Assembly (NCBI GenBank): GCA_029237775.1
Contig: JAQZBR010000008.1
Span: forward strand, 62,001 to 126,000
Length of the DNA stretch: 64,000 bases
Reading direction: 5' to 3'
DNA from: Bacteroidota bacterium
GTDB taxonomy: Bacteria > Bacteroidota > Bacteroidia > 2-12-FULL-35-15
A program made the translations under genes and the position numbers. How positions within the stretch are numbered: the stretch's first letter is position 1; each line of letters begins with the position of its first letter. Of the stretch, positions 1 through 64,000 are shown piece after piece. The notes under the pieces are model-generated. The model searched no databases. It saw only the letters and a program-made list of their open reading frames with translations, and was not told where the DNA came from.

Positions 1-133
1 CGCAGAAGCGGAGTGAGTTTTTTTACCACTGAGGCACGAAGATCACTAAGGATTTTATTTCACCCCAAAATGATTAGTCATACCGTGTACGACACATGAT
101 CTCACAAAGATCTTAAGGTTAATATATCATTTT
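1..133. other. Window edge, non-coding
   Basis: No gene is visible before the end of the CPBP family gene on the minus strand. The stretch includes a segment reading ACCACTGAGGCACGAAG (about 25-41), which resembles the degenerate 'ACCACnnAGGCACnAAG' intergenic sequence seen in many bacterial genomes. This is a resemblance only; there is one copy here. Confidence 0.4.
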
Positions 134-925
134 TCAAAACAATCCTTTCTGATACATTGCACACAGATCCATCGTGATCGCAACAGAATAATGGATCGCG
201 ACTCCGAGCCAGATACTTCTGCTTTTCAAGCTTAATGTCCCCAATACAATACCTGCAATGATCGCTGCGATTGTTTCGGGTAATGGCTTACCGAAATGAA
301 TCATGCAGTACGGGATTGTCATGACGAATACTGAATAGTATCCGAAGCGTTGTTTAGTTCCATGCAGCATAAAGCCACGGAAAAAAAATTCCAGGGCGAA
401 GAACTGAAGAAAATAAAAGATCTCCCATATTATAAAGGTGGGCCACCATGTTTCGCCTCTTTGTACATCATAAAACGGATAACGAAGCTGAAAGCTTTCG
501 GTGCGCGAAAAAAACAGAACGAGAGGGATCATTACGCAAAGCATGATCGCGTAAAGATGATAATCTTTAAACGCACCTTTGATACGCAGACCATAATCAG
601 AAAGGGACTCCCTGAACCAAAATAAAATAATAAGAACAGGTAATACAAAATAAAAGATGATCATTACACCTACCCAATAAAGCAGCCGATACAACTGAGC
701 ATTTTTATTGATCGTCATGAGATCTTCATAAGACCCGGCAATTCCGGCAAAGGAACTCTTATTCAGAAAGTCGATCATGAATCTTACATCGCCAAGATAT
801 TTGATGAGTGTAAGGGACAGTGCCACCGTAATGCAGACAAGCATTACTTTGAAATCAGGTTTGGAATTTAGTGTTGCCTCCTCTTCTGCAGAAGAGAAAG
901 CTGAAGAAAAGATCTTCTTAATCAT
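134..925 (-). CDS. CPBP family intramembrane metalloprotease-like protein
   Basis: Multi-pass membrane protein of about 263 residues with the CPBP (CAAX protease/bacteriocin-processing, Abi) signature in its C-terminal half: an E-F-F-F-R-G segment, which is a one-glutamate form of the usual EExxxR, then P-Y-C-M-I-H-F-G-K and a late H-Y-S-V-A-I-T-M-D helix. Family members are intramembrane glutamic/metallo proteases or their inactive relatives; the substrate cannot be predicted. The missing first glutamate makes activity uncertain. The chosen start (MIKKIF) overlaps the end of the upstream gene by 8 bases, so the two are probably translationally coupled; an in-frame ATG three codons earlier (934) is the alternative. 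Confidence 0.8.
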   Translation of the reverse strand: MIKKIFSSAFSSAEEEATLNSKPDFKVMLVCITVALSLTLIKYLGDVRFMIDFLNKSSFAGIAGSYEDLMTINKNAQLYRLLYWVGVMIIFYFVLPVLIILFWFRESLSDYGLRIKGAFKDYHLYAIMLCVMIPLVLFFSRTESFQLRYPFYDVQRGETWWPTFIIWEIFYFLQFFALEFFFRGFMLHGTKQRFGYYSVFVMTIPYCMIHFGKPLPETIAAIIAGIVLGTLSLKSRSIWLGVAIHYSVAITMDLCAMYQKGLF

Positions 926-1655
926 ACTCCACATACTCTATCCATCCGCGGTAAGCATCAGACAGGTAATGCATCTGAGTGTTTCCGGTATAGCCTATCC
1001 TTCTTCCAAGGTCAAGCAGCTTCTCATTATTCGCAGCAGGCTCAAAATTACGGGTACGCAGATCGAATAATAAATATTCTGTTTCTGTATGACCTGCCTT
1101 TAGAGCGCTTTCCGATTGAGTATTATCGATCTTCATGATCGCAAAATTCTGGTCAAAAGCAACTTGCGTAATGTTCTGTACAAACACGCTATCAGAGTCT
1201 TCCATGATAAGATCGCCTGTATAGGTAACCTGGTTGTACCTGATTGAAAACGGATAAATAAAAGGCACAGTGATTAAGCCATTTGTATCCTTAACGGCCG
1301 GCTTGTTGATATAAAAATCAGCAGGAACATTATCCTCGTACTTAACCATATTATTTGCCTGAAGAGTGTCGAGCCATTCCTGACGATTATCCTTACGCGT
1401 CTGCTCATCAGTGGTGCTATTAATTGTTTGTTGCTGTTTCGCCCAATCAATTCCATCTTTCACTTTTTCCGATAAGCGGTGCACTAATTGAAAAATAGAA
1501 AAGAGAAGAATAGCGAGTGATATCGCGAAGCCAATCCCCCAGCCTGCTGCATTTTTTGTTTTGCTGTTTGCAAGTGAAATGATCGCAAATACGATGGATA
1601 TTAATGTCATGATTCCACCGAAGATCAAGCCGAGAATTATTAGTACGAATGTCAT
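918..1655 (-). CDS. Hypothetical membrane-anchored protein
   Basis: 245 residues, family not recognised. Two hydrophobic helices occupy residues 1-60, separated by a short polar turn (SLANSKTKNAAG), which resembles the DUF4190-type two-helix hairpin. A charged linker follows, then a roughly 150-residue soluble domain rich in beta-type sequence that should lie on one face of the membrane. It is co-transcribed with and overlaps the downstream CPBP protease-like gene, so a joint membrane role is possible. ATG start; about 140 bases separate it from the tRNA-Asp gene. Confidence 0.7.
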   Translation of the reverse strand: MTFVLIILGLIFGGIMTLISIVFAIISLANSKTKNAAGWGIGFAISLAILLFSIFQLVHRLSEKVKDGIDWAKQQQTINSTTDEQTRKDNRQEWLDTLQANNMVKYEDNVPADFYINKPAVKDTNGLITVPFIYPFSIRYNQVTYTGDLIMEDSDSVFVQNITQVAFDQNFAIMKIDNTQSESALKAGHTETEYLLFDLRTRNFEPAANNEKLLDLGRRIGYTGNTQMHYLSDAYRGWIEYVEYD

Positions 1656-1740
1656 GTGATTTAGTGTTTAAGCAAAAATACATTAATTATGGTTTCTGAT
1701 AGGAATCAATTTCCGAGACAGTTTCTTCAGGAAACTATAT

Positions 1741-1776
1741 AAAACAAAAATCCCTGAAACCTTGCGGAATCAGGGA
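1741..1776 (-). terminator. Rho-independent terminator of tRNA-Asp
   Basis: Inverted repeat TCCCTGA (1751-1757) / TCAGGGA (1770-1776), followed on the minus strand by a T-rich run (complement of 1741-1750). It lies about 17 bases past the 3' end of tRNA-Asp. Confidence 0.8.
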
Positions 1777-1792
1777 CTTTGCATTACTTGAG

Positions 1793-1866
1793 CGGTCTGG
1801 ACGGGACTCGAACCCGCGACCTCCTGCGTGACAGGCAGGCATTCTAACCAGCTGAACTACCAAACC
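1793..1866 (-). tRNA. tRNA-Asp (anticodon GTC)
   Basis: Complete cloverleaf on the minus strand, 74 nt. The acceptor stem GGTTTGG/CCAGACC contains one G-T pair, the D arm has AGTTCAGCTGGTTAGA, the anticodon arm CCTGC-CTGTCAC-GCAGG places GTC in the loop, the T arm has GGTTCGAGTCC, and the discriminator is G, as expected for tRNA-Asp. CCA is not encoded. A near-consensus promoter lies upstream and a terminator downstream, so it looks monocistronic. Confidence 0.97.
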
Positions 1867-1914
1867 TCAAGATCTTTGTACAATTACTGAACGATATTCC
1901 TCAGAATTGGACTG

Positions 1915-1945
1915 CAAAAATAAGTGAATTTTTTGTTCTGACAAG
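1915..1945 (-). promoter_or_regulatory. Promoter of tRNA-Asp
   Basis: On the minus strand the box TATTTTTG (1915-1922) fits the Bacteroidota -7 consensus TAnnTTTG. CTTG (1942-1945), matching the TTG core of the -33 element, lies 19 bases upstream. The predicted start of transcription is about 37 bases before the mature tRNA. Confidence 0.75.
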
Positions 1946-2035
1946 GATAATTTAAAAAATATTCAATTTTAAGCGCGTGGTGCTGGTTTTCAGCGCCTTA
2001 ACTTTTGCCGTTCCACACTTTGCAGGTGTGACAGA

Positions 2036-2389
2036 CTATATATATTCCTTTTTGCAATTGTTTTTCAGGCTCTCTTCGAACTCCTTCATATTAAAATTGC
2101 AGACCTCCAGGTAATGTTTTGCTTCGGGGAATTGCTCACTGGCTAAATACAAACACGTTTTGAAATCAGAGATCGCCTCATCAATATGCTTTAAATTGTA
2201 GTATCCAACTCCACGGGTAAAATAATACTTTGCATTGCCTGAGTTGATCTCTATCAACTCATTTGAAAAGATCATCATCTGCGTGTAATTCCCGATCTCA
2301 ATCGCTTTATCCAGCTTTTTATTGAGCAGCTTCTCGTATTGCCCAAGAAGACTTGTTTCTATCTTGTATATTCTGTCATTCAAATTCAT
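2036..2389 (-). CDS. Small TPR-like protein
   Basis: 117 residues with no signal peptide, so probably cytoplasmic. The middle (about residues 50-100: AKYYFTRGVGYYNLKHID, DEAISDFKTCLYLA, PEAKHYLEVCNFN) matches the helix-turn-helix spacing of two tetratricopeptide repeats, with a preceding helical segment that may be a third. TPR units mediate protein-protein contacts; no partner is suggested because both neighbours are intergenic. The gene is monocistronic between tRNA-Asp and a gene-poor stretch. ATG start. Confidence 0.65.
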   Translation of the reverse strand: MNLNDRIYKIETSLLGQYEKLLNKKLDKAIEIGNYTQMMIFSNELIEINSGNAKYYFTRGVGYYNLKHIDEAISDFKTCLYLASEQFPEAKHYLEVCNFNMKEFEESLKNNCKKEYI

Positions 2390-2674
2390 GGCGACAAATT
2401 TATCTTTTGAATCAGATTATATGCACGTTGTGAATAAAATTAGAACTTAACAGACTTAGGTTAAGGAGAAACACTCCGAAGCCTTTTGTTTTCAAGCTAA
2501 ACGAATTCCAAAAAATACATTATCAAATTCTTGCTAACACTTTCTTAACAGACAGCTCACAAGCCAAAAAACACCTCATTATCAGCCAAATACGTAATTT
2601 CAGATGTTCGAAAAGAATTTAAACCGGAGGATTTCCCCCTTGAGCTATAAATTATCCTTTTTAATCGATAAGAG
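2390..2674. other. Gene-free AT-rich stretch
   Basis: About 285 bases between the divergent TPR gene and the promoter of the 60-aa ORF. No convincing ORF, tRNA, inverted repeat with a T-run or known RNA motif was found. Confidence 0.5.
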
Positions 2675-2705
2675 TTTTAATTTATTTATTTCTTAAATAA
2701 ATTTG
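2675..2705 (+). promoter_or_regulatory. Promoter of the 60-aa ORF
   Basis: TAAATTTG (2698-2705) matches the TAnnTTTG -7 box, with TTTT at the -33 position (2675-2678) 19 bases upstream. The ATG follows at 2726. This promoter is the main support for translation of the short ORF. Confidence 0.6.
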
Positions 2706-2725
2706 CATGCTGATTTATATTTTGA

Positions 2726-2908
2726 ATGAAAAAAGTAATAAACGACCAGGAATCTAATCAAAATTGCCACCATCCTTCTTTGAAAGACGGAGGCAATGGG
2801 GAGAAGATCTGCGCGAATTGCGGAAGAACAGTATATTCCGGTTCTTCTCAGAATCAAAATCAAGGAAATAACCATTCTTCCGAAAATTCCCAGACAAATA
2901 ACAATTAG
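2726..2908 (+). CDS. Small Asn/Ser-rich protein with possible zinc knuckle
   Basis: 60 residues, family not recognised. The middle has a C-H-H and, about 15 residues later, C-A-N-C-G-R, a pattern that could bind one zinc ion as a short ribbon. The C-terminal third is low complexity (Gly, Ser, Asn, Gln). There is no signal peptide. It has its own good promoter and is monocistronic. An overlapping antisense ORF (2693-2875) has no promoter and is treated as a shadow. Confidence 0.5.
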   Translation: MKKVINDQESNQNCHHPSLKDGGNGEKICANCGRTVYSGSSQNQNQGNNHSSENSQTNNN

Positions 2909-3028
2909 GCTTCAGCTAAATCCATATACTTTCTAAGGCTGAATCATTTCTATTTCACACACTTGTTGCAACAACAATAAAATCAAGGCATTCGGCCTAT
3001 TATTATGCAGCTTTTTTAAAAAAGTTTA

Positions 3029-3036
3029 TATATTTG
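3029..3036 (+). promoter_or_regulatory. -7 box of the STAS/SEC14-like gene
   Basis: TATATTTG fits TAnnTTTG and lies 19 bases before the ATG at 3056. No matching TTTG is seen at -33, so only the -7 element is supported. Confidence 0.5.
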
Positions 3037-3055
3037 TGTCCGATAAAACGAAACC

Positions 3056-3460
3056 ATGGAAATCCCTAAAGGTGTAAAAACATACGAGTTGAGATCATCA
3101 ATACTCTGGTTTGATGAGGATGGGATTGCCTTTTCTTCACCAAAGCCGGATGCGCCTTTAACCTCTACAAATGAAGAGATCAAAAGCGATATTGAAAGAT
3201 TTTTAGAGATAACGGGAGGAAAAAAAGTATGTATTGTAATTGAAACAGCATCACAGGGTGCGCCACCTCCTAAAGCTCAGCGTGATCTTGTAGAAGAATC
3301 TTTGAATAAAGTGGTGAAGGCGCTGGCAATTGTTACAACTTCCCCTTTGAGTAAAATGCTTGCAAATCTTTTCTTTTCATTTAAGCCGCCTGTTTATCCT
3401 ACGAAAATGTTTACCAACGTAGAAGAAGCTACAGAATGGGTAAAACAGTATAATAACTAA
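3056..3460 (+). CDS. STAS/SEC14-like domain protein (SpoIIAA-like)
   Basis: 134 residues. The core ITGGKKVCIVIETASQG, the later ALAIVTTSPLSKML and the C-terminal PVYPTKMFTNVEEATEWVK are typical of the small SpoIIAA-like/STAS-SEC14 proteins common in Bacteroidota. The pattern 'sPLsKmLAN.F....PPvyPTKmFt...eA..WlK' is characteristic. STAS proteins usually act as regulatory protein-binding modules or bind small ligands; no partner is encoded nearby. Monocistronic with its own -7 box, and it converges on the ASCH gene (4-base overlap at the 3' ends). Confidence 0.75.
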   Translation: MEIPKGVKTYELRSSILWFDEDGIAFSSPKPDAPLTSTNEEIKSDIERFLEITGGKKVCIVIETASQGAPPPKAQRDLVEESLNKVVKALAIVTTSPLSKMLANLFFSFKPPVYPTKMFTNVEEATEWVKQYNN

Positions 3461-3903
3461 TTTTCTTTAAAAGGTTGAATCTCCGGTCTCGGGATTATTT
3501 CAACATCCTCCGGAATGCTTATCTCAAAAATACTCTGCCATGCACCTGAAATTCGTTGGGGCGCAAATTCGAAATCGCGGCTGAAATGTCTCCAGTTCCT
3601 CAATAAAAACGCTTTGATTCCCGGCCTGCAAGTCACTCCGGCTGCTTCTTCATCACCCTTTTTCATATCGCGGACTTTCCACAGCTCGACAATACACAAT
3701 GCTTTTCCGGCATTCTTACCTACTGAATTAGTCTTCCCACAGCAAATAACCAAATCGCCCCGGTAAGAAAAGGATCGATGTCGTGTTTCTATTGTCTTTT
3801 CACCATATTTGATCCATTCTGCATAAGGCGCTCCGTCATAATCATTCATTATAAGTGCTTTGTAAATCTTATGTGAAGAATTCTTTTTCATATCAGGCAG
3901 CAT
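3457..3903 (-). CDS. ASCH domain protein
   Basis: 148 residues. The N-terminal half has the ASCH (PUA-like) pattern: Y-A-E-W-I-K-Y-G-E-K-T-I-E-T-R around residues 27-41, then Y-R-G-D-L-V-I-C-C-G-K and a conserved A-L-C-I-V-E-L strand. The fold typically binds RNA or modified nucleosides; some members are N4-acetylcytidine amidohydrolases. The GEKT-ET-R segment is the usual active or binding groove, but the precise activity is not assigned. The start overlaps the upstream gene by 11 bases, suggesting a two-gene operon. Confidence 0.85.
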   Translation of the reverse strand: MLPDMKKNSSHKIYKALIMNDYDGAPYAEWIKYGEKTIETRHRSFSYRGDLVICCGKTNSVGKNAGKALCIVELWKVRDMKKGDEEAAGVTCRPGIKAFLLRNWRHFSRDFEFAPQRISGAWQSIFEISIPEDVEIIPRPEIQPFKEN

Positions 3904-4204
3904 ATTTAATGAGTTCCTGATGAGCTTGTCCTACCATAAAGAAAAGACTAAGTATTGATTGATTCAATAAAAAACGCAGATCGAGATTACGGGCGTAAAA
4001 ACGCAGTCTTTTCTTATCCTCCAGGATCCTTACCCCTACAAGCTTATTTCCTTCCTGGAACACTTCCACGAAATGGTTATGCAGGCAGTATAATGTGATA
4101 GTAAGTCCATGTGAATTCAGACTGCAAATGTTTTTGCCTTCTGTATCAAGAATTCCCTTTTTTTCTTTTATCGGGAGATACCTGAAGTTATCAAGATCTT
4201 TCAT
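3893..4204 (-). CDS. Hypothetical protein
   Basis: 103 residues with no recognised domain. The first 75 residues look like a beta-rich soluble fold (LTITLYCLHNHFVEVFQEG, GVRILEDKKRLRFYARN). The end has a helix (RFLLNQSILSLFFMVGQAHQELIKYAA) that is too polar for a clear membrane span. It is encoded upstream of, and overlapping, the ASCH protein, so the two are probably made together. ATG start. Confidence 0.65.
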   Translation of the reverse strand: MKDLDNFRYLPIKEKKGILDTEGKNICSLNSHGLTITLYCLHNHFVEVFQEGNKLVGVRILEDKKRLRFYARNLDLRFLLNQSILSLFFMVGQAHQELIKYAA

Positions 4205-4383
4205 TTTAAATTATCGTGTATTGCTTCAACAGTGAAGCTGTATAATGACGAATTAACTTAAAATAAATTGTGGCGAAATCGCTGAAAGGATGATTGCAGC
4301 TGTCAATGCAAACAAACAAGCAGCTAATTAAAAAAAACTGCTAAATATCAGGCCCCAGAAGTTATTTATTTTAGAATAGGAGA

Positions 4384-4869
4384 TTACTTTTCAATCAGCG
4401 TCAGAACCTCTTCGCTGCTCCAGTCGAAATCTTCCAATTTACTCAGGATGATCTGTCCTTGCGGGTCCAACAGATATGTAGTAGGAAAGATCCGGATATT
4501 TATATCATTCAATGGTTGTGAGCTCTGATAATAGTCTAGTGTATTACAATATTTTTCCTTAAAGCGAAGGATCTTTTCCATCCCTTCATCACTTACGATG
4601 ATTACTGATAGTTTGTCTTTACCCACCTGTTGCTGAAGCGCATCTATGGAAGGAAGCTCTTTGATGCAGCTGCCACACCATGTTTGGAAATAACTGATCA
4701 AAACATATTTGCCTTTAAGAGAAGAGAGCTTGACAGTTTGCCCCGACTCGCTGATAAGGTCATGCTCATAGGCCGGTAATTCGGGAACCATTTTGTATGA
4801 TTTGTAGAACCATGCCGCTACGAGGAGAGCAATGAGAATAACGCTAATAATCAACAGGCGTTTGACCAT
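4384..4869 (-). CDS. TlpA-like membrane-anchored thioredoxin
   Basis: 161 residues. The N-terminal hydrophobic anchor (residues 4-21) is followed by a periplasm-facing thioredoxin fold of the TlpA/ResA type. The redox motif is W-C-G-S-C (about residues 64-68), and the cis-proline loop is present in F-P-T-T-Y-L-L-D. Such proteins reduce disulfides in exported proteins, for example in apocytochrome c or during envelope maturation. It follows the T9SS cargo gene by 3 bases, so it is in the same operon and may act on secreted cysteines. ATG start. Confidence 0.88.
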   Translation of the reverse strand: MVKRLLIISVILIALLVAAWFYKSYKMVPELPAYEHDLISESGQTVKLSSLKGKYVLISYFQTWCGSCIKELPSIDALQQQVGKDKLSVIIVSDEGMEKILRFKEKYCNTLDYYQSSQPLNDINIRIFPTTYLLDPQGQIILSKLEDFDWSSEEVLTLIEK

Positions 4870-4872
4870 AAA

Positions 4873-6363
4873 CTATTCGGTTATAATTACCTTTTTATAT
4901 GCTCCATCCATTTCAAAGAAATAGATTCCACTTTGCAGATCTTCAATATTTACCTGGAAACTTTCACCGTATGGAGCGGCATTGATACTTTCGATTATTC
5001 TTCCAGATACATCGTGAATATTAAGTTTTCGTAATGCCCGCTCCTCGTGGAAAACGATATTTATAAGTGTTCTTGCCGGATTTGGAAAAACGCTCCAGCG
5101 CTCATCAACTGCCTTGATCTCTATACCTAAACCGTACACATCAGGAGAATGATTCCATGACCAGCTCCCTTTTTGAATGTATATTAAGTTACAGTGATCA
5201 TTATAATGTGGAGGTCCGTTCGTATTAATCCGAGTCATAACAAAACTACCGCAACCTTCAACATAGACCGGTCTGCCGAGATCAATTTCAAATGGCGAAG
5301 AGTAACAACTGTCATATATTAAGTAATCACCGTTATTTTCTACATAATACTCCAAACCGCCATAAATAGTCGTATCACCCTGGTATAGATTATAATTCGC
5401 ACTCAGAAGTCCCGTAAGGCCTACTACAGCCATCGCTTCCCGCGGCATTACATTAAAGACAAGCGAGTTAAGATTATTGTGGCTTTCGTTCTGGATATTG
5501 ATACTGACAATAGAGTCCATAAAAGGAATTCCGCAACAATAGTTTACAAAACGATAAACCGATTTATATTGATATTCATAATAAACTGAGTCATTAGTGG
5601 GAGAAAGGTATTTATTTAAGATAGTCTTAAGAGCCCATCCGCTTGAGCCGGATGGATAACCATAAGTGAATGTATAACCAAACTGATCACCAACATTATA
5701 ATTATAAACATCAAAATTTGTTAAGAGATGAGATGATGTAAGGAAATACTTAACTGTATCATATGGAAATTCATACATGTTATACCAATCAACAATTCCG
5801 TGTTTTTTTGATAGGCAGAATGACCGGTCAGTAAAAATGTGCGAAGCTGGATTGCCTGTACTATCAATGAATTGAATGGAAATATGTTTCACAGAATCCA
5901 ATGTGCTGTTCACTATTTCATACTTGACAGAATCTACTGTTGCTTTTAAAAAGCTGTTATTCAGATAGACAAAGAGATTCCATTGCATTCCGACTGAGGC
6001 GAGCGGTTTAAAAACGATTGGCTCCTGGCTCTTATTATAAAATATATTTTCATTAGAGGGTGACTTTCGCATCACTCCTCCAATCCATGATGGCCCTTTT
6101 ATAGCCATACAGTGACCAGAAGAAAAAGCGGATGTATCACAAATACTCTCAAAATTGTAAAACAGCGAATCACCTCCTCCTACCACTGCAGCAGAATCTA
6201 TTTTAATTCCGACATGATTCCAGCCTTCCGTGAAATTGACTTGGTGATATTCAAAGGTATCCAACTTAAAAAAATCCTTTCGACCGTATTTAATTGTTTG
6301 CCAATCCTGTGCACAAGATCGGCTAGACGCCAACAACAATACCAGAAACAAGATTTTCCTCAT
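4873..6363 (-). CDS. Secreted protein with T9SS type A sorting domain
   Basis: 496 residues. Signal peptide at residues 1-18 (MRKILFLVLLLASSRSCAQ). Residues 20-415 are a large extracellular region of unknown function, rich in aromatic residues and Asn/Ser, with no catalytic motif that I recognise. Residues about 425-496 are a T9SS type A C-terminal domain (W-S-V-F-P-N-P-A-R, then V-S-G-R-I-I-E and G-I-Y-F-F-E). The domain should route the protein through the type IX secretion system to the cell surface or medium. It is followed closely by the TlpA-like gene and preceded by the M28 peptidase gene. Confidence 0.85.
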   Translation of the reverse strand: MRKILFLVLLLASSRSCAQDWQTIKYGRKDFFKLDTFEYHQVNFTEGWNHVGIKIDSAAVVGGGDSLFYNFESICDTSAFSSGHCMAIKGPSWIGGVMRKSPSNENIFYNKSQEPIVFKPLASVGMQWNLFVYLNNSFLKATVDSVKYEIVNSTLDSVKHISIQFIDSTGNPASHIFTDRSFCLSKKHGIVDWYNMYEFPYDTVKYFLTSSHLLTNFDVYNYNVGDQFGYTFTYGYPSGSSGWALKTILNKYLSPTNDSVYYEYQYKSVYRFVNYCCGIPFMDSIVSINIQNESHNNLNSLVFNVMPREAMAVVGLTGLLSANYNLYQGDTTIYGGLEYYVENNGDYLIYDSCYSSPFEIDLGRPVYVEGCGSFVMTRINTNGPPHYNDHCNLIYIQKGSWSWNHSPDVYGLGIEIKAVDERWSVFPNPARTLINIVFHEERALRKLNIHDVSGRIIESINAAPYGESFQVNIEDLQSGIYFFEMDGAYKKVIITE

Positions 6364-6376
6364 GTCATAAATTAAA

Positions 6377-7750
6377 TTACAATCCGTGCTGACTGATCAT
6401 CCACACCAATGCCGCCATTGCCGCACCGCCTAATTCCAGTTCACGTTTATTTACAGCATCGAAAGTGTCGATAGAAGTATGGTGGTAATCAAAGTAACGC
6501 TGCGAGTCTGGCATCAGCTCCAGACATGAAACTCCCATATCAGCTAATGGCTCTATATCAGAACCGCTTCCGTTCCTGTCGAAATTATATACTCCATAAG
6601 GTTCAAACAATTGTTTCCAGCTTTTAAGCTTAGTTTTTACCTCAGGTGTTACATCACTGCTGAAACCTCTTGGAGAAAACCCTCCTGCATCAGATTCTAT
6701 CGCTGCTATATGTTTTTCGTTCTTAAGCTTGGCTAATTCTGCATATTTCTTTCCCCCGCGTCCTCCATTCTCTTCATTCATAAAAGCAACTGCTCGGATG
6801 GTTCGTTTTGGTTTTAAACCCATTGCTTTATAAATCCTTAACACTTCTATACTCTGCACTACGCCTGCTCCGTCATCGTGAGCGCCTTTGCCATTGTCCC
6901 AGGAGTCAAGATGTCCGCCTACTACAATGTATTCATTCTTTTTTTCTGATCCCCAAACCTCACCAACAACATTGTATGATTTTTCTTCGGCAAGGGTTTC
7001 ACAATTCATCTTCAAAAAAAACTTCAGGTCTTTATCTTTCTTCAGATAAGTGCTCAGCCAATTTGCAGCATTAGTGCTGATGGCACATGCAGGAATTTTA
7101 TTGATACTGTCTTTGTAGCCCATTACTCCCGTATGCGGATTATCATCCTGAACGAGTGTGCAGGAACGCACAACAACAGCCAATGCTCCTAATTTCGCAG
7201 CCGCTGAAGCCCCTGCCCAACGCTGATTTACAGCCTTGCCGTACGCATGAAATGTTTCAATGAATGTAGGATCCATCGGTTCATTGAAGAATACGATCTT
7301 TCCTTCTACATCAGCTCTTTTCAATTTTTGCAACCCTTCCACGCCCATAACTTCGATAACAGGGGCTGAAATCCCTTCAGCAGGCGTAGCAACAGACCCA
7401 CCGAGAGCGCAAACAGGAACTTCCTTGATCCCTTTGGAATTTGATGTGATTACTTTTCCTACTTCTTTTTGTCCGCGCACCCAATGCGGCACCATGCACT
7501 CCTGCAGGAAAACAGTGTCGGCACCGGCTTCTTTCATGGCTTTAAACGCCCAGTCGACAGCCTTCTGAGCTTCGGGTGAACCGCTTAGCCTTCCACCAAT
7601 GCGGTTAACCAGGTAGTCAAGGTTTGAATAACTCTTACCGTTTGATAGGGCTTCAGTGTAAATTTTACGGATCATTGCAGAATCACTCTGAGCCTTTATA
7701 ACAGAGCTTATCAGGACAATTATTGAAAGTGTCAGGTAATGTTTTTTCAT
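6377..7750 (-). CDS. M28 family zinc peptidase with PA domain
   Basis: 457 residues, exported (signal peptide 1-20). The layout is that of carboxypeptidase Q-like M28 enzymes: an N-terminal segment, a PA insert (about 110-245) and the catalytic domain. Metal and catalytic residues are visible: H280-x-D282, the bridging Asp in H-D-D-G (D292), the E-E pair in M-N-E-E-N-G (326-327), D354, and a late His in Y-H-H-T-S-I-D. The enzyme should remove amino acids from peptides in the periplasm or outside. It sits 13 bases upstream of the T9SS cargo gene and just after the DUF721 gene. Confidence 0.92.
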   Translation of the reverse strand: MKKHYLTLSIIVLISSVIKAQSDSAMIRKIYTEALSNGKSYSNLDYLVNRIGGRLSGSPEAQKAVDWAFKAMKEAGADTVFLQECMVPHWVRGQKEVGKVITSNSKGIKEVPVCALGGSVATPAEGISAPVIEVMGVEGLQKLKRADVEGKIVFFNEPMDPTFIETFHAYGKAVNQRWAGASAAAKLGALAVVVRSCTLVQDDNPHTGVMGYKDSINKIPACAISTNAANWLSTYLKKDKDLKFFLKMNCETLAEEKSYNVVGEVWGSEKKNEYIVVGGHLDSWDNGKGAHDDGAGVVQSIEVLRIYKAMGLKPKRTIRAVAFMNEENGGRGGKKYAELAKLKNEKHIAAIESDAGGFSPRGFSSDVTPEVKTKLKSWKQLFEPYGVYNFDRNGSGSDIEPLADMGVSCLELMPDSQRYFDYHHTSIDTFDAVNKRELELGGAAMAALVWMISQHGL

Positions 7751-7754
7751 AGTC

Positions 7755-8045
7755 TTATTTCAGTACAACTTCGTTGATCACTTCAGTGCCCGCAACATCA
7801 TTCATCATTTTTATGATCTTTGATTTGGCCATAGCCAATTCATTCCTTAAGGCTGAAGAGTCAAGTACTACAACAAGTTGTTTGTGTCTTATATACAGAT
7901 CTTTTGTGTGGTTCGCAATCATCTTACCCATCACCTCTTCCCATGAATTAATGAGCCTTCTTTCGGCCAACCTATCATCAAGCTTGTATGCTTTAAGCAG
8001 TTGCTCTATTGCGTCTTTTATGCTATGTTCGTTGTGCCTACTCAA
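7755..8045 (-). CDS. DUF721 (DciA-like) protein
   Basis: 96 residues. The whole protein is a DUF721 domain (LINSWEEVMGKMIANHTKDLYI, LVVVLDSSALRNELAMAKSKII), the family that includes the helicase-associated factor DciA. Members are often encoded beside recF, as here, and are thought to help load or support replicative helicase DnaB; this is family knowledge and untested for this protein. The start is TTG; no in-frame ATG gives the expected N-terminus. A TATCTTTG -7 box lies on the minus strand at 8099-8106. Confidence 0.85.
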   Translation of the reverse strand: MSRHNEHSIKDAIEQLLKAYKLDDRLAERRLINSWEEVMGKMIANHTKDLYIRHKQLVVVLDSSALRNELAMAKSKIIKMMNDVAGTEVINEVVLK

Positions 8046-8231
8046 ATTAAATGGGAGAATTGGAGATTTGGTGAATTGGAGAATTATTGATTATGGGACA
8101 AAGATACTTTATAGATATGTGGGAAATTGAATTGTTAATAATGTTATCCTTAGTTAAAGGTTAAAGGAGCACAATCATTAATGATACCCGTCTACGAACT
8201 ACGAACTGAGCTCTACGAACTTTTTCACTAA
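8046..8231. other. Intergenic with short simple repeats
   Basis: Holds the DUF721 promoter (TATCTTTG, minus strand, 8099-8106). It also has short near-tandem repeats: GGAGAATTGGAGA...GAATTGGAGAATT around 8055-8082, and CTACGAACTACGAACT...CTACGAACT around 8193-8221. No ORF. Confidence 0.5.
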
Positions 8232-9341
8232 CTACCCCGTACTTTCCAAAATGCGATTCGTACTTATATAAAAGTTCTTAAAATCTGTATCAGTCGTGTT
8301 GAATAATTCAGAAAGCCTTGTCGGATGTGTATCGGTTATAAACAACTGCCCGAAATTGTCAGTGCTGACCAGCTCCATCAATTGCTTTACCCTCAGATCA
8401 TCCAGCTTATCATAAATATCGTCCAGCAAGAGGATCGGAGTGATATTTTTTATTTTTTTGATGAAGTCAAACTGTGCCAGCTTCAACGCTATCAGAAAGG
8501 ATTTCTGCTGTCCCTGAGATGCATATTTCTTTAAAGGATAACCATTGATCGTAAACTCCAGGTCATCTTTATGAATGCCCGTGGTTGTGTACTCCATTAT
8601 TTTATCGCGGTTAAGAGATCTGGCAAGCGCTTCCGCGAAGGTGCCCTCATTCAGATGAGAAATGTAGATCAGTCCAACCTGCTCTTTTCCACCGGAGATC
8701 AGTTCATAATACTTACTGAAAATTGAAATGAAATTATTCACGAAATCCTTTCTTACCTGATAAACTTTTTCGCCATAAGCGATCAGCTGGTCATCCCAGA
8801 TCTCAAGGGAAGCCATGTCGAATTTACCGCTGCTGCCAAACTGTTTCAATAAAGCATTGCGATGTGAAAGAACTTTGTTATAACTGATGAGGTTTTCGAG
8901 ATACTCGCGATCGAACTGAGCAATCACGCTGTCAAGAAACTTTCTTCTACTCTCACTACCTTCCGTAATTAGCTCAGAATCGGCAGGAGAGATCATAACC
9001 AGTGGAAAAAGCCCGATATGATCTGCAAGCCTCTGATATTCCTTTTTATTCCTCTTGAATTGTTTCTTTTGATTACGTTTTTGTCCACAATATATCTCTT
9101 CCTCAGCATCATTAAGCTCATACGAGCCCTGGATAAGGAAAAAAGGCTCGTTGTGCATTATATTCTGGCTATCAATAGGATTAAAAAAGCTTTTACAAAA
9201 AGAGAGATAATGTATTGCATCCAGGATATTGGTCTTCCCTTCCCCGTTGTTGCCTGTCAAACAATTAACATGCGGACTGAATATCAGTTCGGCTTCAGGG
9301 TAATTCTTAAAATTGAGTATGGAAAGCTTTTTAAGGTGCAT
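8232..9341 (-). CDS. recF: DNA replication/repair protein RecF
   Basis: 369 residues, the normal RecF length. An SMC-like ABC ATPase: Walker A G-N-N-G-E-G-K-T-N (about 31-39), signature Y-A-S-Q-G-Q-Q-K-S (about 280), Walker B P-I-L-L-L-D-D-I-Y-D-K-L-D. RecF binds gapped DNA and with RecO/RecR loads RecA at stalled forks. The N-terminus MHLKKLSILNFKNY is the standard RecF start. It is divergent from the TPR membrane protein at 9463. Confidence 0.97.
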   Translation of the reverse strand: MHLKKLSILNFKNYPEAELIFSPHVNCLTGNNGEGKTNILDAIHYLSFCKSFFNPIDSQNIMHNEPFFLIQGSYELNDAEEEIYCGQKRNQKKQFKRNKKEYQRLADHIGLFPLVMISPADSELITEGSESRRKFLDSVIAQFDREYLENLISYNKVLSHRNALLKQFGSSGKFDMASLEIWDDQLIAYGEKVYQVRKDFVNNFISIFSKYYELISGGKEQVGLIYISHLNEGTFAEALARSLNRDKIMEYTTTGIHKDDLEFTINGYPLKKYASQGQQKSFLIALKLAQFDFIKKIKNITPILLLDDIYDKLDDLRVKQLMELVSTDNFGQLFITDTHPTRLSELFNTTDTDFKNFYISTNRILESTG

Positions 9342-9426
9342 TGCGTAAAATGGCTTTAAAATTACCTAAAAAATGCCTGTTTGATCATATTTCAAAGATA
9401 TAATTACGGATATTGTAAAAAAAAAC

Positions 9427-9434
9427 TATTTTTG
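9427..9434 (+). promoter_or_regulatory. -7 box of the YfgM-like gene
   Basis: TATTTTTG matches TAnnTTTG and lies 28 bases before the ATG at 9463. No clear -33 element at the 19-base spacing. Confidence 0.45.
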
Positions 9435-9462
9435 CAATCCATTAACAAGAACAAATCACAGT

Positions 9463-10149
9463 ATGTCAAGAGAAATTAAAGACGAGCCTATAGTAGACGT
9501 TGAACAGGCGTTTAGCAAAACAGAACTTTTTATTGAAAATAACAAGAAGAGCCTTTCGATCATCATTGGTGCTATTGTGGTTTTAGTAGGTGGTTATTTT
9601 GCCTATAAATACTGGTACGTAGCAGGTGAAGAGACAAAAGCTCAGGCAGAGATGTTCAAAGCTGAACAGTATTTTGAGCAGGATTCGCTTGATAAAGCGA
9701 TGAATGGTGACGGCAATATGGTTGCGGGTTTTAGCCAGATCGCTGAAGATTACAGCATTACTCCAACAGGAAATCTTGCTGAATATTATTTAGGCATGTG
9801 CCTTTTGAAAAAAGGACAATACGAAGAAGCAATTGATCACTTGCAATCGTTTGACGGTAAAGACCAGGTTGTTGGCCCTATCGCTACAGGCGCGATCGGT
9901 GACGCTAATTTAGAATTAGGAAAAACTGATGAGGCGATCACTTATTATTTGAAAGCCGCTGAACAAAATAATAACAACTTCACAACTCCTATTTTCCTTA
10001 AGAAAGCTGCAATGGCTAATGAAGACAAAGGGAATTTCGCTGATGCAGTTAAAATTTACGAGCGTATAAAAAATGAATTTCCTGAAACAATGGAAGGGAA
10101 AGACATGGAGAAATACATTGCACGCGCAAAAGCTGCTGGAAATATATAA
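9463..10149 (+). CDS. Membrane-anchored TPR protein (YfgM-like)
   Basis: 228 residues. A short cytoplasmic N-terminus and one transmembrane helix (about 30-52, LSIIIGAIVVLVGGYFAYKYW) precede a tetratricopeptide domain (about 70-225) with repeats such as AEYYLGMCLLKKGQYEEAIDHL and GDANLELGKTDEAITYYLKA. The topology resembles YfgM, a periplasmic TPR partner of the Sec machinery and chaperones, and the family is widespread in Bacteroidota. The function here is inferred from architecture. Ends at a clear terminator. Confidence 0.82.
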   Translation: MSREIKDEPIVDVEQAFSKTELFIENNKKSLSIIIGAIVVLVGGYFAYKYWYVAGEETKAQAEMFKAEQYFEQDSLDKAMNGDGNMVAGFSQIAEDYSITPTGNLAEYYLGMCLLKKGQYEEAIDHLQSFDGKDQVVGPIATGAIGDANLELGKTDEAITYYLKAAEQNNNNFTTPIFLKKAAMANEDKGNFADAVKIYERIKNEFPETMEGKDMEKYIARAKAAGNI

Positions 10150-10178
10150 TAAGTCAAAAGTGCTTAAGGGCTTAATTC

Positions 10179-10208
10179 AAAAGGTGATCGGTTGGTCACC
10201 TTTTTTGT
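10179..10208 (+). terminator. Rho-independent terminator after the TPR gene
   Basis: Inverted repeat AAAAGGTGA (10179-10187) / TCACCTTTT (10196-10204) with an 8-base loop and a T-rich tail. Confidence 0.85.
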
Positions 10209-10232
10209 TTTCCTCTTCTTCAGTTTTTCAAA

Positions 10233-10350
10233 ACACAGATTTGTATATTCGTATTGATTGGTAATTTGTAGGTGGGCTGATTCGTAAATTCGTAAAAGAT
10301 TCGTTATCCGTACAACAGATTCGTATATTCGTGTCTTATTCGTAACTCGT
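10233..10350. repeat. TTCGT(A) short-repeat tract
   Basis: Seven exact TTCGT units, mostly ATTCGTA, plus variants (TCCGTAC, CTCGTAC), irregularly spaced over about 115 bases upstream of ribH. The same unit occurs twice in the 63074-63090 intergenic region. No ORF and no FMN riboswitch motif is present. Confidence 0.6.
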
Positions 10351-10355
10351 ACATT

Positions 10356-10844
10356 ATGTCATCAACACATAGAAATTTATCAAAGATCGAAGGAAGCGGA
10401 ATTCCAGACGGAAAAGGAATGAGAATGGGAATTGTGCTTTCCGAATGGAACCATGAGATCACCGGATCCTTGTTTGACGGAGCAATCAAAACTCTTGTCG
10501 CTAACGGAGTTGCCAAGGACGACATTATCATTACAACAGTGCCGGGCAGCTTTGAACTGACGCTTGGAGCCCAATTTCTTTGTGAAGACAAATCCATTGA
10601 TGGCGTAATCGCACTGGGTTGTGTGATCCAGGGAGAAACACGCCACTTCGATTTTATATGCGATGCGGTTGCTCACGGCATTACAAACGTCAGCCTTAAA
10701 TACAACAAACCTGTGATCTTCGGAGTGCTTACTCCTAACGATATGCAACAGGCACAGGACCGTTCTGGCGGAAAACACGGGAACAAAGGTGATGAAGCCG
10801 CTATCACAGCTCTTAAAATGGTTGCCTTAAAGAAAGGCCTGTAA
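10356..10844 (+). CDS. ribH: 6,7-dimethyl-8-ribityllumazine synthase
   Basis: 162 residues. RibH condenses 5-amino-6-ribitylaminouracil with 3,4-dihydroxy-2-butanone 4-phosphate, the penultimate step of riboflavin synthesis; it forms cytoplasmic capsid-like or pentameric assemblies. Diagnostic segments: G-I-V-L-S-E-W-N (substrate pocket), V-P-G-S-F-E-L-T, G-C-V-I-Q-G-E-T-R-H-F-D-F (the catalytic His in RHFDF) and F-G-V-L-T. It stands alone from other rib genes, followed by a phosphoribosyltransferase 27 bases later. Confidence 0.97.
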   Translation: MSSTHRNLSKIEGSGIPDGKGMRMGIVLSEWNHEITGSLFDGAIKTLVANGVAKDDIIITTVPGSFELTLGAQFLCEDKSIDGVIALGCVIQGETRHFDFICDAVAHGITNVSLKYNKPVIFGVLTPNDMQQAQDRSGGKHGNKGDEAAITALKMVALKKGL

Positions 10845-10871
10845 ATTTATTTCGAAAAATAGCAGACATCA

Positions 10872-11375
10872 ATGAACAAATCGCTTATACTTAACAGCAA
10901 GCAGATCGAACAAAAGATCAACAGGATCGCATATGAGATCTATGAAAACAATTATGATGAGAAATCAATTGTAATTGCGGGCATTGCTAAGAATGGTTTT
11001 TTGCTTGCGAAGCGGATTGCCGATGTTTTACAAACGATATCACAGATCAAAACCCAACTGATCGAGATAAAGCTTGATAAAGAAAATCCTTTTGAAAATA
11101 ATGTAAAGCTTGAACTGAGCGAAAAGGATCTTAAGAATAAGGTGATCATTCTTGTGGATGACGTTCTCAATTCGGGCAAAACCTTGATGTTCGGAACAAA
11201 GCTTTTCCTTAATTCACCTGTAAAGCGCTTAACTACAGCCGTTCTGGTCGACAGAGGCCATAACCGTTATCCAATAAAGGCTGACGTAGTAGGCTTATCC
11301 TTATCAACCACTTTACAGGAACACATCGCAGTTGAGCTGAATAAGAAAGGCAAAGAAACCGTTTATCTTAGCTGA
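10872..11375 (+). CDS. Phosphoribosyltransferase (PyrR/Hpt-like)
   Basis: 167 residues, type I phosphoribosyltransferase fold. The PRPP-binding motif is V-I-I-L-V-D-D-V-L-N-S-G-K-T-L (about 96-110), and the early I-V-I-A-G-I-A-K-N-G-F binds pyrophosphate. Related Bacteroidota proteins are annotated as phosphoribosyltransferase or PyrR-like. I cannot distinguish uracil, hypoxanthine or a regulatory role from sequence alone. It is probably co-transcribed with ribH and converges with aroK, 2 bases between stop codons. Confidence 0.85.
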   Translation: MNKSLILNSKQIEQKINRIAYEIYENNYDEKSIVIAGIAKNGFLLAKRIADVLQTISQIKTQLIEIKLDKENPFENNVKLELSEKDLKNKVIILVDDVLNSGKTLMFGTKLFLNSPVKRLTTAVLVDRGHNRYPIKADVVGLSLSTTLQEHIAVELNKKGKETVYLS

Positions 11376-11377
11376 TC

Positions 11378-11887
11378 TTACTTTACCGCGCTGACGAATT
11401 CGACCAGCTCATCAATGTCGAGATTCTTTCCTTTAACAATATAATGCGCCTGGTGATAAATATCTTCACGCTTTTCAAGGTGTTCTGTTATGTATTCACG
11501 CAGTTCCTGCTCATTCTTATTTTCAAGAAGAGGACGCTTGCCTTTTGAGTTAACCAGTCTGCTGGCTAAGGATTCAGCGCTCATTTTAAGATAGATGGTT
11601 GTGCCGTTATTGTTCATGAGATCCATATTTCCATAATAGCAAGGAGTTCCGCCACCACAGGCCACAACAAGATCATCTTTCGAAAGAAGCTTTTTAAGCG
11701 CATTATGTTCCAGCGCCCGGAATTCATTTTCACCTTTCTTATCAAAGATCTCGGTGATCGTCTCACCGCACTCGCTCTCAACGAACTTATCAAGATCAAC
11801 GAATTCGAAGCCAAGCTTCGCTGCTAATTTTTTACCTGCAGTGGATTTACCGCTGCCCATGTAACCGGTTAAGAATATTTTTGCCAT
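11378..11887 (-). CDS. aroK: Shikimate kinase
   Basis: 169 residues, the usual AroK length. It phosphorylates shikimate with ATP in the chorismate pathway. Walker A is G-Y-M-G-S-G-K-S-T (7-15). The shikimate-binding residues are in F-V-D-L-D (D32, D34 region) and E-F-R-A-L-E, and C-G-G-G-T-P forms the Walker B-like loop. The LID segment is K-R-P-L-L. The start codon shares one base with the stop of the upstream unknown gene (TAATG), so the two are coupled. Confidence 0.96.
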   Translation of the reverse strand: MAKIFLTGYMGSGKSTAGKKLAAKLGFEFVDLDKFVESECGETITEIFDKKGENEFRALEHNALKKLLSKDDLVVACGGGTPCYYGNMDLMNNNGTTIYLKMSAESLASRLVNSKGKRPLLENKNEQELREYITEHLEKREDIYHQAHYIVKGKNLDIDELVEFVSAVK

Positions 11888-12369
11888 TAGTTAGGAAGGA
11901 TTAAGATGTGTGGATCTGATAACTGCTTACCGTAATTAATTGATGATAGTTTATTCTTTTCAAAGTAAAAGTCAATATTTGCTGCATCAAAACTGAGCCG
12001 TTTCTCGCCCCATTCATGCACCTCTGTTTCGTATTCAGTATAATTTTTTTCGCGGAACAATGCGATGATCTCCTTTTCGCTTAGCTGGAAGATCTTTTTC
12101 CCCCAAAGGGTTGTATTTTCGTTATCGATCTCCACGCAACCAAAACGCTGTTGACTGTTCTCATCAAAGAACAAAGAAAATCCATAATTCCAGAAATGCC
12201 AGACGGTGGACTGGCAATCCTCCATGTCATCAAGAATTTCGGTTTCTTCCGGCTGACCGAGAATCTTTTCAATATCGGCCATACTTGAGCCGAAGGGTAT
12301 TCCCGACAGACCGATACAAGGCTTTATTTCGAAGTGAGATAACAATTTCAGCTTTTTGTCTATACACAA
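11887..12369 (-). CDS. Hypothetical protein upstream of aroK
   Basis: About 160 residues, cytoplasmic, family not recognised. The segment G-L-S-G-I-P-F-G-S-S-M-A-D-I-E-K-I-L-G-Q-P (about 19-39) resembles the 'G-I-x-F-G-M-S-x-x-x-V-x-x-x-L-G-x-P' motif of several small beta-rich families, including immunity-like and lipoprotein-like ones. Later W-H-F-W-N-Y-G-F-S-L-F-F is strongly aromatic. The start is uncertain: the longest frame begins at a TTG and no in-frame ATG exists before about residue 30. It is translationally coupled to aroK. Confidence 0.6.
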   Translation of the reverse strand: MCIDKKLKLLSHFEIKPCIGLSGIPFGSSMADIEKILGQPEETEILDDMEDCQSTVWHFWNYGFSLFFDENSQQRFGCVEIDNENTTLWGKKIFQLSEKEIIALFREKNYTEYETEVHEWGEKRLSFDAANIDFYFEKNKLSSINYGKQLSDPHILILPN

Positions 12370-12513
12370 TTATAGTAATTTTTACGATATATACCTAATA
12401 AATGAAGATGAGAGATTTAATGCAGCTGACTAAGTAACTTTATTGATAATTATTAATAAAAGCGACTGAAAATCAGGCATCAAGAAAATAATTTTGTTTT
12501 TTATAAAAAAGCC

Positions 12514-12544
12514 TTTGCAAAATAAAATAATGCTTCTATATTTG
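12514..12544 (+). promoter_or_regulatory. Consensus promoter of tRNA-Lys
   Basis: TTTG (12514-12517), a 19-base spacer and TATATTTG (12537-12544) match the full Bacteroidota TTTG-N19-TAnnTTTG consensus. This is the best constitutive promoter seen in the window. Confidence 0.9.
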
Positions 12545-12583
12545 CACTCCCAAAATCAAGAAGGGGTTTAAATAAATCTTGAA

Positions 12584-12656
12584 GATTCCGTAGCTCAGCT
12601 GGTAGAGCATTACACTTTTAATGTAGGGGTCCTGGGTTCGAATCCCAGCGGGATCA
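12584..12656 (+). tRNA. tRNA-Lys (anticodon TTT)
   Basis: 73-nt cloverleaf: acceptor GATTCCG/CGGGATC with one T-G pair, D arm TAGCTCAGCTGGTAGAGCA, anticodon arm TTACA-CTTTTAA-TGTAG with anticodon TTT, T arm GGTTCGAATCC, discriminator A. CCA is not encoded. It has its own consensus promoter and terminator. Confidence 0.97.
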
Positions 12657-12667
12657 CAGAAAATGAA

Positions 12668-12695
12668 AACCACACCAATTCGGTGTGGTTCTTTA
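12668..12695 (+). terminator. Terminator of tRNA-Lys
   Basis: Perfect 9-bp stem AACCACACC (12668-12676) / GGTGTGGTT (12682-12690), 5-base loop, T-rich tail. Confidence 0.88.
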
Positions 12696-12897
12696 TTTAC
12701 TCATCTTCCAAAGTCTCTCACCTCATTTGTCTTAATTTTAAGTCCGATTATGAGTTTAGGTGGTTTCATTGAATTCCCGTCAAAGGTCTATCACTTTCTT
12801 ATCAAAGATCCACCACGTTTTAAAAGCTGATGTCAGTTGTTTTATTTAATACTTTAGATAAAAATTCAACACGAAGGTTCCCTTTAAATTAATTACG

Positions 12898-15129
12898 ATG
12901 TTAAAATTTTCACGCTTACTGCTACTTGCTTTTCTGCTGGCTACATCAACTTGCCTCCCCCAACAATCGGCTTCAGATTCGCTTTTGAACACTTTAAAAA
13001 GCACGAAAAGTGACACATCACGTATAAAAACACTTAATCTGCTTGCCAACGAATTTAAAAATACCGGTGACTATGATAAAGCAATTCAATACTCCGAAAA
13101 AGCACTTGCACTTGAAATTTCGTCACGTGAGAAAAACACCAACGAGGAATTTTTCATCAATTCAATCGCTCAGAGCGAATCAATTTTAGGAAGTGTTTAT
13201 TTGTATAAAGGAGAGTACCTTCAATCGCTCCAACATTTTACAACTTCGCTTGATCTATTCGAAAAAAATAATAATCGAAAAGGCATAGCTTCTTCTTTAG
13301 CCGGCATTGGAAGTGTTTATTCGGAAAAAGGGGACCATCAAAAAGCCCTTGACCACTATTTAAAATGTATGAAGATCCAGCAGGAAATTGGTGATAGGTC
13401 AGGGCTTGCAGATGTTTACAATAACATCGGTAGTATCTATGATGATCGCGGTGATTTTGCCGATGCGATCACTTATTATTTTAAAGCGCTTAAGATTGAT
13501 GAAGCGATGGGCAACAAATCCAATATTGCAGGTTCTTATGTTAACATCGGTGTTGTTCACAGAGAGAAAGGCGAATATGATAAAGCCATTGAATATTATT
13601 TAAAAGCGTTTAAAATTGATCGGGAGCTGAATGACAAAAGAAGCATGGCTTTCGATAATAATAATATAGGAAGCGCTATGTACTACAAAGGTCAGCCTGA
13701 TAGTGCAATTGCATATTTTAAAAAGTCGTTACAATTAATGACCGAGATTGGAGATAAGAAGGGTATCGCTAAATCTTACAGCAATATCGGTAATATATTA
13801 AGTGACAAAGGTAATTACCAGGATGCAATGAGCAATTATCTTACTTCGCTTAAAATACGTGAAGACATCGGGGACAAAACAGGCGAGGCGATTATTTATA
13901 ACAACATCGGAAGTTTATTTTTACGTCAGCATAAAGGTCAGGAGGCAAAAACGGCTTTGCTTAAATCACTGGCGTTAGCCAAAGAGCTTAACGAGAAGCC
14001 TCAATTGATGGATGCATACATCTGGCTTACCCGGGCTGACTCAATGCTTGGCAATTATAAAAGTGCATTCGAATATCATAAGCTTTTTATGTCCACACGT
14101 GACAGCATCTTCAACGAAGAGAGCAATAAAAAAACACTTGAGGCCGAAATGAATTTTGAATTCGAGAAAAAAGAACAGGCAATCAAACTTGAGAATGAGA
14201 AAAAAGAAGCTATCGCAAAAGAAGAGATTGATAAGCAAACGATGCAACGAAACGGTTTTATAGGCGGCTTTGTTCTTATGCTTTCTTTAGCCGGTGTGAG
14301 TTATAGAAATTTCCGTAATAAAAAGAGATCCCATGCTTTACTCGAAACAAAAAATATAATAATCGAAGAAAAAAATAAAGACATTTTAGATAGTATCAAT
14401 TACGCAAAAAGGCTTCAACAGGCGATCCTGCCCTCAACAAACATGATCCGGGAATATTTACCGGATTCGTTTATTCTTTATAAGCCAAAGGATATCGTAG
14501 CCGGGGACTTCTATTGGATGGCTGTCAAAGATGGCCTTATTCTGATCGCAGCCTGTGATTGTACCGGTCATGGAGTTCCCGGAGCAATGGTATCTGTAGT
14601 TTGTTCCAACGCTCTAAATCGTACCGTAAAAGAATTTGGGATCACCGACCCCGGAAAGATACTTGACAAGGTAACGGATCTCGTGTTAGAAACCTTTGAG
14701 AACAGTGAAAATGAAGTCAGTGACGGAATGGACATTTCACTTTGTGTGATTAATAAAAACACAAAAGAAGTTTTATGGTCCGGTGCCCATAACCCTTTAT
14801 GGATATCGACCAAGAACAAAGATGAGATCACTGAGATCAAAGCTGACAAACAGCCTGTAGGTAAATTCGCTGGCCGCAAAGCCTTCACAACTCACAGACT
14901 AAAGCTATCAGCCGATGACACTCTGTATCTGTTTAGTGATGGCTACGTTGACCAATTTGGAGGAAATGACGGTAAGAAATTCAGAACGGGCAATTTGAAA
15001 AAGCTGCTTCTTTCAATACAGGATAAAAGTATTGATGATCAAAAGAATATTCTAGAAGAAAGCTTCGAATCGTGGAAAGGAAACCTGGAGCAGGTAGATG
15101 ACGTTTGTGTTATCGGTCTTAAACTGTAA
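12898..15129 (+). CDS. TPR sensor protein with SpoIIE phosphatase domain
   Basis: 743 residues. Signal peptide (1-22), an array of about eight Kinesin-light-chain-like TPRs (about 40-390, repeated 'YNNIGSIYDDRGDFADAI' pattern), coiled coil, a transmembrane helix (about 455-472), then a cytoplasmic PP2C-type SpoIIE phosphatase (about 500-743) with G-D-F-Y-W, D-C-T-G-H-G-V-P-G-A and D-G-Y-V-D-Q-F-G-G metal-binding motifs. The layout suggests an envelope sensor that dephosphorylates a serine-phosphorylated partner. No anti-sigma or kinase gene is adjacent. Two paralogues lie at 43139-47441. Confidence 0.93.
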   Translation: MLKFSRLLLLAFLLATSTCLPQQSASDSLLNTLKSTKSDTSRIKTLNLLANEFKNTGDYDKAIQYSEKALALEISSREKNTNEEFFINSIAQSESILGSVYLYKGEYLQSLQHFTTSLDLFEKNNNRKGIASSLAGIGSVYSEKGDHQKALDHYLKCMKIQQEIGDRSGLADVYNNIGSIYDDRGDFADAITYYFKALKIDEAMGNKSNIAGSYVNIGVVHREKGEYDKAIEYYLKAFKIDRELNDKRSMAFDNNNIGSAMYYKGQPDSAIAYFKKSLQLMTEIGDKKGIAKSYSNIGNILSDKGNYQDAMSNYLTSLKIREDIGDKTGEAIIYNNIGSLFLRQHKGQEAKTALLKSLALAKELNEKPQLMDAYIWLTRADSMLGNYKSAFEYHKLFMSTRDSIFNEESNKKTLEAEMNFEFEKKEQAIKLENEKKEAIAKEEIDKQTMQRNGFIGGFVLMLSLAGVSYRNFRNKKRSHALLETKNIIIEEKNKDILDSINYAKRLQQAILPSTNMIREYLPDSFILYKPKDIVAGDFYWMAVKDGLILIAACDCTGHGVPGAMVSVVCSNALNRTVKEFGITDPGKILDKVTDLVLETFENSENEVSDGMDISLCVINKNTKEVLWSGAHNPLWISTKNKDEITEIKADKQPVGKFAGRKAFTTHRLKLSADDTLYLFSDGYVDQFGGNDGKKFRTGNLKKLLLSIQDKSIDDQKNILEESFESWKGNLEQVDDVCVIGLKL

Positions 15130-15156
15130 ATCTATGCTACCAATATTAACATAATA

Positions 15157-15786
15157 TCATTTCTGCCAAACAGCGATTTTATTCCTGAGCGCAAGAATAG
15201 CGGTATACAAACTTTTCATGTTTTTTGTTATAGCAGTATCTGAACTTTTACCGGATTGATTTAAGATCATTTTAGCGCGCTTATCTATCAGGTCAAGCAT
15301 GGCGTCTGTTTTCAGTAATTTATCCTTATAGGCTTTTTGCATAACACTCAATACATGAGCTTTCGTATGCTCATTTTGTTTTCTTTCAGTGACCTCATAA
15401 ATCGTGATCGATGCCGCTACAATTTTCAACTTATGAAATATTGGAACATATTCCGTTTCAAACCATTTTAATTCTTTACCGAACTGAATTTCCGTTTCCA
15501 TACGAAAAGTTTCTCCCTTAAAAGTTCGCTGCAGATCATGCAAAAGTGCTTTTTGTACGTCATTTGTCGTATCACCTGCATAATCAAACAAACTATCCCC
15601 CTTCTCTAATTTTTTATTATGAAAGAGGAGTCCGTTTTCGTAGGCTTTCCGGTTAAAATATAAAATAGTTCCATCTTCTGCCACGATGAAACGCACCGAA
15701 TCGGTCGAATTAAACGCAGCGGTAAGCAATTGCTCTACTGTCAAAGAATTAGCGAGTTCAATACTGTTGATTTTCTTTGCTGCCAT
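15157..15786 (-). CDS. PAS domain protein
   Basis: 209 residues, cytoplasmic. A PAS fold spans about 20-135 (VRFIVAEDGTILYFNRKAYE, F-R-M-E-T-E-I-Q-F-G, W-F-E-T-E-Y-V-P-I, A-S-I-T-I-Y-E-V-T-E-R-K). A helical C-terminus (135-209) follows, without any kinase, GGDEF or phosphatase domain. It may be a free-standing signal-binding adaptor. It converges on the TPR-SpoIIE gene (27 bases apart), which might make the two functional partners; this is only a context guess. Confidence 0.8.
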   Translation of the reverse strand: MAAKKINSIELANSLTVEQLLTAAFNSTDSVRFIVAEDGTILYFNRKAYENGLLFHNKKLEKGDSLFDYAGDTTNDVQKALLHDLQRTFKGETFRMETEIQFGKELKWFETEYVPIFHKLKIVAASITIYEVTERKQNEHTKAHVLSVMQKAYKDKLLKTDAMLDLIDKRAKMILNQSGKSSDTAITKNMKSLYTAILALRNKIAVWQK

Positions 15787-15876
15787 AACTATGGATTTTA
15801 ATAATATCCGCTGTTAAATATAAATAAAAACATACAAACCGATGCCTTCTTGCTATCATACGGGAGTTACGTTGCT

Positions 15877-17337
15877 CTAATGCGCTACAACAATCTTCTT
15901 CATATAGCGATTGGTAGAGGAAGTCACTGTAACAAAGTAAACGTCATTGGTTAAATCCTTTGTATTTATTTCTGTTTGAGTTTTACCTGCTGGCACAATG
16001 TGGTGTGCTACAACTTGTCCAAGCGCATTTAGTAATGTAATTTCAGTTTGATTGTTAGAGTCCTTGAGTTCTATCATAATTAAATCGCGGGTAGGATTAG
16101 GATAAACGATGAAACCGTCCGTTTCCTTATGTTTAGAAATACTTGTGGCAGTTTGAAAGGTGCCCATTCTGTATTTCACTGTACCTGAATTATAATCCTG
16201 CCATACAGCAAATACTTTCCCATTAATCACCGCCACATCTGCATTCATCACTCCACTACTTGCTATGGTATCCAGATCATACATTCCTGCGGCAACATTT
16301 TTTGAAAAGCGGGAGATCAGATAGTCATCTCCGTTTGCTGATTGTCTCCATACAGTTGCAATTGCGTTGCCCACACTTGCCATGCGTGGATAATTCTGTT
16401 GCGTTAAGCCTGCAAACTGTCCGGTGATAGCTGAACCTGCTGAATTGTTCAATAATGAAAGTGAACTTGCATTTGTATAAACAAGCTCGTTGCCGGTCGC
16501 AGCGCTCATATAAGTTGTATACAAGCTATCACCGATGATTACCCCATCAGGGCCTGATGACGGACATGACATCAACATCCAGTTGCCCTGATCATAAGCA
16601 AGTCCATCAAAAAAAGAATTACCGGAGGTATATGAGATGCCCGCCCACATGTCACGAAGGTTATTAAGATTATCACGATAAAGCATGGCGACTCTATTGC
16701 CGGAACTAACGATTGAACCAGGACAACAGTCGCACACCTCAGCGCCAGGTCCTGACCAACCGCTTGCTTTTACATCAGTATAAAATGATGATCCATAATT
16801 TACCGATTTCGAAACAACCCAACGGGTATCTCCAAAAGAATTATTGAACTTCATAAAGCCCACGATCGGATTACCCATGTCATCAGTGGTTACAGTAGGG
16901 AATCGAGAAATACTGTCTATGATATAGTCAACTCGTAAAGGCGCTGAGAATGTAGCTCCACCGTTAAATGAACGTGAAATGTATATATGTTTTGTTGTAT
17001 CCGCTTCAGGTGTTTGCTTCATTACTACATAGACTGTATCTCCCTTTGCAGCGATATCAGGTCCCATCCAGGATTGTGTTGCAACTGTAAGCCCCGGTGA
17101 ATTCACCTTCATGGGCATTGTAAATCCGGTACCATTCCATTTTGAAAAGAACACGGACTCATCAGAACCACGTCCCCAGATTACAAGCGGATCGCCACTC
17201 CGATCGGTAACAATTCTGGGGTGCATATTATCATAAGCACTGGATGCTACATTTATTGCAGGTGACCAGCTGATTCCATTCTGAGCCGAAAGAGTAAAAC
17301 TAAATAATACAAAGAAAAGAAGTAAGATATTTTTCAT
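15877..17337 (-). CDS. Secreted BNR-repeat protein with T9SS sorting domain
   Basis: 486 residues. Signal peptide 1-18. Residues 25-390 look like a sialidase-type beta propeller, with Asp-box/BNR-like turns such as 'SRSFNGGATFSAPLRV', 'SKSVNYGSSFYTDV' and 'DRSGDPLVIWG'. I cannot identify a full set of sialidase catalytic residues, so enzymatic activity is not claimed. Residues about 410-486 are a T9SS type A domain (F-I-V-Y-P-N-P-T-R-D, L-N-A-L-G-Q-V-V, V-Y-F-V-T-V). Exported by type IX secretion. A C-D-C-C-P cluster in the propeller is unusual and may form disulfides or bind metal. Confidence 0.82.
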   Translation of the reverse strand: MKNILLLFFVLFSFTLSAQNGISWSPAINVASSAYDNMHPRIVTDRSGDPLVIWGRGSDESVFFSKWNGTGFTMPMKVNSPGLTVATQSWMGPDIAAKGDTVYVVMKQTPEADTTKHIYISRSFNGGATFSAPLRVDYIIDSISRFPTVTTDDMGNPIVGFMKFNNSFGDTRWVVSKSVNYGSSFYTDVKASGWSGPGAEVCDCCPGSIVSSGNRVAMLYRDNLNNLRDMWAGISYTSGNSFFDGLAYDQGNWMLMSCPSSGPDGVIIGDSLYTTYMSAATGNELVYTNASSLSLLNNSAGSAITGQFAGLTQQNYPRMASVGNAIATVWRQSANGDDYLISRFSKNVAAGMYDLDTIASSGVMNADVAVINGKVFAVWQDYNSGTVKYRMGTFQTATSISKHKETDGFIVYPNPTRDLIMIELKDSNNQTEITLLNALGQVVAHHIVPAGKTQTEINTKDLTNDVYFVTVTSSTNRYMKKIVVAH

Positions 17338-17392
17338 GTTGACCTATTTGTCTTTCAAATATAGCTTTAAAGTATCGCTTGGACAACAGCTC

Positions 17393-20300
17393 TTATCTGA
17401 AATTCCTTCCCCCATAAAAAATTTCATTTTGTTCAGACTTAGCAACCTTCGATACTCCGGGAGCTGTGCTTTTTCTGTAATCCGTGCTTTGGTCTTCTGA
17501 CGCGCGTGCTTCGGTATTCCCTAATGGCAGTAATAATCCTGAAAGATCATAACAGCATTTCACTACCACATGGATGACTTCGCCTTCTTTCTGCACCTTC
17601 CCTTCTACCATTAAAAGCCTGCAATGCACAATTTCCTTGCGGTATTTATTGAAGAGATCTTTGAATACAACAAGATTAGAAGTGCCTGTTTCATCTTCAA
17701 TAGTGATAAAACAAATGCCGCTTGCTGTGCCGGGCCGCTGACGCACAAGCACAAGTCCGGCTACACGCACCAGCATCCCGTCTTTGCAGTTTGCGAGATC
17801 GATTGTAGAAACTGCTTTCAGCAAGGAGAGCTTCGGCCTGATAAAACTTACCGGATGTGCTTTTAAAGAAAGTGTTACAGATTTGTAATCCTCTATCACA
17901 TGCTCAAACAGATCCATTTGCGGAAGCTTAATGTTCTGTTCAGATCTTGTGTCCGGCTCCTGCCCTGCAAATAATCCTGTTGCCTGATCATTCAAAGCGG
18001 AGATCTCCCAAAGCGCCTTTCGCCTGTCCAATCCAATTGAGCGAAATGCATCAGCGTCCGCCAGCTTTTCGAGGGCTGCCAGAGAAACACCGGCATCGAG
18101 CAATTGAGCAATACGGGTAAAACCAAGATCGCGTGCCGCCATCAGGATCTGCATATCATCTTCCCGCAGTCCTTTCACCTGCCTGAACCCTAAACGCATT
18201 GCATGATATTTCCCTTCCTTCGCTTCAAGTGTATTATCCCAATTGGAACAATTAATATCTATAGGCTTCACCACAACTCCATGCTTAATTGCATCTGACA
18301 CGATTTGTGCAGGCTGATAAAATCCCATCGGCATACTGTTCAGCAAGGAGGCTGCAAATACATCCGGGTAATAACATTTTATCCATGATGATACATAAAC
18401 AAGTAATGCAAAGCTCACTGCATGGCTTTCCGGAAAACCATAACTACCGAAACCTTCCAACTGTTTAAATACTCTTTTTGCAAATTCTTCTTTGTAACCC
18501 TTGGCCGTCATCCCGTCAATCAGTTTCTTTTCATACTGACTCACCAATCCTTTTGCTTTGAAGGTTGCCATGCTGCGTCTTAATCCATCTGCTTCAGCCG
18601 GAGTAAAGCCTGCCGCAACAATAGCGATCTCCATCGCCTGCTCCTGAAATAAAGGAACACCAAGTGTTCTTCCTAAAATATTCTCCAGCTCTTTGGAAGG
18701 ATATACAACAGGCTCTTTCCCATCACGCCTGCGTAAATACGGATGCACCATATCGCCCTGGATTGGGCCCGGCCTTACTATTGCCACTTCAATAACAAGG
18801 TCATAAAAACATCTTGGACGTAAACGTGGCAGCATCGACATTTGCGCACGGCTCTCGATCTGAAACACTCCGATCGTATCAGCATGGCTTACCATATCGT
18901 ACACTGCGTCATCATCCTGCGGAATATTGGCTAAGGTCAGATCGAGGCCATAATGCGCTTTTGCCAGATCAAATCCTTTTCGGATACATGTTAACATTCC
19001 CAATGCAAGAACATCGACTTTCAGAAAGCCCAGTGATTCAATGTCATCTTTGTTCCATTCAATGTTTGTGCGGTCTTCCATGCGGGCATTCAGGATCGGA
19101 CAAAGGTCTGATAAACGATCGCGTGTAATAATGAAACCTCCGGTATGCTGTCCGAGCTGGCGTGGAAAGCCGATATACTGACTGGTCAGGTCCAGAACCT
19201 TTAGCAGGTGCTTGTCTTTTGCACTGAAGCCCGATGAAGTCACCGTTTTGCCTTCATACCATTCCTCTGTGAATTCCCATCCGGAACTTGCAAGGCTGTT
19301 CACTGCATCCGCTGATAAGCCCATGACTTTAGCAACATCGCGGACAGCGCCTTTGTAATGCTGCTGCGTAACAGTTGCCACAATTGCTGCACGGTCTCGA
19401 CCGTATTTCTCATAAATGTATTGGATCACCTCTTCTCTTCGTTCATGTTCGAAATCAACATCAATATCCGGTGGTTCATCGCGGGCATCCGACATAAAAC
19501 GACTGAACAGCAAATTGAATTTCGAAGGGTCAACCGAAGTGATACCCAGACAAAAACACACAGTGGAGTTAGCTGCTGACCCCCTTCCCTGACAAAGGAT
19601 AGAAGCCTTACGTGCAAAACTTACAAAATCATATACCGTAAGAAAATACGCAGCATAGTCCTTTTGCTCAATAAATTCTAATTCGAATCTGATCTGCTTT
19701 TCAATCTTTTCCGGAATTGTTTCACCAAATTTTTCATGTGCACCCAGCCATGTTAAATGAACAAGCTCTTCCTGCGGAGTACGGCCGTTACTCGTAATTT
19801 CTTCAGGGTAAATATATTTCAGCTCACTTAAGCAGAACTGACATGCATCTGCTATCTCCTGCGTATTCTCGATCGCCTGTGGGTATTGGGCAAACAAGCG
19901 GAACATCTCCTCCTGTGTTTTCAGATACCTTTCCGCATTCTGATAAAGGCGGTATCCTGCATTGTAGATCGTACACTTTTCGCGAATGCAGGTTAGCACA
20001 TCCTGTAATTCTCTTCGTTCCGGTGCATGGTAATGAATGTCATTCATCGCAACCATTGGAACATTATATCTTTCGGAGAGAAGGGATAATTGAAAGAGTT
20101 TTTTATTATCGTTTGCCTGATATGAACGCGTTGCCCCAAGATACAGTTCAGTACCCAATGCTTGCTTGTATTCCTTTACAGCATTTTCAAAATCAGGTTC
20201 AAATTCAAATGCTTCATTTAATGAGGCCGGAGGTACAAGAATAAATTTTATTCCTTCTGCGTAGCGGTATACATCTTCTTTATACAAATGGCATTCACCT

Positions 20301-20602
20301 TTTTCCGCTCGTAGATTTCCTTCCGACAGTAAAGCAGAAAGCCTCCCGTAAGCTTCTTTGTTTGTGGGGTAAGCCAGCAGAGTGTAACCATCTAAAAGTT
20401 CTAACCTGCAAGCGGGGATGATCCTGATATTCTTTCCTTTTGTTGCTGTGTAAGCACGAACAATACCTGCCAGTGTGTTATAATCAGTAATAGCTATTTC
20501 TGTATAACCTAACTCGAGCGCACGCGCGACAATCTCTTCTGGGTGTGAGCCACCGCGGAGAAATGTAAAATTTGATGTTATCTGTAACTCTGTATACTTC
20601 AT
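17393..20602 (-). CDS. dnaE2: Error-prone DNA polymerase DnaE2
   Basis: 1069 residues, shorter than the replicative DnaE, as is normal for DnaE2. An N-terminal PHP domain (residues 1-250), then the C-family polymerase palm with the catalytic aspartates in P-P-D-I-D-V-D-F-E-H-E-R-R (about 380-390) and F-L-K-V-D-V-L-A-L-G-M (about 530), helix-hairpin-helix, and an OB-fold (about 925-1010). It synthesises across lesions as part of the ImuA-ImuB-DnaE2 mutasome. Starts 6 bases after imuB, so it is the last gene of a three-gene operon. Confidence 0.96.
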   Translation of the reverse strand: MKYTELQITSNFTFLRGGSHPEEIVARALELGYTEIAITDYNTLAGIVRAYTATKGKNIRIIPACRLELLDGYTLLAYPTNKEAYGRLSALLSEGNLRAEKGECHLYKEDVYRYAEGIKFILVPPASLNEAFEFEPDFENAVKEYKQALGTELYLGATRSYQANDNKKLFQLSLLSERYNVPMVAMNDIHYHAPERRELQDVLTCIREKCTIYNAGYRLYQNAERYLKTQEEMFRLFAQYPQAIENTQEIADACQFCLSELKYIYPEEITSNGRTPQEELVHLTWLGAHEKFGETIPEKIEKQIRFELEFIEQKDYAAYFLTVYDFVSFARKASILCQGRGSAANSTVCFCLGITSVDPSKFNLLFSRFMSDARDEPPDIDVDFEHERREEVIQYIYEKYGRDRAAIVATVTQQHYKGAVRDVAKVMGLSADAVNSLASSGWEFTEEWYEGKTVTSSGFSAKDKHLLKVLDLTSQYIGFPRQLGQHTGGFIITRDRLSDLCPILNARMEDRTNIEWNKDDIESLGFLKVDVLALGMLTCIRKGFDLAKAHYGLDLTLANIPQDDDAVYDMVSHADTIGVFQIESRAQMSMLPRLRPRCFYDLVIEVAIVRPGPIQGDMVHPYLRRRDGKEPVVYPSKELENILGRTLGVPLFQEQAMEIAIVAAGFTPAEADGLRRSMATFKAKGLVSQYEKKLIDGMTAKGYKEEFAKRVFKQLEGFGSYGFPESHAVSFALLVYVSSWIKCYYPDVFAASLLNSMPMGFYQPAQIVSDAIKHGVVVKPIDINCSNWDNTLEAKEGKYHAMRLGFRQVKGLREDDMQILMAARDLGFTRIAQLLDAGVSLAALEKLADADAFRSIGLDRRKALWEISALNDQATGLFAGQEPDTRSEQNIKLPQMDLFEHVIEDYKSVTLSLKAHPVSFIRPKLSLLKAVSTIDLANCKDGMLVRVAGLVLVRQRPGTASGICFITIEDETGTSNLVVFKDLFNKYRKEIVHCRLLMVEGKVQKEGEVIHVVVKCCYDLSGLLLPLGNTEARASEDQSTDYRKSTAPGVSKVAKSEQNEIFYGGRNFR

Positions 20603-20608
20603 TTTCTA

Positions 20609-22105
20609 TCAGGCAAAAAAACCGTGTATGAACCATTTTGGATCTCCTGAATTATAATCTCCGGCACGGAATACCCAGTACCGTGCGCCACTCTCATCTT
20701 CCAGACAGTAATAATCCCTGTACAATCCTTCCTGCATCCACCATTCCTGCTCAATACGCTCAGGGCCATCCGCTTTTTTGATCCTGTGAACAGCACCTCT
20801 GAAAATGAATAATAATGGCGGATAATCCGGCATAGGAACTGAAACCTCAATAGCCTGAGGAGCGGGAAGGATGTGTAATGGCCGTGGCAGATCCGTGCGC
20901 CAGCTATACGCAGGCTTCTCTGAAAGTGAAGATGCCATTTTGAAAGAACGCTCGGGCCAGTAATGTTCATCAGGTAAATAACGGTAGATGTGCTGAGCTC
21001 CATTCTTTCCTGCAAGCCTGTCTAGCAGCTCCGCGATCACCGATTCATTTCCGCTGCTAACGGTCCAGAGTGCATCTTGCGTATTTGGTAATTCTTCTAC
21101 TACAGTCGCTTCAAGAGCAAACAATTCAATGCCAAGTTCAGGCTCGATCGTTGGGATCTTTAGTTCAAAGAGCTTGAATAGATGCAGGGTATTTCTTGAT
21201 GGCTTATTTGTTCCAATCTCTATCTTCTCTACAGCACCATCTATACGGTAACATTTCAGCTGACATTTACGAAGGCCTTTACCTTCTTTCTGCAAGCGCA
21301 GGCAAAGTGTTGTCAATAATTCCTTTAACCCGATCTCAATTCCTTCCGCAGTTCTGATCGGTTCGAAGCTCGGAAGCAGCTCTTCATAAGCAGCAATTTC
21401 CCTGATCGGATTCAATGCTTCCGGAACTGCTCCCAAAGCCTGATCCAGCCGATGCAAGATCCCTTGTCCAAACCGCCTCCTCAACGCAACACGATCCATA
21501 TACATGAAACTGCCAATAGTTTTTAATCCCAGTTTTAACAAGCGTTCCAACACTTCTCCTTCAAGTCTCAATCCAGCCGGTGGTAATGAAGACAAGGCTT
21601 CCCTTTCCGTTCCTGTTTTTACAATTGTATTGGTCGTACCATATTTACACACTGCCCATGCAGTCCCAACAGTATCAGCCATCGCGATCCTGTTCGAGTA
21701 TCCAAGGCGATCTAATTTATCTCCTATCTTTTTTATATACTCTTCTTCCCCGCCCCAGAGATGCGTGCATCCGCCTGCATCCATGATCAGGCAATCGGGA
21801 AGATAAACGGAAACGGAAGGCGCAAACCGTATGAACCACTCTGCTAATGCAGTCAAGAGCTTCTCCGGCTGCTCAATATTAAAATCAAATATTTGTAACT
21901 CCGGTACAAGGGAACGGCAATCAGCAACCGCCATGTCTTCATGTGCCCCCCTGGCATGTGCCACTGTATTCACAGCCTTTACAACCCTTCGTCCTTTCTC
22001 GCTGACAGCCAATGCAAAAGAATGTTCTTTCAGCAAGGGTTGCTTACGCAGCATCCAATCCGTTACAAGATGCGGAAACCATATTACAACAATACGCCTG
22101 CTCAT
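20609..22105 (-). CDS. imuB: ImuB, Y-family polymerase-like mutasome protein
   Basis: About 498 residues. It starts at MSRRIVVIWFPHL, one base after the imuA stop; the longer reading frame back to 22153 would overlap imuA. The Y-family polymerase fold is recognisable, with W-F-P-H-L-V-T-D near the N-terminus and the C-terminal ImuB segment R-I-E-Q-E-W-W and Y-Y-C-L-E-D. ImuB lacks polymerase activity in studied systems and links DnaE2 to the beta clamp. The adjacent imuA and dnaE2 genes make the assignment firm. Confidence 0.95.
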   Translation of the reverse strand: MSRRIVVIWFPHLVTDWMLRKQPLLKEHSFALAVSEKGRRVVKAVNTVAHARGAHEDMAVADCRSLVPELQIFDFNIEQPEKLLTALAEWFIRFAPSVSVYLPDCLIMDAGGCTHLWGGEEEYIKKIGDKLDRLGYSNRIAMADTVGTAWAVCKYGTTNTIVKTGTEREALSSLPPAGLRLEGEVLERLLKLGLKTIGSFMYMDRVALRRRFGQGILHRLDQALGAVPEALNPIREIAAYEELLPSFEPIRTAEGIEIGLKELLTTLCLRLQKEGKGLRKCQLKCYRIDGAVEKIEIGTNKPSRNTLHLFKLFELKIPTIEPELGIELFALEATVVEELPNTQDALWTVSSGNESVIAELLDRLAGKNGAQHIYRYLPDEHYWPERSFKMASSLSEKPAYSWRTDLPRPLHILPAPQAIEVSVPMPDYPPLLFIFRGAVHRIKKADGPERIEQEWWMQEGLYRDYYCLEDESGARYWVFRAGDYNSGDPKWFIHGFFA

Positions 22106-22106
22106 C

Positions 22107-22844
22107 TTATCCGGTTTGACGTTCTTCTGTAATAGGAACATGAATTCGTTCATCCTCGATGTATTCCAATCCTTTGGGGGTATATTTTACCTGCCAGCTT
22201 GCCGGTTTCCCGTTTCTCACCTTGATCAGCTTTACATCCCATGCAGGAAAACCTACACCTGTTGTATTTGCTGCGATACTGGGAATCGGGGAAATCTTCC
22301 AGCGGGATACACAGGCAACCGCATTTTCTGCCTTCGGGCGGAAACGATGTATAAAGCCTGTGACCTGACTGCTTTCTACAGCAAGCTGCAATCTGCGCGA
22401 TTCGCTGAAATTGATCTCTGTAAGCTCACCTACAACTGCTGTAAGTGCATTGCATTTCAAAGCTTCTTCGAGCGACCACAAGGTTTGTTTTGGCCTCAAT
22501 GTATCTACGAATAAGATGCGCTCAGGATCGATACCAAATGCTTTTAAAGCGGGAGGAAATATATTTCTTCTTGGAATGGTGCTTATCCAAAGACAATAAC
22601 CACCCTGCTGAATCAGCTTGCTAAGGACAACAGAAATAAATGCACTTGTACTTGTAGCTTCTTCGGATGAATAACTGATCAGCTCATGTACTGCAGCTTT
22701 GGGAAATACCTTTCCGGGGAAAGCATTTTCAATTGCACCAAGCCCTACCTTTTGATTTTCTTGCAATCCTTCACGACCACCCTGCAGCGTATTGATCTGC
22801 CGCTGCAATTGTTCAATTACCTTATAGTCTGCCACCCGCCTCAT
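22107..22844 (-). CDS. imuA: ImuA, RecA/SulA-like mutasome protein
   Basis: About 245 residues from the ATG at 22844 (MRRVADYKVIEQLQRQ). The longer frame to 22997 would start inside the promoter and adds non-conserved sequence. The RecA-like core is visible (FPKAAVHELIS, TSAFISVVLSKLIQQGGYCLWI, PERILFVDTLRPKQTLWSLEEAL, LTAVVGELTEINFSESRRLQLA). ImuA interacts with ImuB and RecA during translesion synthesis and is damage-induced where studied. First gene of the operon, behind a promoter with two palindromes. Confidence 0.93.
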   Translation of the reverse strand: MRRVADYKVIEQLQRQINTLQGGREGLQENQKVGLGAIENAFPGKVFPKAAVHELISYSSEEATSTSAFISVVLSKLIQQGGYCLWISTIPRRNIFPPALKAFGIDPERILFVDTLRPKQTLWSLEEALKCNALTAVVGELTEINFSESRRLQLAVESSQVTGFIHRFRPKAENAVACVSRWKISPIPSIAANTTGVGFPAWDVKLIKVRNGKPASWQVKYTPKGLEYIEDERIHVPITEERQTG

Positions 22845-22846
22845 CG

Positions 22847-22884
22847 TTGTATATATTAGATATACAAATATAACTACGTTATAT
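22847..22884 (-). promoter_or_regulatory. imuA promoter with two adjacent palindromic operators
   Basis: The minus-strand -7 box TATATTTG lies at 22865-22872. Two perfect inverted repeats adjoin each other: TTGTATAT-N5-ATATACAA (22847-22867) over the predicted transcription start, and ATATAAC-TAC-GTTATAT (22868-22884) over the -7 box and spacer. The first ends 2 bases before the ATG. Their positions suit a repressor, possibly a LexA-type SOS regulator. No good -33 element is present. Confidence 0.65.
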
Positions 22885-23023
22885 AGCGAAATCCAGCTAC
22901 ATTTTATAGCATTAAAGCAAAAGCCTAACATCTTGCATGTCAGCAAATTATCGCAAAAGAGAAAATTTAATCCACTGATAAGTTGAAAACTTTTCAAAGG
23001 ATAAATTGATCAACAGGACACAA

Positions 23024-23449
23024 TTAGCGACTGATCAAATGATCTAAAGAAATTGTATCCCATTCAACCGGAAGGTAAAGAAGAATGGCAAGGATAATAA
23101 GTCTCGGAAAAACAAGATTCATATCCCACATTGGTTTTATAAGGCTGAACGCAGCGGTAACAAGAATGAGGTCGATCCCCAATACCCAAAGCGCATACGT
23201 TTTAAATAAGCCGATGATCAGCAATCCTCCGCAAATAAATTCGGCATAGGATGTAAAAATTGCAGCAGCAGAAAGAATAAAAGAAGGCAGCTGGATACTC
23301 CCCAGCTCTTGCCTAAAAACATTGGTTACTCCCGTCACTTTGACTTTAAATACCTTATCATAACCCTGAAAGAAAAATAAAACACCAAGCGTAACTCTTA
23401 ATACAAAAGTTAACACGGCTTCATTCATATGCATTGTACAATTATCCAT
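23024..23449 (-). CDS. DoxX family membrane protein
   Basis: 141 residues with four transmembrane helices. The DoxX pattern is visible: L-R-V-T-L-G-V-L-F-F-F-Q-G-Y-D-K (helix 1), then F-I-C-G-G-L-L-I-I-G-L-F (helix 2-3), and a final helix. DoxX-like proteins take part in quinone or thiosulfate redox or in membrane complexes, but the role of this one is unknown. The gene lies downstream of the candidate CRP-controlled 35-aa ORF and the 153-aa membrane protein and may be read with them. Confidence 0.82.
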   Translation of the reverse strand: MDNCTMHMNEAVLTFVLRVTLGVLFFFQGYDKVFKVKVTGVTNVFRQELGSIQLPSFILSAAAIFTSYAEFICGGLLIIGLFKTYALWVLGIDLILVTAAFSLIKPMWDMNLVFPRLIILAILLYLPVEWDTISLDHLISR

Positions 23450-23503
23450 GTTATATAATGTTAGTGATTGATTTAAGTTCTCAGACTAAATTAGGTTAAA
23501 TAA

Positions 23504-23965
23504 TCATACCGTCCTTGAAGAGTTGTTTTTTGAAACATCTTTGATACCCATAACCCCAAGTGAAATAAGAGCAATCAGTTTCAATCCATCTATAATTATG
23601 TACCATACATGAGGAGATTCACCTTCAGGAACATTACCTGAAATAATTGCCAAAGCTCTTTTATCAAGGACAGGCAATAACCACAAGCATTCCAGGATCA
23701 ATAAGGCCGCAACCAGGAAGCTCAACAATTTGATCCTTTTTGGCATCTGCCCTGCTAAAACAGTGATCATTAACAAAGTGCCGAAAACTATCTCCACCTT
23801 ATTAAAAGCATGAAATACATGTCTGCCAACATCAAGGCCGACCTGAAGTGTCAAGCTCGGAGCGGTAAATTTAACAGGCGCTTCAAGAAATGATATGGCA
23901 GCAATCATCCCTGCCCATAACAATGATATAATAATTAACGGTAAAAAACATTTTGACTTATTCAT
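23504..23965 (-). CDS. Four-helix membrane protein (DUF4149-like)
   Basis: 153 residues, four predicted transmembrane helices (about 7-25, 58-75, 82-100, 126-145). The spacing and the segment F-L-E-A-P-V-K-F after helix 1, with H-V-F-H-A-F-N-K-V-E in the second part, recall DUF4149/TMEM205-like proteins, whose function is not well established. It starts 23 bases after the 35-aa ORF, so it is likely in that operon and under the same CRP/FNR-like site. Confidence 0.65.
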   Translation of the reverse strand: MNKSKCFLPLIIISLLWAGMIAAISFLEAPVKFTAPSLTLQVGLDVGRHVFHAFNKVEIVFGTLLMITVLAGQMPKRIKLLSFLVAALLILECLWLLPVLDKRALAIISGNVPEGESPHVWYIIIDGLKLIALISLGVMGIKDVSKNNSSRTV

Positions 23966-23988
23966 AACCCTTGAAAGCTTTTCTAAAT

Positions 23989-24096
23989 TTACTTAAAGAA
24001 TTGTTCATAGCATGTAAATAAAATTACTGCTAAAACGATATAGAACACTACATTCTCAATGATCTTTAGTCCTAAGGGTTGCTGTTTACTACTCAT
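23989..24096 (-). CDS. 35-aa single-span membrane protein
   Basis: Translation MSSKQQPLGLKIIENVVF followed by a hydrophobic helix (YIVLAVILFTCY) and a short EQFFK tail; one transmembrane segment. It is below the usual gene-calling length, but it is preceded by a TGATCCTTATCA dyad and a TTTG core at the same distance as the other five members of the candidate regulon, and it is followed closely by the DUF4149-like gene. Function unknown; small single-span proteins often accompany heme-copper oxidases and their assembly factors. Confidence 0.6.
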   Translation of the reverse strand: MSSKQQPLGLKIIENVVFYIVLAVILFTCYEQFFK

Positions 24097-24118
24097 GTTA
24101 TTGGGTTTATTAATAACA

Positions 24119-24161
24119 CAAAGGACGGCAGTTCCAGGAAAAATAAAAATGATAAGGATCA
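24119..24161 (-). promoter_or_regulatory. CRP/FNR-like site and promoter of the 35-aa ORF operon
   Basis: Dyad TGATCCTTATCA on the minus strand (24150-24161), centre 24155.5. The -7 element is GTCCTTTG (24119-24126), which keeps the TTTG but not the TA. The 29.5-base offset from dyad centre to box equals that of the other sites. Confidence 0.6.
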
Positions 24162-24185
24162 GCTACAAGACTGATTCAAATAAGG

Positions 24186-24677
24186 TTAGTGACATTTAAA
24201 ATGCTGAAAAGGCTCATGGCAGTTATTGCAGCTGTATAATGCTTTGCAGGGAGTAGAACCAAAACGGCTTATGAGATTGGTATCTGAAGAATTACAATAA
24301 GGGCAAGATACGCGTGTAAAATCTTTCAAAGCTCTGACACAGGAAGAATGAGGCGGAGGAGCGATCCCATTGGCCTTCATTTTCTTCTTAACATCTTCAG
24401 TGATCCAATCAGTCGTCCATGCAGGAGAAGATGATGTGTTTATTGTAATCTTCTGCAGCCCATGTTCGGTAAGCTTTTGCCGTATCTGATTTTCGATCCT
24501 TGACATGGCAGGGCAACCTGTATACGTAGGTGTTATTGTGATAACAAACTCGCCATTATTTAATTTTACATCTCTTAAAATACCAAGCTCCGTGATGGAA
24601 ATAGCCGGAATCTCCGGATCGGTTATCCCTGAGATCCAGTCAAACACCTGCGATGTATTTATTCCAGTACTTAACAC
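24186..24677 (-). CDS. paaD: PaaD-like protein (phenylacetyl-CoA epoxidase accessory)
   Basis: 163 residues. An N-terminal DUF59/MIP18-type domain (T-D-P-E-I-P-A-I-S-I, T-P-T-Y-T-G-C-P-A-M) joins a C-terminal zinc ribbon (C-P-Y-C about 127-130, C-N-N-C about 152-155), the PaaD/PaaJ layout. PaaD is thought to help Fe-S or di-iron assembly for the PaaABCE phenylacetyl-CoA epoxidase. None of those genes is in the window, so it is an orphan here, next to cytochrome oxidase genes. The start is GTG, because a stop codon lies directly upstream in frame. It has its own CRP/FNR-like promoter. Confidence 0.85.
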   Translation of the reverse strand: MLSTGINTSQVFDWISGITDPEIPAISITELGILRDVKLNNGEFVITITPTYTGCPAMSRIENQIRQKLTEHGLQKITINTSSSPAWTTDWITEDVKKKMKANGIAPPPHSSCVRALKDFTRVSCPYCNSSDTNLISRFGSTPCKALYSCNNCHEPFQHFKCH

Positions 24678-24699
24678 TTATGAGAATTTAAAATAATTT

Positions 24700-24742
24700 C
24701 AAATTTAGAGTCATCAATATATTATAAAAATGACTTTGGTCA
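24700..24742 (-). promoter_or_regulatory. CRP/FNR-like site and promoter of paaD
   Basis: On the minus strand the dyad TGACCAAAGTCA (24731-24742) is a perfect 4+4 palindrome around a 4-base spacer. TAAATTTG (24700-24707) matches TAnnTTTG. Centre-to-box distance is 29.5 bases. Confidence 0.75.
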
Positions 24743-24745
24743 GTT

Positions 24746-26104
24746 TTACACCGCTGCACTAAAAAGCTGTGCTTTCGGCTGTTTGCTCCAAAGTTTCGCA
24801 TCAAAAGCCATACATACGTTCCGAAGGAAGGGCTTACCTTTGGGCGTAACACTAAGTGAACCATCATTGATTACTACCAGGCCGTCCGATTCCATCTCTT
24901 CTAAACGCTCCAGTCCTTCGTACAATGAATCAAAATTATGGGCCTCAGCTTTCCAGCTTGTTTCACTTTTGCACATAAGATTCAGAATATGTTGTCTTAT
25001 GTAAAGATCTTCCTGCGACAAACAATGCCCTTTAAAAAACGGAAATTCGCCCTTCTCAATCCGTTTATAGTAATCTTCAACTTTCTTTTCATTCTGAATG
25101 AACCCATTCCATGAATCACTGATCGATGATACTCCTAAGCCCACGAGTAGTTGTGTATGTGAAGTTGTATAACCCATGAAATTCCGGTGCAACTCCGATC
25201 GCGATTCAGCAATCACGAGCTTATCATTCGATAACGCGAAGTGATCCATTCCAATTTCTATGTAACCGACTTCTTCAAATCTCTCTCTCCCCATTTCATA
25301 CAGCGCTCTCTTCGCCTCTCCTGAGGGAAGATCGGCTTCGGTGAACTTTCTTTGTCCCGGCTTTATCCAGGGAACATGCGCATAACTGTAAAAAGCGATT
25401 CTATCGGGGCGAAGTGCGATCACTTTAGCGATCGTATCATTAATGCCTTGTGCAGTCTGCAATGGCAGCCCATATATCAGATCATAATTAATGGAAGTAT
25501 ATCCGATTTCTCTTGCGAGCTCCGTACACTTTTTAACAGCTTCAAAACTCTGCATACGGTTAATAATATGCTGCACCTTCGGATCAAAATCCTGGATTCC
25601 CAAGCTTACTCTTCTAAAACCTAAGTTGTAAAGTGTACGTAAATGTTCCTCTGTAGTATTGTTCGGATGTCCTTCAAAGCTCAGTTCGGCATCTTCACAC
25701 AAAACAGAAGTAGACAAAATAGATTCAATTAACCTGGCAAGTTGCTGAGGCTTGAAAAAGGTGGGTGTTCCTCCTCCCAGATGAATTTCTTTGATGCGGG
25801 GAACACTGTCGAACAGCTCAACATACATTGCCCATTCTTTAAGAACAGCTGCAATGTAAGGGACTTCAACATTATGATTTACAGTTATGCGCGTATTGCA
25901 ACCGCAATAGGTACATAAACTCTCACAAAAAGGCAGATGAATATAGAGGCTGATACCTTCAGTCACATTGCTGTGCAGGAAAGTCTCTTCGCACATTGCC
26001 TTCCATTTTTCCTGCTGGGGAACTGTCTCATCCCAATAAGGCACTGTCGGATAACTCGTATATCTGGGAGCGGGAACGTTATATTTTCCTATTAAATTAT
26101 TCAT
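24746..26104 (-). CDS. hemN: Oxygen-independent coproporphyrinogen III oxidase
   Basis: 452 residues. A radical SAM enzyme: the Fe-S motif C-E-S-L-C-T-Y-C-G-C-N (about 59-69, CxxxCxxC) is HemN-type with the extra Cys, and G-G-G-T-P-T-F (about 110) binds SAM. It converts coproporphyrinogen III to protoporphyrinogen IX without oxygen, so heme can be made for cbb3 oxidase under microaerobic conditions. N-terminal Y-N-V-P-A-P-R-Y-T-S-Y-P-T is typical HemN. It overlaps the queD stop by 4 bases (ATGA) and is the last gene in the long cco run. Confidence 0.95.
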   Translation of the reverse strand: MNNLIGKYNVPAPRYTSYPTVPYWDETVPQQEKWKAMCEETFLHSNVTEGISLYIHLPFCESLCTYCGCNTRITVNHNVEVPYIAAVLKEWAMYVELFDSVPRIKEIHLGGGTPTFFKPQQLARLIESILSTSVLCEDAELSFEGHPNNTTEEHLRTLYNLGFRRVSLGIQDFDPKVQHIINRMQSFEAVKKCTELAREIGYTSINYDLIYGLPLQTAQGINDTIAKVIALRPDRIAFYSYAHVPWIKPGQRKFTEADLPSGEAKRALYEMGRERFEEVGYIEIGMDHFALSNDKLVIAESRSELHRNFMGYTTSHTQLLVGLGVSSISDSWNGFIQNEKKVEDYYKRIEKGEFPFFKGHCLSQEDLYIRQHILNLMCKSETSWKAEAHNFDSLYEGLERLEEMESDGLVVINDGSLSVTPKGKPFLRNVCMAFDAKLWSKQPKAQLFSAAV

Positions 26105-26550
26105 TTCATATCCATATTATCTTCCGCATACCATTCTGCATACGAAGTGTTCGTTTCTCTCAACATTAAATGATGAAGCTTAATATCATCAGGGAGCTCT
26201 CGCAGCAATTTTTCCGCGATATCGATCAGCATATTTTCACATGTGGGTTGAAAATCGACTAATATCAATTTAAGATGTTGTAACTCTTTCCACATGCTTT
26301 CAGCTGTTTCTTTACTTAAAACAAGTGAATGATCCAGCCGCGAAACGATCTTATCATTTACTACTTTTTTTATGTCTGAAAAATCAACCACCATTCCTGC
26401 CTTAGGACTATTATTGTCAGTGATAGGCTTTCCTTTCACAGTTACAGCCAGGTGATAAGAATGCCCGTGTATGTTTTTACAGGGACCATCATGATTCAAT
26501 AAAGCGTGAGCCATTTCAAACCTGAACTCCTTCGTTACTCTGATATACAT
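26101..26550 (-). CDS. queD: 6-carboxytetrahydropterin synthase-like (QueD/PTPS)
   Basis: 149 residues. The PTPS/QueD family zinc-binding His appear in F-E-M-A-H-A-L and I-H-G-H-S-Y, with C preceding (G-P-C-K-N-I-H-G-H) as the catalytic cysteine and a D-H-S-L-V-L segment. The family acts on dihydroneopterin triphosphate, giving 6-carboxytetrahydropterin for queuosine/preQ0 or pyruvoyltetrahydropterin. Pterin use in this operon is not explained by its neighbours. The start overlaps the PLP decarboxylase gene by 16 bases. Confidence 0.9.
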   Translation of the reverse strand: MYIRVTKEFRFEMAHALLNHDGPCKNIHGHSYHLAVTVKGKPITDNNSPKAGMVVDFSDIKKVVNDKIVSRLDHSLVLSKETAESMWKELQHLKLILVDFQPTCENMLIDIAEKLLRELPDDIKLHHLMLRETNTSYAEWYAEDNMDMK

Positions 26551-27779
26551 GACTGTGTCTGAGTTTTTAATTCACTGATGAATGTATCGATATTTCCTTT
26601 TGTTATGTGCGGCATCATGACAATCTTCCACCAATGAGGATCTTCATGCTTATCAGGAACAAGGACAAACTTATCTGCAATATTACTACTGATGTATTTT
26701 GCCCTGATCGCAATAATATTCAAAAAAGGATTCCTGAAATATTCAATACCTAACTTATCCAGCTGACAACAAAGCTCAGTTGTTCTGTCGACCAATGATT
26801 GCATTTTCATTTTCCAGCCCTCGGAACCGTAATTGTGAAGGATCATCCAGATTGCGATCGCGTTAGCCCCCGAACGGCTTCCACATAACGTATGATCCTT
26901 CCCTGTTACGTATTGGGCCTCTTCGGTACATACATATTTCATAAAGCCTTTGCGGATCAGAAATATTCCTGTTCCATAAGGCGTCTGCATCATTTTGTGA
27001 GCATCAATTGTGATCGAGGTAATATACGCATTCTTAAAACTGAACGAATTTTCCGGGTTAGTAAATGGATAAATGAATCCTCCAAATGCCGCATCAATGT
27101 GAAGCCTGAAGTTAAGATTGTTTTCCGCAAGAAAATCAACAACGGTATCAATATCATCTACAGAGCCGAACATCGTTGTAGAGAGGTTGAGATTAACAAT
27201 AAAAAAATTGACGCCCTCTTTTTGTACATCACGTATTTTTGTTTTGAGATCCCTCGTGTCAATTGCTCTTGTGTCGCTGTTGACATTAACGACCAATGAT
27301 CTAAGATTCAGAAGATTTGCGCCTTTTGCAAATGAATAATGACTGTCTTCAGAATAAACAACTGCAATTTCATTGATCTTCGCATCGTACTCCTTTACAA
27401 AATAATTTCTGTAGATCCACAATGCCTGAATGTTTGCTTCTGTCCCACCTGAGGCAACATAGCCGTCCTGTTCAGCTTCGTTTCCACCGAATACCTGCTC
27501 CGCGCAAATTGAGATCATCTCTCTTTCCATTTCCTGAGTTCCCTTGAAGATCTTTTCCGTTTCGCCAATAGTATGGCAGCCGATATGATTTGGATTAGCA
27601 ATCAGTGTAGACAAGAAAGGAGCATTCTCCAGAAATGGAGCATCTTCATAAAACACTTCACTGTCAAGATAAGTTCCGGGAATACCCAAGACCATACTCT
27701 TGCGGTAATTCATGTTTTTATTCAGAGCGTTGAACACTCTTAAATTTATTTTATCAGTTGTGAGTTTTGGCCAATACAC
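26535..27779 (-). CDS. PLP-dependent group II decarboxylase
   Basis: 414 residues of fold type I. The PLP lysine is in I-T-I-D-A-H-K-M (about 258-265), the cofactor Asp in H-I-D-A-A-F-G-G, and G-Y-V-A-S-G-G-T-E-A-N binds the phosphate. It resembles tyrosine/glutamate or histidine decarboxylases (MfnA/GadB-like); substrate not assigned. The GTG start keeps the N-terminus (YWPKLTTDKI), with an ATG at residue 23 as alternative. It lies 25 bases after the SafE-like gene and overlaps queD by 16 bases, so it is an internal gene of the cco run. Confidence 0.85.
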   Translation of the reverse strand: MYWPKLTTDKINLRVFNALNKNMNYRKSMVLGIPGTYLDSEVFYEDAPFLENAPFLSTLIANPNHIGCHTIGETEKIFKGTQEMEREMISICAEQVFGGNEAEQDGYVASGGTEANIQALWIYRNYFVKEYDAKINEIAVVYSEDSHYSFAKGANLLNLRSLVVNVNSDTRAIDTRDLKTKIRDVQKEGVNFFIVNLNLSTTMFGSVDDIDTVVDFLAENNLNFRLHIDAAFGGFIYPFTNPENSFSFKNAYITSITIDAHKMMQTPYGTGIFLIRKGFMKYVCTEEAQYVTGKDHTLCGSRSGANAIAIWMILHNYGSEGWKMKMQSLVDRTTELCCQLDKLGIEYFRNPFLNIIAIRAKYISSNIADKFVLVPDKHEDPHWWKIVMMPHITKGNIDTFISELKTQTQSCISE

Positions 27780-27803
27780 CGGTACTTTATTAAAGAGTAA
27801 ACA

Positions 27804-28514
27804 TTATTTTCTGCAGCATTGATGTTGGCTGCTTCCTGTAGTGGTTTTCTCGATTGAAGGGCTTACGTATGGAATCCCAAGGTTCATTCCTCTTAGGATC
27901 AATAAAACGGCCATCATTCCTACAAATACAGGAACTGTTTTCCGGATCTTCTCTCTGAAGCTGATGCTGATACGTTCGCGGATCAAAGTCACCGAGACCA
28001 TTGCAGGGAATGTTCCAAAGCCAAAACCCGCCATAAAAAGCGCACCTTTTAATGCATCACCGGTAGCAATAGCACCTGCGATCCCAAGGTAAACCAGACC
28101 GCATGGAAGCAAGCCATTCAGCAAGCCGATAAAAAACAAAGAGCGATAAGTATGAATTCCAAAAAGAGTACGGATCCTGGATTTGAGCGATTCCAGAAGA
28201 TGCATCACCGAACCTAATTTTAAAGGAAGGATTGACATCTTAGGAGCAAACAACAGAATTAAAATTAAACTGCCCAGCACAATAGATAGCAGGCTTTGCC
28301 ATCCTGCAAAGGCCACCCCCTGACCTAGTAAACCAAATAATAAACCGAGACAAGCATAAGTAAAAATGCGGCCAAGATTATAAATAAGACTGCCTGAGAG
28401 AATACTAAAAAAAGATTTCCTGTTGACAGGAATGGTGAGTGCAATAGGACCGCACATGCCAACACAGTGGAAGCTTCCAAGAAAACCGAGAGATATAGCA
28501 GCTAATAAAAACAT
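27804..28514 (-). CDS. SafE/UreH-like membrane protein of cytochrome oxidase assembly
   Basis: 236 residues with about six transmembrane helices. The first helix has G-F-L-G-S-F-H-C-V-G-M-C-G-P-I, the C-x-x-x-C metal-binding motif of the sulfite exporter TauE/SafE (UreH-like) family found in cbb3 operons, where members are linked to copper delivery. The C-terminus ends H-Q-C-C-R-K, an additional possible metal ligand. It lies 1 base after ccoH. Confidence 0.88.
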   Translation of the reverse strand: MFLLAAISLGFLGSFHCVGMCGPIALTIPVNRKSFFSILSGSLIYNLGRIFTYACLGLLFGLLGQGVAFAGWQSLLSIVLGSLILILLFAPKMSILPLKLGSVMHLLESLKSRIRTLFGIHTYRSLFFIGLLNGLLPCGLVYLGIAGAIATGDALKGALFMAGFGFGTFPAMVSVTLIRERISISFREKIRKTVPVFVGMMAVLLILRGMNLGIPYVSPSIEKTTTGSSQHQCCRK

Positions 28515-28515
28515 T

Positions 28516-28959
28516 TTAATTTATCTGAATTATTCCTTCGTTATAATATTCTTCTTTACCCACGTTCCAATTGATCTGGATCTTATACAAGCCTCTTTGC
28601 ATTTTTTCAGTTGAGATATTCCTGACTAATGAAGAATCTGCTGAAAGCGGGATGGTTTTATCCATCGAAGAATCGGAAGGCCTGAAAAAATAAACACTTG
28701 CAGCTATTTTTTGCGCTTTGAACTGAGCCGGAAATTTCAGCTGGAGTGCATCCTGTTTTAGTTCCCACCTAAGTGGCTCTGATAATTCGTTGGAACGATT
28801 TGTCTTGTTGATCTTGTCCTGAAAATTCAATTCCTGCTCATAATAGTCTTTCGACACGAGATCCACTTTTTGACGCATTGCCATGCTTACCATGCAAACT
28901 ATGAGGCCCACGAAGCCTACATAAAGTATTGTAATTTTATATCCCCAGCTGATTTTCAT
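28516..28959 (-). CDS. ccoH: FixH/CcoH family protein
   Basis: 147 residues. An N-terminal transmembrane helix (about 8-27) and a periplasmic domain with the FixH pattern (V-D-L-V-S-K-D-Y-Y-E-Q-E-L-N-F-Q after the helix). CcoH helps assemble and stabilise the cbb3 oxidase. It is 11 bases after ccoG. Confidence 0.9.
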   Translation of the reverse strand: MKISWGYKITILYVGFVGLIVCMVSMAMRQKVDLVSKDYYEQELNFQDKINKTNRSNELSEPLRWELKQDALQLKFPAQFKAQKIAASVYFFRPSDSSMDKTIPLSADSSLVRNISTEKMQRGLYKIQINWNVGKEEYYNEGIIQIN

Positions 28960-28970
28960 TTTTAAATTAT

Positions 28971-30380
28971 TTATTTGGTTGTTACAGGTCCGAGAAAAGT
29001 TGTTTTAACAGTTTCCAGCTTTTTATTACCGGAATAGATATCAACTGACAGATCTGTTTTTCTTTTCTTTATTTGATCCTTCGGCAGGTAGATAAAAAAG
29101 CTTGTTTCCGCTTTTGATTCCTTGTTTATCACAACATCTTTTCCAATCATTTTTATAAGGCCACTGCCATCCTTCAATTTTAGTGTAACAGGTACATTAT
29201 AATGTGTTTTGTTGATCAGCTTAATATTATATAAATTGCTCACCATGTTATTTTCCTGTTTCTGGAAAAGCATTCCGGGAGTCCGTAAGATCGTAGCATC
29301 TACATCCTTACGAGTTGCAAGCAGAACTACTAAAAACCCGATCAATCCCAGAAGCACTACTGAATAACCCTTTATCCTTGGAGTAAAACGAAGCTTCTCG
29401 CGATTTGCAATGCCGTTCTCTGAGGCCATACGTATAAGCCCTTTTTCAAACCCTACCTTGTCCATCATAAAATCACAGGCATCAATACATGCAGTGCAAT
29501 TCGTACATTCCATCTGCGTTCCGTTACGGATGTCAATCCCCATCGGACAAACCTTTACGCATTGCATGCAATCGATACAATCTCCTTTATCTTTCCTCGC
29601 ATTTTTCTTAAACTTATCCCTGGGCTCTCCACGTTCGTAATCGTAAGCAACCAGGATCGAGTTTTTATCTGTCATCACACCTTGCAAACGTCCGTAAGGA
29701 CATACGATCAGACAAACCTGTTCTCTGAACCACGAGTACACAGCGTAAAATATTCCGGTAAATACGAGGATCGAAGTAAAACCACCGATGTGTTCTGAAA
29801 TCGGTTCTTTCACGATCTTGAATAACTTTTCAGTTCCAATCACATAAGCAAGAAATGTATTAGCAATGATGAATGATACAAGAAAGAACACCAGGTGCTT
29901 GATCGTTTTCTTTATGATCTTATCTGTGTTATATGGCGCTTTCGCGAGTGCACGCTGATGACTTGCATCTCCTTCTATCCAGTATTCGATCCTGCGGAAA
30001 ACCATTTCCATAAAGATCGTCTGCGGACAAGCCCAACCACAGAACACTCTGCCAAATACAACGGTGAACAGAACAACAAACAATATAAATGCAAGCATCC
30101 CGATTCCGAAAATGAAGAAATCCTGCGGCCAGAATGTAACTCCAAAAAGAATAAAACGTCTTTCTATGATGTTAAATAAAAAAAGAGGATCGCCATTTAT
30201 TTTTACAAAAGGAAATGTGAAAAATGCCAGAAGATAAAAGATACTTACAATAGTTCTTGCATTATACAATTTCCCTTTCGGCTTCTGAGCAAAGATCCAG
30301 TTGCGCTTCCCTTCTTTGCTTATGGTAGCAACGTTATCGCGAAACGCATCACTTTTAATATGTGTAACAAATTCATTCAT
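28971..30380 (-). CDS. ccoG: cbb3 oxidase accessory protein CcoG (FixG/RdxA-like)
   Basis: 469 residues. Several transmembrane helices, a first set of Cys in F-C-G-W-A-C-P-Q-T and I-V-C-P-Y-G-R, then two 4Fe-4S cluster motifs, C-I-D-C-M-Q-C-V-K-V-C-P and C-T-N-C-T-A-C-I-D-A-C-D (about 270-310), and a C-terminal immunoglobulin-like periplasmic domain. CcoG is needed to reduce copper for delivery to the CuB site. The ATG shares one base with the ccoP stop (TAATG). Confidence 0.95.
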   Translation of the reverse strand: MNEFVTHIKSDAFRDNVATISKEGKRNWIFAQKPKGKLYNARTIVSIFYLLAFFTFPFVKINGDPLFLFNIIERRFILFGVTFWPQDFFIFGIGMLAFILFVVLFTVVFGRVFCGWACPQTIFMEMVFRRIEYWIEGDASHQRALAKAPYNTDKIIKKTIKHLVFFLVSFIIANTFLAYVIGTEKLFKIVKEPISEHIGGFTSILVFTGIFYAVYSWFREQVCLIVCPYGRLQGVMTDKNSILVAYDYERGEPRDKFKKNARKDKGDCIDCMQCVKVCPMGIDIRNGTQMECTNCTACIDACDFMMDKVGFEKGLIRMASENGIANREKLRFTPRIKGYSVVLLGLIGFLVVLLATRKDVDATILRTPGMLFQKQENNMVSNLYNIKLINKTHYNVPVTLKLKDGSGLIKMIGKDVVINKESKAETSFFIYLPKDQIKKRKTDLSVDIYSGNKKLETVKTTFLGPVTTK

Positions 30381-31564
30381 TATTTTACAATCTGTGCAGA
30401 ATCACCAGCTGCGATTTTAGTTGAATCACTTGATCCCGACTCTTTATACAGATCACCTTGTTTTTCTTTAGCATTCGGTGGATTTGTTCCATAGATAGAT
30501 TTTATGTAGCTCGATACTTCGTGGATCTGTTTGGCTCCCAGGTCCTGCTGCCATGCTTTCATTCCTTTTTCAGGATAACCATATTTGATAGTTTTGAAAA
30601 TATCTTTAATTCCCCCACTGTGTAACCAGTAGTCGTCAGTCAGGTTGGGACCAACTCCACCTTCGCCTGCACGTCCGTGACAAGCCGCGCAATTGTCCAT
30701 GAATAAATTCTTGCCCGAAATGAGAGATGCGTCATCGATCAGAGTTGTCGCATTATTTTCATCTACCAGGTTAGCCGCTTTTTTTCTGTACTCATCCATT
30801 TGGATCTTAGCTTGTAAAAGCTGATCCTCATATTCCGCTGTCTGAAGTTTTCCTGTATTGGATATGTGATAATGTACCATATAAATAACTGACCATACAA
30901 TAGTAAGATAGAATCCGTATTTCCACCAAGGAGGAAGATTATTATCCAACTCCCGAATCCCGTCATAAACGTGATCTGTCATGATCTCCTCTTCTTTCTC
31001 AATGGCAACAGAAGCATTAAGCTTTTCAATGATAGAAGGCTCTTTGATTGCCATCTTTGCTTTTTCTTCCGCCTTTTTCGCTCTGCGCTCTTCAACACCC
31101 AGTAAGTCCATCGACATTTTATAAAGCATCCATATAATAAACACTTCAAAAGCAATGATAATTAACATCAGATAGAATGTAAAGGAATTCAATCCCATGT
31201 AGGAATTTGCAGAATGGCTAACAGAAACAACTTCCTGAGCTTTAACTGAATTGGCGGAGACACCAAATACGATCAAAGCCACTACACATTTTAAACCATT
31301 TGAGTTCTCTTTCTTTTTCTTATCCTGCTCAACTTTATTTTGTGCTGCAGCTTTTATCACATCTGCAAAAACAATTATAACAATCACAAGCAAAATAATA
31401 ATGCTGAGAAGTGTAAGGAATAGAGGATTTGAAAAAGCTGAAGAAGTGGCTGCTTTTGCAGTACTTTCCTGTGCAAATGCTGAAATCGACAGTAATAATA
31501 AAGCGAAGGACAACACGAGTCGTTTTGTTTTCTTTGCTGATGTATTTCTAAAAGCGGTATCCAT
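30380..31564 (-). CDS. ccoP: Cytochrome c subunit CcoP, extended and single-heme
   Basis: 394 residues. A C-terminal cytochrome c domain with one heme motif C-A-A-C-H (292-296) and the CcoP transmembrane anchor (Y-G-F-Y-L-T-I-V-W-S-V-I-Y). Before these, the N-terminus has a signal-like helix, a hydrophobic segment (about 50-75) and further spans at about 95 and 128, unlike the single-anchor proteobacterial CcoP. The classical protein has two hemes, whereas only one CxxCH is seen here. Feeds electrons to CcoNO. The C-terminus is a Ser/Asp/Ala tail. Confidence 0.93.
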   Translation of the reverse strand: MDTAFRNTSAKKTKRLVLSFALLLLSISAFAQESTAKAATSSAFSNPLFLTLLSIIILLVIVIIVFADVIKAAAQNKVEQDKKKKENSNGLKCVVALIVFGVSANSVKAQEVVSVSHSANSYMGLNSFTFYLMLIIIAFEVFIIWMLYKMSMDLLGVEERRAKKAEEKAKMAIKEPSIIEKLNASVAIEKEEEIMTDHVYDGIRELDNNLPPWWKYGFYLTIVWSVIYMVHYHISNTGKLQTAEYEDQLLQAKIQMDEYRKKAANLVDENNATTLIDDASLISGKNLFMDNCAACHGRAGEGGVGPNLTDDYWLHSGGIKDIFKTIKYGYPEKGMKAWQQDLGAKQIHEVSSYIKSIYGTNPPNAKEKQGDLYKESGSSDSTKIAAGDSAQIVK

Positions 31565-31580
31565 AATTCAGAATGGTTTG

Positions 31581-31754
31581 TTATTGATTTGATTCGTTGT
31601 TCAAAGGAATATTCTTAAGGTCACTTATATGTCCCTTATCCGCTTTCATCACATAGATTATTAAGAGCGTGAAAAAAGTGAAGAAGATCGCTAATGATAT
31701 GAGAGGAAATATGGCAACTCCCGAAATGGATTCTAAATAATTGATGAATTTCAT
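31581..31754 (-). CDS. ccoQ: CcoQ-like small membrane protein
   Basis: 57 residues: a single hydrophobic span (about 13-36, VAIFPLISLAIFFTFFTLLIIYVM) and a polar C-terminus (KADKGHISDLKNIP). Length, single span, and position between ccoNO and ccoP fit CcoQ, which stabilises the oxidase core. ATG start, 5 bases after the ccoNO stop. Confidence 0.85.
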   Translation of the reverse strand: MKFINYLESISGVAIFPLISLAIFFTFFTLLIIYVMKADKGHISDLKNIPLNNESNQ

Positions 31755-31759
31755 GTTCT

Positions 31760-33880
31760 TTATTTTTTAATTTGAGATTTAATATCAGTTCCTATTCTTT
31801 GCAGGTAAGCAATCAGTGCTATAATTTCTTTGTTAGAAACAGTCTCTACTCCATCCTTCTTTAAGCTTGCAGTTATTCTTTCTGATTGTTCAGTTAAGTT
31901 TTTATTTGCCTCTTTATCAAATCCTGCAGGGTAAGGAACACCCAGCGTTTGCATAGCCCGTATTTTTGCAGCTGTGTTTGTTGTATCGAGATCGTCATCG
32001 AGCAACCAAGGGTAAGATGGCATGATCGAACCCGGTGACATGCTGGTAGGATCCAACATGTGATTGTAATGCCATGAATCGGGATACTTTCCTCCTACTC
32101 TGTGCAGATCGGGACCGGTACGTTTGGAGCCCCACTGGAACGGGTGATCATAAACAAACTCACCGGCTTTGGAATATTCACCGTAACGTGCGGTTTCAGA
32201 TCTGAAGGGCCGAACCATTTGTGAATGGCATGTGTAGCAACCTTCACGAATATAAATATCACGTCCCTGTAATTCAAGCGGTGTATAAGGCTTTACGCTT
32301 GCTATGGTTGGAACATTTGACTGGATCAGAAATGTAGGAACCATTTCAATGACTCCACCGATAAGGATCACAACAAGACTAAAAACCATCAATTGAACAG
32401 GTTTGCGCTCGATCCATCTGTGCCAGTGTTCACCTTTATGTGCAACATGTTCTTTTGCCAGAGGAGCCGCTTCCGCATCTTCATTTGCAAGAAAGTTTCC
32501 GGCTTTAACGGTTTTGTAAATATTGAAGGTCATCATGATCACACCGATCAGGTAAAGTGCTCCACCTAATGAGCGCGCAGCATACATCGGAGCGATCTGA
32601 GTCACTGTCTCAAGAAAGTTTGGATATTTCAACATCCCTTCTTCTGTAAACTCTTTCCACATTAAACTTTGCATGAAACCAGCCCAGTACATTGGAATAG
32701 CATAAAACAAAATACCCAGGGTTCCCAACCAGAAGTGCCAGTTAGCAAGCTTCTTTGACCAGATCTCTGTTCTGAACATTTTCGGGATCAGCCAGTATAG
32801 AATTCCGAACGTCAGGAATCCATTCCAGCCTAATGCTCCAACGTGAACGTGAGCAATGATCCAGTCAGTAAAGTGCCCTATTGCATTTACATTTTTTAAT
32901 GAAAGCATCGGCCCTTCGAATGTCGCCATACCATATGCTGTAATCGCAACAACTAAAAATTTCAAAACAACATCCTCACGTACTTTATCCCATGCACCGC
33001 GAAGCGTAAGTAATCCGTTGATCATCCCACCCCAGGACGGAGCAAGTAACATGATCGAGAAGACAACGCCTAATGATTGGGCCCAATCAGGTAAAGCTGT
33101 GTAAAGTAAGTGGTGAGGGCCTGCCCAGATGTACAGAAATATCAACGCCCAGAAGTGAATGATCGATAAGCGATAAGAATATACCGGGCGATTAGCAGCC
33201 TTAGGGATGAAGTAGTACATCAAACCTAAATATGGTGTGGTAAGGAAGAATGCAACAGCATTATGTCCGTACCACCATTGAACAAGAGCATCCTGCACAC
33301 CTGCGTACCATGAATAGCTTTTTAAGAATGTTACAGGGATCTCAACAGAATTAACAATATGAAGAACAGCAACAGTAACGAAGGTTGCAATATAGAACCA
33401 GATAGCTACGTACAAATGCCTTTCTCTTCTTTTGATGATCGTACCAAACATGTTCCATCCAAACACGACCCAGATCAAGGTGATCGCAATATCGATCGGC
33501 CATTCTAATTCTGCATATTCTTTTCCGGTTGTAAATCCAAGTGGAATGGTCAGCACTGCCGAAACAATGATCAGTTGCCAGCCCCAGAAATGGATCTTAC
33601 TTAAGGTATCATTGAACATACGCGCTTTACACAAGCGCTGTAATGAATAATACACACCCATAAAGATCCCGTTTCCGACAAATGCGAAGATCACGGCATT
33701 GGTATGTAGCGGACGTAGGCGGCCAAATGTGGTCATGCCGGTATTAAAGTTCAATGCAGGAAACACGAGCTGTAACGCTACCCAAAGCCCAACGGTCATC
33801 CCGATCAGTCCCCAGATGATCGTGGCGTATGCGAACTGCTTTACAATTTTGTTGTCGTAGGAGAATTTTTCTAATTCCAT
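31760..33880 (-). CDS. ccoN: Fused cbb3 oxidase subunits CcoN-CcoO
   Basis: 706 residues. Residues 1-480 are CcoN, the heme-copper oxidase core with at least 12 transmembrane helices and conserved H in R-L-R-P-L-H-T-N and W-W-Y-G-H-N-A-V-A-F. Residues about 500-706 are CcoO, a membrane-anchored cytochrome c with C-Y-T-C-H (548-552) and Met ligand candidates (S-I-M-P-S-Y). Fusion of N and O is typical in Bacteroidota. It reduces O2 to water at low oxygen and pumps protons. It is 9 bases after ccoS. Confidence 0.97.
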   Translation of the reverse strand: MELEKFSYDNKIVKQFAYATIIWGLIGMTVGLWVALQLVFPALNFNTGMTTFGRLRPLHTNAVIFAFVGNGIFMGVYYSLQRLCKARMFNDTLSKIHFWGWQLIIVSAVLTIPLGFTTGKEYAELEWPIDIAITLIWVVFGWNMFGTIIKRRERHLYVAIWFYIATFVTVAVLHIVNSVEIPVTFLKSYSWYAGVQDALVQWWYGHNAVAFFLTTPYLGLMYYFIPKAANRPVYSYRLSIIHFWALIFLYIWAGPHHLLYTALPDWAQSLGVVFSIMLLAPSWGGMINGLLTLRGAWDKVREDVVLKFLVVAITAYGMATFEGPMLSLKNVNAIGHFTDWIIAHVHVGALGWNGFLTFGILYWLIPKMFRTEIWSKKLANWHFWLGTLGILFYAIPMYWAGFMQSLMWKEFTEEGMLKYPNFLETVTQIAPMYAARSLGGALYLIGVIMMTFNIYKTVKAGNFLANEDAEAAPLAKEHVAHKGEHWHRWIERKPVQLMVFSLVVILIGGVIEMVPTFLIQSNVPTIASVKPYTPLELQGRDIYIREGCYTCHSQMVRPFRSETARYGEYSKAGEFVYDHPFQWGSKRTGPDLHRVGGKYPDSWHYNHMLDPTSMSPGSIMPSYPWLLDDDLDTTNTAAKIRAMQTLGVPYPAGFDKEANKNLTEQSERITASLKKDGVETVSNKEIIALIAYLQRIGTDIKSQIKK

Positions 33881-33889
33881 AAATATTGA

Positions 33890-34060
33890 TTATTTTTTGT
33901 TGGATTGATTTTCAGATCTGGTTTCGTTATCGAATAGCATTCGAACGGAAGGAGTATAATCATCGTCATACTGTCCCTTTTTCATTGCCCATAGAAAGGC
34001 GCATAAAAAGCCGCCTGCTACAAGTAAACTTATTCCGATAAGTATGAATAATGCGCTCAT
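33890..34060 (-). CDS. ccoS: CcoS-like oxidase assembly protein
   Basis: 56 residues from MSALFILIGIS. A transmembrane span (about 3-23), then W-A-M-K-K-G-Q-Y-D-D, the pattern of CcoS (G-Q-Y/F-D-D after the helix), and a charged tail. CcoS is needed for heme b and copper insertion into CcoN. The in-frame codons upstream to 34087 (MLSLKSSTN) overlap the transcript leader and are not conserved. First gene of the cco operon. Confidence 0.92.
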   Translation of the reverse strand: MSALFILIGISLLVAGGFLCAFLWAMKKGQYDDDYTPSVRMLFDNETRSENQSNKK

Positions 34061-34083
34061 GTTTGTGCTTGATTTTAACGAGA

Positions 34084-34126
34084 GCAAAACTACCGCGAAA
34101 GAAGGGGACAGCTGATGAGGGCTGTC
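34084..34126 (-). promoter_or_regulatory. CRP/FNR-like site and promoter of the cco operon
   Basis: On the minus strand TGACAGCCCTCA (34115-34126) has TGA and TCA halves around 6 bases. TAGTTTTG (34084-34091) fits TAnnTTTG. The centre-to-box offset is 29.5 bases. The predicted transcript starts about 20 bases before the ccoS ATG. Confidence 0.75.
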
Positions 34127-34136
34127 AGACGTGCTA

Positions 34137-34179
34137 ATGACTTTCGTCAGTTTTTGTTTTCAACAGGCAGTATACCTTT
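34137..34179 (+). promoter_or_regulatory. CRP/FNR-like site and promoter of the globin gene
   Basis: TGACTTTCGTCA (34137-34148) is an inverted TGAC/GTCA pair around 4 bases. TACCTTTG (34172-34179) fits TAnnTTTG. Offset 29.5 bases. The site lies beside, but does not overlap, the cco site at 34115-34126, so the two divergent promoters each have their own dyad. Confidence 0.8.
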
Positions 34180-34213
34180 GCGATGATTTAAGACGAACCA
34201 ATTTCAATTAACG

Positions 34214-34582
34214 ATGAAACAAGAAATTTTAACAGCCGAACACGTGAAAATGCTGGTAGACAATTTTTACGAAAAAGTGAATGCCGACAATTTATTATCA
34301 CCTGTATTTAATCAGGATGCAAAAGTTGACTGGCAGGCTCATTTGCCGAAGATGTATAAATTCTGGAATTCTATCTTATTGGGAACAGGAGAATACAGAG
34401 GACAACCTTTTCCTCCTCACACAGTTTTGAATATCGGGACGGAACATTTTGCCCGATGGATTCAACTCTTTTATGAAACAGTGAACGAGAATTTCGAAGG
34501 TGCGGTCGCGGAAGAAGCGTTGCAGAGAGCGAAAACCATTGCATCAATCTTCCAATATAAATTAGGGTTGACCAAGAACTAA
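34214..34582 (+). CDS. Group III truncated hemoglobin
   Basis: 122 residues, the expected size for a trHb3. The start L-V-D-N-F-Y-E-K-V-N-A-D and the A-H-L-P-K-M-Y-K-F-W-N-S-I-L-L-G segment are typical of the class, and the proximal His candidate is in T-E-H-F-A-R-W. Such globins bind O2 or NO and may protect the oxidase or deliver oxygen. It is divergent from the cco operon, controlled by a CRP/FNR-like site, and converges on ccoI. ATG start. Confidence 0.92.
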   Translation: MKQEILTAEHVKMLVDNFYEKVNADNLLSPVFNQDAKVDWQAHLPKMYKFWNSILLGTGEYRGQPFPPHTVLNIGTEHFARWIQLFYETVNENFEGAVAEEALQRAKTIASIFQYKLGLTKN

Positions 34583-34589
34583 CCGATCA

Positions 34590-37007
34590 CTATAAGTCTT
34601 TAGCTCTCGCCAATAATGTAGTAGATATTGTTGCAAGAAGAACAATTGTAACCGAACTCACCGGCATTAAAATAGCTGCAACAACGGGCGATAAAACACC
34701 CTGAACGGCAAAGGATAACCCGATGATGTTATAGGTGAGTGAAATTCCAAAAGTGACAATGATTGCTTTTTTACCTTGCCTGGCAAGATCAATAAAAGCC
34801 GGCAATCTGTTAAAAGAAGAACCATCAAGTATAGCATCACAGGCAGGAGAGAAATTATTCGTATCATCCGAAACAGCAATTCCTACATCACTTTGCCTCA
34901 GTGCACCAGCATCATTTAACCCGTCTCCTATCATGATCACTTTACTGCCCTGCTGCTGGAGTGTTTGAACATGTCTCATCTTATCTTCAGGCTTTTGATT
35001 AAAATAAATGTCGGCTTCGCAGCCAAAGATATGCAGAATGGCTTTTCTCTCCGAATCATTATCACCAGACACAAGCTTCAGATCAAAGCTCTCAGAAAGC
35101 TCACTCACCAGCCGCTCCAATCCCGCTCTGTAGGAATTAACGAAGCTGAAATATCCTATGATTTCTTCGTCAAAAGAAAGAAACACTTTTGCTGTCTGCT
35201 TGTCGCCAGGTGTAATTTGACCGGTAATGAACAGTTCCGAGCCCATCTTCACTCGACAATTATCAATACATCCTTCTAGCCCGGAACCAGGGATCTCTGC
35301 AAAGCTGTAAACAGGAAGCTGTTCCCCTTTATTAAATACGGAATAAAGCTGCCTGCTCAGCGGATGGGATGACTGTCCTGCTAAAGAGCTAACGATCTTT
35401 AATTCATGAGTTGTTAATTTTGGCCCCACAAAACTGACATCAGATCCATGGGTAATTGTTCCCGTTTTATCCAAAATTACTGTATCCGCTTTTATCAGCT
35501 TTTCGATAACATCTGAGTTTTTCAGATAGAACTTATTCCTTCCAAGAATACGCATAATATTACCGTTAGCGAAGGTTGTTGTAAGCAACAAGCCACAGGG
35601 ACACGCGACAATCAGAACGGCAGTCATCGCATCCAGCGCTTTTGAACTGTCGGTAAAGAACCAATACATTCCTGAAAGCGCAGAAATACTTAAAACAGCG
35701 ATCGTAAAATATTTATTGATCCGGTCAACATAGGTTTTCTGTTGATTGAGCTGCGTGTTTTTTTTATCCTGATTCCAGAGCTGAGTTAAATAACTTTGAG
35801 ACGTTGGGTTAACAACTTCCAATTCAATTGCCCCGTCCAACTGCTTTCCTCCCGCATAAATAAGCTCACCCGCCATCTTTTTAACAGGAGCTGATTCGCC
35901 AGTAATAAAACTGTAATCAATGTGCGTTTGAGAACTTTTAAGAATTGCATCAGAAGGAATGATCTCGTTATTGCGGATAATTATATGATCCGATTTTTTT
36001 AAGTCTGAAACAGGAATGCTTATTTCCAAACCACCCTTTTTAACAGTAACTCCGATCGGAAAGTAAGATTTATAATCACGTTCGAAAGAAAGGGTGTCGT
36101 AGGTTCTGCTTTGGAAATATCGTCCTATAAGCATAAAGAAGACGATGCCACTCATGGAGTCCATATAGCCGGCTCCGCTGTGAGAAATGATCTCAAAGAG
36201 ACTGCGCGAAAAAGTTACGAGTATAGCGAGCGCTATGGGAGCATCAATATTTAAATAGCGGTTACGGATGCTTTTCCATGCCGAGCTGAAAAACTCTGAA
36301 GCACAATAGAAAAAAACCGGTAAGGAAAGCAACAAATTCAGATAACCAAAAAAGTATGTGAGCCGCTGCTGCTCATAAAAATTCCCGGAAGAAAAATATT
36401 CGGGAAAGCTCAACATCATTATATTTCCAAAACAAAAGCCCGCTAGTCCGATTTTAACGATCTGTTTCCTGCTGGTTTTTATTTCAGACTTATTTTCCAG
36501 GTCATTCAGATTAATCAGCGGTTCATAACCGGTATGAGCCATTAGTTCCACCACTTCAGAAAGCCTTATCTTCTGTTGATCATAAACGATTGTTGCTTCT
36601 TTTTTTAAAAAATCAACAGAAGAACTGATGATACAATCGTTGACACGATGCAGATTTTCCAAAAGCCAGATACAGGAACTGCAATGGATAGAGGGTATAT
36701 AAAAAGTTATATGTGTGCTGTTGCCATCGGTAAACCGAATCAACTTTTTAGTTATGCCTTCATTATCCAGATAGTCGTACTTACCTGAAAAACTAAACTT
36801 TGCGGGCGAGATCCCTGGTGAATCATTCAGGTTATAGTAAGTGCAAAGATTATTCTCTTTAAGCAGGTCGTAAACAAGCTTACAACCATCACAACAGAAT
36901 TTCTTCGAGTCATACGAAATTTCTGTCTTACAGCTTTCACCGCAATGATAACAGGAGATTTGCTTCTGAGATAAAAATGCTTTGGCCATTTCAAAAGATA
37001 AGTTCAT
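34590..37007 (-). CDS. ccoI: Copper-transporting P1B-type ATPase (CcoI/FixI-like)
   Basis: 805 residues. An N-terminal zinc-ribbon-like metal-binding region (C-Y-H-C-G-E-S-C and F-C-C-D-G-C), an HMA domain (I-H-C-S-S-C-I), P1B transmembrane helices with C-P-C, the phosphorylation motif D-K-T-G-T, T-G-E-S and G-D-G-L-N-D. CcoI exports copper to the periplasm for cbb3 oxidase maturation. The start is an ATG at 37007; MAKAFLSQKQ at 36989 is the alternative. The nearby CRP/FNR-like dyad at 37062 is not placed correctly for this gene, so its control is unclear. Confidence 0.93.
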   Translation of the reverse strand: MNLSFEMAKAFLSQKQISCYHCGESCKTEISYDSKKFCCDGCKLVYDLLKENNLCTYYNLNDSPGISPAKFSFSGKYDYLDNEGITKKLIRFTDGNSTHITFYIPSIHCSSCIWLLENLHRVNDCIISSSVDFLKKEATIVYDQQKIRLSEVVELMAHTGYEPLINLNDLENKSEIKTSRKQIVKIGLAGFCFGNIMMLSFPEYFSSGNFYEQQRLTYFFGYLNLLLSLPVFFYCASEFFSSAWKSIRNRYLNIDAPIALAILVTFSRSLFEIISHSGAGYMDSMSGIVFFMLIGRYFQSRTYDTLSFERDYKSYFPIGVTVKKGGLEISIPVSDLKKSDHIIIRNNEIIPSDAILKSSQTHIDYSFITGESAPVKKMAGELIYAGGKQLDGAIELEVVNPTSQSYLTQLWNQDKKNTQLNQQKTYVDRINKYFTIAVLSISALSGMYWFFTDSSKALDAMTAVLIVACPCGLLLTTTFANGNIMRILGRNKFYLKNSDVIEKLIKADTVILDKTGTITHGSDVSFVGPKLTTHELKIVSSLAGQSSHPLSRQLYSVFNKGEQLPVYSFAEIPGSGLEGCIDNCRVKMGSELFITGQITPGDKQTAKVFLSFDEEIIGYFSFVNSYRAGLERLVSELSESFDLKLVSGDNDSERKAILHIFGCEADIYFNQKPEDKMRHVQTLQQQGSKVIMIGDGLNDAGALRQSDVGIAVSDDTNNFSPACDAILDGSSFNRLPAFIDLARQGKKAIIVTFGISLTYNIIGLSFAVQGVLSPVVAAILMPVSSVTIVLLATISTTLLARAKDL

Positions 37008-37061
37008 ACAAAAGTCGCAACACTGAAGCGCTTTAACACTGAGCTAAATTGGTAAGCGAGC

Positions 37062-37104
37062 TGACTTTCGTCATATTTTATGATTATACACCTAGGTACT
37101 TTTG
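37062..37104 (+). promoter_or_regulatory. CRP/FNR-like site and promoter of the kinase-regulator operon
   Basis: TGACTTTCGTCA (37062-37073), identical to the globin site, and TACTTTTG (37097-37104), which fits TAnnTTTG. The offset is 29.5 bases. It precedes the kinase and its REC-CRP partner, so autoregulation is predicted. Confidence 0.8.
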
Positions 37105-37123
37105 CATAAATCATTAAATTCGC

Positions 37124-38329
37124 ATGAATTTCATCGTATCAACAAACATGGAAAGTAAAGAAGGTCTTGACGCTCTCTTCCTCTATGCGACTGAAGGCAT
37201 TCTGGTTGCTAATGATAAAGGAGAAATAACGAAAGTTAATCCAAGTGCTGAAAAGCTGTTTGGTTACAATCAGGGAGAACTAGATGGGAAGAAAATAGAA
37301 GTGCTTATTCCAAAAAGGCTGGAGCAGCAACATGTCGGGCATAGGGACAGATACAATGTTCATCCTCACGCCCGCTCTATGGGAGCAGGAAGAGAACTTT
37401 ACGGATTGAAAAAAGACGGAACGGAGTTTCCTGTTGAGATCAGCTTAAGTCCATATTCAACCCCCGAAGGACGGTTTGTTATCGCATTTATCGTTGACAT
37501 TACAATACGTAAGCAAACCGAAGAGCAAATAAAGAACTACTCCTCTGAATTAGAAAGACAGGTAAAGAATCGTACACTTATTCTTGAAGAGGCCATCGAA
37601 GAACTTGAAAAAACTAAAAAAGATCTTCATAAAGCGTTGGACAAAGAAAAAGAGTTGAATGAACTCAAAACACGATTTGTGTCCATGGCATCGCATGAGT
37701 TCAGAACACCGCTCACTACCATGATGTCTTCACTGTCGCTGGTAAACAAGTATGCAGAACAGAACGATTCAGACAACCGTAACAAACATGTAAGCAAGAT
37801 CAAGAACTCAATCAATAATCTTACTGATATACTAAACGACTTTCTCTCTGTTTCAAAACTGGAAGAAGGAAAAATTATAAATCAACCCGAATCGTTGAAC
37901 CTTAAAGAATTTGTTACAGAGGTAGTAAGTGAAATGAAAGGTATGGCGATACATGGGCAGCAGCTTAACTATAGACATACCGGCAATGAAGATGTGTCGC
38001 TGGATCAGAAATTATTAAAGCACGTTCTTTTCAACCTTATTTCTAATGCGATCAAATTTTCCCCTGAAGGCGGGACTGTTGAGATCATTTCGCAGGTCAC
38101 CAATACTTCTGTTAAGATCACGGTGAAAGATTCAGGGATTGGCATTCCGAAGGAAGATCAAAAACATTTGTTTGAACGATTTTTCAGAGGACATAATGCC
38201 ACCCACATCCAGGGAACAGGATTAGGTTTAAACATCGTTGCGAATTATATCGAGTTAATGAATGGTTCCATTGATGTTGAAAGCGAAGAATATAAAGGGA
38301 CTACATTTATCATCATCATTCCTCAGTAA
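37124..38329 (+). CDS. PAS-domain sensor histidine kinase
   Basis: 401 residues with no transmembrane segment, so cytoplasmic. A PAS domain (about 13-130), coiled coil (130-180), HisKA with the phospho-acceptor H191 in M-A-S-H-E-F-R-T-P, and an HATPase_c domain with N box N-L-I-S-N-A-I-K-F, G1 D-S-G-I-G-I-P and G-T-G-L-G-L-N. The PAS segment M-G-A-G-R-E-L-Y-G-L-K-K-D-G-T-E-F-P is widespread and not heme-diagnostic; the signal is unknown. The start could also be MESKEGLD, 8 codons on. It is followed by its likely partner regulator. Confidence 0.92.
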   Translation: MNFIVSTNMESKEGLDALFLYATEGILVANDKGEITKVNPSAEKLFGYNQGELDGKKIEVLIPKRLEQQHVGHRDRYNVHPHARSMGAGRELYGLKKDGTEFPVEISLSPYSTPEGRFVIAFIVDITIRKQTEEQIKNYSSELERQVKNRTLILEEAIEELEKTKKDLHKALDKEKELNELKTRFVSMASHEFRTPLTTMMSSLSLVNKYAEQNDSDNRNKHVSKIKNSINNLTDILNDFLSVSKLEEGKIINQPESLNLKEFVTEVVSEMKGMAIHGQQLNYRHTGNEDVSLDQKLLKHVLFNLISNAIKFSPEGGTVEIISQVTNTSVKITVKDSGIGIPKEDQKHLFERFFRGHNATHIQGTGLGLNIVANYIELMNGSIDVESEEYKGTTFIIIIPQ

Positions 38330-38337
38330 TAAATACT

Positions 38338-39396
38338 ATGAAGAAAATTCTTTTAATTGAAGACAACAAGGACGTGCGTGAAAACACCGCAGAGATCCTG
38401 CAACTCGCGAAATACGATGTCATCACTGCGGTGAACGGGAAAGAAGGTGTAGAGCTTGCGCAGAAAGAAAAGCCGGACCTGATCATTTGTGATATTATGA
38501 TGCCTGTGCTTGACGGCCATGGCGTATTGCACATGCTATCAAAAAACGAAGAAACATCGAGTATCCCTTTTATATTTTTGACCGCCAAGGCTGAACGAAG
38601 TGATTTCAGAAAAGGAATGGAAATGGGTGCCGATGATTATCTTACGAAACCGTTTGACGATGTTGAACTGATGAATGCCATTGAAAGCCGCTTGAAAAAA
38701 AATGAGATCCTTAAAAAGGAATTCAGCAAAAATGTACAGGGTATAAATGACTTTATTAATGAGGCAAAAGGCATTGAGTCATTAAAAAAACTTTCTGAAG
38801 CGCGTGACGTAAGGCATTACAAGAAGAAAGACGAGATATACAGGGATGGCGGATATCCGAAAGGAATATATTATATCAATAAAGGAAAAATAAAGACTTT
38901 TCAAACCAGCGATCAGGGAAAAGAGCTGATCACGGAGCTTCATAAAGAAGGCGACTTTTTCGGATACCTTGCTCTGCTTAAGGATGAAAAATATACTGAC
39001 TCAGCGCAGGCACTTGAAGACTCTGAAGTGTACATGATTCCGAAAGAAGACTTCTTCTCGCTCGTTTATAAGAATGCAGAGGTGTCCAAACGATTCATTG
39101 AGATCCTTTCAAATAATCTGATCGATAGGGAGAAGCAGCTTGTTAATCTTGCTTACAACTCCGTAAGAAAAAGAGTGGCAGAAGCCCTGGTTAAGCTTTC
39201 TGATAAATACAAGAAGGATGGCGAGCAAAAATTCAGTATGCAGGTATCCAGAGAGGACCTTGCGAATATGGTTGGAACTGCAACCGAAACAGTGATCCGT
39301 TCACTTAGCGACTTTAAAGATGAAAAACTAGTTGAAGTGTCCGGCAGCACTATCACCATCCTGAATTACGACAAGCTTGTTAAAATGAAGAACTAA
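38338..39396 (+). CDS. Receiver-CRP/FNR hybrid transcription regulator
   Basis: 352 residues. A CheY-like receiver (1-125) with phospho-acceptor D52 in I-C-D-I-M-M-P and K in L-T-K-P-F, a cyclic-nucleotide-binding-type beta roll (about 150-270: Y-I-N-K-G-K-I-K-T-F, G-D-F-F-G-Y-L-A-L-L), and a Crp-type HTH (about 280-345). The recognition helix G-T-A-T-E-T-V-I-R-S-L keeps the Glu and Arg (E317, R321) that in CRP contact the TGA core. There are no FNR-type N-terminal cysteines. Phosphorylation by the kinase is likely to control binding; best candidate regulator of the dyads. Starts 8 bases after the kinase. Confidence 0.9.
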   Translation: MKKILLIEDNKDVRENTAEILQLAKYDVITAVNGKEGVELAQKEKPDLIICDIMMPVLDGHGVLHMLSKNEETSSIPFIFLTAKAERSDFRKGMEMGADDYLTKPFDDVELMNAIESRLKKNEILKKEFSKNVQGINDFINEAKGIESLKKLSEARDVRHYKKKDEIYRDGGYPKGIYYINKGKIKTFQTSDQGKELITELHKEGDFFGYLALLKDEKYTDSAQALEDSEVYMIPKEDFFSLVYKNAEVSKRFIEILSNNLIDREKQLVNLAYNSVRKRVAEALVKLSDKYKKDGEQKFSMQVSREDLANMVGTATETVIRSLSDFKDEKLVEVSGSTITILNYDKLVKMKN

Positions 39397-39407
39397 AGAT
39401 TTTCAAT

Positions 39408-39704
39408 ATGATCATTAAAGAGATTATTTCACAAATGGAAAATGCTACACAACCAGTAGTAAAAGTTTTACATAAGGGTGACAGCTTTAAAGTTTTAGTG
39501 ATTGGGTTTAAAAATGGAACTGTCTTAAAAGATCATAAAACAAATAAACAAACAAAGCTCTCGGTGCTCTCGGGAGAAGTGATTTACACAGAGGGACAAA
39601 AAAGAGTAATTCTCGAACAGTACGATGATCTGGATATCCCCATAGATGTAATGCATGCTGTAGAGGCGACAGAAGACAGCCTGTGCCTTCTTACTCAAGG
39701 GTAA
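39408..39704 (+). CDS. Small cupin protein
   Basis: 98 residues. A single cupin-like beta barrel (K-V-L-V-I-G-F-K-N-G-T-V-L-K-D-H-K, S-G-E-V-I-Y-T-E-G, D-I-P-I-D-V-M-H-A-V-E). Two His resembling cupin metal ligands are in K-D-H-K and V-M-H-A. Cupins bind metals or small ligands; the role is unknown, though a ligand sensor or a dioxygenase-like activity is possible. It follows the regulator by 11 bases, so it belongs to the kinase-regulator operon. Confidence 0.8.
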   Translation: MIIKEIISQMENATQPVVKVLHKGDSFKVLVIGFKNGTVLKDHKTNKQTKLSVLSGEVIYTEGQKRVILEQYDDLDIPIDVMHAVEATEDSLCLLTQG

Positions 39705-39707
39705 TCT

Positions 39708-40580
39708 CTATTCTACATCCGGTTCGATGTGAATTAAGACATCTGCAAGCTCGCTCAGCTCTTCCATTAATTTATCCTTTAAACGATGGGCTATCTCGTG
39801 ACCCTCTCTTACACTAATAGTTGCGTCTACTGTAATATGCAGGTCTGCATGATAGGTCATTCCTGTTTTTCGGATATAACATTTCTCCGTGTCAATTACT
39901 CCGGGAACTTTCGCGGATATTATTCTTATCTGCTCAATCACATCATCATATAAATGCTCATCCATGATTTCACCTAGAGCAGGACGGAAAATCAAATAGC
40001 TATTATAAAATATGAAGCCCGAAGCAAACAAAGCCGCCCAATCATCCGCAGATTCATAACCTTTACCAAGTATCAACGCTGTTGAAATTCCTATAAATGC
40101 GGCAACCGAAGTGATCGCGTCACTTCTGTGATGCCAGGCGTCCGCTTTTAAAGCAGTGCTCTTTGTTTCTATGCTCTTCCTGATCACTATCCGATATGAA
40201 ACTTCTTTCCAGATGATAATTGCCCCCAGTACTAATAGTGTATATGGTTTGGGGAGCTCGTGAGGCGTGCCGAGGTTTATTATACTCTTATAACCGATTA
40301 TTGTGGCGGAAGTGATCAGGAATCCAACCACAAGGAAAGTGATAAGAGGCTCCGCCCTTCCATGTCCGTAGGGATGGTTTTTGTCGGGGGGCCTGGAGGA
40401 ATACTTAAGCCCGAATAAAATTAAAAGCGAAGAAAAAATATCGGTAGTTGATTCTATCGCATCCGCGATCAGGGCGTACGAATTTCCAAAATAACCTGCA
40501 AACCACTTTAACAGGGCGAGGCAGGTATTACCTGCTATGCTGAAGTAAGTTGTCCTTATGGCTGTTTTATGCTTGGTCAT
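39708..40580 (-). CDS. Cation diffusion facilitator transporter
   Basis: 290 residues from MTKHKTAIRTTYF, the standard CDF start; the longer frame to 40625 would include the promoter. Six transmembrane helices with the metal-site motifs A-D-A-I-E-S-T-T-D (helix 2) and K-A-D-A-W-H-H-R-S-D-A (helix 5), and a C-terminal cytoplasmic domain ending in H-I-E-P. CDF proteins export Zn, Mn, Fe or Co. A TACCTTTG -7 box sits at 40604-40611 on the minus strand; an imperfectly spaced CRP-like dyad lies at 40633-40644. Confidence 0.92.
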   Translation of the reverse strand: MTKHKTAIRTTYFSIAGNTCLALLKWFAGYFGNSYALIADAIESTTDIFSSLLILFGLKYSSRPPDKNHPYGHGRAEPLITFLVVGFLITSATIIGYKSIINLGTPHELPKPYTLLVLGAIIIWKEVSYRIVIRKSIETKSTALKADAWHHRSDAITSVAAFIGISTALILGKGYESADDWAALFASGFIFYNSYLIFRPALGEIMDEHLYDDVIEQIRIISAKVPGVIDTEKCYIRKTGMTYHADLHITVDATISVREGHEIAHRLKDKLMEELSELADVLIHIEPDVE

Positions 40581-40654
40581 TTTCGGGATCCGGTCTCTCT
40601 GAGCAAAGGTACAAATAAGCATCACTCAGAACTGACAATTATCATATTCAGCTC

Positions 40655-40697
40655 TGACCGCTCTCATTCCCTACCCTGCATCCATGAAGTAATTTTG
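40655..40697 (+). promoter_or_regulatory. CRP/FNR-like site and promoter of the 109-aa gene
   Basis: TGACCGCTCTCA (40655-40666) and TAATTTTG (40690-40697, a fit to TAnnTTTG), offset 29.5 bases. The downstream half keeps TCA. A second dyad, TGACAATTATCA (40633-40644), lies just upstream. Confidence 0.7.
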
Positions 40698-40741
40698 TAC
40701 TGTAAATAATTTAAAAACATAAACAATTAAAAAATAAAGTC

Positions 40742-41071
40742 ATGAGCACTATTCAAGCAAATCAGTTTAAAACTTCAGTGAACGAAATTAAAACAGCTAA
40801 CCTTGAAGTTAAAACAACGCAAATGTCAGAGTTCTGGAAAAAAGCAGAATTTAACCGTTTCGGTATTATTGCCTTGTTATTGGTAGTTGTAACCTGTATT
40901 GCAGGATTCGCGGCCGCTATCGCTGTTAATGCAAGCACCTTTCAGCTTGCAGCAGTAGCCGCTACAGCGATGGCTGTTGAGGCCCTGATCCTCTCAGTTG
41001 CCCCAATGAAAGCAATCATCATTTCCTCCGTTATTTCTGTTATTGTAAGTGGCCTGGTAATCTTTTTATAA
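40742..41071 (+). CDS. Small membrane protein of the candidate low-oxygen regulon
   Basis: 109 residues, family not recognised. A polar N-terminus (1-38) precedes three hydrophobic segments (about 41-60, 66-86, 89-108) rich in Ala and Val. It has a well-placed CRP/FNR-like site and -7 box and is followed by the 122-aa conserved hypothetical gene. A role in oxidase function or redox is inferred from context only. Confidence 0.75.
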   Translation: MSTIQANQFKTSVNEIKTANLEVKTTQMSEFWKKAEFNRFGIIALLLVVVTCIAGFAAAIAVNASTFQLAAVAATAMAVEALILSVAPMKAIIISSVISVIVSGLVIFL

Positions 41072-41122
41072 GAAATTAAGATTCGAAGGCTTCACAATTA
41101 AAATTAAAAAATACATGTACCG

Positions 41123-41491
41123 ATGGAAATAAAGATTAATGACCGCAGAAAGATATTCGCTGTACAGGAGGAATTTAATACGATGTTTCCTTATCTCAGA
41201 CTTGATTTCTTCCCGAGATCGGTCAAAAATTCCGGTACAACTCAAAAGCCGCTGATCAACGGAAGGAAGACCCTGGGTGAATGCAGTTCTGTGCAAAAAC
41301 GAGGGATGATGACTATTACACCGGAAATGACGGTTTCTGACCTGGAAAAAAGCTTTAACAATATTTATGGTTTAGAGGTTGTGGTTCAGAGGAAATCAGG
41401 TAAAGTGTGGCTTGAGGTCACCGTTTCGGAAAGCTGGACATTGGAAGAGCAGAACCGGCAGGGAGAATCCTTAAGTAAGATCGCGGTATAG
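41123..41491 (+). CDS. Conserved hypothetical protein
   Basis: 122 residues, cytoplasmic. N-terminus K-I-N-D-R-R-K-I-F-A-V-Q-E-E-F-N, middle M-T-I-T-P-E-M-T-V-S-D-L-E, C-terminus G-K-V-W-L-E-V-T-V and W-T-L-E-E-Q-N-R-Q-G-E. I have the impression this family is common in Bacteroidota, often with cbb3-type gene sets, but that is from memory and unverified. No motif indicates an activity. It begins 51 bases after the 109-aa gene and ends before a terminator, so the two form an operon. Confidence 0.7.
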   Translation: MEIKINDRRKIFAVQEEFNTMFPYLRLDFFPRSVKNSGTTQKPLINGRKTLGECSSVQKRGMMTITPEMTVSDLEKSFNNIYGLEVVVQRKSGKVWLEVTVSESWTLEEQNRQGESLSKIAV

Positions 41492-41505
41492 CAATATTTA
41501 AAACA

Positions 41506-41539
41506 AAAAGCCCGTCATGAAAACTGACGCGGCTTTTTT
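41506..41539 (+). terminator. Terminator of the 109-aa/122-aa operon
   Basis: Hairpin AAAGCC-(C)-GTCA ... TGAC-(GC)-GGCTTT with a small bulge and a T6 tail. It lies 15 bases after the 122-aa gene. Confidence 0.75.
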
Positions 41540-41557
41540 CACTATTAAATCAACATT

Positions 41558-41770
41558 ATGAATTTTCTAAAAAAACGTACAAGCTGGTCTAATTTCGATC
41601 TGGGAATAATTAAAATTTGTGTTGGGTCGATTGGTGTTTCCATTGGAGCATATTTTCACCGCTACCTCGAAAATAACCTGGCAATATTCATTGGAATTTA
41701 TGTGATATCAGGTTTTTATCTATTCAGGAAGTGGACACAACAATTGAAAAACAAAGGTGATAAATATTGA
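41558..41770 (+). CDS. Small two-span membrane protein
   Basis: 70 residues, family not recognised. Two hydrophobic segments (about 16-35, GIIKICVGSIGVSIGAYFH; 44-58, IFIGIYVISGFYLF) with charged ends (K-K-R-T-S-W at the start, K-Q-Q-L-K-N-K at the end). It follows the terminator of the preceding operon, so it would need its own promoter; none is evident. Confidence 0.5.
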   Translation: MNFLKKRTSWSNFDLGIIKICVGSIGVSIGAYFHRYLENNLAIFIGIYVISGFYLFRKWTQQLKNKGDKY

Positions 41771-41791
41771 AAACTGAATGGCTTCCAGTTG

Positions 41792-42451
41792 CTAGGTGAG
41801 TCCGGTCACACTCTGACTTTTGCTTGCCGTATACAAATAAAATATATCAATTACCATATATAAAATCACCATCACCAATATCCAATGATTCTCCGGCCAA
41901 TGAATAATACACATGAGCCCGCAGAAAAAACTTCCCAGCATCCTGCTCCATGCTGCAATATATGAGATTCCTTTTTCTAGAGGCGCCCTCAACATCATTC
42001 CCAGACATGAAGCAGAGATCAATAACTGAATCGCATACGCTGAATTTGCACCTATAGCATTATCATATCCATCCTTGATAAAGAAATAAAGAATCAGCAG
42101 CCATGCAACAATAGAATAAGCAAAAAACGTTTTAAAATATTTCTGGTTTTGTGGAAGCACTTGTTTGTAGCCGTATTTGAAGGTACTGTAAACAATAAAC
42201 ACATCAAGAAGAAACCAACCGTAGTATCCAATTTGCAATGCATATCCCATATCCTGCCTGAAGACAAAAGCCCACAAAAACTCCCAGGCTATGTTTGCAC
42301 CGACAACGCTTGCTGAAATCCCCACAAATTTATATTTGATGATTCCGCGGATGACAAATATGTAACATAGGATCCAGAAAAAAGCTCCGATACCAAATAG
42401 TATCAATTCTATATTACTATATGTTTTTGTGTTAAGCCAGAAGTTTTCCAT
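41792..42451 (-). CDS. Pyr4/PaxB-like membrane protein (terpene cyclase fold)
   Basis: 219 residues, seven predicted transmembrane helices. The conserved pattern of the integral-membrane terpene cyclases of the fungal Pyr4/PaxB type is present: A-N-I-A-W-E-F (E57), W-F-L-L-D-V-F-I-V-Y-S-T-F-K-Y-G (D83) and a C-terminal V-I-D-I-F-Y-L-Y (D202). E57 and D202 align by position with the two acidic residues reported as essential in Pyr4. No other terpene gene is nearby, so the reaction, if any, is unknown. The gene is monocistronic. Confidence 0.6.
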   Translation of the reverse strand: MENFWLNTKTYSNIELILFGIGAFFWILCYIFVIRGIIKYKFVGISASVVGANIAWEFLWAFVFRQDMGYALQIGYYGWFLLDVFIVYSTFKYGYKQVLPQNQKYFKTFFAYSIVAWLLILYFFIKDGYDNAIGANSAYAIQLLISASCLGMMLRAPLEKGISYIAAWSRMLGSFFCGLMCIIHWPENHWILVMVILYMVIDIFYLYTASKSQSVTGLT

Positions 42452-42547
42452 AAATACAAATTGGGAGATACTTCTTGTTACGATGAAATTCGCTTTTAGT
42501 TCGCGGATTTGTTTCCGAAATCACCGAAAACTTACTAAGGCTGGATT

Positions 42548-43051
42548 CTATTGCGGCACTCTTCCGCCCTTAAAAAAACGCTTTTTGTAATAGTCTTCAT
42601 TCAGATCACTAACTATAACGCCTGACTTTACTGATGCATGGGCAAACTTATTATTCCCAAGATAAATTCCTACGTGTGAGATCTGCCCCTTTTTTATTTT
42701 GAAGAAAACCAGATCGCCCTCCTGGAGGCATTCCATTTCGACAGGGGTTACAGTTGTCCATATATCGCGGGAACCACCGTTTAACTCAATACAATAAGCA
42801 TCACTATACATCCTGCACACAAAACCCGAACAGTCTATTCCTTTTTTTGAGTCACCTGAATATTTGTACCTGGTCCCTCTCCAGTCGTAAACTTTATATA
42901 ACAAGTATGGAGTTTGTGCCGAATCGAGGCACACATCATGAGAAGAATAAAAAGTCTGAATAGGAGGTTTTTCAGAACGGTCAGCTTTCACTCCCTGAGC
43001 AGTTACGCGTAATATGAACAGCGTCAATATAATTGTTATCCAAAACCTCAT
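42548..43051 (-). CDS. NlpC/P60 cell-wall hydrolase (C40)
   Basis: 167 residues from MRFWITIILTLFILRVTAQG (signal peptide); the ATG at 43093 is less likely because it adds a second hydrophobic stretch. NlpC/P60 papain-like peptidase: catalytic Cys in K-G-I-D-C-S-G-F (about 82), His in S-H-V-G-I-Y-L-G (about 131), and a third polar residue H in F-A-H-A-S-V (about 143). It would cut D-Glu-meso-DAP links in peptidoglycan. Monocistronic. Confidence 0.92.
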   Translation of the reverse strand: MRFWITIILTLFILRVTAQGVKADRSEKPPIQTFYSSHDVCLDSAQTPYLLYKVYDWRGTRYKYSGDSKKGIDCSGFVCRMYSDAYCIELNGGSRDIWTTVTPVEMECLQEGDLVFFKIKKGQISHVGIYLGNNKFAHASVKSGVIVSDLNEDYYKKRFFKGGRVPQ

Positions 43052-43138
43052 GTATAACAAATATAAGAAAACAAAAATAAAGGATAAGTCCATCCTCTTA
43101 GGCGATCCGCCTGTTGAAGAATAGTTGAGCGAACTAAT

Positions 43139-45289
43139 TTATATTTTTATACCGATGATAAGAATATCATCTACCTGCTCCAGCTGACCTCTCCAGGACT
43201 CAATTGTAGCTTCTAATAGCTCCTTTTGCGACTCCATCGTTAAGTGCTGATTTTGTATCAGCAATTGCTGAAGTGATTTATATTTAAACTTCTTTCCCTT
43301 TGATCCACCAAACTGGTCAGCGTATCCATCGGTGAAAACATAAATGGAGTCACCCTTTTCCACTTTGATTTCATTGTTATGAAAGGGCTGCAATTCCTCT
43401 CCCAGAAAGACACCTATTGGTTTCTTGTCTGCTTTTATTTCAATCAGCTTCTCATCACGGATGATCCATAAGGAGTTGTATGCCCCTGCATATTCAAGAA
43501 TTCCCGTCTTCTCATCATAGGAACACAAGGCAATGTCCATCCCATCTTTTATATTAGATCCTTCTGCAGTTTGCTTAAGGGCTTTTGTAATTCCTTTGTT
43601 TAATGCATTTAGGATCAGGTTGGGTTTAGACAACCCGCTTTCATTAACAGCCTGATTAAGCTGATTGTATGCTACTATACTCATGAACGCGCCCGGAACG
43701 CCATGCCCCGTACAATCAACAGCAGCAAATAATTTTTTGTTTCCCCAATCCTCAAACCAATAAAAGTCACCACTGACAATATCTTTCGGCTTATATAATA
43801 CAAAAGATTCCCTGAATAATTTCTTAATAAAATCGTTTGATGGAAGGATAGCTTCCTGCAAACGTTTAGCATATTTAATACTGTCTGTGATCTCTTTGTT
43901 TTTGTCAGCTACTTCATCCCTATTCTGCTCAAGCTCTTTATACACTTCAAGCAGTCGCTCATTCTTGTTTTCTATCTGGAGATAGGCCGACTGCAAAGCC
44001 AGATTTGCTTTCTGCTTTTGACGGATATTTCTGAACGACATAAAGATCAAGCCAAGTAATAACGCTGCAGCAATAGAAATCCCATTAATGATCAATTTCT
44101 TTTTTGCATTTTCACTTTGTTGTAATTCTGTTTCTTTGACAAGGAATTTTATCCTCTGCTCCTTCTGCTCACTTTCGTATTTCGATTGCATCTGAGCCAC
44201 TCGATCTGCATTTTCATCACTGAATAATGAATCTTTCAGATCTGAATATCTATTGAAATATTCATATGCCTCTTTATACTTCCCCTGTTTGTAATAGACA
44301 TTCGCTATGGCGCGCAAAGATCCTTTCTGAAATGATAAAGCATGGATCTCCTCAGAGAGCCTGTAAGATTCCAAAAGATATTTTAGCGCATTATCAAGAT
44401 CTCCCATCTTCAATGAGATCTCCCCTAGATTCCCTGTTGCTATAACGATTCCTTCTTTATCATGAGCTTCCGACCAATATTTGTAAGCATCATAAAAATT
44501 CTTTAACGCTTTCTGATATTCTCCCTTATCCATATACACCAAGCCAATTCCATTCAATGAAGCGCCATATTGAGCAACAGCCTTTAGTTTTTTTCTGATC
44601 TCAAATGAAATCTGTAAATACTTCAAAGCCTCCTCATGTTTTTTGATTCCTTCATACGCCAGCCCCATTCTGTGATAAGAATAAGCAAGGCCGGCTGAAT
44701 CTTTTATCTGCTGCTGAAGCTCAATAGCATTCTTACAAAACTCGATTGCCTTTAATGGAATGTCCTGACGATCGTATAAAACAGCAAGAGTGAATAGGCA
44801 ATCAGCCTCCTGCTCCTTGTTCTTTATCTTTTGTGCAATTTCACGAGCGGTGAATAAATATTGAACTGCTTTATCAATATTGGCTCTGGTAGACCATATC
44901 CTTGACAGATGGATATAATCATCAACCAATGTATTGCTGTCTTTTGTTGCCTTATCTATCGCAAGGGCTTTCAGATAATAAAACTCTGCAGTGTCTGTAT
45001 GCCCATTCCAGTAATTCATATTACCGGTTAATGTATAGTTATAGCTTAATTCCTTTTTCAGATCTTTTTTAACAGCCAGGTTTCTTCCTTTTGAAAGGTA
45101 TTTGTTTGCGGAATCATTGTCAGACTTTAAATAAAAATAAGCTATACGATTAAAGGTAGCAGCAATAATGGTGTCGTTACGCGTCCCATGAATCTGCTTT
45201 AACAGGCTGTCCGGCTGTAAAGGGGCTTGTCCATCAGCAGAAAACACCGATGAACAGAGAATAAAAAAAAATAGAAACAGCCTTTTCAA
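43139..45289 (-). CDS. TPR sensor protein with SpoIIE phosphatase domain (paralogue 2)
   Basis: 716 residues. Signal peptide (1-18), TPR array (about 40-370), one transmembrane helix (about 398-418), coiled coil, and a SpoIIE PP2C-type phosphatase (about 480-716) with G-D-F-Y-W, D-C-T-G-H-G-V-P-G-A and D-G-Y-A-D-Q-F-G-G. The start is TTG, 7 bases after the stop of the third paralogue. It ends in E-Q-V-D-D-I-L-I-I-G-I-K-I, as do its paralogues. No partner kinase or anti-sigma antagonist is adjacent. Confidence 0.93.
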   Translation of the reverse strand: MKRLFLFFFILCSSVFSADGQAPLQPDSLLKQIHGTRNDTIIAATFNRIAYFYLKSDNDSANKYLSKGRNLAVKKDLKKELSYNYTLTGNMNYWNGHTDTAEFYYLKALAIDKATKDSNTLVDDYIHLSRIWSTRANIDKAVQYLFTAREIAQKIKNKEQEADCLFTLAVLYDRQDIPLKAIEFCKNAIELQQQIKDSAGLAYSYHRMGLAYEGIKKHEEALKYLQISFEIRKKLKAVAQYGASLNGIGLVYMDKGEYQKALKNFYDAYKYWSEAHDKEGIVIATGNLGEISLKMGDLDNALKYLLESYRLSEEIHALSFQKGSLRAIANVYYKQGKYKEAYEYFNRYSDLKDSLFSDENADRVAQMQSKYESEQKEQRIKFLVKETELQQSENAKKKLIINGISIAAALLLGLIFMSFRNIRQKQKANLALQSAYLQIENKNERLLEVYKELEQNRDEVADKNKEITDSIKYAKRLQEAILPSNDFIKKLFRESFVLYKPKDIVSGDFYWFEDWGNKKLFAAVDCTGHGVPGAFMSIVAYNQLNQAVNESGLSKPNLILNALNKGITKALKQTAEGSNIKDGMDIALCSYDEKTGILEYAGAYNSLWIIRDEKLIEIKADKKPIGVFLGEELQPFHNNEIKVEKGDSIYVFTDGYADQFGGSKGKKFKYKSLQQLLIQNQHLTMESQKELLEATIESWRGQLEQVDDILIIGIKI

Positions 45290-45296
45290 TTTTGCG

Positions 45297-47441
45297 CTAG
45301 CTTATTTTAATACCTATAAGTAAAATATCATCCACTTGTTCCAGCCTACCTTTCCAGCTCTCAAATGTTTCATCAAATACTTTTGACTGTTCATTTACAT
45401 CTTTGTTAGCATTATCCAAAAGAAGCTTCTGAAGTTGTTTATACTTAAATTTCTTTCCTGCCTCACCGCCAAACTGATCGGCATATCCATCGGTAAACAT
45501 ATAAAGCATATCACCGGCTTTTAATTCAAATTCATTGTTTGTGAAATGCTTTACATCTTCCCCGACAAATGATCCCACCGGATATTTATCTGCCTTAAGC
45601 TCTATCAGTTCATTATTTCTGATGATCCACAAAGGATTGTACGCGGCTGCATACTCTAACATTTTCTTTTGTTTATCGATGCTGATAAGACAAATATCCA
45701 TACCATCCTTAACTGAAGAATCTTCCTCTGATTGATGAAGCATCTTTGAAATATTTTTATTCAGATCATTTAAAATGAGTGCCGGCTTTGATAGTCCGTA
45801 AACATTCAACGCCTGATTTAAAAGATTATAACCTACAATGCTCATGAATGCTCCGGGCACACCATGTCCGGTACAATCAACCGCAGCGACAAATACTTTT
45901 CCACCCCACTCTTCTACGTAATAAAAATCTCCGCTTACTATATCCTTCGGCTTGTATAAAATAAAGCTGTCAGGAAGTAATTTCTTTACGAAATGTTGTG
46001 GCGGCAGAATAGCTTCCTGCAATCGTTTTGCGTATTTAATGCTATCCGTTATCTCTTTATTCTTGATCGCCAGCTCTGTGTTCTGCTGTTCGATCTGTTC
46101 TTTCTGCTCGAAAATGTTTTGGTTTTTTGCTTCGAGAGCCAGATTTGCTTTCTTACGAACCTGGTTTCTATTGTACAGAAGCAATGCGAGCAGCAGTACA
46201 AATACACAGCCTACTATTAATGCATTTCTGATGAATGCGCTCTTACTTTGTTCGGCAGCGCGTGTAATTGATTGAATCTCCCTTTCTTTTTTCAACAGTT
46301 CTATTTGCTTGCTTTTCTTGTCATTGTTATACTTTGCATCCATCTCCGCGATCTGGGAAGAGCTTTCTTTATTAAGGATGGAATCTTTTACTTCAGTGTA
46401 TTTACGATGATAGTCAAGCGCCTCTTTATAATTGTTATTAAGCTGATAAATTTCAGAAATTGCTTTATAGGATTCACTTAACTGCTTTTGCGCATTGATC
46501 TCTTTGGAGATAGCTATTGCCTGGTTGTAATTTTCAATCGCCTTTGGATAATTTTGTCTGTCCGCATAGTTCTTCGCGATCGACATATAAGCATACGCCA
46601 TCTGACTCTTGTTTCCCACCTGTTTCTCTATTTCCAATGAACGTTTTGTATATTCAAGAGCTTCTTCATACTTTTTCTGTTCGACAAGCACATCTGAAAT
46701 ATTCACACAGATGGTGGACATTCCAGGTCTATGATTGATCTCGGTGTAGATCGCGAGGGCTCGTTTGAAAAAAGCGATTGAAATATCAAGTTTTCCTTTG
46801 TAGTAATTAACTCCTCCGATATTTGAATAAACACCTGCCAGGCCTTTTTTATCATCCACACTCGAATAGATCGTGATCACCTGCATAAAACTTTCCAACG
46901 CCTTGTCAAGATCACCCTGCGACCAATATATCAAACCAATATTATTATAGGAGCTGGCCATCCCACTCTGATTTCCCAGCTCTTCATCAATCTTCAGAGA
47001 AATAAGAAAATACTCCAATGCCTTATTATACTTTCCCTGGTTCCAATAAACCATCCCGATATTATTGTTTGAAATTGAAAGTGAATTCCGGTCGTTCAGC
47101 TTTTTGCTGATCTTTAATGATCCAAAATAGTATTCGAGAGCTTTATCATGGTTGCCCTGATTCATATTAATCATTCCAAGGACATGCATTGCTTTCGCCA
47201 TACCTTTTTCATCATCAATAGATGTGGCTTTCGTAAGAGAGCTGTCAGCAAATAACTCGGCCTTTTGAGGGTCATTGTATCTGTATTCGGAAGCCAATCC
47301 GCAGAGCAATTTTACTTTAAGAGTATCGGGCGGGGATTTTTTCAGAAGATTGGTAAGACTGTCAATAACACGTTGGCTCTGGGCCGAAGAGAGCACCGTA
47401 ATAAAAAACATGAAAGCAATGAGTATATACTTTCTGATCAT
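45297..47441 (-). CDS. TPR sensor protein with SpoIIE phosphatase domain (paralogue 3)
   Basis: 714 residues with the same plan: signal peptide (1-20), TPR array (about 40-370, repeats such as SSYNNIGLIYWSQGDLDKAL), transmembrane helix (about 399-420), coiled coil with Q/E/K-rich sequence, SpoIIE phosphatase (about 478-714) with intact metal motifs. First gene of a two-gene unit with paralogue 2; the close phosphatase identity suggests tandem duplication, while the TPR parts differ, which would change the signal sensed. Confidence 0.93.
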   Translation of the reverse strand: MIRKYILIAFMFFITVLSSAQSQRVIDSLTNLLKKSPPDTLKVKLLCGLASEYRYNDPQKAELFADSSLTKATSIDDEKGMAKAMHVLGMINMNQGNHDKALEYYFGSLKISKKLNDRNSLSISNNNIGMVYWNQGKYNKALEYFLISLKIDEELGNQSGMASSYNNIGLIYWSQGDLDKALESFMQVITIYSSVDDKKGLAGVYSNIGGVNYYKGKLDISIAFFKRALAIYTEINHRPGMSTICVNISDVLVEQKKYEEALEYTKRSLEIEKQVGNKSQMAYAYMSIAKNYADRQNYPKAIENYNQAIAISKEINAQKQLSESYKAISEIYQLNNNYKEALDYHRKYTEVKDSILNKESSSQIAEMDAKYNNDKKSKQIELLKKEREIQSITRAAEQSKSAFIRNALIVGCVFVLLLALLLYNRNQVRKKANLALEAKNQNIFEQKEQIEQQNTELAIKNKEITDSIKYAKRLQEAILPPQHFVKKLLPDSFILYKPKDIVSGDFYYVEEWGGKVFVAAVDCTGHGVPGAFMSIVGYNLLNQALNVYGLSKPALILNDLNKNISKMLHQSEEDSSVKDGMDICLISIDKQKKMLEYAAAYNPLWIIRNNELIELKADKYPVGSFVGEDVKHFTNNEFELKAGDMLYMFTDGYADQFGGEAGKKFKYKQLQKLLLDNANKDVNEQSKVFDETFESWKGRLEQVDDILLIGIKIS

Positions 47442-47688
47442 AAAATGTGTTATCTGTAATTGTCAGTAATCATTTTCAGATCACTCAACGACTTGTCTGT
47501 GTAAAGACGAACCCTAATATCCTGCAATATATTAAAATTATTTCAGGAAAAATCGTCATTAGTTTTTTTAAAACAAAGCCAAAAAGGCACTCAGAGAGAA
47601 GTAATTAAGTCAATAAGTCCGTTATTATACTTAATGGTACCGATGGAATATGTTTTGAGAGATTTTGAACGAAACAAAATAACACATT

Positions 47689-50292
47689 ATGAATCTTAAT
47701 AATTTTACAATCAAATCGCAGGAAGCTGTTCAACAGGCATTGCAACTCGCTACTGTTAACGGAAACCAGGCTATTGAAAACGGACACCTTTTAAAAGGGA
47801 TACTGGAAGTTGATGAAAACGTCACTCCTTTTATTCTGAAAAAACTGAATGTCAATACTCCCATTTTTATAAAGGCGCTTGATAAGATCATTGAAAGCTA
47901 TCCGAAAGTTTCTGGTTCACAACCCTACCTTTCCAATGCTGCAAACCAGACCATTTCGAAAGCCACTTCTTACCTGAAAGAATGGAATGATGAGTACGTT
48001 TCCATCGAACATTTACTTTGGGGAATGCTTTCTACGAAGGATGTTGTTTCACAGCTGATGAAGGATAATGGTGTAACAGAAAAGGATATGAAAGCTGCGA
48101 TAGCTGAGCTTCGCAAAGGTGCTAAGGTTACAAGTCAAACTGCGGAAGACACCTATAACTCATTAAATAAATACGCAATTAATCTGAATGATCAGGCGAA
48201 GAAAGGCCGTCTTGATCCCGTGATCGGAAGAGATGAGGAGATCAGAAGAGTACTCCAGATTCTTTCCCGTAGAACGAAAAATAATCCAATCCTTGTCGGA
48301 GAGCCTGGTGTAGGTAAAACTGCCATTGCAGAAGGGCTTGCACATAGAATTATCAATGGTGATGTTCCTGATAACCTTAAAAGCAAACAGATCTACTCAC
48401 TTGATATGGGTGCGCTCGTTGCGGGTGCCAAATACAAAGGTGAATTCGAAGAAAGATTAAAGTCTGTTGTAAAAGAAGTTATTTCGGCAGAAGGCGAGAT
48501 CATACTTTTTATTGATGAGATCCACACACTTGTAGGTGCCGGAGGCGGTGAAGGCGCTATGGATGCGGCCAACATCCTCAAACCTGCTCTCGCCCGTGGT
48601 GAGCTCCGTGCTATCGGTGCAACGACCTTAAATGAGTTCCAGAAATATTTTGAAAAAGATAAAGCTCTTGAAAGGCGATTCCAGAAAGTGATGGTTGATG
48701 AACCTACTTCGGAAGACGCCATTTCTATCCTTCGCGGGATCAAAGAAAAATACGAAAGCCATCACAAAGTGCGTATCAAAGATGAAGCGATCATCTCTGC
48801 AGTTGAATTATCACAACGCTACATTAATGATCGTTTCCTTCCTGATAAAGCGATCGACCTTATGGATGAAGCGGCATCTAAACTAAGGATGCAAATCAAT
48901 TCTATGCCGATTGAACTGGACGAAGTTGAACGCAAGATTCGTCAGCTCGAAATCGAACGTGAAGCTATCAAACGCGAAAGCAATCAGAAAAAGCTTGATG
49001 AGCTGAATAAGGAGATTGCGGAGCTTTCAGACAAAAGGACAAGTCTACGCGCTAAATGGCAGGGAGAAAAGGAAGTTGTTGAAGGCATTCAGAAGGTGAA
49101 GGAGCAAATCGAACATTTAAAGTTTGAAGCGGAGCAAGCAGAGCGTAACGGTGATTACGGAAAAGTGGCTGAGATCCGATATGGCAAAGTTCAGGAAATG
49201 CAGAGCCAATTGAAGACTTTCGAAAGCAAGCTTGCTGAGATGCAGCAAAGCGGCTCACAAATGATCAAAGAGGAAGTGGACAGCGAAGACATTGCCGGTG
49301 TAGTTGCGGGGTGGACAGGCATACCCGTTAACCGTATGCTGCAAAGCGAGCGTGAGAAACTCCTTCATCTCGAAGACGAGCTGCACAAGCGTGTTGTCGG
49401 CCAGGACGAAGCAATTGAAGCTATCAGTGATGCAGTAAGAAGGAGTCGTGCGGGTTTGCAGGATACAAAGCGCCCTATTGGTTCATTCATTTTTCTCGGA
49501 ACTACGGGTGTCGGTAAAACAGAACTAGCAAAAGCGCTTGCCGATTTCCTTTTCAACAATGAGAACAGCATGACACGTATTGACATGAGTGAATATCAGG
49601 AAAGACATGCTGTGAGCCGTTTGGTTGGAGCACCTCCGGGATACGTTGGTTATGATGAGGGTGGCCAGCTTACCGAAGCTGTTAGACGCAAACCGTACAG
49701 TGTGGTGTTGTTGGATGAGATCGAAAAGGCGCATCCTGATGTATTTAATATTTTGCTACAGGTTCTTGATGATGGCCGTTTAACAGATAACAAAGGACGT
49801 GTAGTGAATTTCAAGAATACGATCATCATCATGACATCCAACATGGGATCACATCTCATTCAGGAGAATTTCGAAAACATGGATGAAGACAATAAGGATA
49901 GAATTCTTGCAAAAACAAAGCTCGAAGTTTTTGAATTGCTGAAGAAATCAATACGTCCCGAATTCCTCAACCGTATTGATGAGACAATCATGTTTACACC
50001 TTTAACGAGAACTGATGTTCATCGGATTGTTGAACTACAGTTTGAAAGCGTTGCAAAAAGGTTAAAGGAAAATGATATTAAGATCAGCGCTACCGAAGCT
50101 GCGATTGACTGGCTGGCTCAGCTCGGCTTCGATCCTCAGTTTGGCGCCCGTCCTGTGAAACGTGTCATCCAAAAGACTGTATTAAATGAGCTTTCCAAAC
50201 AGATACTGGGTGGAAAGGTGCAGAAAGACACAGAGATCCTGCTTGATCTTTCAAAAAATGAACTGGTATTTAAAAATATTACGAATAGTTAA
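47689..50292 (+). CDS. clpB: ATP-dependent disaggregase ClpB
   Basis: 867 residues, the usual ClpB length. N domain (1-145), AAA1 with Walker [10 protein letters not shown] (about 204-212) and I-L-F-I-D-E-I-H, the long coiled-coil middle domain (about 410-530), AAA2 with Walker [10 protein letters not shown] (about 605-613) and [11 protein letters not shown]. With DnaK it extracts proteins from aggregates. No clpS or clpP partner and no CIRCE-type repeat is seen upstream. ATG start. Confidence 0.97.
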
Positions 50293-50456
50293 GAACAATG
50301 CCTGTTAATATATGTTAACTGTATACTGGTGGCATACAAATTGAGTTTTATCAGTACGATCACAAAAACAAAACAAATGAAATAGCCATTACAGGCAAAT
50401 CAATAAAACTAATGATGGCGTATTCCATTTAACATTAACCACACAAATTAAAACAA

Positions 50457-50597
50457 ATGAAAACAAAAAAAATAGTTGAAGATAACCGCCCCCGTTTTAA
50501 AGTTCAGATCGACTATAAAACAGTTATTACTGTGCGCACAATGGAGGCTGTTAAGTCATGGATACAACGTTATCCTGCAGCTAAGCTGGTGGATTGA
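50457..50597 (+). CDS. 46-aa basic small protein
   Basis: Translation starts MKTKKIVEDNRPRFKVQIDY and ends WIQRYPAAKLVD; no membrane span. It reads as a compact beta-alpha peptide (KVQIDYKTVITVRTMEAVKSWIQRYP). A strong terminator starts 24 bases after the stop codon. The family is not recognised, but the ORF has a natural start context and a defined 3' end. A related start-like string (AAACAAATGAAA) occurs 80 bases upstream at 50371-50382 and stops at once. Confidence 0.5.
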   Translation: MKTKKIVEDNRPRFKVQIDYKTVITVRTMEAVKSWIQRYPAAKLVD

Positions 50598-50620
50598 TCC
50601 TCGAAATTCAAAACAAATTC

Positions 50621-50657
50621 AAGCTCTGACCCGCAAATACGGATCAGAGCTTTTTTT
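50621..50657 (+). terminator. Rho-independent terminator after the 46-aa ORF
   Basis: Perfect 9-bp stem AAGCTCTGA (50621-50629) / TCAGAGCTT (50644-50652) with a 14-base loop and a T7 tail. Confidence 0.88.
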
Positions 50658-50696
50658 ATTATTTAACTGGCATTTCAACCCATTTATCTAAATCTT

Positions 50697-50727
50697 TTTT
50701 CTGCAGCTATCCCTTGTTATATCTTTG
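50697..50727 (+). promoter_or_regulatory. Promoter of the 148-aa gene
   Basis: TATCTTTG (50720-50727) fits TAnnTTTG, with TTTT at the -33 position (50697-50700). The ATG is at 50755. Confidence 0.6.
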
Positions 50728-50754
50728 CGCCCTTAAACCGGAACAATCCTAAAA

Positions 50755-51201
50755 ATGAAACATATTTTACTTGCATGCGCATTGATTCTTGCGTTTATGA
50801 ATTCCGTCATCGCTAAAGACGAGCCTGGAGATTATAATGAAATTGATAACTCAATCATTATCGACCGGATCAGCAACGATGATGTAACTGTAACAATACC
50901 CTCTCCTGTATTTTCATTCCGCGAAGCTGAAGTAAAAATTAAATTTCATAACCCTGAACATACCAAACTTTTGTTGAATAAAAACAAGGTCGAGTTTCTT
51001 GTGAACGGAGAACCAATGTTGCTTGATTTTGCGAATGGTGAAGCGAGCTTCAAACATAATTTTAAAAACTCCAATATCATCAGCATCTACTGTGAAGACC
51101 TTTCCTATTCAAATAAAGTGACTGTGTATCCACTTTGGGCGATCTTAATTCCACTTGCCGTGATCCTTCTATATATTCTTAAACGCCTCTTTTTAAAATA
51201 A
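50755..51201 (+). CDS. Exported hypothetical protein with C-terminal anchor
   Basis: 148 residues. Signal peptide (1-20), a beta-rich domain (about 35-125) with no family match, and a C-terminal transmembrane helix (about 126-143) followed by K-R-L-F-L-K. The topology suggests a periplasmic domain tethered by both ends or only by the tail. Its own promoter and terminator make it a single-gene unit. Function unknown. Confidence 0.72.
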   Translation: MKHILLACALILAFMNSVIAKDEPGDYNEIDNSIIIDRISNDDVTVTIPSPVFSFREAEVKIKFHNPEHTKLLLNKNKVEFLVNGEPMLLDFANGEASFKHNFKNSNIISIYCEDLSYSNKVTVYPLWAILIPLAVILLYILKRLFLK

Positions 51202-51221
51202 TAACATCCCCGCTTACTCAG

Positions 51222-51248
51222 ACTCCGGCCTAACCGGAGTTTTTTTTT
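51222..51248 (+). terminator. Terminator after the 148-aa gene
   Basis: Stem ACTCCGG (51222-51228) / CCGGAGT (51234-51240), 5-base loop, T-run immediately after. Confidence 0.88.
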
Positions 51249-51298
51249 GAAGAAAAGGCTCAAAAAAATTTGTTAATATTGTAAGAGATCTATCTGAT

Positions 51299-52051
51299 TT
51301 GTCTGACAAGCCCAAAATATCGATCATCACAGTTGTTTTCAATGGTGAAGCATTGATCGCACGCACGATAGAAAGTGTTATTTCCCAATCCTACACCAAC
51401 ATCGAGTATATTATAATCGATGGTGCATCAAGCGACAATACTCTTAAAATCATTGAAAGATATAAAAGCAAAATTGCGCTTTTACATTCAGGCAAAGATG
51501 AAGGTATATATGATGCAATGAATAAAGGTTTGCGTGATGCAAGCGGGGATTATGTCCTGTTTATGAATGCCGGTGATGAGCTGTACTGCGCAGATACGAT
51601 AAAGGAAGTGTTTGGTATTGCTCCCGAAGGCGATGTCTATTACGGAAACACCGCTGTGGTAGATCAATACGGCAAAACTCTTGGTGACCGCAGATTAGCA
51701 CCACCGGATCAGATGACTTGGAAAGACCTCAAATACGGCATGTGTGTTTCCCATCAGTCTTTCATCGCACGGAGATTGCTTTGTGATTTTTACGATCTTG
51801 ATTATAAAGTCAGCGCTGATATCGACTGGGTAATCAAAGTGTTGAAGCAATCTGATAAGGTAGTTAACACGCATTTGTATATCTCCAGATTCCTTGAAGG
51901 CGGAACTTCAAACAAGCGCAGAAAAAAAGCGCTCATTGAGCGCTTTTTTATTATGGTTAAACATTACGGTTTTTTTCAAACGATTATCAGTCATATCCTC
52001 ATTCTTTTTCGTTACCCTTTCCATCGGTTCACGAAACGCTCAATGACCTGA
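51299..52051 (+). CDS. Family 2 glycosyltransferase
   Basis: 250 residues. GT-A fold, family GT2 with the nucleotide-sugar site I-S-I-I-T-V-V-F-N-G (about 6-15) and Y-I-I-I-D-G-A-S-S-D-N-T (about 36-47), D-x-D-like A-G-D-E region (about 94-97). It probably transfers a sugar in cell-surface polysaccharide synthesis. The start is TTG (51299); no ATG occurs until residue 75. It is isolated from other polysaccharide genes and converges with the next minus-strand gene, 1 base between stop codons. Confidence 0.9.
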   Translation: MSDKPKISIITVVFNGEALIARTIESVISQSYTNIEYIIIDGASSDNTLKIIERYKSKIALLHSGKDEGIYDAMNKGLRDASGDYVLFMNAGDELYCADTIKEVFGIAPEGDVYYGNTAVVDQYGKTLGDRRLAPPDQMTWKDLKYGMCVSHQSFIARRLLCDFYDLDYKVSADIDWVIKVLKQSDKVVNTHLYISRFLEGGTSNKRRKKALIERFFIMVKHYGFFQTIISHILILFRYPFHRFTKRSMT

Positions 52052-52052
52052 T

Positions 52053-52826
52053 CTATTTCAACTTCTTGATCAGTTCTTCACAATCTTTCTTTGCTTTAAT
52101 ATCATCATCATTTGTCGGAGTGATCTCCAGTGCTTTTTGTGCCCATAGCTTAGCCTCCACAGGTTTATCCATATCATAATACGTCTGTGCAAGCTCATAC
52201 TGGTGATTCATATAACGAGGCTCAATTGCAATTGCTGACATAAACGATTTAATTGCATCCTCAAATGAACCTCCCGGAGGAACCCCGCCAAAAAAAGAGT
52301 TGATCATAGCTTTTTCAATTGCGCTGAAATTCGCAACAGTTCTATGCCAGCGGCCAAGAATGTGATACGCCCCGGCCATTTTTGGATTTAAAGCCACTGC
52401 CCTGTCTGCCTCGGCTTTTATCAGTTTCGCATTTGCGATTTTTTGTTTTGAACTTGCATTTTCATTGATGCGCCCTAATGCCATTGCATATGCATAATGT
52501 GCATCTGCACTGGTTTCAGAAAGCTTGATCGCCTTTTTTGCGAGGTACTCAGCTGATTTATAATGCTTCATTTTCTCGGCTTCAGGCGCGTAATAAAAAC
52601 CATATTTGGAATAACAATAACTTCCATACTGAAGATAATTTACATTATTTGAATCTGATTTCAGCAAAGCCTGAAACATTGGGAATGCTTCTTTGTATTT
52701 ATAATCCGTTTTTAGCTTGTAGGCTTTTTTATAAACCTCATCATTGTTTGTCTGAGCGAAAGCCGATACGCAAAGCAATGAACAAACTGATGCAATTAAA
52801 ACTGTTCTTGTTTTTGTCATTTTCAT
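52053..52826 (-). CDS. RMDN-like periplasmic TPR protein
   Basis: 257 residues. Signal peptide (about 1-24), then tetratricopeptide repeats (about 28-250) including A-D-A-H-Y-A-Y-A-M-A-L-G-R and A-G-A-Y-H-I-L-G-R-W-H-R-T-V-A-N-F. The segment A-N-F-S-A-I-E-K-A-M-I-N-S-F-F-G-G-V-P-P-G-G-S-F-E-D-A-I resembles the regulator of microtubule dynamics (RMDN) TPR family, mainly eukaryotic but with bacterial relatives. Function unknown. Single gene. Confidence 0.75.
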   Translation of the reverse strand: MKMTKTRTVLIASVCSLLCVSAFAQTNNDEVYKKAYKLKTDYKYKEAFPMFQALLKSDSNNVNYLQYGSYCYSKYGFYYAPEAEKMKHYKSAEYLAKKAIKLSETSADAHYAYAMALGRINENASSKQKIANAKLIKAEADRAVALNPKMAGAYHILGRWHRTVANFSAIEKAMINSFFGGVPPGGSFEDAIKSFMSAIAIEPRYMNHQYELAQTYYDMDKPVEAKLWAQKALEITPTNDDDIKAKKDCEELIKKLK

Positions 52827-52899
52827 TTTCGTTTAAAATTTAATTAATATTTTTTCCAACACAGATTCGGAAATCCATAAGACTCATTTCAGTACATTT

Positions 52900-55800
52900 T
52901 TAAAATGCACGACTCACTCCAATAACAAAACGGTATTGAACAAAATCCCTGTCAGTTGCCGGGATCTTATTCAGGAAAAATGGCATATCGAAACGGATAG
53001 TTAAAGGATTAACAGTTTGCAGCGGACCAAACTTTTTAATTGTCAACGCTGCTCCAACTCCTGCATCCACTCGCACATTAGCCATTTTTAAAACATCCTC
53101 AGTCGCAGCGCTGTAATTGATAAGTCCTGCATCACCGAATAAATAGGTTGTTAACTTGAATGTTCTGTTCAACCAATTTTGTCTCTTCATTCTGAAAAAA
53201 CCATCAAACTCCAGCTCAGCATTGATAGCTGCTCCCGTTTGTCCTTTATATGTAAAGACAATGGCGCTGTCTGTGGTAAGTTCAGGCGCCAGATATCCGG
53301 AATAGCCTCTCAGATTTAGCCCGCCTCCATGATGAAATATATTTGTGGTAGCCCCGATCTCAGCCCAGGCCGGATCAAAGAATCCTTGTGAACGTGTATA
53401 TTTATTTTCCATCATCTCCTCCGGATTGGCTCCCGCTAAAAACAATGAGGATTCATTCGCCCATTTTTTTCCCGTACCATACTGAGCAACTAATCTCGTA
53501 TTCAGGATAAATTTGCTTAAACGTGTCTTATTGATCACATTTAAATTAAGGGTCTGATAATCATAATCACTCATCAAAGCAGACGTCCGCATACCAAGAT
53601 TAATGTTTCCAGCTCCTTTTTTGTATGTATATGAATGTTCAATCCCGATATTAATTGTATTATTCAATTGGTTAGGTATCCATTCATCAGGTAGCAGCAA
53701 ATACGGTAAATCATTCAACCCACTGCGGTACATTGATTTAAAATTCATATAGATCCGGTTCTTACCTGAAATGTCTTTCCGGTCGAAACCGATTAAATAA
53801 CCATTCAAACCGTCAAGCGCTTTCGCAGATGCATAGAAAGAGGATCCTTTCATAAACTTCTCTGTTGCGGTCCGGTAATTAAGTCTGAAACTGATATTAT
53901 CATATTTATTTTTCTCAACCGTGCTGTCAAGATAATTTTGAAATATACCTGTATTGAACCATACAGTTGCATCAAAGATATGGCGGTAATTCATGTAATT
54001 ACCATTGACGTTCAACCCTACTTTTATTCCGTCATAACCGTTGTACCAGAGATCAGGACGGGCAAACACTTCATATTTGGACCAATCGGAAGGATTATAG
54101 ATCTTATGATCGAAACGGTATTTGATCGGAGCCTTTTTACTGTTGTTAAGCATGTTAACATCAGCAAGCCTTGAAGTCGGATCAATTACTACATCTGCTA
54201 TTCCTCCCGGAACGTTTACAGTTGCAGTATATTCCTTCTTGACTTTATCCCAACCGATCCAGCGTGGTAATACATTCGCCTTTGTTTTTTTCACAAACCA
54301 ATTATTGGGAATGTGATACAGATAGATGCTGTCATTCTTTCCGATCACAGCAAAATCCAGCGGCATTTGCATTCCCTTCCGCTTGAATGTTATATTAAAT
54401 TCATCCTTGCTCTTACCTTTTTTTACCTTGCCAACTGCATAATCAATCGTTTTTGCACTGTTTATCCATTCGTCAAAGAACCAGTTGAGATCCACTTTTG
54501 TATACTGGATCACAGATGTTCTGAAATCTTCTATATAAGGATGAGCAAATTTCCATTGATTGAAATAATGACTCATTGCAGCCATAAAAAGTGAGTCACC
54601 GAGAACATACTGCATGTTATACAACATCGTGGCTGTCTTGAAATAAACCTGCGAATACCCTCCTCCATGCCTTAAAGCACCGTTATACATATCGGAATGC
54701 ACATCAATATAGGTTTCTTTCCCTTTTGCAGCATCGTTCATATAGCCATTATACACTTCACTGTTTCTTACATAATCAGGTTCTGTGAAACGCTCAACAT
54801 AATCTGATTTCGCTTTATACCTGATCACCTGATTACCATCGATCTTCTCATAAGTGTAGTCTGTAAGGAATTGTGTGAATCCTTCATCGAGTGCTGCTCT
54901 GTATGTTTCATTGCTACCCACCATCCCGAAGAACCAGTTGTGGCTCACCTCATGTGCGATCAGCCCACGATAATCGGGATCATAACCTCCGTCAAGGGTA
55001 AGCATCGGATATTCCATTCCATCCTGAGCATCCGCTACAGTCATTTTCGGATAGCCATACATTCCTATATCTTCAGAATTCACCTTAATCACTTTTGCCG
55101 TGTATTCTGCAGCATTCTGCCATAAGGATGCGTGTGGCTCCTGCGCAAGCGCATAGCATTTAATTCCGTTCCATTCTGCCTCTGCAATACGATATGTCGG
55201 ATCCGCAGTAAGAGCGAAATCATGAACATTCTCAGCATGGAACAACCATGTTTTAGTGGTTCCGTTAGCAGCAACAATCACAGAAGGAGCTTCGCCCCAT
55301 GGTTTATTCTTAAAGTTTTTTATATCCAGTTTGGCGCGAAGATCATCGGGTAGAACTTCACTTCTGTTCAACAGAGTACCTGTCGCATCCAAAATATAAT
55401 TATTAGGTAAAGTAAATGCTACATCATAGGTTCCAAAGTCGCCATAAAATTCGTGATCCATATGCTGATCAGTGTCCCAGCCCATCTTGCGGTCATACAC
55501 AGAAATTCGCGGATACCAGTGAACCACATCATAATGCTTGTTTCCCCATGCATTAAAAAGCTTCATTCTGTTTCTGATGGTGCCTGTGTCGAAATAAGTC
55601 TTGAATTTGATTTTAAAGGTGATGCTTTCGCCAGGTTTAAGTGGAGTTGTTAAAAAAACTTTTACAACTGTATTATCCTGTTCCGTTTTCAGATCAGTAT
55701 CATTCTGTGTGATCTTTTCAATGACTGTACCCTGGCCTTGCTGCTGATATCTTCCAAAATGCAGCTTCATGTTGTTGTTCTTGTAGAGATCTGCCAGGTA

Positions 55801-56088
55801 CGATCCTTTGGTTTGTGCATTACTATATAAATGAAAATAAACAAATGGAAGTTCATCCGGAGAGTTATTCCAATAGGTTAGCTCTTCCGAACCATCAATT
55901 ATATCCGTTTTATCGTCTATTGATGCATTCATTTTATAATGCACATCCTGCTGCCAGTAGCCTTCAAAAGGCTTTCTGTTTTTCCAGTAATACTGATTGG
56001 ATGCCGACTGATAGGTATTTTCGGGAAATTGCGCAAAGGCAGCAGATGATAAAACAATCAATAAAAAAGCAATGATTTTCGATTTCAT
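52900..56088 (-). CDS. M1 family metallopeptidase
   Basis: 1062 residues, secreted or outer membrane (signal 1-19). The gluzincin motif H-E-V-S-H (379-383) with the downstream Glu in A-L-D-E-G-F (E402) and a G-M-E-Y-P exopeptidase-like segment (357-361) mark the catalytic domain. About 450 C-terminal residues are beta-rich and end in R-F-V-I-G-V-S-R-A-F, suggesting an outer-membrane barrel (Bam-type C-terminal Phe). An M1 catalytic domain joined to a C-terminal beta-rich region is a pattern I associate with Bacteroidota. Monocistronic. Confidence 0.92.
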   Translation of the reverse strand: MKSKIIAFLLIVLSSAAFAQFPENTYQSASNQYYWKNRKPFEGYWQQDVHYKMNASIDDKTDIIDGSEELTYWNNSPDELPFVYFHLYSNAQTKGSYLADLYKNNNMKLHFGRYQQQGQGTVIEKITQNDTDLKTEQDNTVVKVFLTTPLKPGESITFKIKFKTYFDTGTIRNRMKLFNAWGNKHYDVVHWYPRISVYDRKMGWDTDQHMDHEFYGDFGTYDVAFTLPNNYILDATGTLLNRSEVLPDDLRAKLDIKNFKNKPWGEAPSVIVAANGTTKTWLFHAENVHDFALTADPTYRIAEAEWNGIKCYALAQEPHASLWQNAAEYTAKVIKVNSEDIGMYGYPKMTVADAQDGMEYPMLTLDGGYDPDYRGLIAHEVSHNWFFGMVGSNETYRAALDEGFTQFLTDYTYEKIDGNQVIRYKAKSDYVERFTEPDYVRNSEVYNGYMNDAAKGKETYIDVHSDMYNGALRHGGGYSQVYFKTATMLYNMQYVLGDSLFMAAMSHYFNQWKFAHPYIEDFRTSVIQYTKVDLNWFFDEWINSAKTIDYAVGKVKKGKSKDEFNITFKRKGMQMPLDFAVIGKNDSIYLYHIPNNWFVKKTKANVLPRWIGWDKVKKEYTATVNVPGGIADVVIDPTSRLADVNMLNNSKKAPIKYRFDHKIYNPSDWSKYEVFARPDLWYNGYDGIKVGLNVNGNYMNYRHIFDATVWFNTGIFQNYLDSTVEKNKYDNISFRLNYRTATEKFMKGSSFYASAKALDGLNGYLIGFDRKDISGKNRIYMNFKSMYRSGLNDLPYLLLPDEWIPNQLNNTINIGIEHSYTYKKGAGNINLGMRTSALMSDYDYQTLNLNVINKTRLSKFILNTRLVAQYGTGKKWANESSLFLAGANPEEMMENKYTRSQGFFDPAWAEIGATTNIFHHGGGLNLRGYSGYLAPELTTDSAIVFTYKGQTGAAINAELEFDGFFRMKRQNWLNRTFKLTTYLFGDAGLINYSAATEDVLKMANVRVDAGVGAALTIKKFGPLQTVNPLTIRFDMPFFLNKIPATDRDFVQYRFVIGVSRAF

Positions 56089-56348
56089 ATCCGAAATAAT
56101 TTATTCGTTAAAGTTATATATACACGGCATTAATGCATTTTTTTCACTCGTTGTGCACGAAAAAATGACCTTTTGCATATTTACAATTCAATCAGTTTTA
56201 AGGTAAATATATAGCTTTTTAGCGTCCGATAAATGAGTATTTTTCATCTTACCGTTCATCACATTTCATAGCGTTTTCATCCTCTGCAGCTTTCTTTTCT
56301 CAAATTTTAGAGATATATTTACAATTCTTAAAAACTAATATCATCCCC
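56089..56348. other. Divergent promoter region of the M1 and M16 peptidases
   Basis: AT-rich, no ORF. A TATATTTA box near 56310 resembles the -7 element for the M16 gene but is not perfect. No palindrome or repeat stands out. Confidence 0.4.
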
Positions 56349-59270
56349 ATGAATTCCAGCCGTAAAACTTTTCTTGCCTGCCTCTCATTTTTATTTGTTG
56401 CAACGACATCTCTTATTGCGCAGTCGGACAGCAAAACTTATACTTATGAAAGTGTTCCTAATGATCCGCTGAACGCAAGAATTTATAAACTGGATAACGG
56501 ACTTACGGTTTATATGTCGGTATACAAGAATGCACCACGCATCCAAACTTATATCGCAACACGCGCGGGAAGTAAAAATGATCCGAAGGATGCTACCGGT
56601 CTCGCTCATTACCTGGAACACATGCTTTTCAAGGGAACCGACAAATACGGCTCGAAAGACTATGCAAAAGAGAAAGTTGAGCTTGACAAGATCGAAGCGT
56701 TGTATGAAGTTTACAGAAAGACCAAAGACGAAGGAAAGCGTAAATCAATTTATCATCAGATAGACAGCATTTCAGGTTATGCGTCAACCTTTGCAATTGC
56801 AAATGAATATGACAAAATGATGTCATCCATCGGAGCAAAAGGAACAAACGCATACACATGGCTGGAGCAAACGGTTTATGTAAACGATATACCAACAAAT
56901 CAGTTAGAAAAATGGTGTACCATCGAAGCGGAACGTTACCGGAATCCGGTATTAAGATTATTCCACACCGAGCTTGAAGCAGTTTATGAAGAAAAGAACC
57001 GCGGACTCGACAGCGATGGTGACAAAGCCTGGGAGGCGTTATTTTCAGGATTATTCCCAACCAATACATATGGGTCCCAAACCACTATCGGAACGATCGA
57101 ACATTTAAAAAACCCTTCGTTAACCGAGATCAAGAAGTACTTCAATACTTATTACGTGCCGAATAACATGGCTATATGTCTGTCGGGTGACCTTGATCCG
57201 GATGCAACCATAAAACTTATTGACGAGAAATTCAATGGTTGGAAAAGTAAACCAGTTCCTGCATACGAGCCATTTATTGAGCCTGCCATTTCAAAGCATG
57301 TAACAAAAAATGTTACCGGTCCTGATGCAGAAAACCTGATGATGGGTTTCAGGTTCCCTGGTACAAATACAAAAGATGCGGATATGCTGATGCTCATTTC
57401 AAAGATCCTTTCAAATGGTAATGCAGGCCTTATAGATCTTAATATCAATCAACAGCAAAAAGCGTTGGAAGCCGGAGCTTTTGATATGGAATTCAAAGAT
57501 TACTCTGCACTTATTCTCTCCGGAACACCTAAAGAAGGACAAACGCTGGAGCAATTACAGTCATTATTACTGGAGCAGATCTCGAATTTAAAAAACGGAA
57601 ATTTTCCGGATTGGTTGTTAAGTGCGGTAATAACTGATATGAAGTTGCAGCAAACCAAAATGTATGAGCGTAATGGCGCGCGTGCAGATGCATTTGTGAA
57701 TGCTTTCATTTCCGGAACACCCTGGAAGGATGCTGTGAACACTATCGACAGATTATCAAAAATCAGCAAGCAGGACCTCATCAACTTCACAAAATCGAAC
57801 CTGAATGATAACTATGTGATCGTTTACAAACACACAGGTGAAGATAAAAATGTTCAGAAAGTCATTAAGCCTGAAATAACACCTGTGAGCGTTAACCGTA
57901 ATGATCAGAGTGAATTTGTAAAGAACATACTCAACACTCCTATTAAAGAGATCGAACCTGTCTTCCTTGATTACAATAAGGATATCCGCAAGCTCACTGC
58001 AAAAAACAACATCCCGGTTTTATATACCGAGAACACCGAAAATAAAACCTTCGCATTGTATTACAATTTTGAAATGGGAAGCAAGAATGATAAAAAACTC
58101 GGACTCGCCATTGATTACCTGAAATATCTGGGAACGGATAAGTTATCGGCTGCAGAGGTTCAGCAGGAATTTTATAAGCTTGGCGGAGGATTCGGGGTGT
58201 TTTCAGGGGAAGATGAAACCTGGGTTACTCTCGGAGGGCTCAGCGAAAATTTTGAAAAAGCAACTAAACTGTTTGAGGACCTTCTTGCCAACGCACAGCC
58301 AAATGACCTGGCTTTAAAAAATCTGATTTCCGATCAATTTAAAAAGCGTGAAGATGCGAAATTGAATAAGAATGAAATTCTTTATAACGCGCTTTCTTCT
58401 TATGGTAAGTATGGAAAGTTTTCTCCCTACACGAATATTCTTTCAAATACAGAACTACAGCATCTTACTCCTCAGGAGCTGATCACGATAACAAAAAAGA
58501 TCACATCGTATGAGCATGACATTCTTTATTATGGAAGCAACAGCGCTGATGAAGTAGTAAGCGTTTTGAACAAACACATGAACGTACCTGAGAAACTGAT
58601 GCCGATTCCGGCTCCAACAGAATTTAAGCGAATGGAAATGGGCCCTTCAGTATATGTTGTTGATTACGACATGAAGCAAGCTGAGATCATTATGCTTTCA
58701 AAAGGTGAGAATTATAACAAAGCAAATATTCCAAAGATCAGAATGTTCAATGAATACTTTGGAGGAAGCATGTCTTCCATTGTTTTCCAGGAGATGCGTG
58801 AATCGAAGGCTTTAGCTTATTCTGTATATTCAAGCTACTTAACTGCAGATAAAAAATCAGAACCAAATTATGTGTTCTCTTATATAGGAACACAAGCTGA
58901 TAAACTACCTGAAGCAATGTCCGGCATGATGGAACTAATCAATAACATGCCTGACTCAAAAAATAATTTCCTTGCTTCACAGGAAGCGATTATTCAGGGA
59001 ATCCGCACCGAAAGGATAACAAAGGAAAAAATCCTTTTTAATTATGAGGACGCAAAAAAACTGGGACTTGATTATGATATCCGAAAGGATATTTTTTCAG
59101 CTGTACCTAAAATGACTTTCAATGACGTAAAAGCTTTCGAAGAAGAACACATGAAAGGAAAACCATATACCATTCTCGTACTTGGAAAAAAAGATGGGCT
59201 TGATATCAAAACTCTGGAAAAATATGGAAAGGTCTCTTTCCTTTCTCTGGAAGATGTTTTCGGTTATTGA
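56349..59270 (+). CDS. M16 family zinc peptidase
   Basis: 973 residues, exported (signal 1-24). Two tandem M16 domains, the first active: inverted zinc motif H-Y-L-E-H (87-91) and the third ligand Glu in E-L-E-A-V-Y-E-E-K-N (about 215-225). The second half (about 530-973) lacks the motif, as in pitrilysin-type enzymes that form a clamshell. It digests peptides in the periplasm. It is divergent from the M1 gene, so this is a peptide-degradation locus. Confidence 0.93.
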   Translation: MNSSRKTFLACLSFLFVATTSLIAQSDSKTYTYESVPNDPLNARIYKLDNGLTVYMSVYKNAPRIQTYIATRAGSKNDPKDATGLAHYLEHMLFKGTDKYGSKDYAKEKVELDKIEALYEVYRKTKDEGKRKSIYHQIDSISGYASTFAIANEYDKMMSSIGAKGTNAYTWLEQTVYVNDIPTNQLEKWCTIEAERYRNPVLRLFHTELEAVYEEKNRGLDSDGDKAWEALFSGLFPTNTYGSQTTIGTIEHLKNPSLTEIKKYFNTYYVPNNMAICLSGDLDPDATIKLIDEKFNGWKSKPVPAYEPFIEPAISKHVTKNVTGPDAENLMMGFRFPGTNTKDADMLMLISKILSNGNAGLIDLNINQQQKALEAGAFDMEFKDYSALILSGTPKEGQTLEQLQSLLLEQISNLKNGNFPDWLLSAVITDMKLQQTKMYERNGARADAFVNAFISGTPWKDAVNTIDRLSKISKQDLINFTKSNLNDNYVIVYKHTGEDKNVQKVIKPEITPVSVNRNDQSEFVKNILNTPIKEIEPVFLDYNKDIRKLTAKNNIPVLYTENTENKTFALYYNFEMGSKNDKKLGLAIDYLKYLGTDKLSAAEVQQEFYKLGGGFGVFSGEDETWVTLGGLSENFEKATKLFEDLLANAQPNDLALKNLISDQFKKREDAKLNKNEILYNALSSYGKYGKFSPYTNILSNTELQHLTPQELITITKKITSYEHDILYYGSNSADEVVSVLNKHMNVPEKLMPIPAPTEFKRMEMGPSVYVVDYDMKQAEIIMLSKGENYNKANIPKIRMFNEYFGGSMSSIVFQEMRESKALAYSVYSSYLTADKKSEPNYVFSYIGTQADKLPEAMSGMMELINNMPDSKNNFLASQEAIIQGIRTERITKEKILFNYEDAKKLGLDYDIRKDIFSAVPKMTFNDVKAFEEEHMKGKPYTILVLGKKDGLDIKTLEKYGKVSFLSLEDVFGY

Positions 59271-59291
59271 TAAATAATTTCAATATTTAAA

Positions 59292-59320
59292 AAGGCCCCT
59301 TTGCAGGGGCCTTTTTTTTG
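59292..59320 (+). terminator. Terminator after the M16 gene
   Basis: Stem AAGGCCCCT (59292-59300) / AGGGGCCTT (59305-59313) around TTGC, with a T-run. The inverse strand has an A/T-rich flank as well, so it can serve the 70-aa gene too. Confidence 0.9.
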
Positions 59321-59323
59321 ATA

Positions 59324-59536
59324 TTATTCGATTTCCTCATAGTCTACGTATTCACCTTTATCATCATGCTTATTCTTATCCTTAGGGGGAATATAATCAA
59401 CTGTGGTCTCACCCGGCTTTCGGTGACGTGTATTCTGATCTGAAGATGCCGCCTGCTTTGACCTTGCAGCATTCAAACTGCTTACGATCCTATAAATGAT
59501 CCAAATGACCAACAGCGTATAAAAAACATCTTTCAT
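59324..59536 (-). CDS. DUF4834-like small membrane protein
   Basis: 70 residues. One N-terminal transmembrane helix (about 4-20), a basic segment, then the DUF4834 C-terminus T-T-V-D-Y-I-P-P-K-D-K and G-E-Y-V-D-Y-E-E-I-E. The family is restricted to Bacteroidota and has no known function. Single gene converging on the M16 terminator. Confidence 0.8.
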   Translation of the reverse strand: MKDVFYTLLVIWIIYRIVSSLNAARSKQAASSDQNTRHRKPGETTVDYIPPKDKNKHDDKGEYVDYEEIE

Positions 59537-59668
59537 TTCGTTCTTAATCTTTACTGCAAAATTACCGATTTATTTGAATGTTCTATGTCAACAAGCAGTA
59601 AAAAAACATTGTGATTTGAGGGAAACACGGTCTAAATAGAATTACTTTTGTGATCTATCAGGTCAGTT

Positions 59669-60331
59669 ATGTCAAAGCTTGTTTTTGTAATCATACTTTC
59701 GTTATTAATCGCTTCCTGCTCCCCTCAGAGATTTGTAAAACCTCTTGCAAAAAAAGAACATGCTGCAAATCTTGCTTTGGGCGGGCCATTGATCAAATAT
59801 GGAGAATCAACAATTCCAATCCCTTTTCTTACCGCAAATTATGGTTATGGAATCGACAGCTCCCTCACGGCATATGCCGGATTGAATATTACTTCTGCTT
59901 TATATGGTAATTTTCAGCTCGAGCTCGGTGCTGTCAAACAGTGGATAAAGCAGCAAAAATACCTTCCTGCAGTAAGCAGCGGAATTCAATTTAATATTAT
60001 CTACCGCGACAAAATAAGCCGTAAGCTTTATCCGCAGCTTGATCTCAACCTGGTGTGGGAATATGGGAAGGGAAAGAATTACTTTTACCTCGGTGTGAGC
60101 AACTGGTTTGAACTTTCAAAAATCAGAACACTCGGACAGCCTCAAAGTAATCATTGGATATTCATGCCTCTGTTAGGACATAATTTCAGAGGAAAGAAAT
60201 GGGACCTAAGTATGGAATGTAAAGTAATAGCCCCTAACTTATCAAATGAAAAAATTGTAGTGGAGTATCAGACTCCTCTTAAAAATTGTGGCGCATTTGG
60301 TGTTTATTTAGGTTATACCCGTAGATTTTAA
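59669..60331 (+). CDS. Lipoprotein with beta-barrel-like domain
   Basis: 220 residues. Lipoprotein signal L-L-I-A-S-C (Cys at about residue 17), then alternating hydrophobic strands (A-A-N-L-A-L-G-G-P, N-Y-G-Y-G-I-D-S-S-L-T-A-Y-A-G-L, Y-P-Q-L-D-L-N-L-V-W-E-Y) with a terminal Y-T-R-R-F, like outer-membrane barrels or lipid-binding lipoproteins. Family not recognised. First gene of a three-gene run with spacing of 2 bases. Confidence 0.65.
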   Translation: MSKLVFVIILSLLIASCSPQRFVKPLAKKEHAANLALGGPLIKYGESTIPIPFLTANYGYGIDSSLTAYAGLNITSALYGNFQLELGAVKQWIKQQKYLPAVSSGIQFNIIYRDKISRKLYPQLDLNLVWEYGKGKNYFYLGVSNWFELSKIRTLGQPQSNHWIFMPLLGHNFRGKKWDLSMECKVIAPNLSNEKIVVEYQTPLKNCGAFGVYLGYTRRF

Positions 60332-60333
60332 AC

Positions 60334-61230
60334 ATGAGAAAACTTATTTCTATATTCTTAAGCTTAACAATATTCTGTTTTTCATCCTGCCTGAAACTTG
60401 ACGAAAATCTGTTTAACCAGGAAAAACTGACAGAGTATAAACTTGAGAACTATTCCGGAGAAACAGACTTCAAGCTTGATTACACCTATTCTATTCCTGA
60501 AAATAAGATCAGCCTTTTCACTCTAAATTCACAAGCTTCAGGCGAATCATCAGCGACAAAGATCTACGCGGTGTACATCGGAGATATTAACCGGATAAGT
60601 TCAGATACAATAATTATGTATTGCCACGGAAACAAAGATCACATGGACTTTTACTGGCAGCGCGCTAAGCTGTTAGCTAATACCGGAAGTAAGAACCGTT
60701 TCGGTGTAATGATGATCGATTATCGCGGCTATGGAATGTCTGAAGGCAAGCCTACAGAAGAAGGTTTGTATGCAGATGTTGATGCTGCATTGATTTGGCT
60801 AAAGAGCAAAGGCTTAAGTAATGACCGGTTGATAATTTATGGCTTCAGTCTCGGATCAGCCCCTGCTACTAAACTTACTGCGGAACCACGAAGTCTGACT
60901 CCTTCAAAGCTTATGCTGGAAGCGCCCTTTGCGAATGCAGAAACGATGATCCAGGACGGGTCAGGATTAGCAATGCCTTCAGGATTTTTCACAAGCCTTA
61001 AAATAAATAACGCAGAGAAAATAAAATCTGTTCAGCAACCATTTTTCTGGATCCATGGTGAAGATGACGACTTTTTAAATATTGCGACTCACGGACAAAG
61101 AGTCTACGATAATTATCATGGAACTTATGGTGAAGCGCATAAGATACAAGGAGCCGGACACAGCACCATTCCGTCAACCCAGGGTTTCAATAATTATCTT
61201 AATTCTGTTCATTCTTTTATTACGCATTGA
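60334..61230 (+). CDS. Alpha/beta hydrolase lipoprotein
   Basis: 298 residues. Lipoprotein signal (F-S-S-C, Cys at about 19). Alpha/beta hydrolase core: Y-C-H-G-N-K-D-H (oxyanion loop), D-Y-R-G-Y-G-M-S, nucleophile Ser in G-F-S-L-G-S, acid Asp in H-G-E-D-D-D-F and His in G-A-G-H-S-T. Esterase or peptidase activity is likely, substrate unknown. It overlaps the next gene by one base (TGATG). Confidence 0.88.
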   Translation: MRKLISIFLSLTIFCFSSCLKLDENLFNQEKLTEYKLENYSGETDFKLDYTYSIPENKISLFTLNSQASGESSATKIYAVYIGDINRISSDTIIMYCHGNKDHMDFYWQRAKLLANTGSKNRFGVMMIDYRGYGMSEGKPTEEGLYADVDAALIWLKSKGLSNDRLIIYGFSLGSAPATKLTAEPRSLTPSKLMLEAPFANAETMIQDGSGLAMPSGFFTSLKINNAEKIKSVQQPFFWIHGEDDDFLNIATHGQRVYDNYHGTYGEAHKIQGAGHSTIPSTQGFNNYLNSVHSFITH

Positions 61231-61709
61231 TGAAATCACCTACTATCAGTCAGCTCGAAAAAGAGCTAAAAACTCTACCTCTAAAGCGTGTTCTTGAGAT
61301 TTGCGTTAGAATTGCCAAGCATAAAAAAGAGAACAAAGAGCTTCTGACTTATTTGCTGTATGGATCAGTAAATGAAAAAGCTTATGTAGAAGATGTGAAG
61401 GAAGAGATCAATATTTTATTTACCGAGATCAATAGAAAATCAACATATACGGTCAAGAAGGGATTGCAAAAAACTGTTCGCAATATGAATAAAAAGATTA
61501 AATATTCAGGCGATAAAAAATCCGAGATCGAGCTTCGGATCTTTTTTTGCAAAAAAATTAAGAGTGCCCGCATATCAATCGATTCAAGCTCCGTGATTCA
61601 TAATTTGTATCATCGTGAAATAGAAAAGATCCGAAAGATATTTGAAAAGCTTCACGAGGATCTGCAATTCGATTATAGATCAGAGCTTGAGGATTTGAAG
61701 GTTATTTGA
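61230..61709 (+). CDS. Hypothetical Lys/Glu-rich protein
   Basis: 159 residues from the ATG at 61230, which shares one base with the hydrolase stop. Mostly helical and highly charged (A-K-H-K-K-E-N-K-E, R-E-I-E-K-I-R-K-I-F-E-K-L); no signal peptide, so cytoplasmic. Family not recognised. It is the last gene of the three-gene run and converges on the lipoprotein gene, 3 bases between stop codons. Confidence 0.7.
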   Translation: MKSPTISQLEKELKTLPLKRVLEICVRIAKHKKENKELLTYLLYGSVNEKAYVEDVKEEINILFTEINRKSTYTVKKGLQKTVRNMNKKIKYSGDKKSEIELRIFFCKKIKSARISIDSSSVIHNLYHREIEKIRKIFEKLHEDLQFDYRSELEDLKVI

Positions 61710-61712
61710 TGA

Positions 61713-63014
61713 TCATCTATTGTAAAGCAAGTCAAAATCTTTGATGTCCTGAGCTGAAGCAATTGAGTTTAAAACCGATCCTCCAAAAACGCTGACACAT
61801 GTAATTCGGTTCTGTTCGGCAATGTAGATCGAATTATTCAACGTATCATATTTTAACTTTAACGCTGTGTATCCGGGCAGAAACGGTGTGAGACTGGAAT
61901 TTTGATATTGGTACTTGTAAATTATACCATTTGAATGTCCTAAAAGATAAGTGTCTTCGTCAAGCCTCAATGCGGATAAAATACTCCCAGTTGGTAGTGC
62001 GGACGGATAAGGATTCCAAAGATTATTGTTAAGCCTGTCGTAAAGCTGGATCACTGCCTGGCCGCTATTATTACCGAAGAGGAAAACAGAATGATCATCC
62101 TTTTCGCAAAAACTTACTATATCCTGAGTAATTGTCCTTTGTTGTTCAGGAACTCCGGTGGAATGAAATGAAACCAGTATTCGTGGGCCGTTAGTTTTGC
62201 TTATCTCTTCTGCAATAAGAAATCCGTGATTCATCATGAGATTTGAAACATAATAATTCGAATTCGCAGTAGCGTTGTAGGTTACAAGGCCTGAATTATT
62301 ATAGCCTTTAACCGTCCCGTCAAACCCGGCAATGTAGTTCACCTTATCTTCATTATAATACGCAGTAAAGCTTGGTGAAGAGGAAATAAAAGCAGGCACA
62401 ATAAACTTGATTGTGTTATCCTTTAATGAAAGGCTGGTATAATCACCGGTATAATTACCGCAAAGAAAAGCCTGCTGATAATAGCTGCTCACCGACATTC
62501 CAAGAAAATCGCTTGAAAACGTATGGTAAAGATTCATCGCAGAAAAACTGCTATCGATATAAAACAGATTAACAAGGGATGAATTAGGTTTGGTTGCCAC
62601 AAACACTCTCTTAAGCATTCTGGGAATAGCGGCAATGTTTATTGGTTGGTATTCATGCGAATCATTATTACCATCTGATGCAGTAATCATCATGTAATAA
62701 AGTCCACTCTCTAAATGAATATTATTTATCTCATAATCAACATTCACAATTCCCGATGGAGAAGAAATATTTACCTGTATACTTGCTTGCATAGGAGAAT
62801 AATTAGCATCAACGAGCGTTACACCTACATTGCTGATCTTTGTCTCATCTTTAATTTCGGCCTTCACGTGAACAACATCATAAACACCAAAACCCTGATT
62901 ATCAAATGGAGTAATAAATGTAATGACGGGGCCTTTTTCGTCTTTTTCCTTTTTACAGGAGATCAGAAGAAGAAAGCAAGCAAGAAAGTATATTTTACCT
63001 GACCAATTCAGCAT
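61713..63014 (-). CDS. Large lipoprotein, extracellular binding type
   Basis: 433 residues. Lipoprotein signal L-L-I-S-C (Cys at about residue 20). N-terminal Ig/cadherin-like domain (about 30-135, V-I-T-F-I-T-P-F-D-N-Q and A-E-I-K-D-E-T-K-I), then about 300 residues of repeating strands that look like a beta-propeller (V-A-T-K-P-N-S, F-L-C-G-N-Y-T-G-D, Y-I-A-G-F-D-G-T, Y-L-L-G-H-S-N-G). Family not recognised; probably surface-exposed. ATG start. Confidence 0.7.
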   Translation of the reverse strand: MLNWSGKIYFLACFLLLISCKKEKDEKGPVITFITPFDNQGFGVYDVVHVKAEIKDETKISNVGVTLVDANYSPMQASIQVNISSPSGIVNVDYEINNIHLESGLYYMMITASDGNNDSHEYQPINIAAIPRMLKRVFVATKPNSSLVNLFYIDSSFSAMNLYHTFSSDFLGMSVSSYYQQAFLCGNYTGDYTSLSLKDNTIKFIVPAFISSSPSFTAYYNEDKVNYIAGFDGTVKGYNNSGLVTYNATANSNYYVSNLMMNHGFLIAEEISKTNGPRILVSFHSTGVPEQQRTITQDIVSFCEKDDHSVFLFGNNSGQAVIQLYDRLNNNLWNPYPSALPTGSILSALRLDEDTYLLGHSNGIIYKYQYQNSSLTPFLPGYTALKLKYDTLNNSIYIAEQNRITCVSVFGGSVLNSIASAQDIKDFDLLYNR

Positions 63015-63183
63015 CTTATAAAGTTAATAAAAATAAATTAATTATCCTGTCAAGCGGTTTGAAAGCACTGATTATATTCGTAAATTCGTAACACTCCTCA
63101 CACAGCATTTATGTTAAGAACCTGTGAAGCGAATGTTTATAAGATTGAAATTTCACCGGGGCTAAAATTTGTACTTTTGAATC
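63015..63183. other. Divergent intergenic region before dnaB
   Basis: Contains two ATTCGTA units (63074-63090), the same short repeat as upstream of ribH. TTTGTACTTTTG at 63167-63178 includes a TACTTTTG -7 box just before the dnaB ATG. No ORF. Confidence 0.4.
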
Positions 63184-64000
63184 ATGAACGATTTTAACAC
63201 AAAAACAGATATTAACTCCCGCAAACGCTTTACAAAACCAGCACATCCGGCCCAGATCATGGATATCGGAAAAATGCCTCCGCAGGCAGTTGAGCTTGAA
63301 GAAGCTGTTTTAGGTGCATTAATGCTGGAGAAAGATGCATTAACCAATGTAATAGATATTTTAAAGCCTCAGAGTTTTTATAAAGAAGCCCACGAACGTA
63401 TATTCTCCGCTATCGAACGCTTATTCACCCGTTCAGAGCCAGTGGATATTTTAACAGTAACGCAGGAATTAAAAAAAACCGGTGAGCTTGACATCGTTGG
63501 CGGAGCTTATTATATAACTCAATTAACAAACCGTGTCGCTTCTGCCGCTAATGCTGAATTTCATGCAAGGATTATCTCTCAAAAATATATCCAGCGTGAA
63601 CTGATCCGCACATCCAGTGAAACAATAAGAGATGCATATGAAGAAAGCTCTGATGTGTTCGACCTTCTGGACAGAGCTGAAAAGGGCCTGTTTTCCATTG
63701 TTGAAGGAAACATCAGAAAGAATTACGATAAGATGCACACGCTTATCAAAAAAGCTATTGAGCAGATTGAAGTCGCAAAGAACAGGAAAGACGGACTTTC
63801 CGGTGTTCCCTCCGGACTTACGGCATTAGACAGATTAACTTCCGGGTGGCAGAATTCAGATCTTGTTATCATCGCTGCACGTCCCGCAATGGGAAAGACA
63901 GCTCTGGTACTTACAATGGCGCGCAATGCGGCAGTGGAATTTCAAAAGCCTGTGGCTATCTTCTCTCTTGAGATGTCTTCGCTGCAGCTTGTGACACGTT
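63184..64000 (+). CDS. dnaB: Replicative DNA helicase DnaB (5' part)
   Basis: The first 272 residues are visible; the gene runs past the window end. It starts ATG at 63184 (MNDFNTKTD). An N-terminal DnaB domain (about 35-140, P-P-Q-A-V-E-L-E-E-A-V-L-G-A-L-M), a linker helix, and the RecA-like domain with L-I-I-A-A-R-P-A-M-G-K-T-A (Walker A) and F-S-L-E-M-S. DnaB unwinds the parental duplex at the fork. The frame is intact to the edge. Confidence 0.96.
   Translation, partial: MNDFNTKTDINSRKRFTKPAHPAQIMDIGKMPPQAVELEEAVLGALMLEKDALTNVIDILKPQSFYKEAHERIFSAIERLFTRSEPVDILTVTQELKKTGELDIVGGAYYITQLTNRVASAANAEFHARIISQKYIQRELIRTSSETIRDAYEESSDVFDLLDRAEKGLFSIVEGNIRKNYDKMHTLIKKAIEQIEVAKNRKDGLSGVPSGLTALDRLTSGWQNSDLVIIAARPAMGKTALVLTMARNAAVEFQKPVAIFSLEMSSLQLVTR

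Follow-up and report, generated by a model that had tools for sequence, protein, structure and literature searches.

Organization of the locus

The 64,000-nucleotide stretch of DNA analysed here (the window) carries two adjacent genes, one coding for a PAS-type sensor histidine kinase and the other for a regulator in which a receiver domain is fused to a CRP/FNR protein, hereafter the hybrid. The small ORF that follows has no match in Pfam or NCBIfam and is possibly the third gene of the same operon. On the other side lie genes for a ccoI-like ATPase, a globin and a cbb3 oxidase, and the same 12-bp palindrome separates both divergently transcribed gene pairs of this region (Table 1). Elsewhere in the window, three paralogous TPR proteins (12898-15129, 43139-45289 and 45297-47441) carry a C-terminal region that, read by eye, resembles SpoIIE-type phosphatases.

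Table 1. Genes, operators and -7 boxes of the window; spacings are measured from the operator centre to the -7 box
Feature	Position	Strand	Remarks
PaaD-like gene	24186-24677	-
-7 box TAAATTTG	24700-24707	-	spacing 29 bp to operator 24731
Operator TGACTTTGGTCA	24731-24742		ahead of PaaD-like gene
ccoP-like subunit	30380-31564	-	downstream in cco operon; by-eye sequence reading
ccoNO fusion (cbb3 oxidase subunits I/II)	31760-33880	-
ccoS-like small ORF	33890-34060	-	56 aa; first gene after cco operator
-7 box TAGTTTTG	34085-34092	-	ccoS-ccoNO promoter, spacing 51 bp
Operator TGACTTTCGTCA	34138-34149		12-mer identical to 37062; between ccoS-ccoNO (-) and globin (+)
-7 box TACCTTTG	34173-34180	+	globin promoter, spacing 29 bp
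Bacterial-like (truncated) globin	34214-34582	+
ccoI-like P-type metal ATPase	34590-37007	-
-7 box GACTTTTG, near-consensus (1 mismatch)	37009-37016	-	toward ccoI, spacing 51 bp from 37062
Operator TGACTTTCGTCA	37062-37073		motif; between ccoI (-) and kinase-regulator operon (+)
-7 box TACTTTTG	37097-37104	+	kinase-regulator operon, spacing 29 bp
Sensor kinase (PAS-HisKA-HATPase_c)	37124-38329	+	domain matches; PAS nearest FixL/DosP-type heme PAS
Receiver-CRP hybrid regulator (Rec, cNMP-binding fold, HTH_Crp_2)	38338-39396	+	352 aa; domain matches
Small cupin-like ORF	39408-39704	+	98 aa; 12 bp downstream of hybrid; cupin-like by eye
Operator TGACAATTATCA	40633-40644		ahead of small gene at 40742
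-7 box TAATTTTG	40690-40697	+	spacing 51 bp to operator 40633

The receiver-CRP regulator and its sensor kinase

Profile matches divide the hybrid into Response_reg (residues 4-116), cNMP_binding (159-243, E 1e-22) and HTH_Crp_2 (278-349, E 1e-17), the latter two placing it in the CRP/FNR superfamily. We compared it with relatives from 80 further loci, which together with the window form a set of 81. Among these 81 hybrids the response-regulator residues E8, D9, D52 and K104 are invariant and position 82 is Thr in 79 and Ser in two; the recognition-helix residues E317 and R321 are likewise present in all. The original prediction, a receiver with D52 joined to a CRP/FNR domain with E317 and R321, thus had every position right. 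FNR-type [4Fe-4S] cysteines were not found in the hybrid, the sole Cys conserved across the 81 proteins being C51 of the receiver, so the regulator cannot sense oxygen in the manner of FNR. Escherichia coli CRP has the same fold (27% identity) and the same recognition-helix Glu and Arg, but it lacks the receiver, and its cAMP contacts Glu72 and Arg82 align with Y210 and a non-Arg residue of the hybrid. The output domain is HTH_Crp_2 and not the LuxR-type (GerE) HTH of FixJ. Judged by its sequence, the hybrid is neither a FixJ nor an FNR nor a cAMP-CRP. The best 50 PDB fold matches of its AlphaFold model (pTM 0.56) are CRP/FNR proteins, none of them named as a receiver-CRP fusion.

Relatives of the hybrid are encoded by at least 588 stretches of the genome collection, many of which share one domain only; the best 80 of these at least 588 are 57-85% identical over nearly the full length. 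Among the matches listed, well over 100 of the 376 genomes of the class contain a near full-length match with about 50% identity or more. The receiver-CRP architecture is widespread in Bacteroidia, and the switch, originally predicted to be unusual, is so by comparison with textbook systems but not within this class. Seven genomes of the same genus (G001, G010, G017, G019, G020, G028 and G033) encode receiver-CRP proteins of a second subfamily, with 44-51% identity to the one in the window. The openly licensed papers that we searched for a Bacteroidetes receiver-CRP regulator do not describe one; a description may exist elsewhere.

The kinase adjoins the hybrid in 76 of the 81 loci, a linkage that supports its predicted role as the partner of the hybrid. 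The closest PDB sequences to its PAS domain are 10jx, FixL and DosP (E 9e-15 to 1e-10), the next match following at E 7e-4. Thirteen of the best 14 are FixL or DosP, and the title of the remaining entry, 10jx, names a heme-binding PAS domain; the first 26 fold matches are all heme PAS domains. H70 aligns with the proximal heme-ligand His of FixL, and 60 of the 61 PAS-bearing kinases retain it. The kinase has the sequence features of FixL (a PAS with the proximal heme His, HisKA and HATPase_c), except that the distal Arg (R220 equivalent), present in the window kinase as R90, is poorly kept among its relatives. These resemblances suggest that the PAS probably binds heme, and they favour the earlier proposal that oxygen would be sensed through the kinase, not through FNR cysteines.

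In 15 of the kinases linked to hybrids a receiver takes the place of the PAS. Upstream of the pair, seven loci of this set (L055, L056, L059, L066, L076, L077 and L088) encode a further kinase whose PAS is of the FixL type; heme His and distal Arg are present in all seven, and the PAS of L056 matches FixL with E 1e-33. Independently of the kinase in the window, these loci thus put FixL-type sensors and receiver-CRP regulators together in one gene cluster. Where the intervening genes were read, a single receiver follows the upstream kinase. The arrangement in the seven loci is a possible multi-step phosphorelay.

Operators and promoter geometry

Taken alone, the palindrome is uninformative: TGAY-N4-RTCA occurs seven times in the window against 5.9 expected, and TGAC-N4-GTCA 27 times in the genome against 32 for the backward control, so bare motif counts were rejected as evidence for an operator. 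The situation is different when the site is combined with the -7 box TAnnTTTG. In the window, three such composites have a spacing of 29 bp and two of 51 bp, with 0.01 expected for each spacing, and in the whole genome the 29-bp composite occurs seven times against none for the control. The composite site at C1:111665 of this genome, which falls within the end of a transporter ORF, is probably spurious. The strict composite is present in 146 of the 376 class genomes, some of them without the hybrid.

The -7 box of Bacteroidetes promoters extends from about -11 to -4. Reckoned from this box, a spacing of 29 bp would centre the site near -40, the position that CRP-type activators take at class II promoters, and a spacing of 51 bp near -62, their class I position. 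The site at 37062 would be centred around -40 of the predicted start of the kinase-regulator operon, in keeping with the activator position first assigned to this dyad. Because the two spacings differ by 22 bp, one palindrome serves two divergent promoters. The predicted list of targets needs a correction: the 37062 site also faces ccoI, and the 34138 site faces both the globin gene and ccoS-ccoNO.

The same elements recur across the 81 loci. When all 256 four-base half-sites were combined with nine spacers (2-10 bases) and intergenic was compared with coding sequence, TGAC-N4-GTCA was the most intergenic-enriched palindrome (73 intergenic against eight coding occurrences), followed by TGAT-N4-ATCA. 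The distance from site to TAnnTTTG peaks at 29 bp (25 cases) and 51 bp (15), whereas the reversed box gives no more than four cases whatever the distance. In 47 instances two sites are separated by exactly 22 bp. Among the relatives, 19 of 21 ccoNO, 11 of 12 ccoI, 10 of 11 hemN, 10 of 10 hemA, 10 of 10 DoxX, 23 of 30 Usp and 45 of 70 kinase-type units have a site upstream; the baseline, 21% of other units, itself includes further true targets. For about one-third of the kinase operons, no site can be recognised in the 350 bp upstream.

Operators were also seen before homogentisate dioxygenase, desaturase and PaaD-like genes (L130, L263 and L269, the latter two of genome G034, and window position 24731). 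By its predicted members, the regulon may extend past respiration to genes for oxygen-consuming enzymes. Another gene of the window (41123-41491) codes for a small protein without a Pfam match whose relatives often lie downstream of the hybrid and usually have an operator (20 of 23); no relaxed site was found at the window copy. In genome G020, TCATAGTTTG...ATAGTTTTG is common to several of the composite sites, which may form a repeated promoter family with an element at -33.

Candidate binders and a predicted low-oxygen switch

The original prediction is weakest on the protein that occupies these operators. At cco promoters the site is present in 27 of 30 hybrid-bearing genomes and also in 30 of 30 hybrid-less ones (3% in shuffled sequence), and its presence before cco was rejected as proof of control by the hybrid. 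The window's genome also encodes a stand-alone CRP/FNR paralogue (C5:19330-19947) whose E...R recognition core is that of the hybrid and whose promoter has a composite site. The cco sites of hybrid-less genomes and the site of this paralogue argue that the operator belongs to a wider CRP/FNR group of Bacteroidia. The genome contains a third, divergent Crp-like protein of 187 aa (L132 928-1491); immediately beyond the end of its gene lies a composite site oriented toward a gene for a YiaA-like membrane protein.

The hybrid is the single detected HTH_Crp_2 gene in genomes G034 (99% complete) and G012 (96%), detected being the operative word, since profile PF13545 misses divergent Crp proteins such as the 187-aa one. 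These genomes retain seven and four composite sites, respectively, against none for the control. Sites precede rhodanese genes in both genomes, ccoS-ccoNO, homogentisate dioxygenase, desaturase and cytochrome c-like lipoprotein genes in G034, and the kinase operon itself in G012. Genome G025, with no HTH_Crp_2 gene detected, has no composite site. The persistence of sites in G034 and G012 makes direct activation by the hybrid probable, though not by it alone, at least one stand-alone paralogue probably sharing its operator. The predicted control of the kinase-regulator operon and cco through TGAC-N4-GTCA is supported by enrichment, spacing and recurrence, but the hybrid is not the sole candidate for exerting it.

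We see an even chance that control is shared, the hybrid and stand-alone CRP proteins binding the same operators and combining oxygen with other signals. Such an arrangement would fit the occurrence of one motif in hybrid-only and hybrid-less genomes, the presence of the paralogue under its own site and the larger number of sites in genomes with more Crp HTH genes (Spearman 0.78); it is compatible with a low-oxygen switch formed by the kinase and the hybrid rather than opposed to it.

It is less probable, and on balance unlikely, that the kinase responds to redox state, NO or another ligand and that its PAS is merely related in fold to that of FixL. The identity to FixL structures is about 26%, the distal residue is Arg in just 11 of 61 PAS-bearing relatives and the 15 receiver-bearing kinases have no PAS. 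However, its closest matches, by sequence and by fold, are heme PAS domains, among them 10jx, whose distal residue is not Arg; the proximal His is nearly invariant, FixL-type kinases stand in the same operon in seven loci and the targets are low-oxygen genes.

More doubtful still is the possibility that the stand-alone paralogue is the main binder and that the hybrid, encoded nearby and itself a target, controls something else. The cco operators of hybrid-less genomes and the recognition core and promoter site of the paralogue speak for it, but G034 and G012 keep sites before cco or the hybrid's own operon, and within the genus hybrid-less members have few sites (median 1 in five genomes against 8 in hybrid-bearing ones, p=0.0004; the five also lack cco). 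That the dyad is a chance match unrelated to the gene pair, as the bare counts would allow, is practically negligible, being already contradicted by the fixed -7 box spacing and the recurrence before orthologous genes.

We consider it likely that the kinase and the hybrid form a two-protein, FixL-like low-oxygen switch for their own operon and the neighbouring genes of low-oxygen respiration. As we picture it, a fall in oxygen would free the heme-PAS kinase, which would phosphorylate D52 of the hybrid; the phosphorylated protein would bind TGAC/T-N4-A/GTCA as a dimer and, placed at about -40 (class II-like) or -62 (class I-like), switch on transcription. Within the window it would act on its own operon, ccoI, the globin gene, ccoS-ccoNO and the PaaD-like gene. 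Sequence comparison and statistics establish the architecture, conservation, operator, promoter geometry, kinase linkage and regulon content, whereas the binding of heme by the kinase and of DNA by the hybrid, the phosphotransfer and the direction of the response to oxygen are inferred.

Regulons of the proteobacterial FNR/Anr type resemble the one predicted here in their targets (cco, hemN, hemA, Usp), a class II-like operator and the E...R core, but the hybrid, without Fe-S cysteines, would not sense oxygen directly. The FnrN/FixK consensus is TTGANCNNGATCAA, whereas the present operator is TGAY-N4-RTCA coupled to a Bacteroidetes -7 promoter. FxkR, a non-FixJ response regulator, is not known to have a CRP domain. 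In the hFixL-FxkR-FixK system of Rhizobium leguminosarum it is paired with a FixL-type sensor, an association similar to the one proposed here, but it still works through induction of fixK (PMC7888657), unlike the hybrid as we read it. Functionally closest is the FixL-FixJ-FixK cascade of rhizobia and Caulobacter, which has in common with the present system a PAS histidine kinase (oxygen-sensing in FixL), a CRP/FNR protein without Fe-S cysteines and, as targets that are here predicted, cbb3 oxidase and microaerobic genes (PMC4999443). There, a separate FixJ (Rec-LuxR HTH) induces fixK (PMC4999443); here, the counterparts of FixJ and FixK are one fused protein, and phosphorylation would therefore act directly on the CRP protein.

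The openly licensed literature searched does not explain how Bacteroidota tune cbb3 oxidase to oxygen. The low-oxygen switch proposed here names a specific kinase, a regulator, an operator and a set of targets, and as these occur in cultivated genera (Dyadobacter, Runella, Pontibacter and Rufibacter), it can be tested. If the proposal holds, it would be a case in which phosphorylation, and not a bound ligand or an Fe-S cluster, switches an activator with the CRP fold. We give even odds to a wider circuit throughout Bacteroidia: a FixL-type heme kinase would directly phosphorylate a CRP/FNR protein through its fused receiver, single palindromes would act as operators for two divergent promoters, one of class II and one of class I, and genomes of the Pontibacter/Rufibacter type would extend the scheme to a relay of FixL kinase, receiver, Rec-kinase and Rec-CRP.
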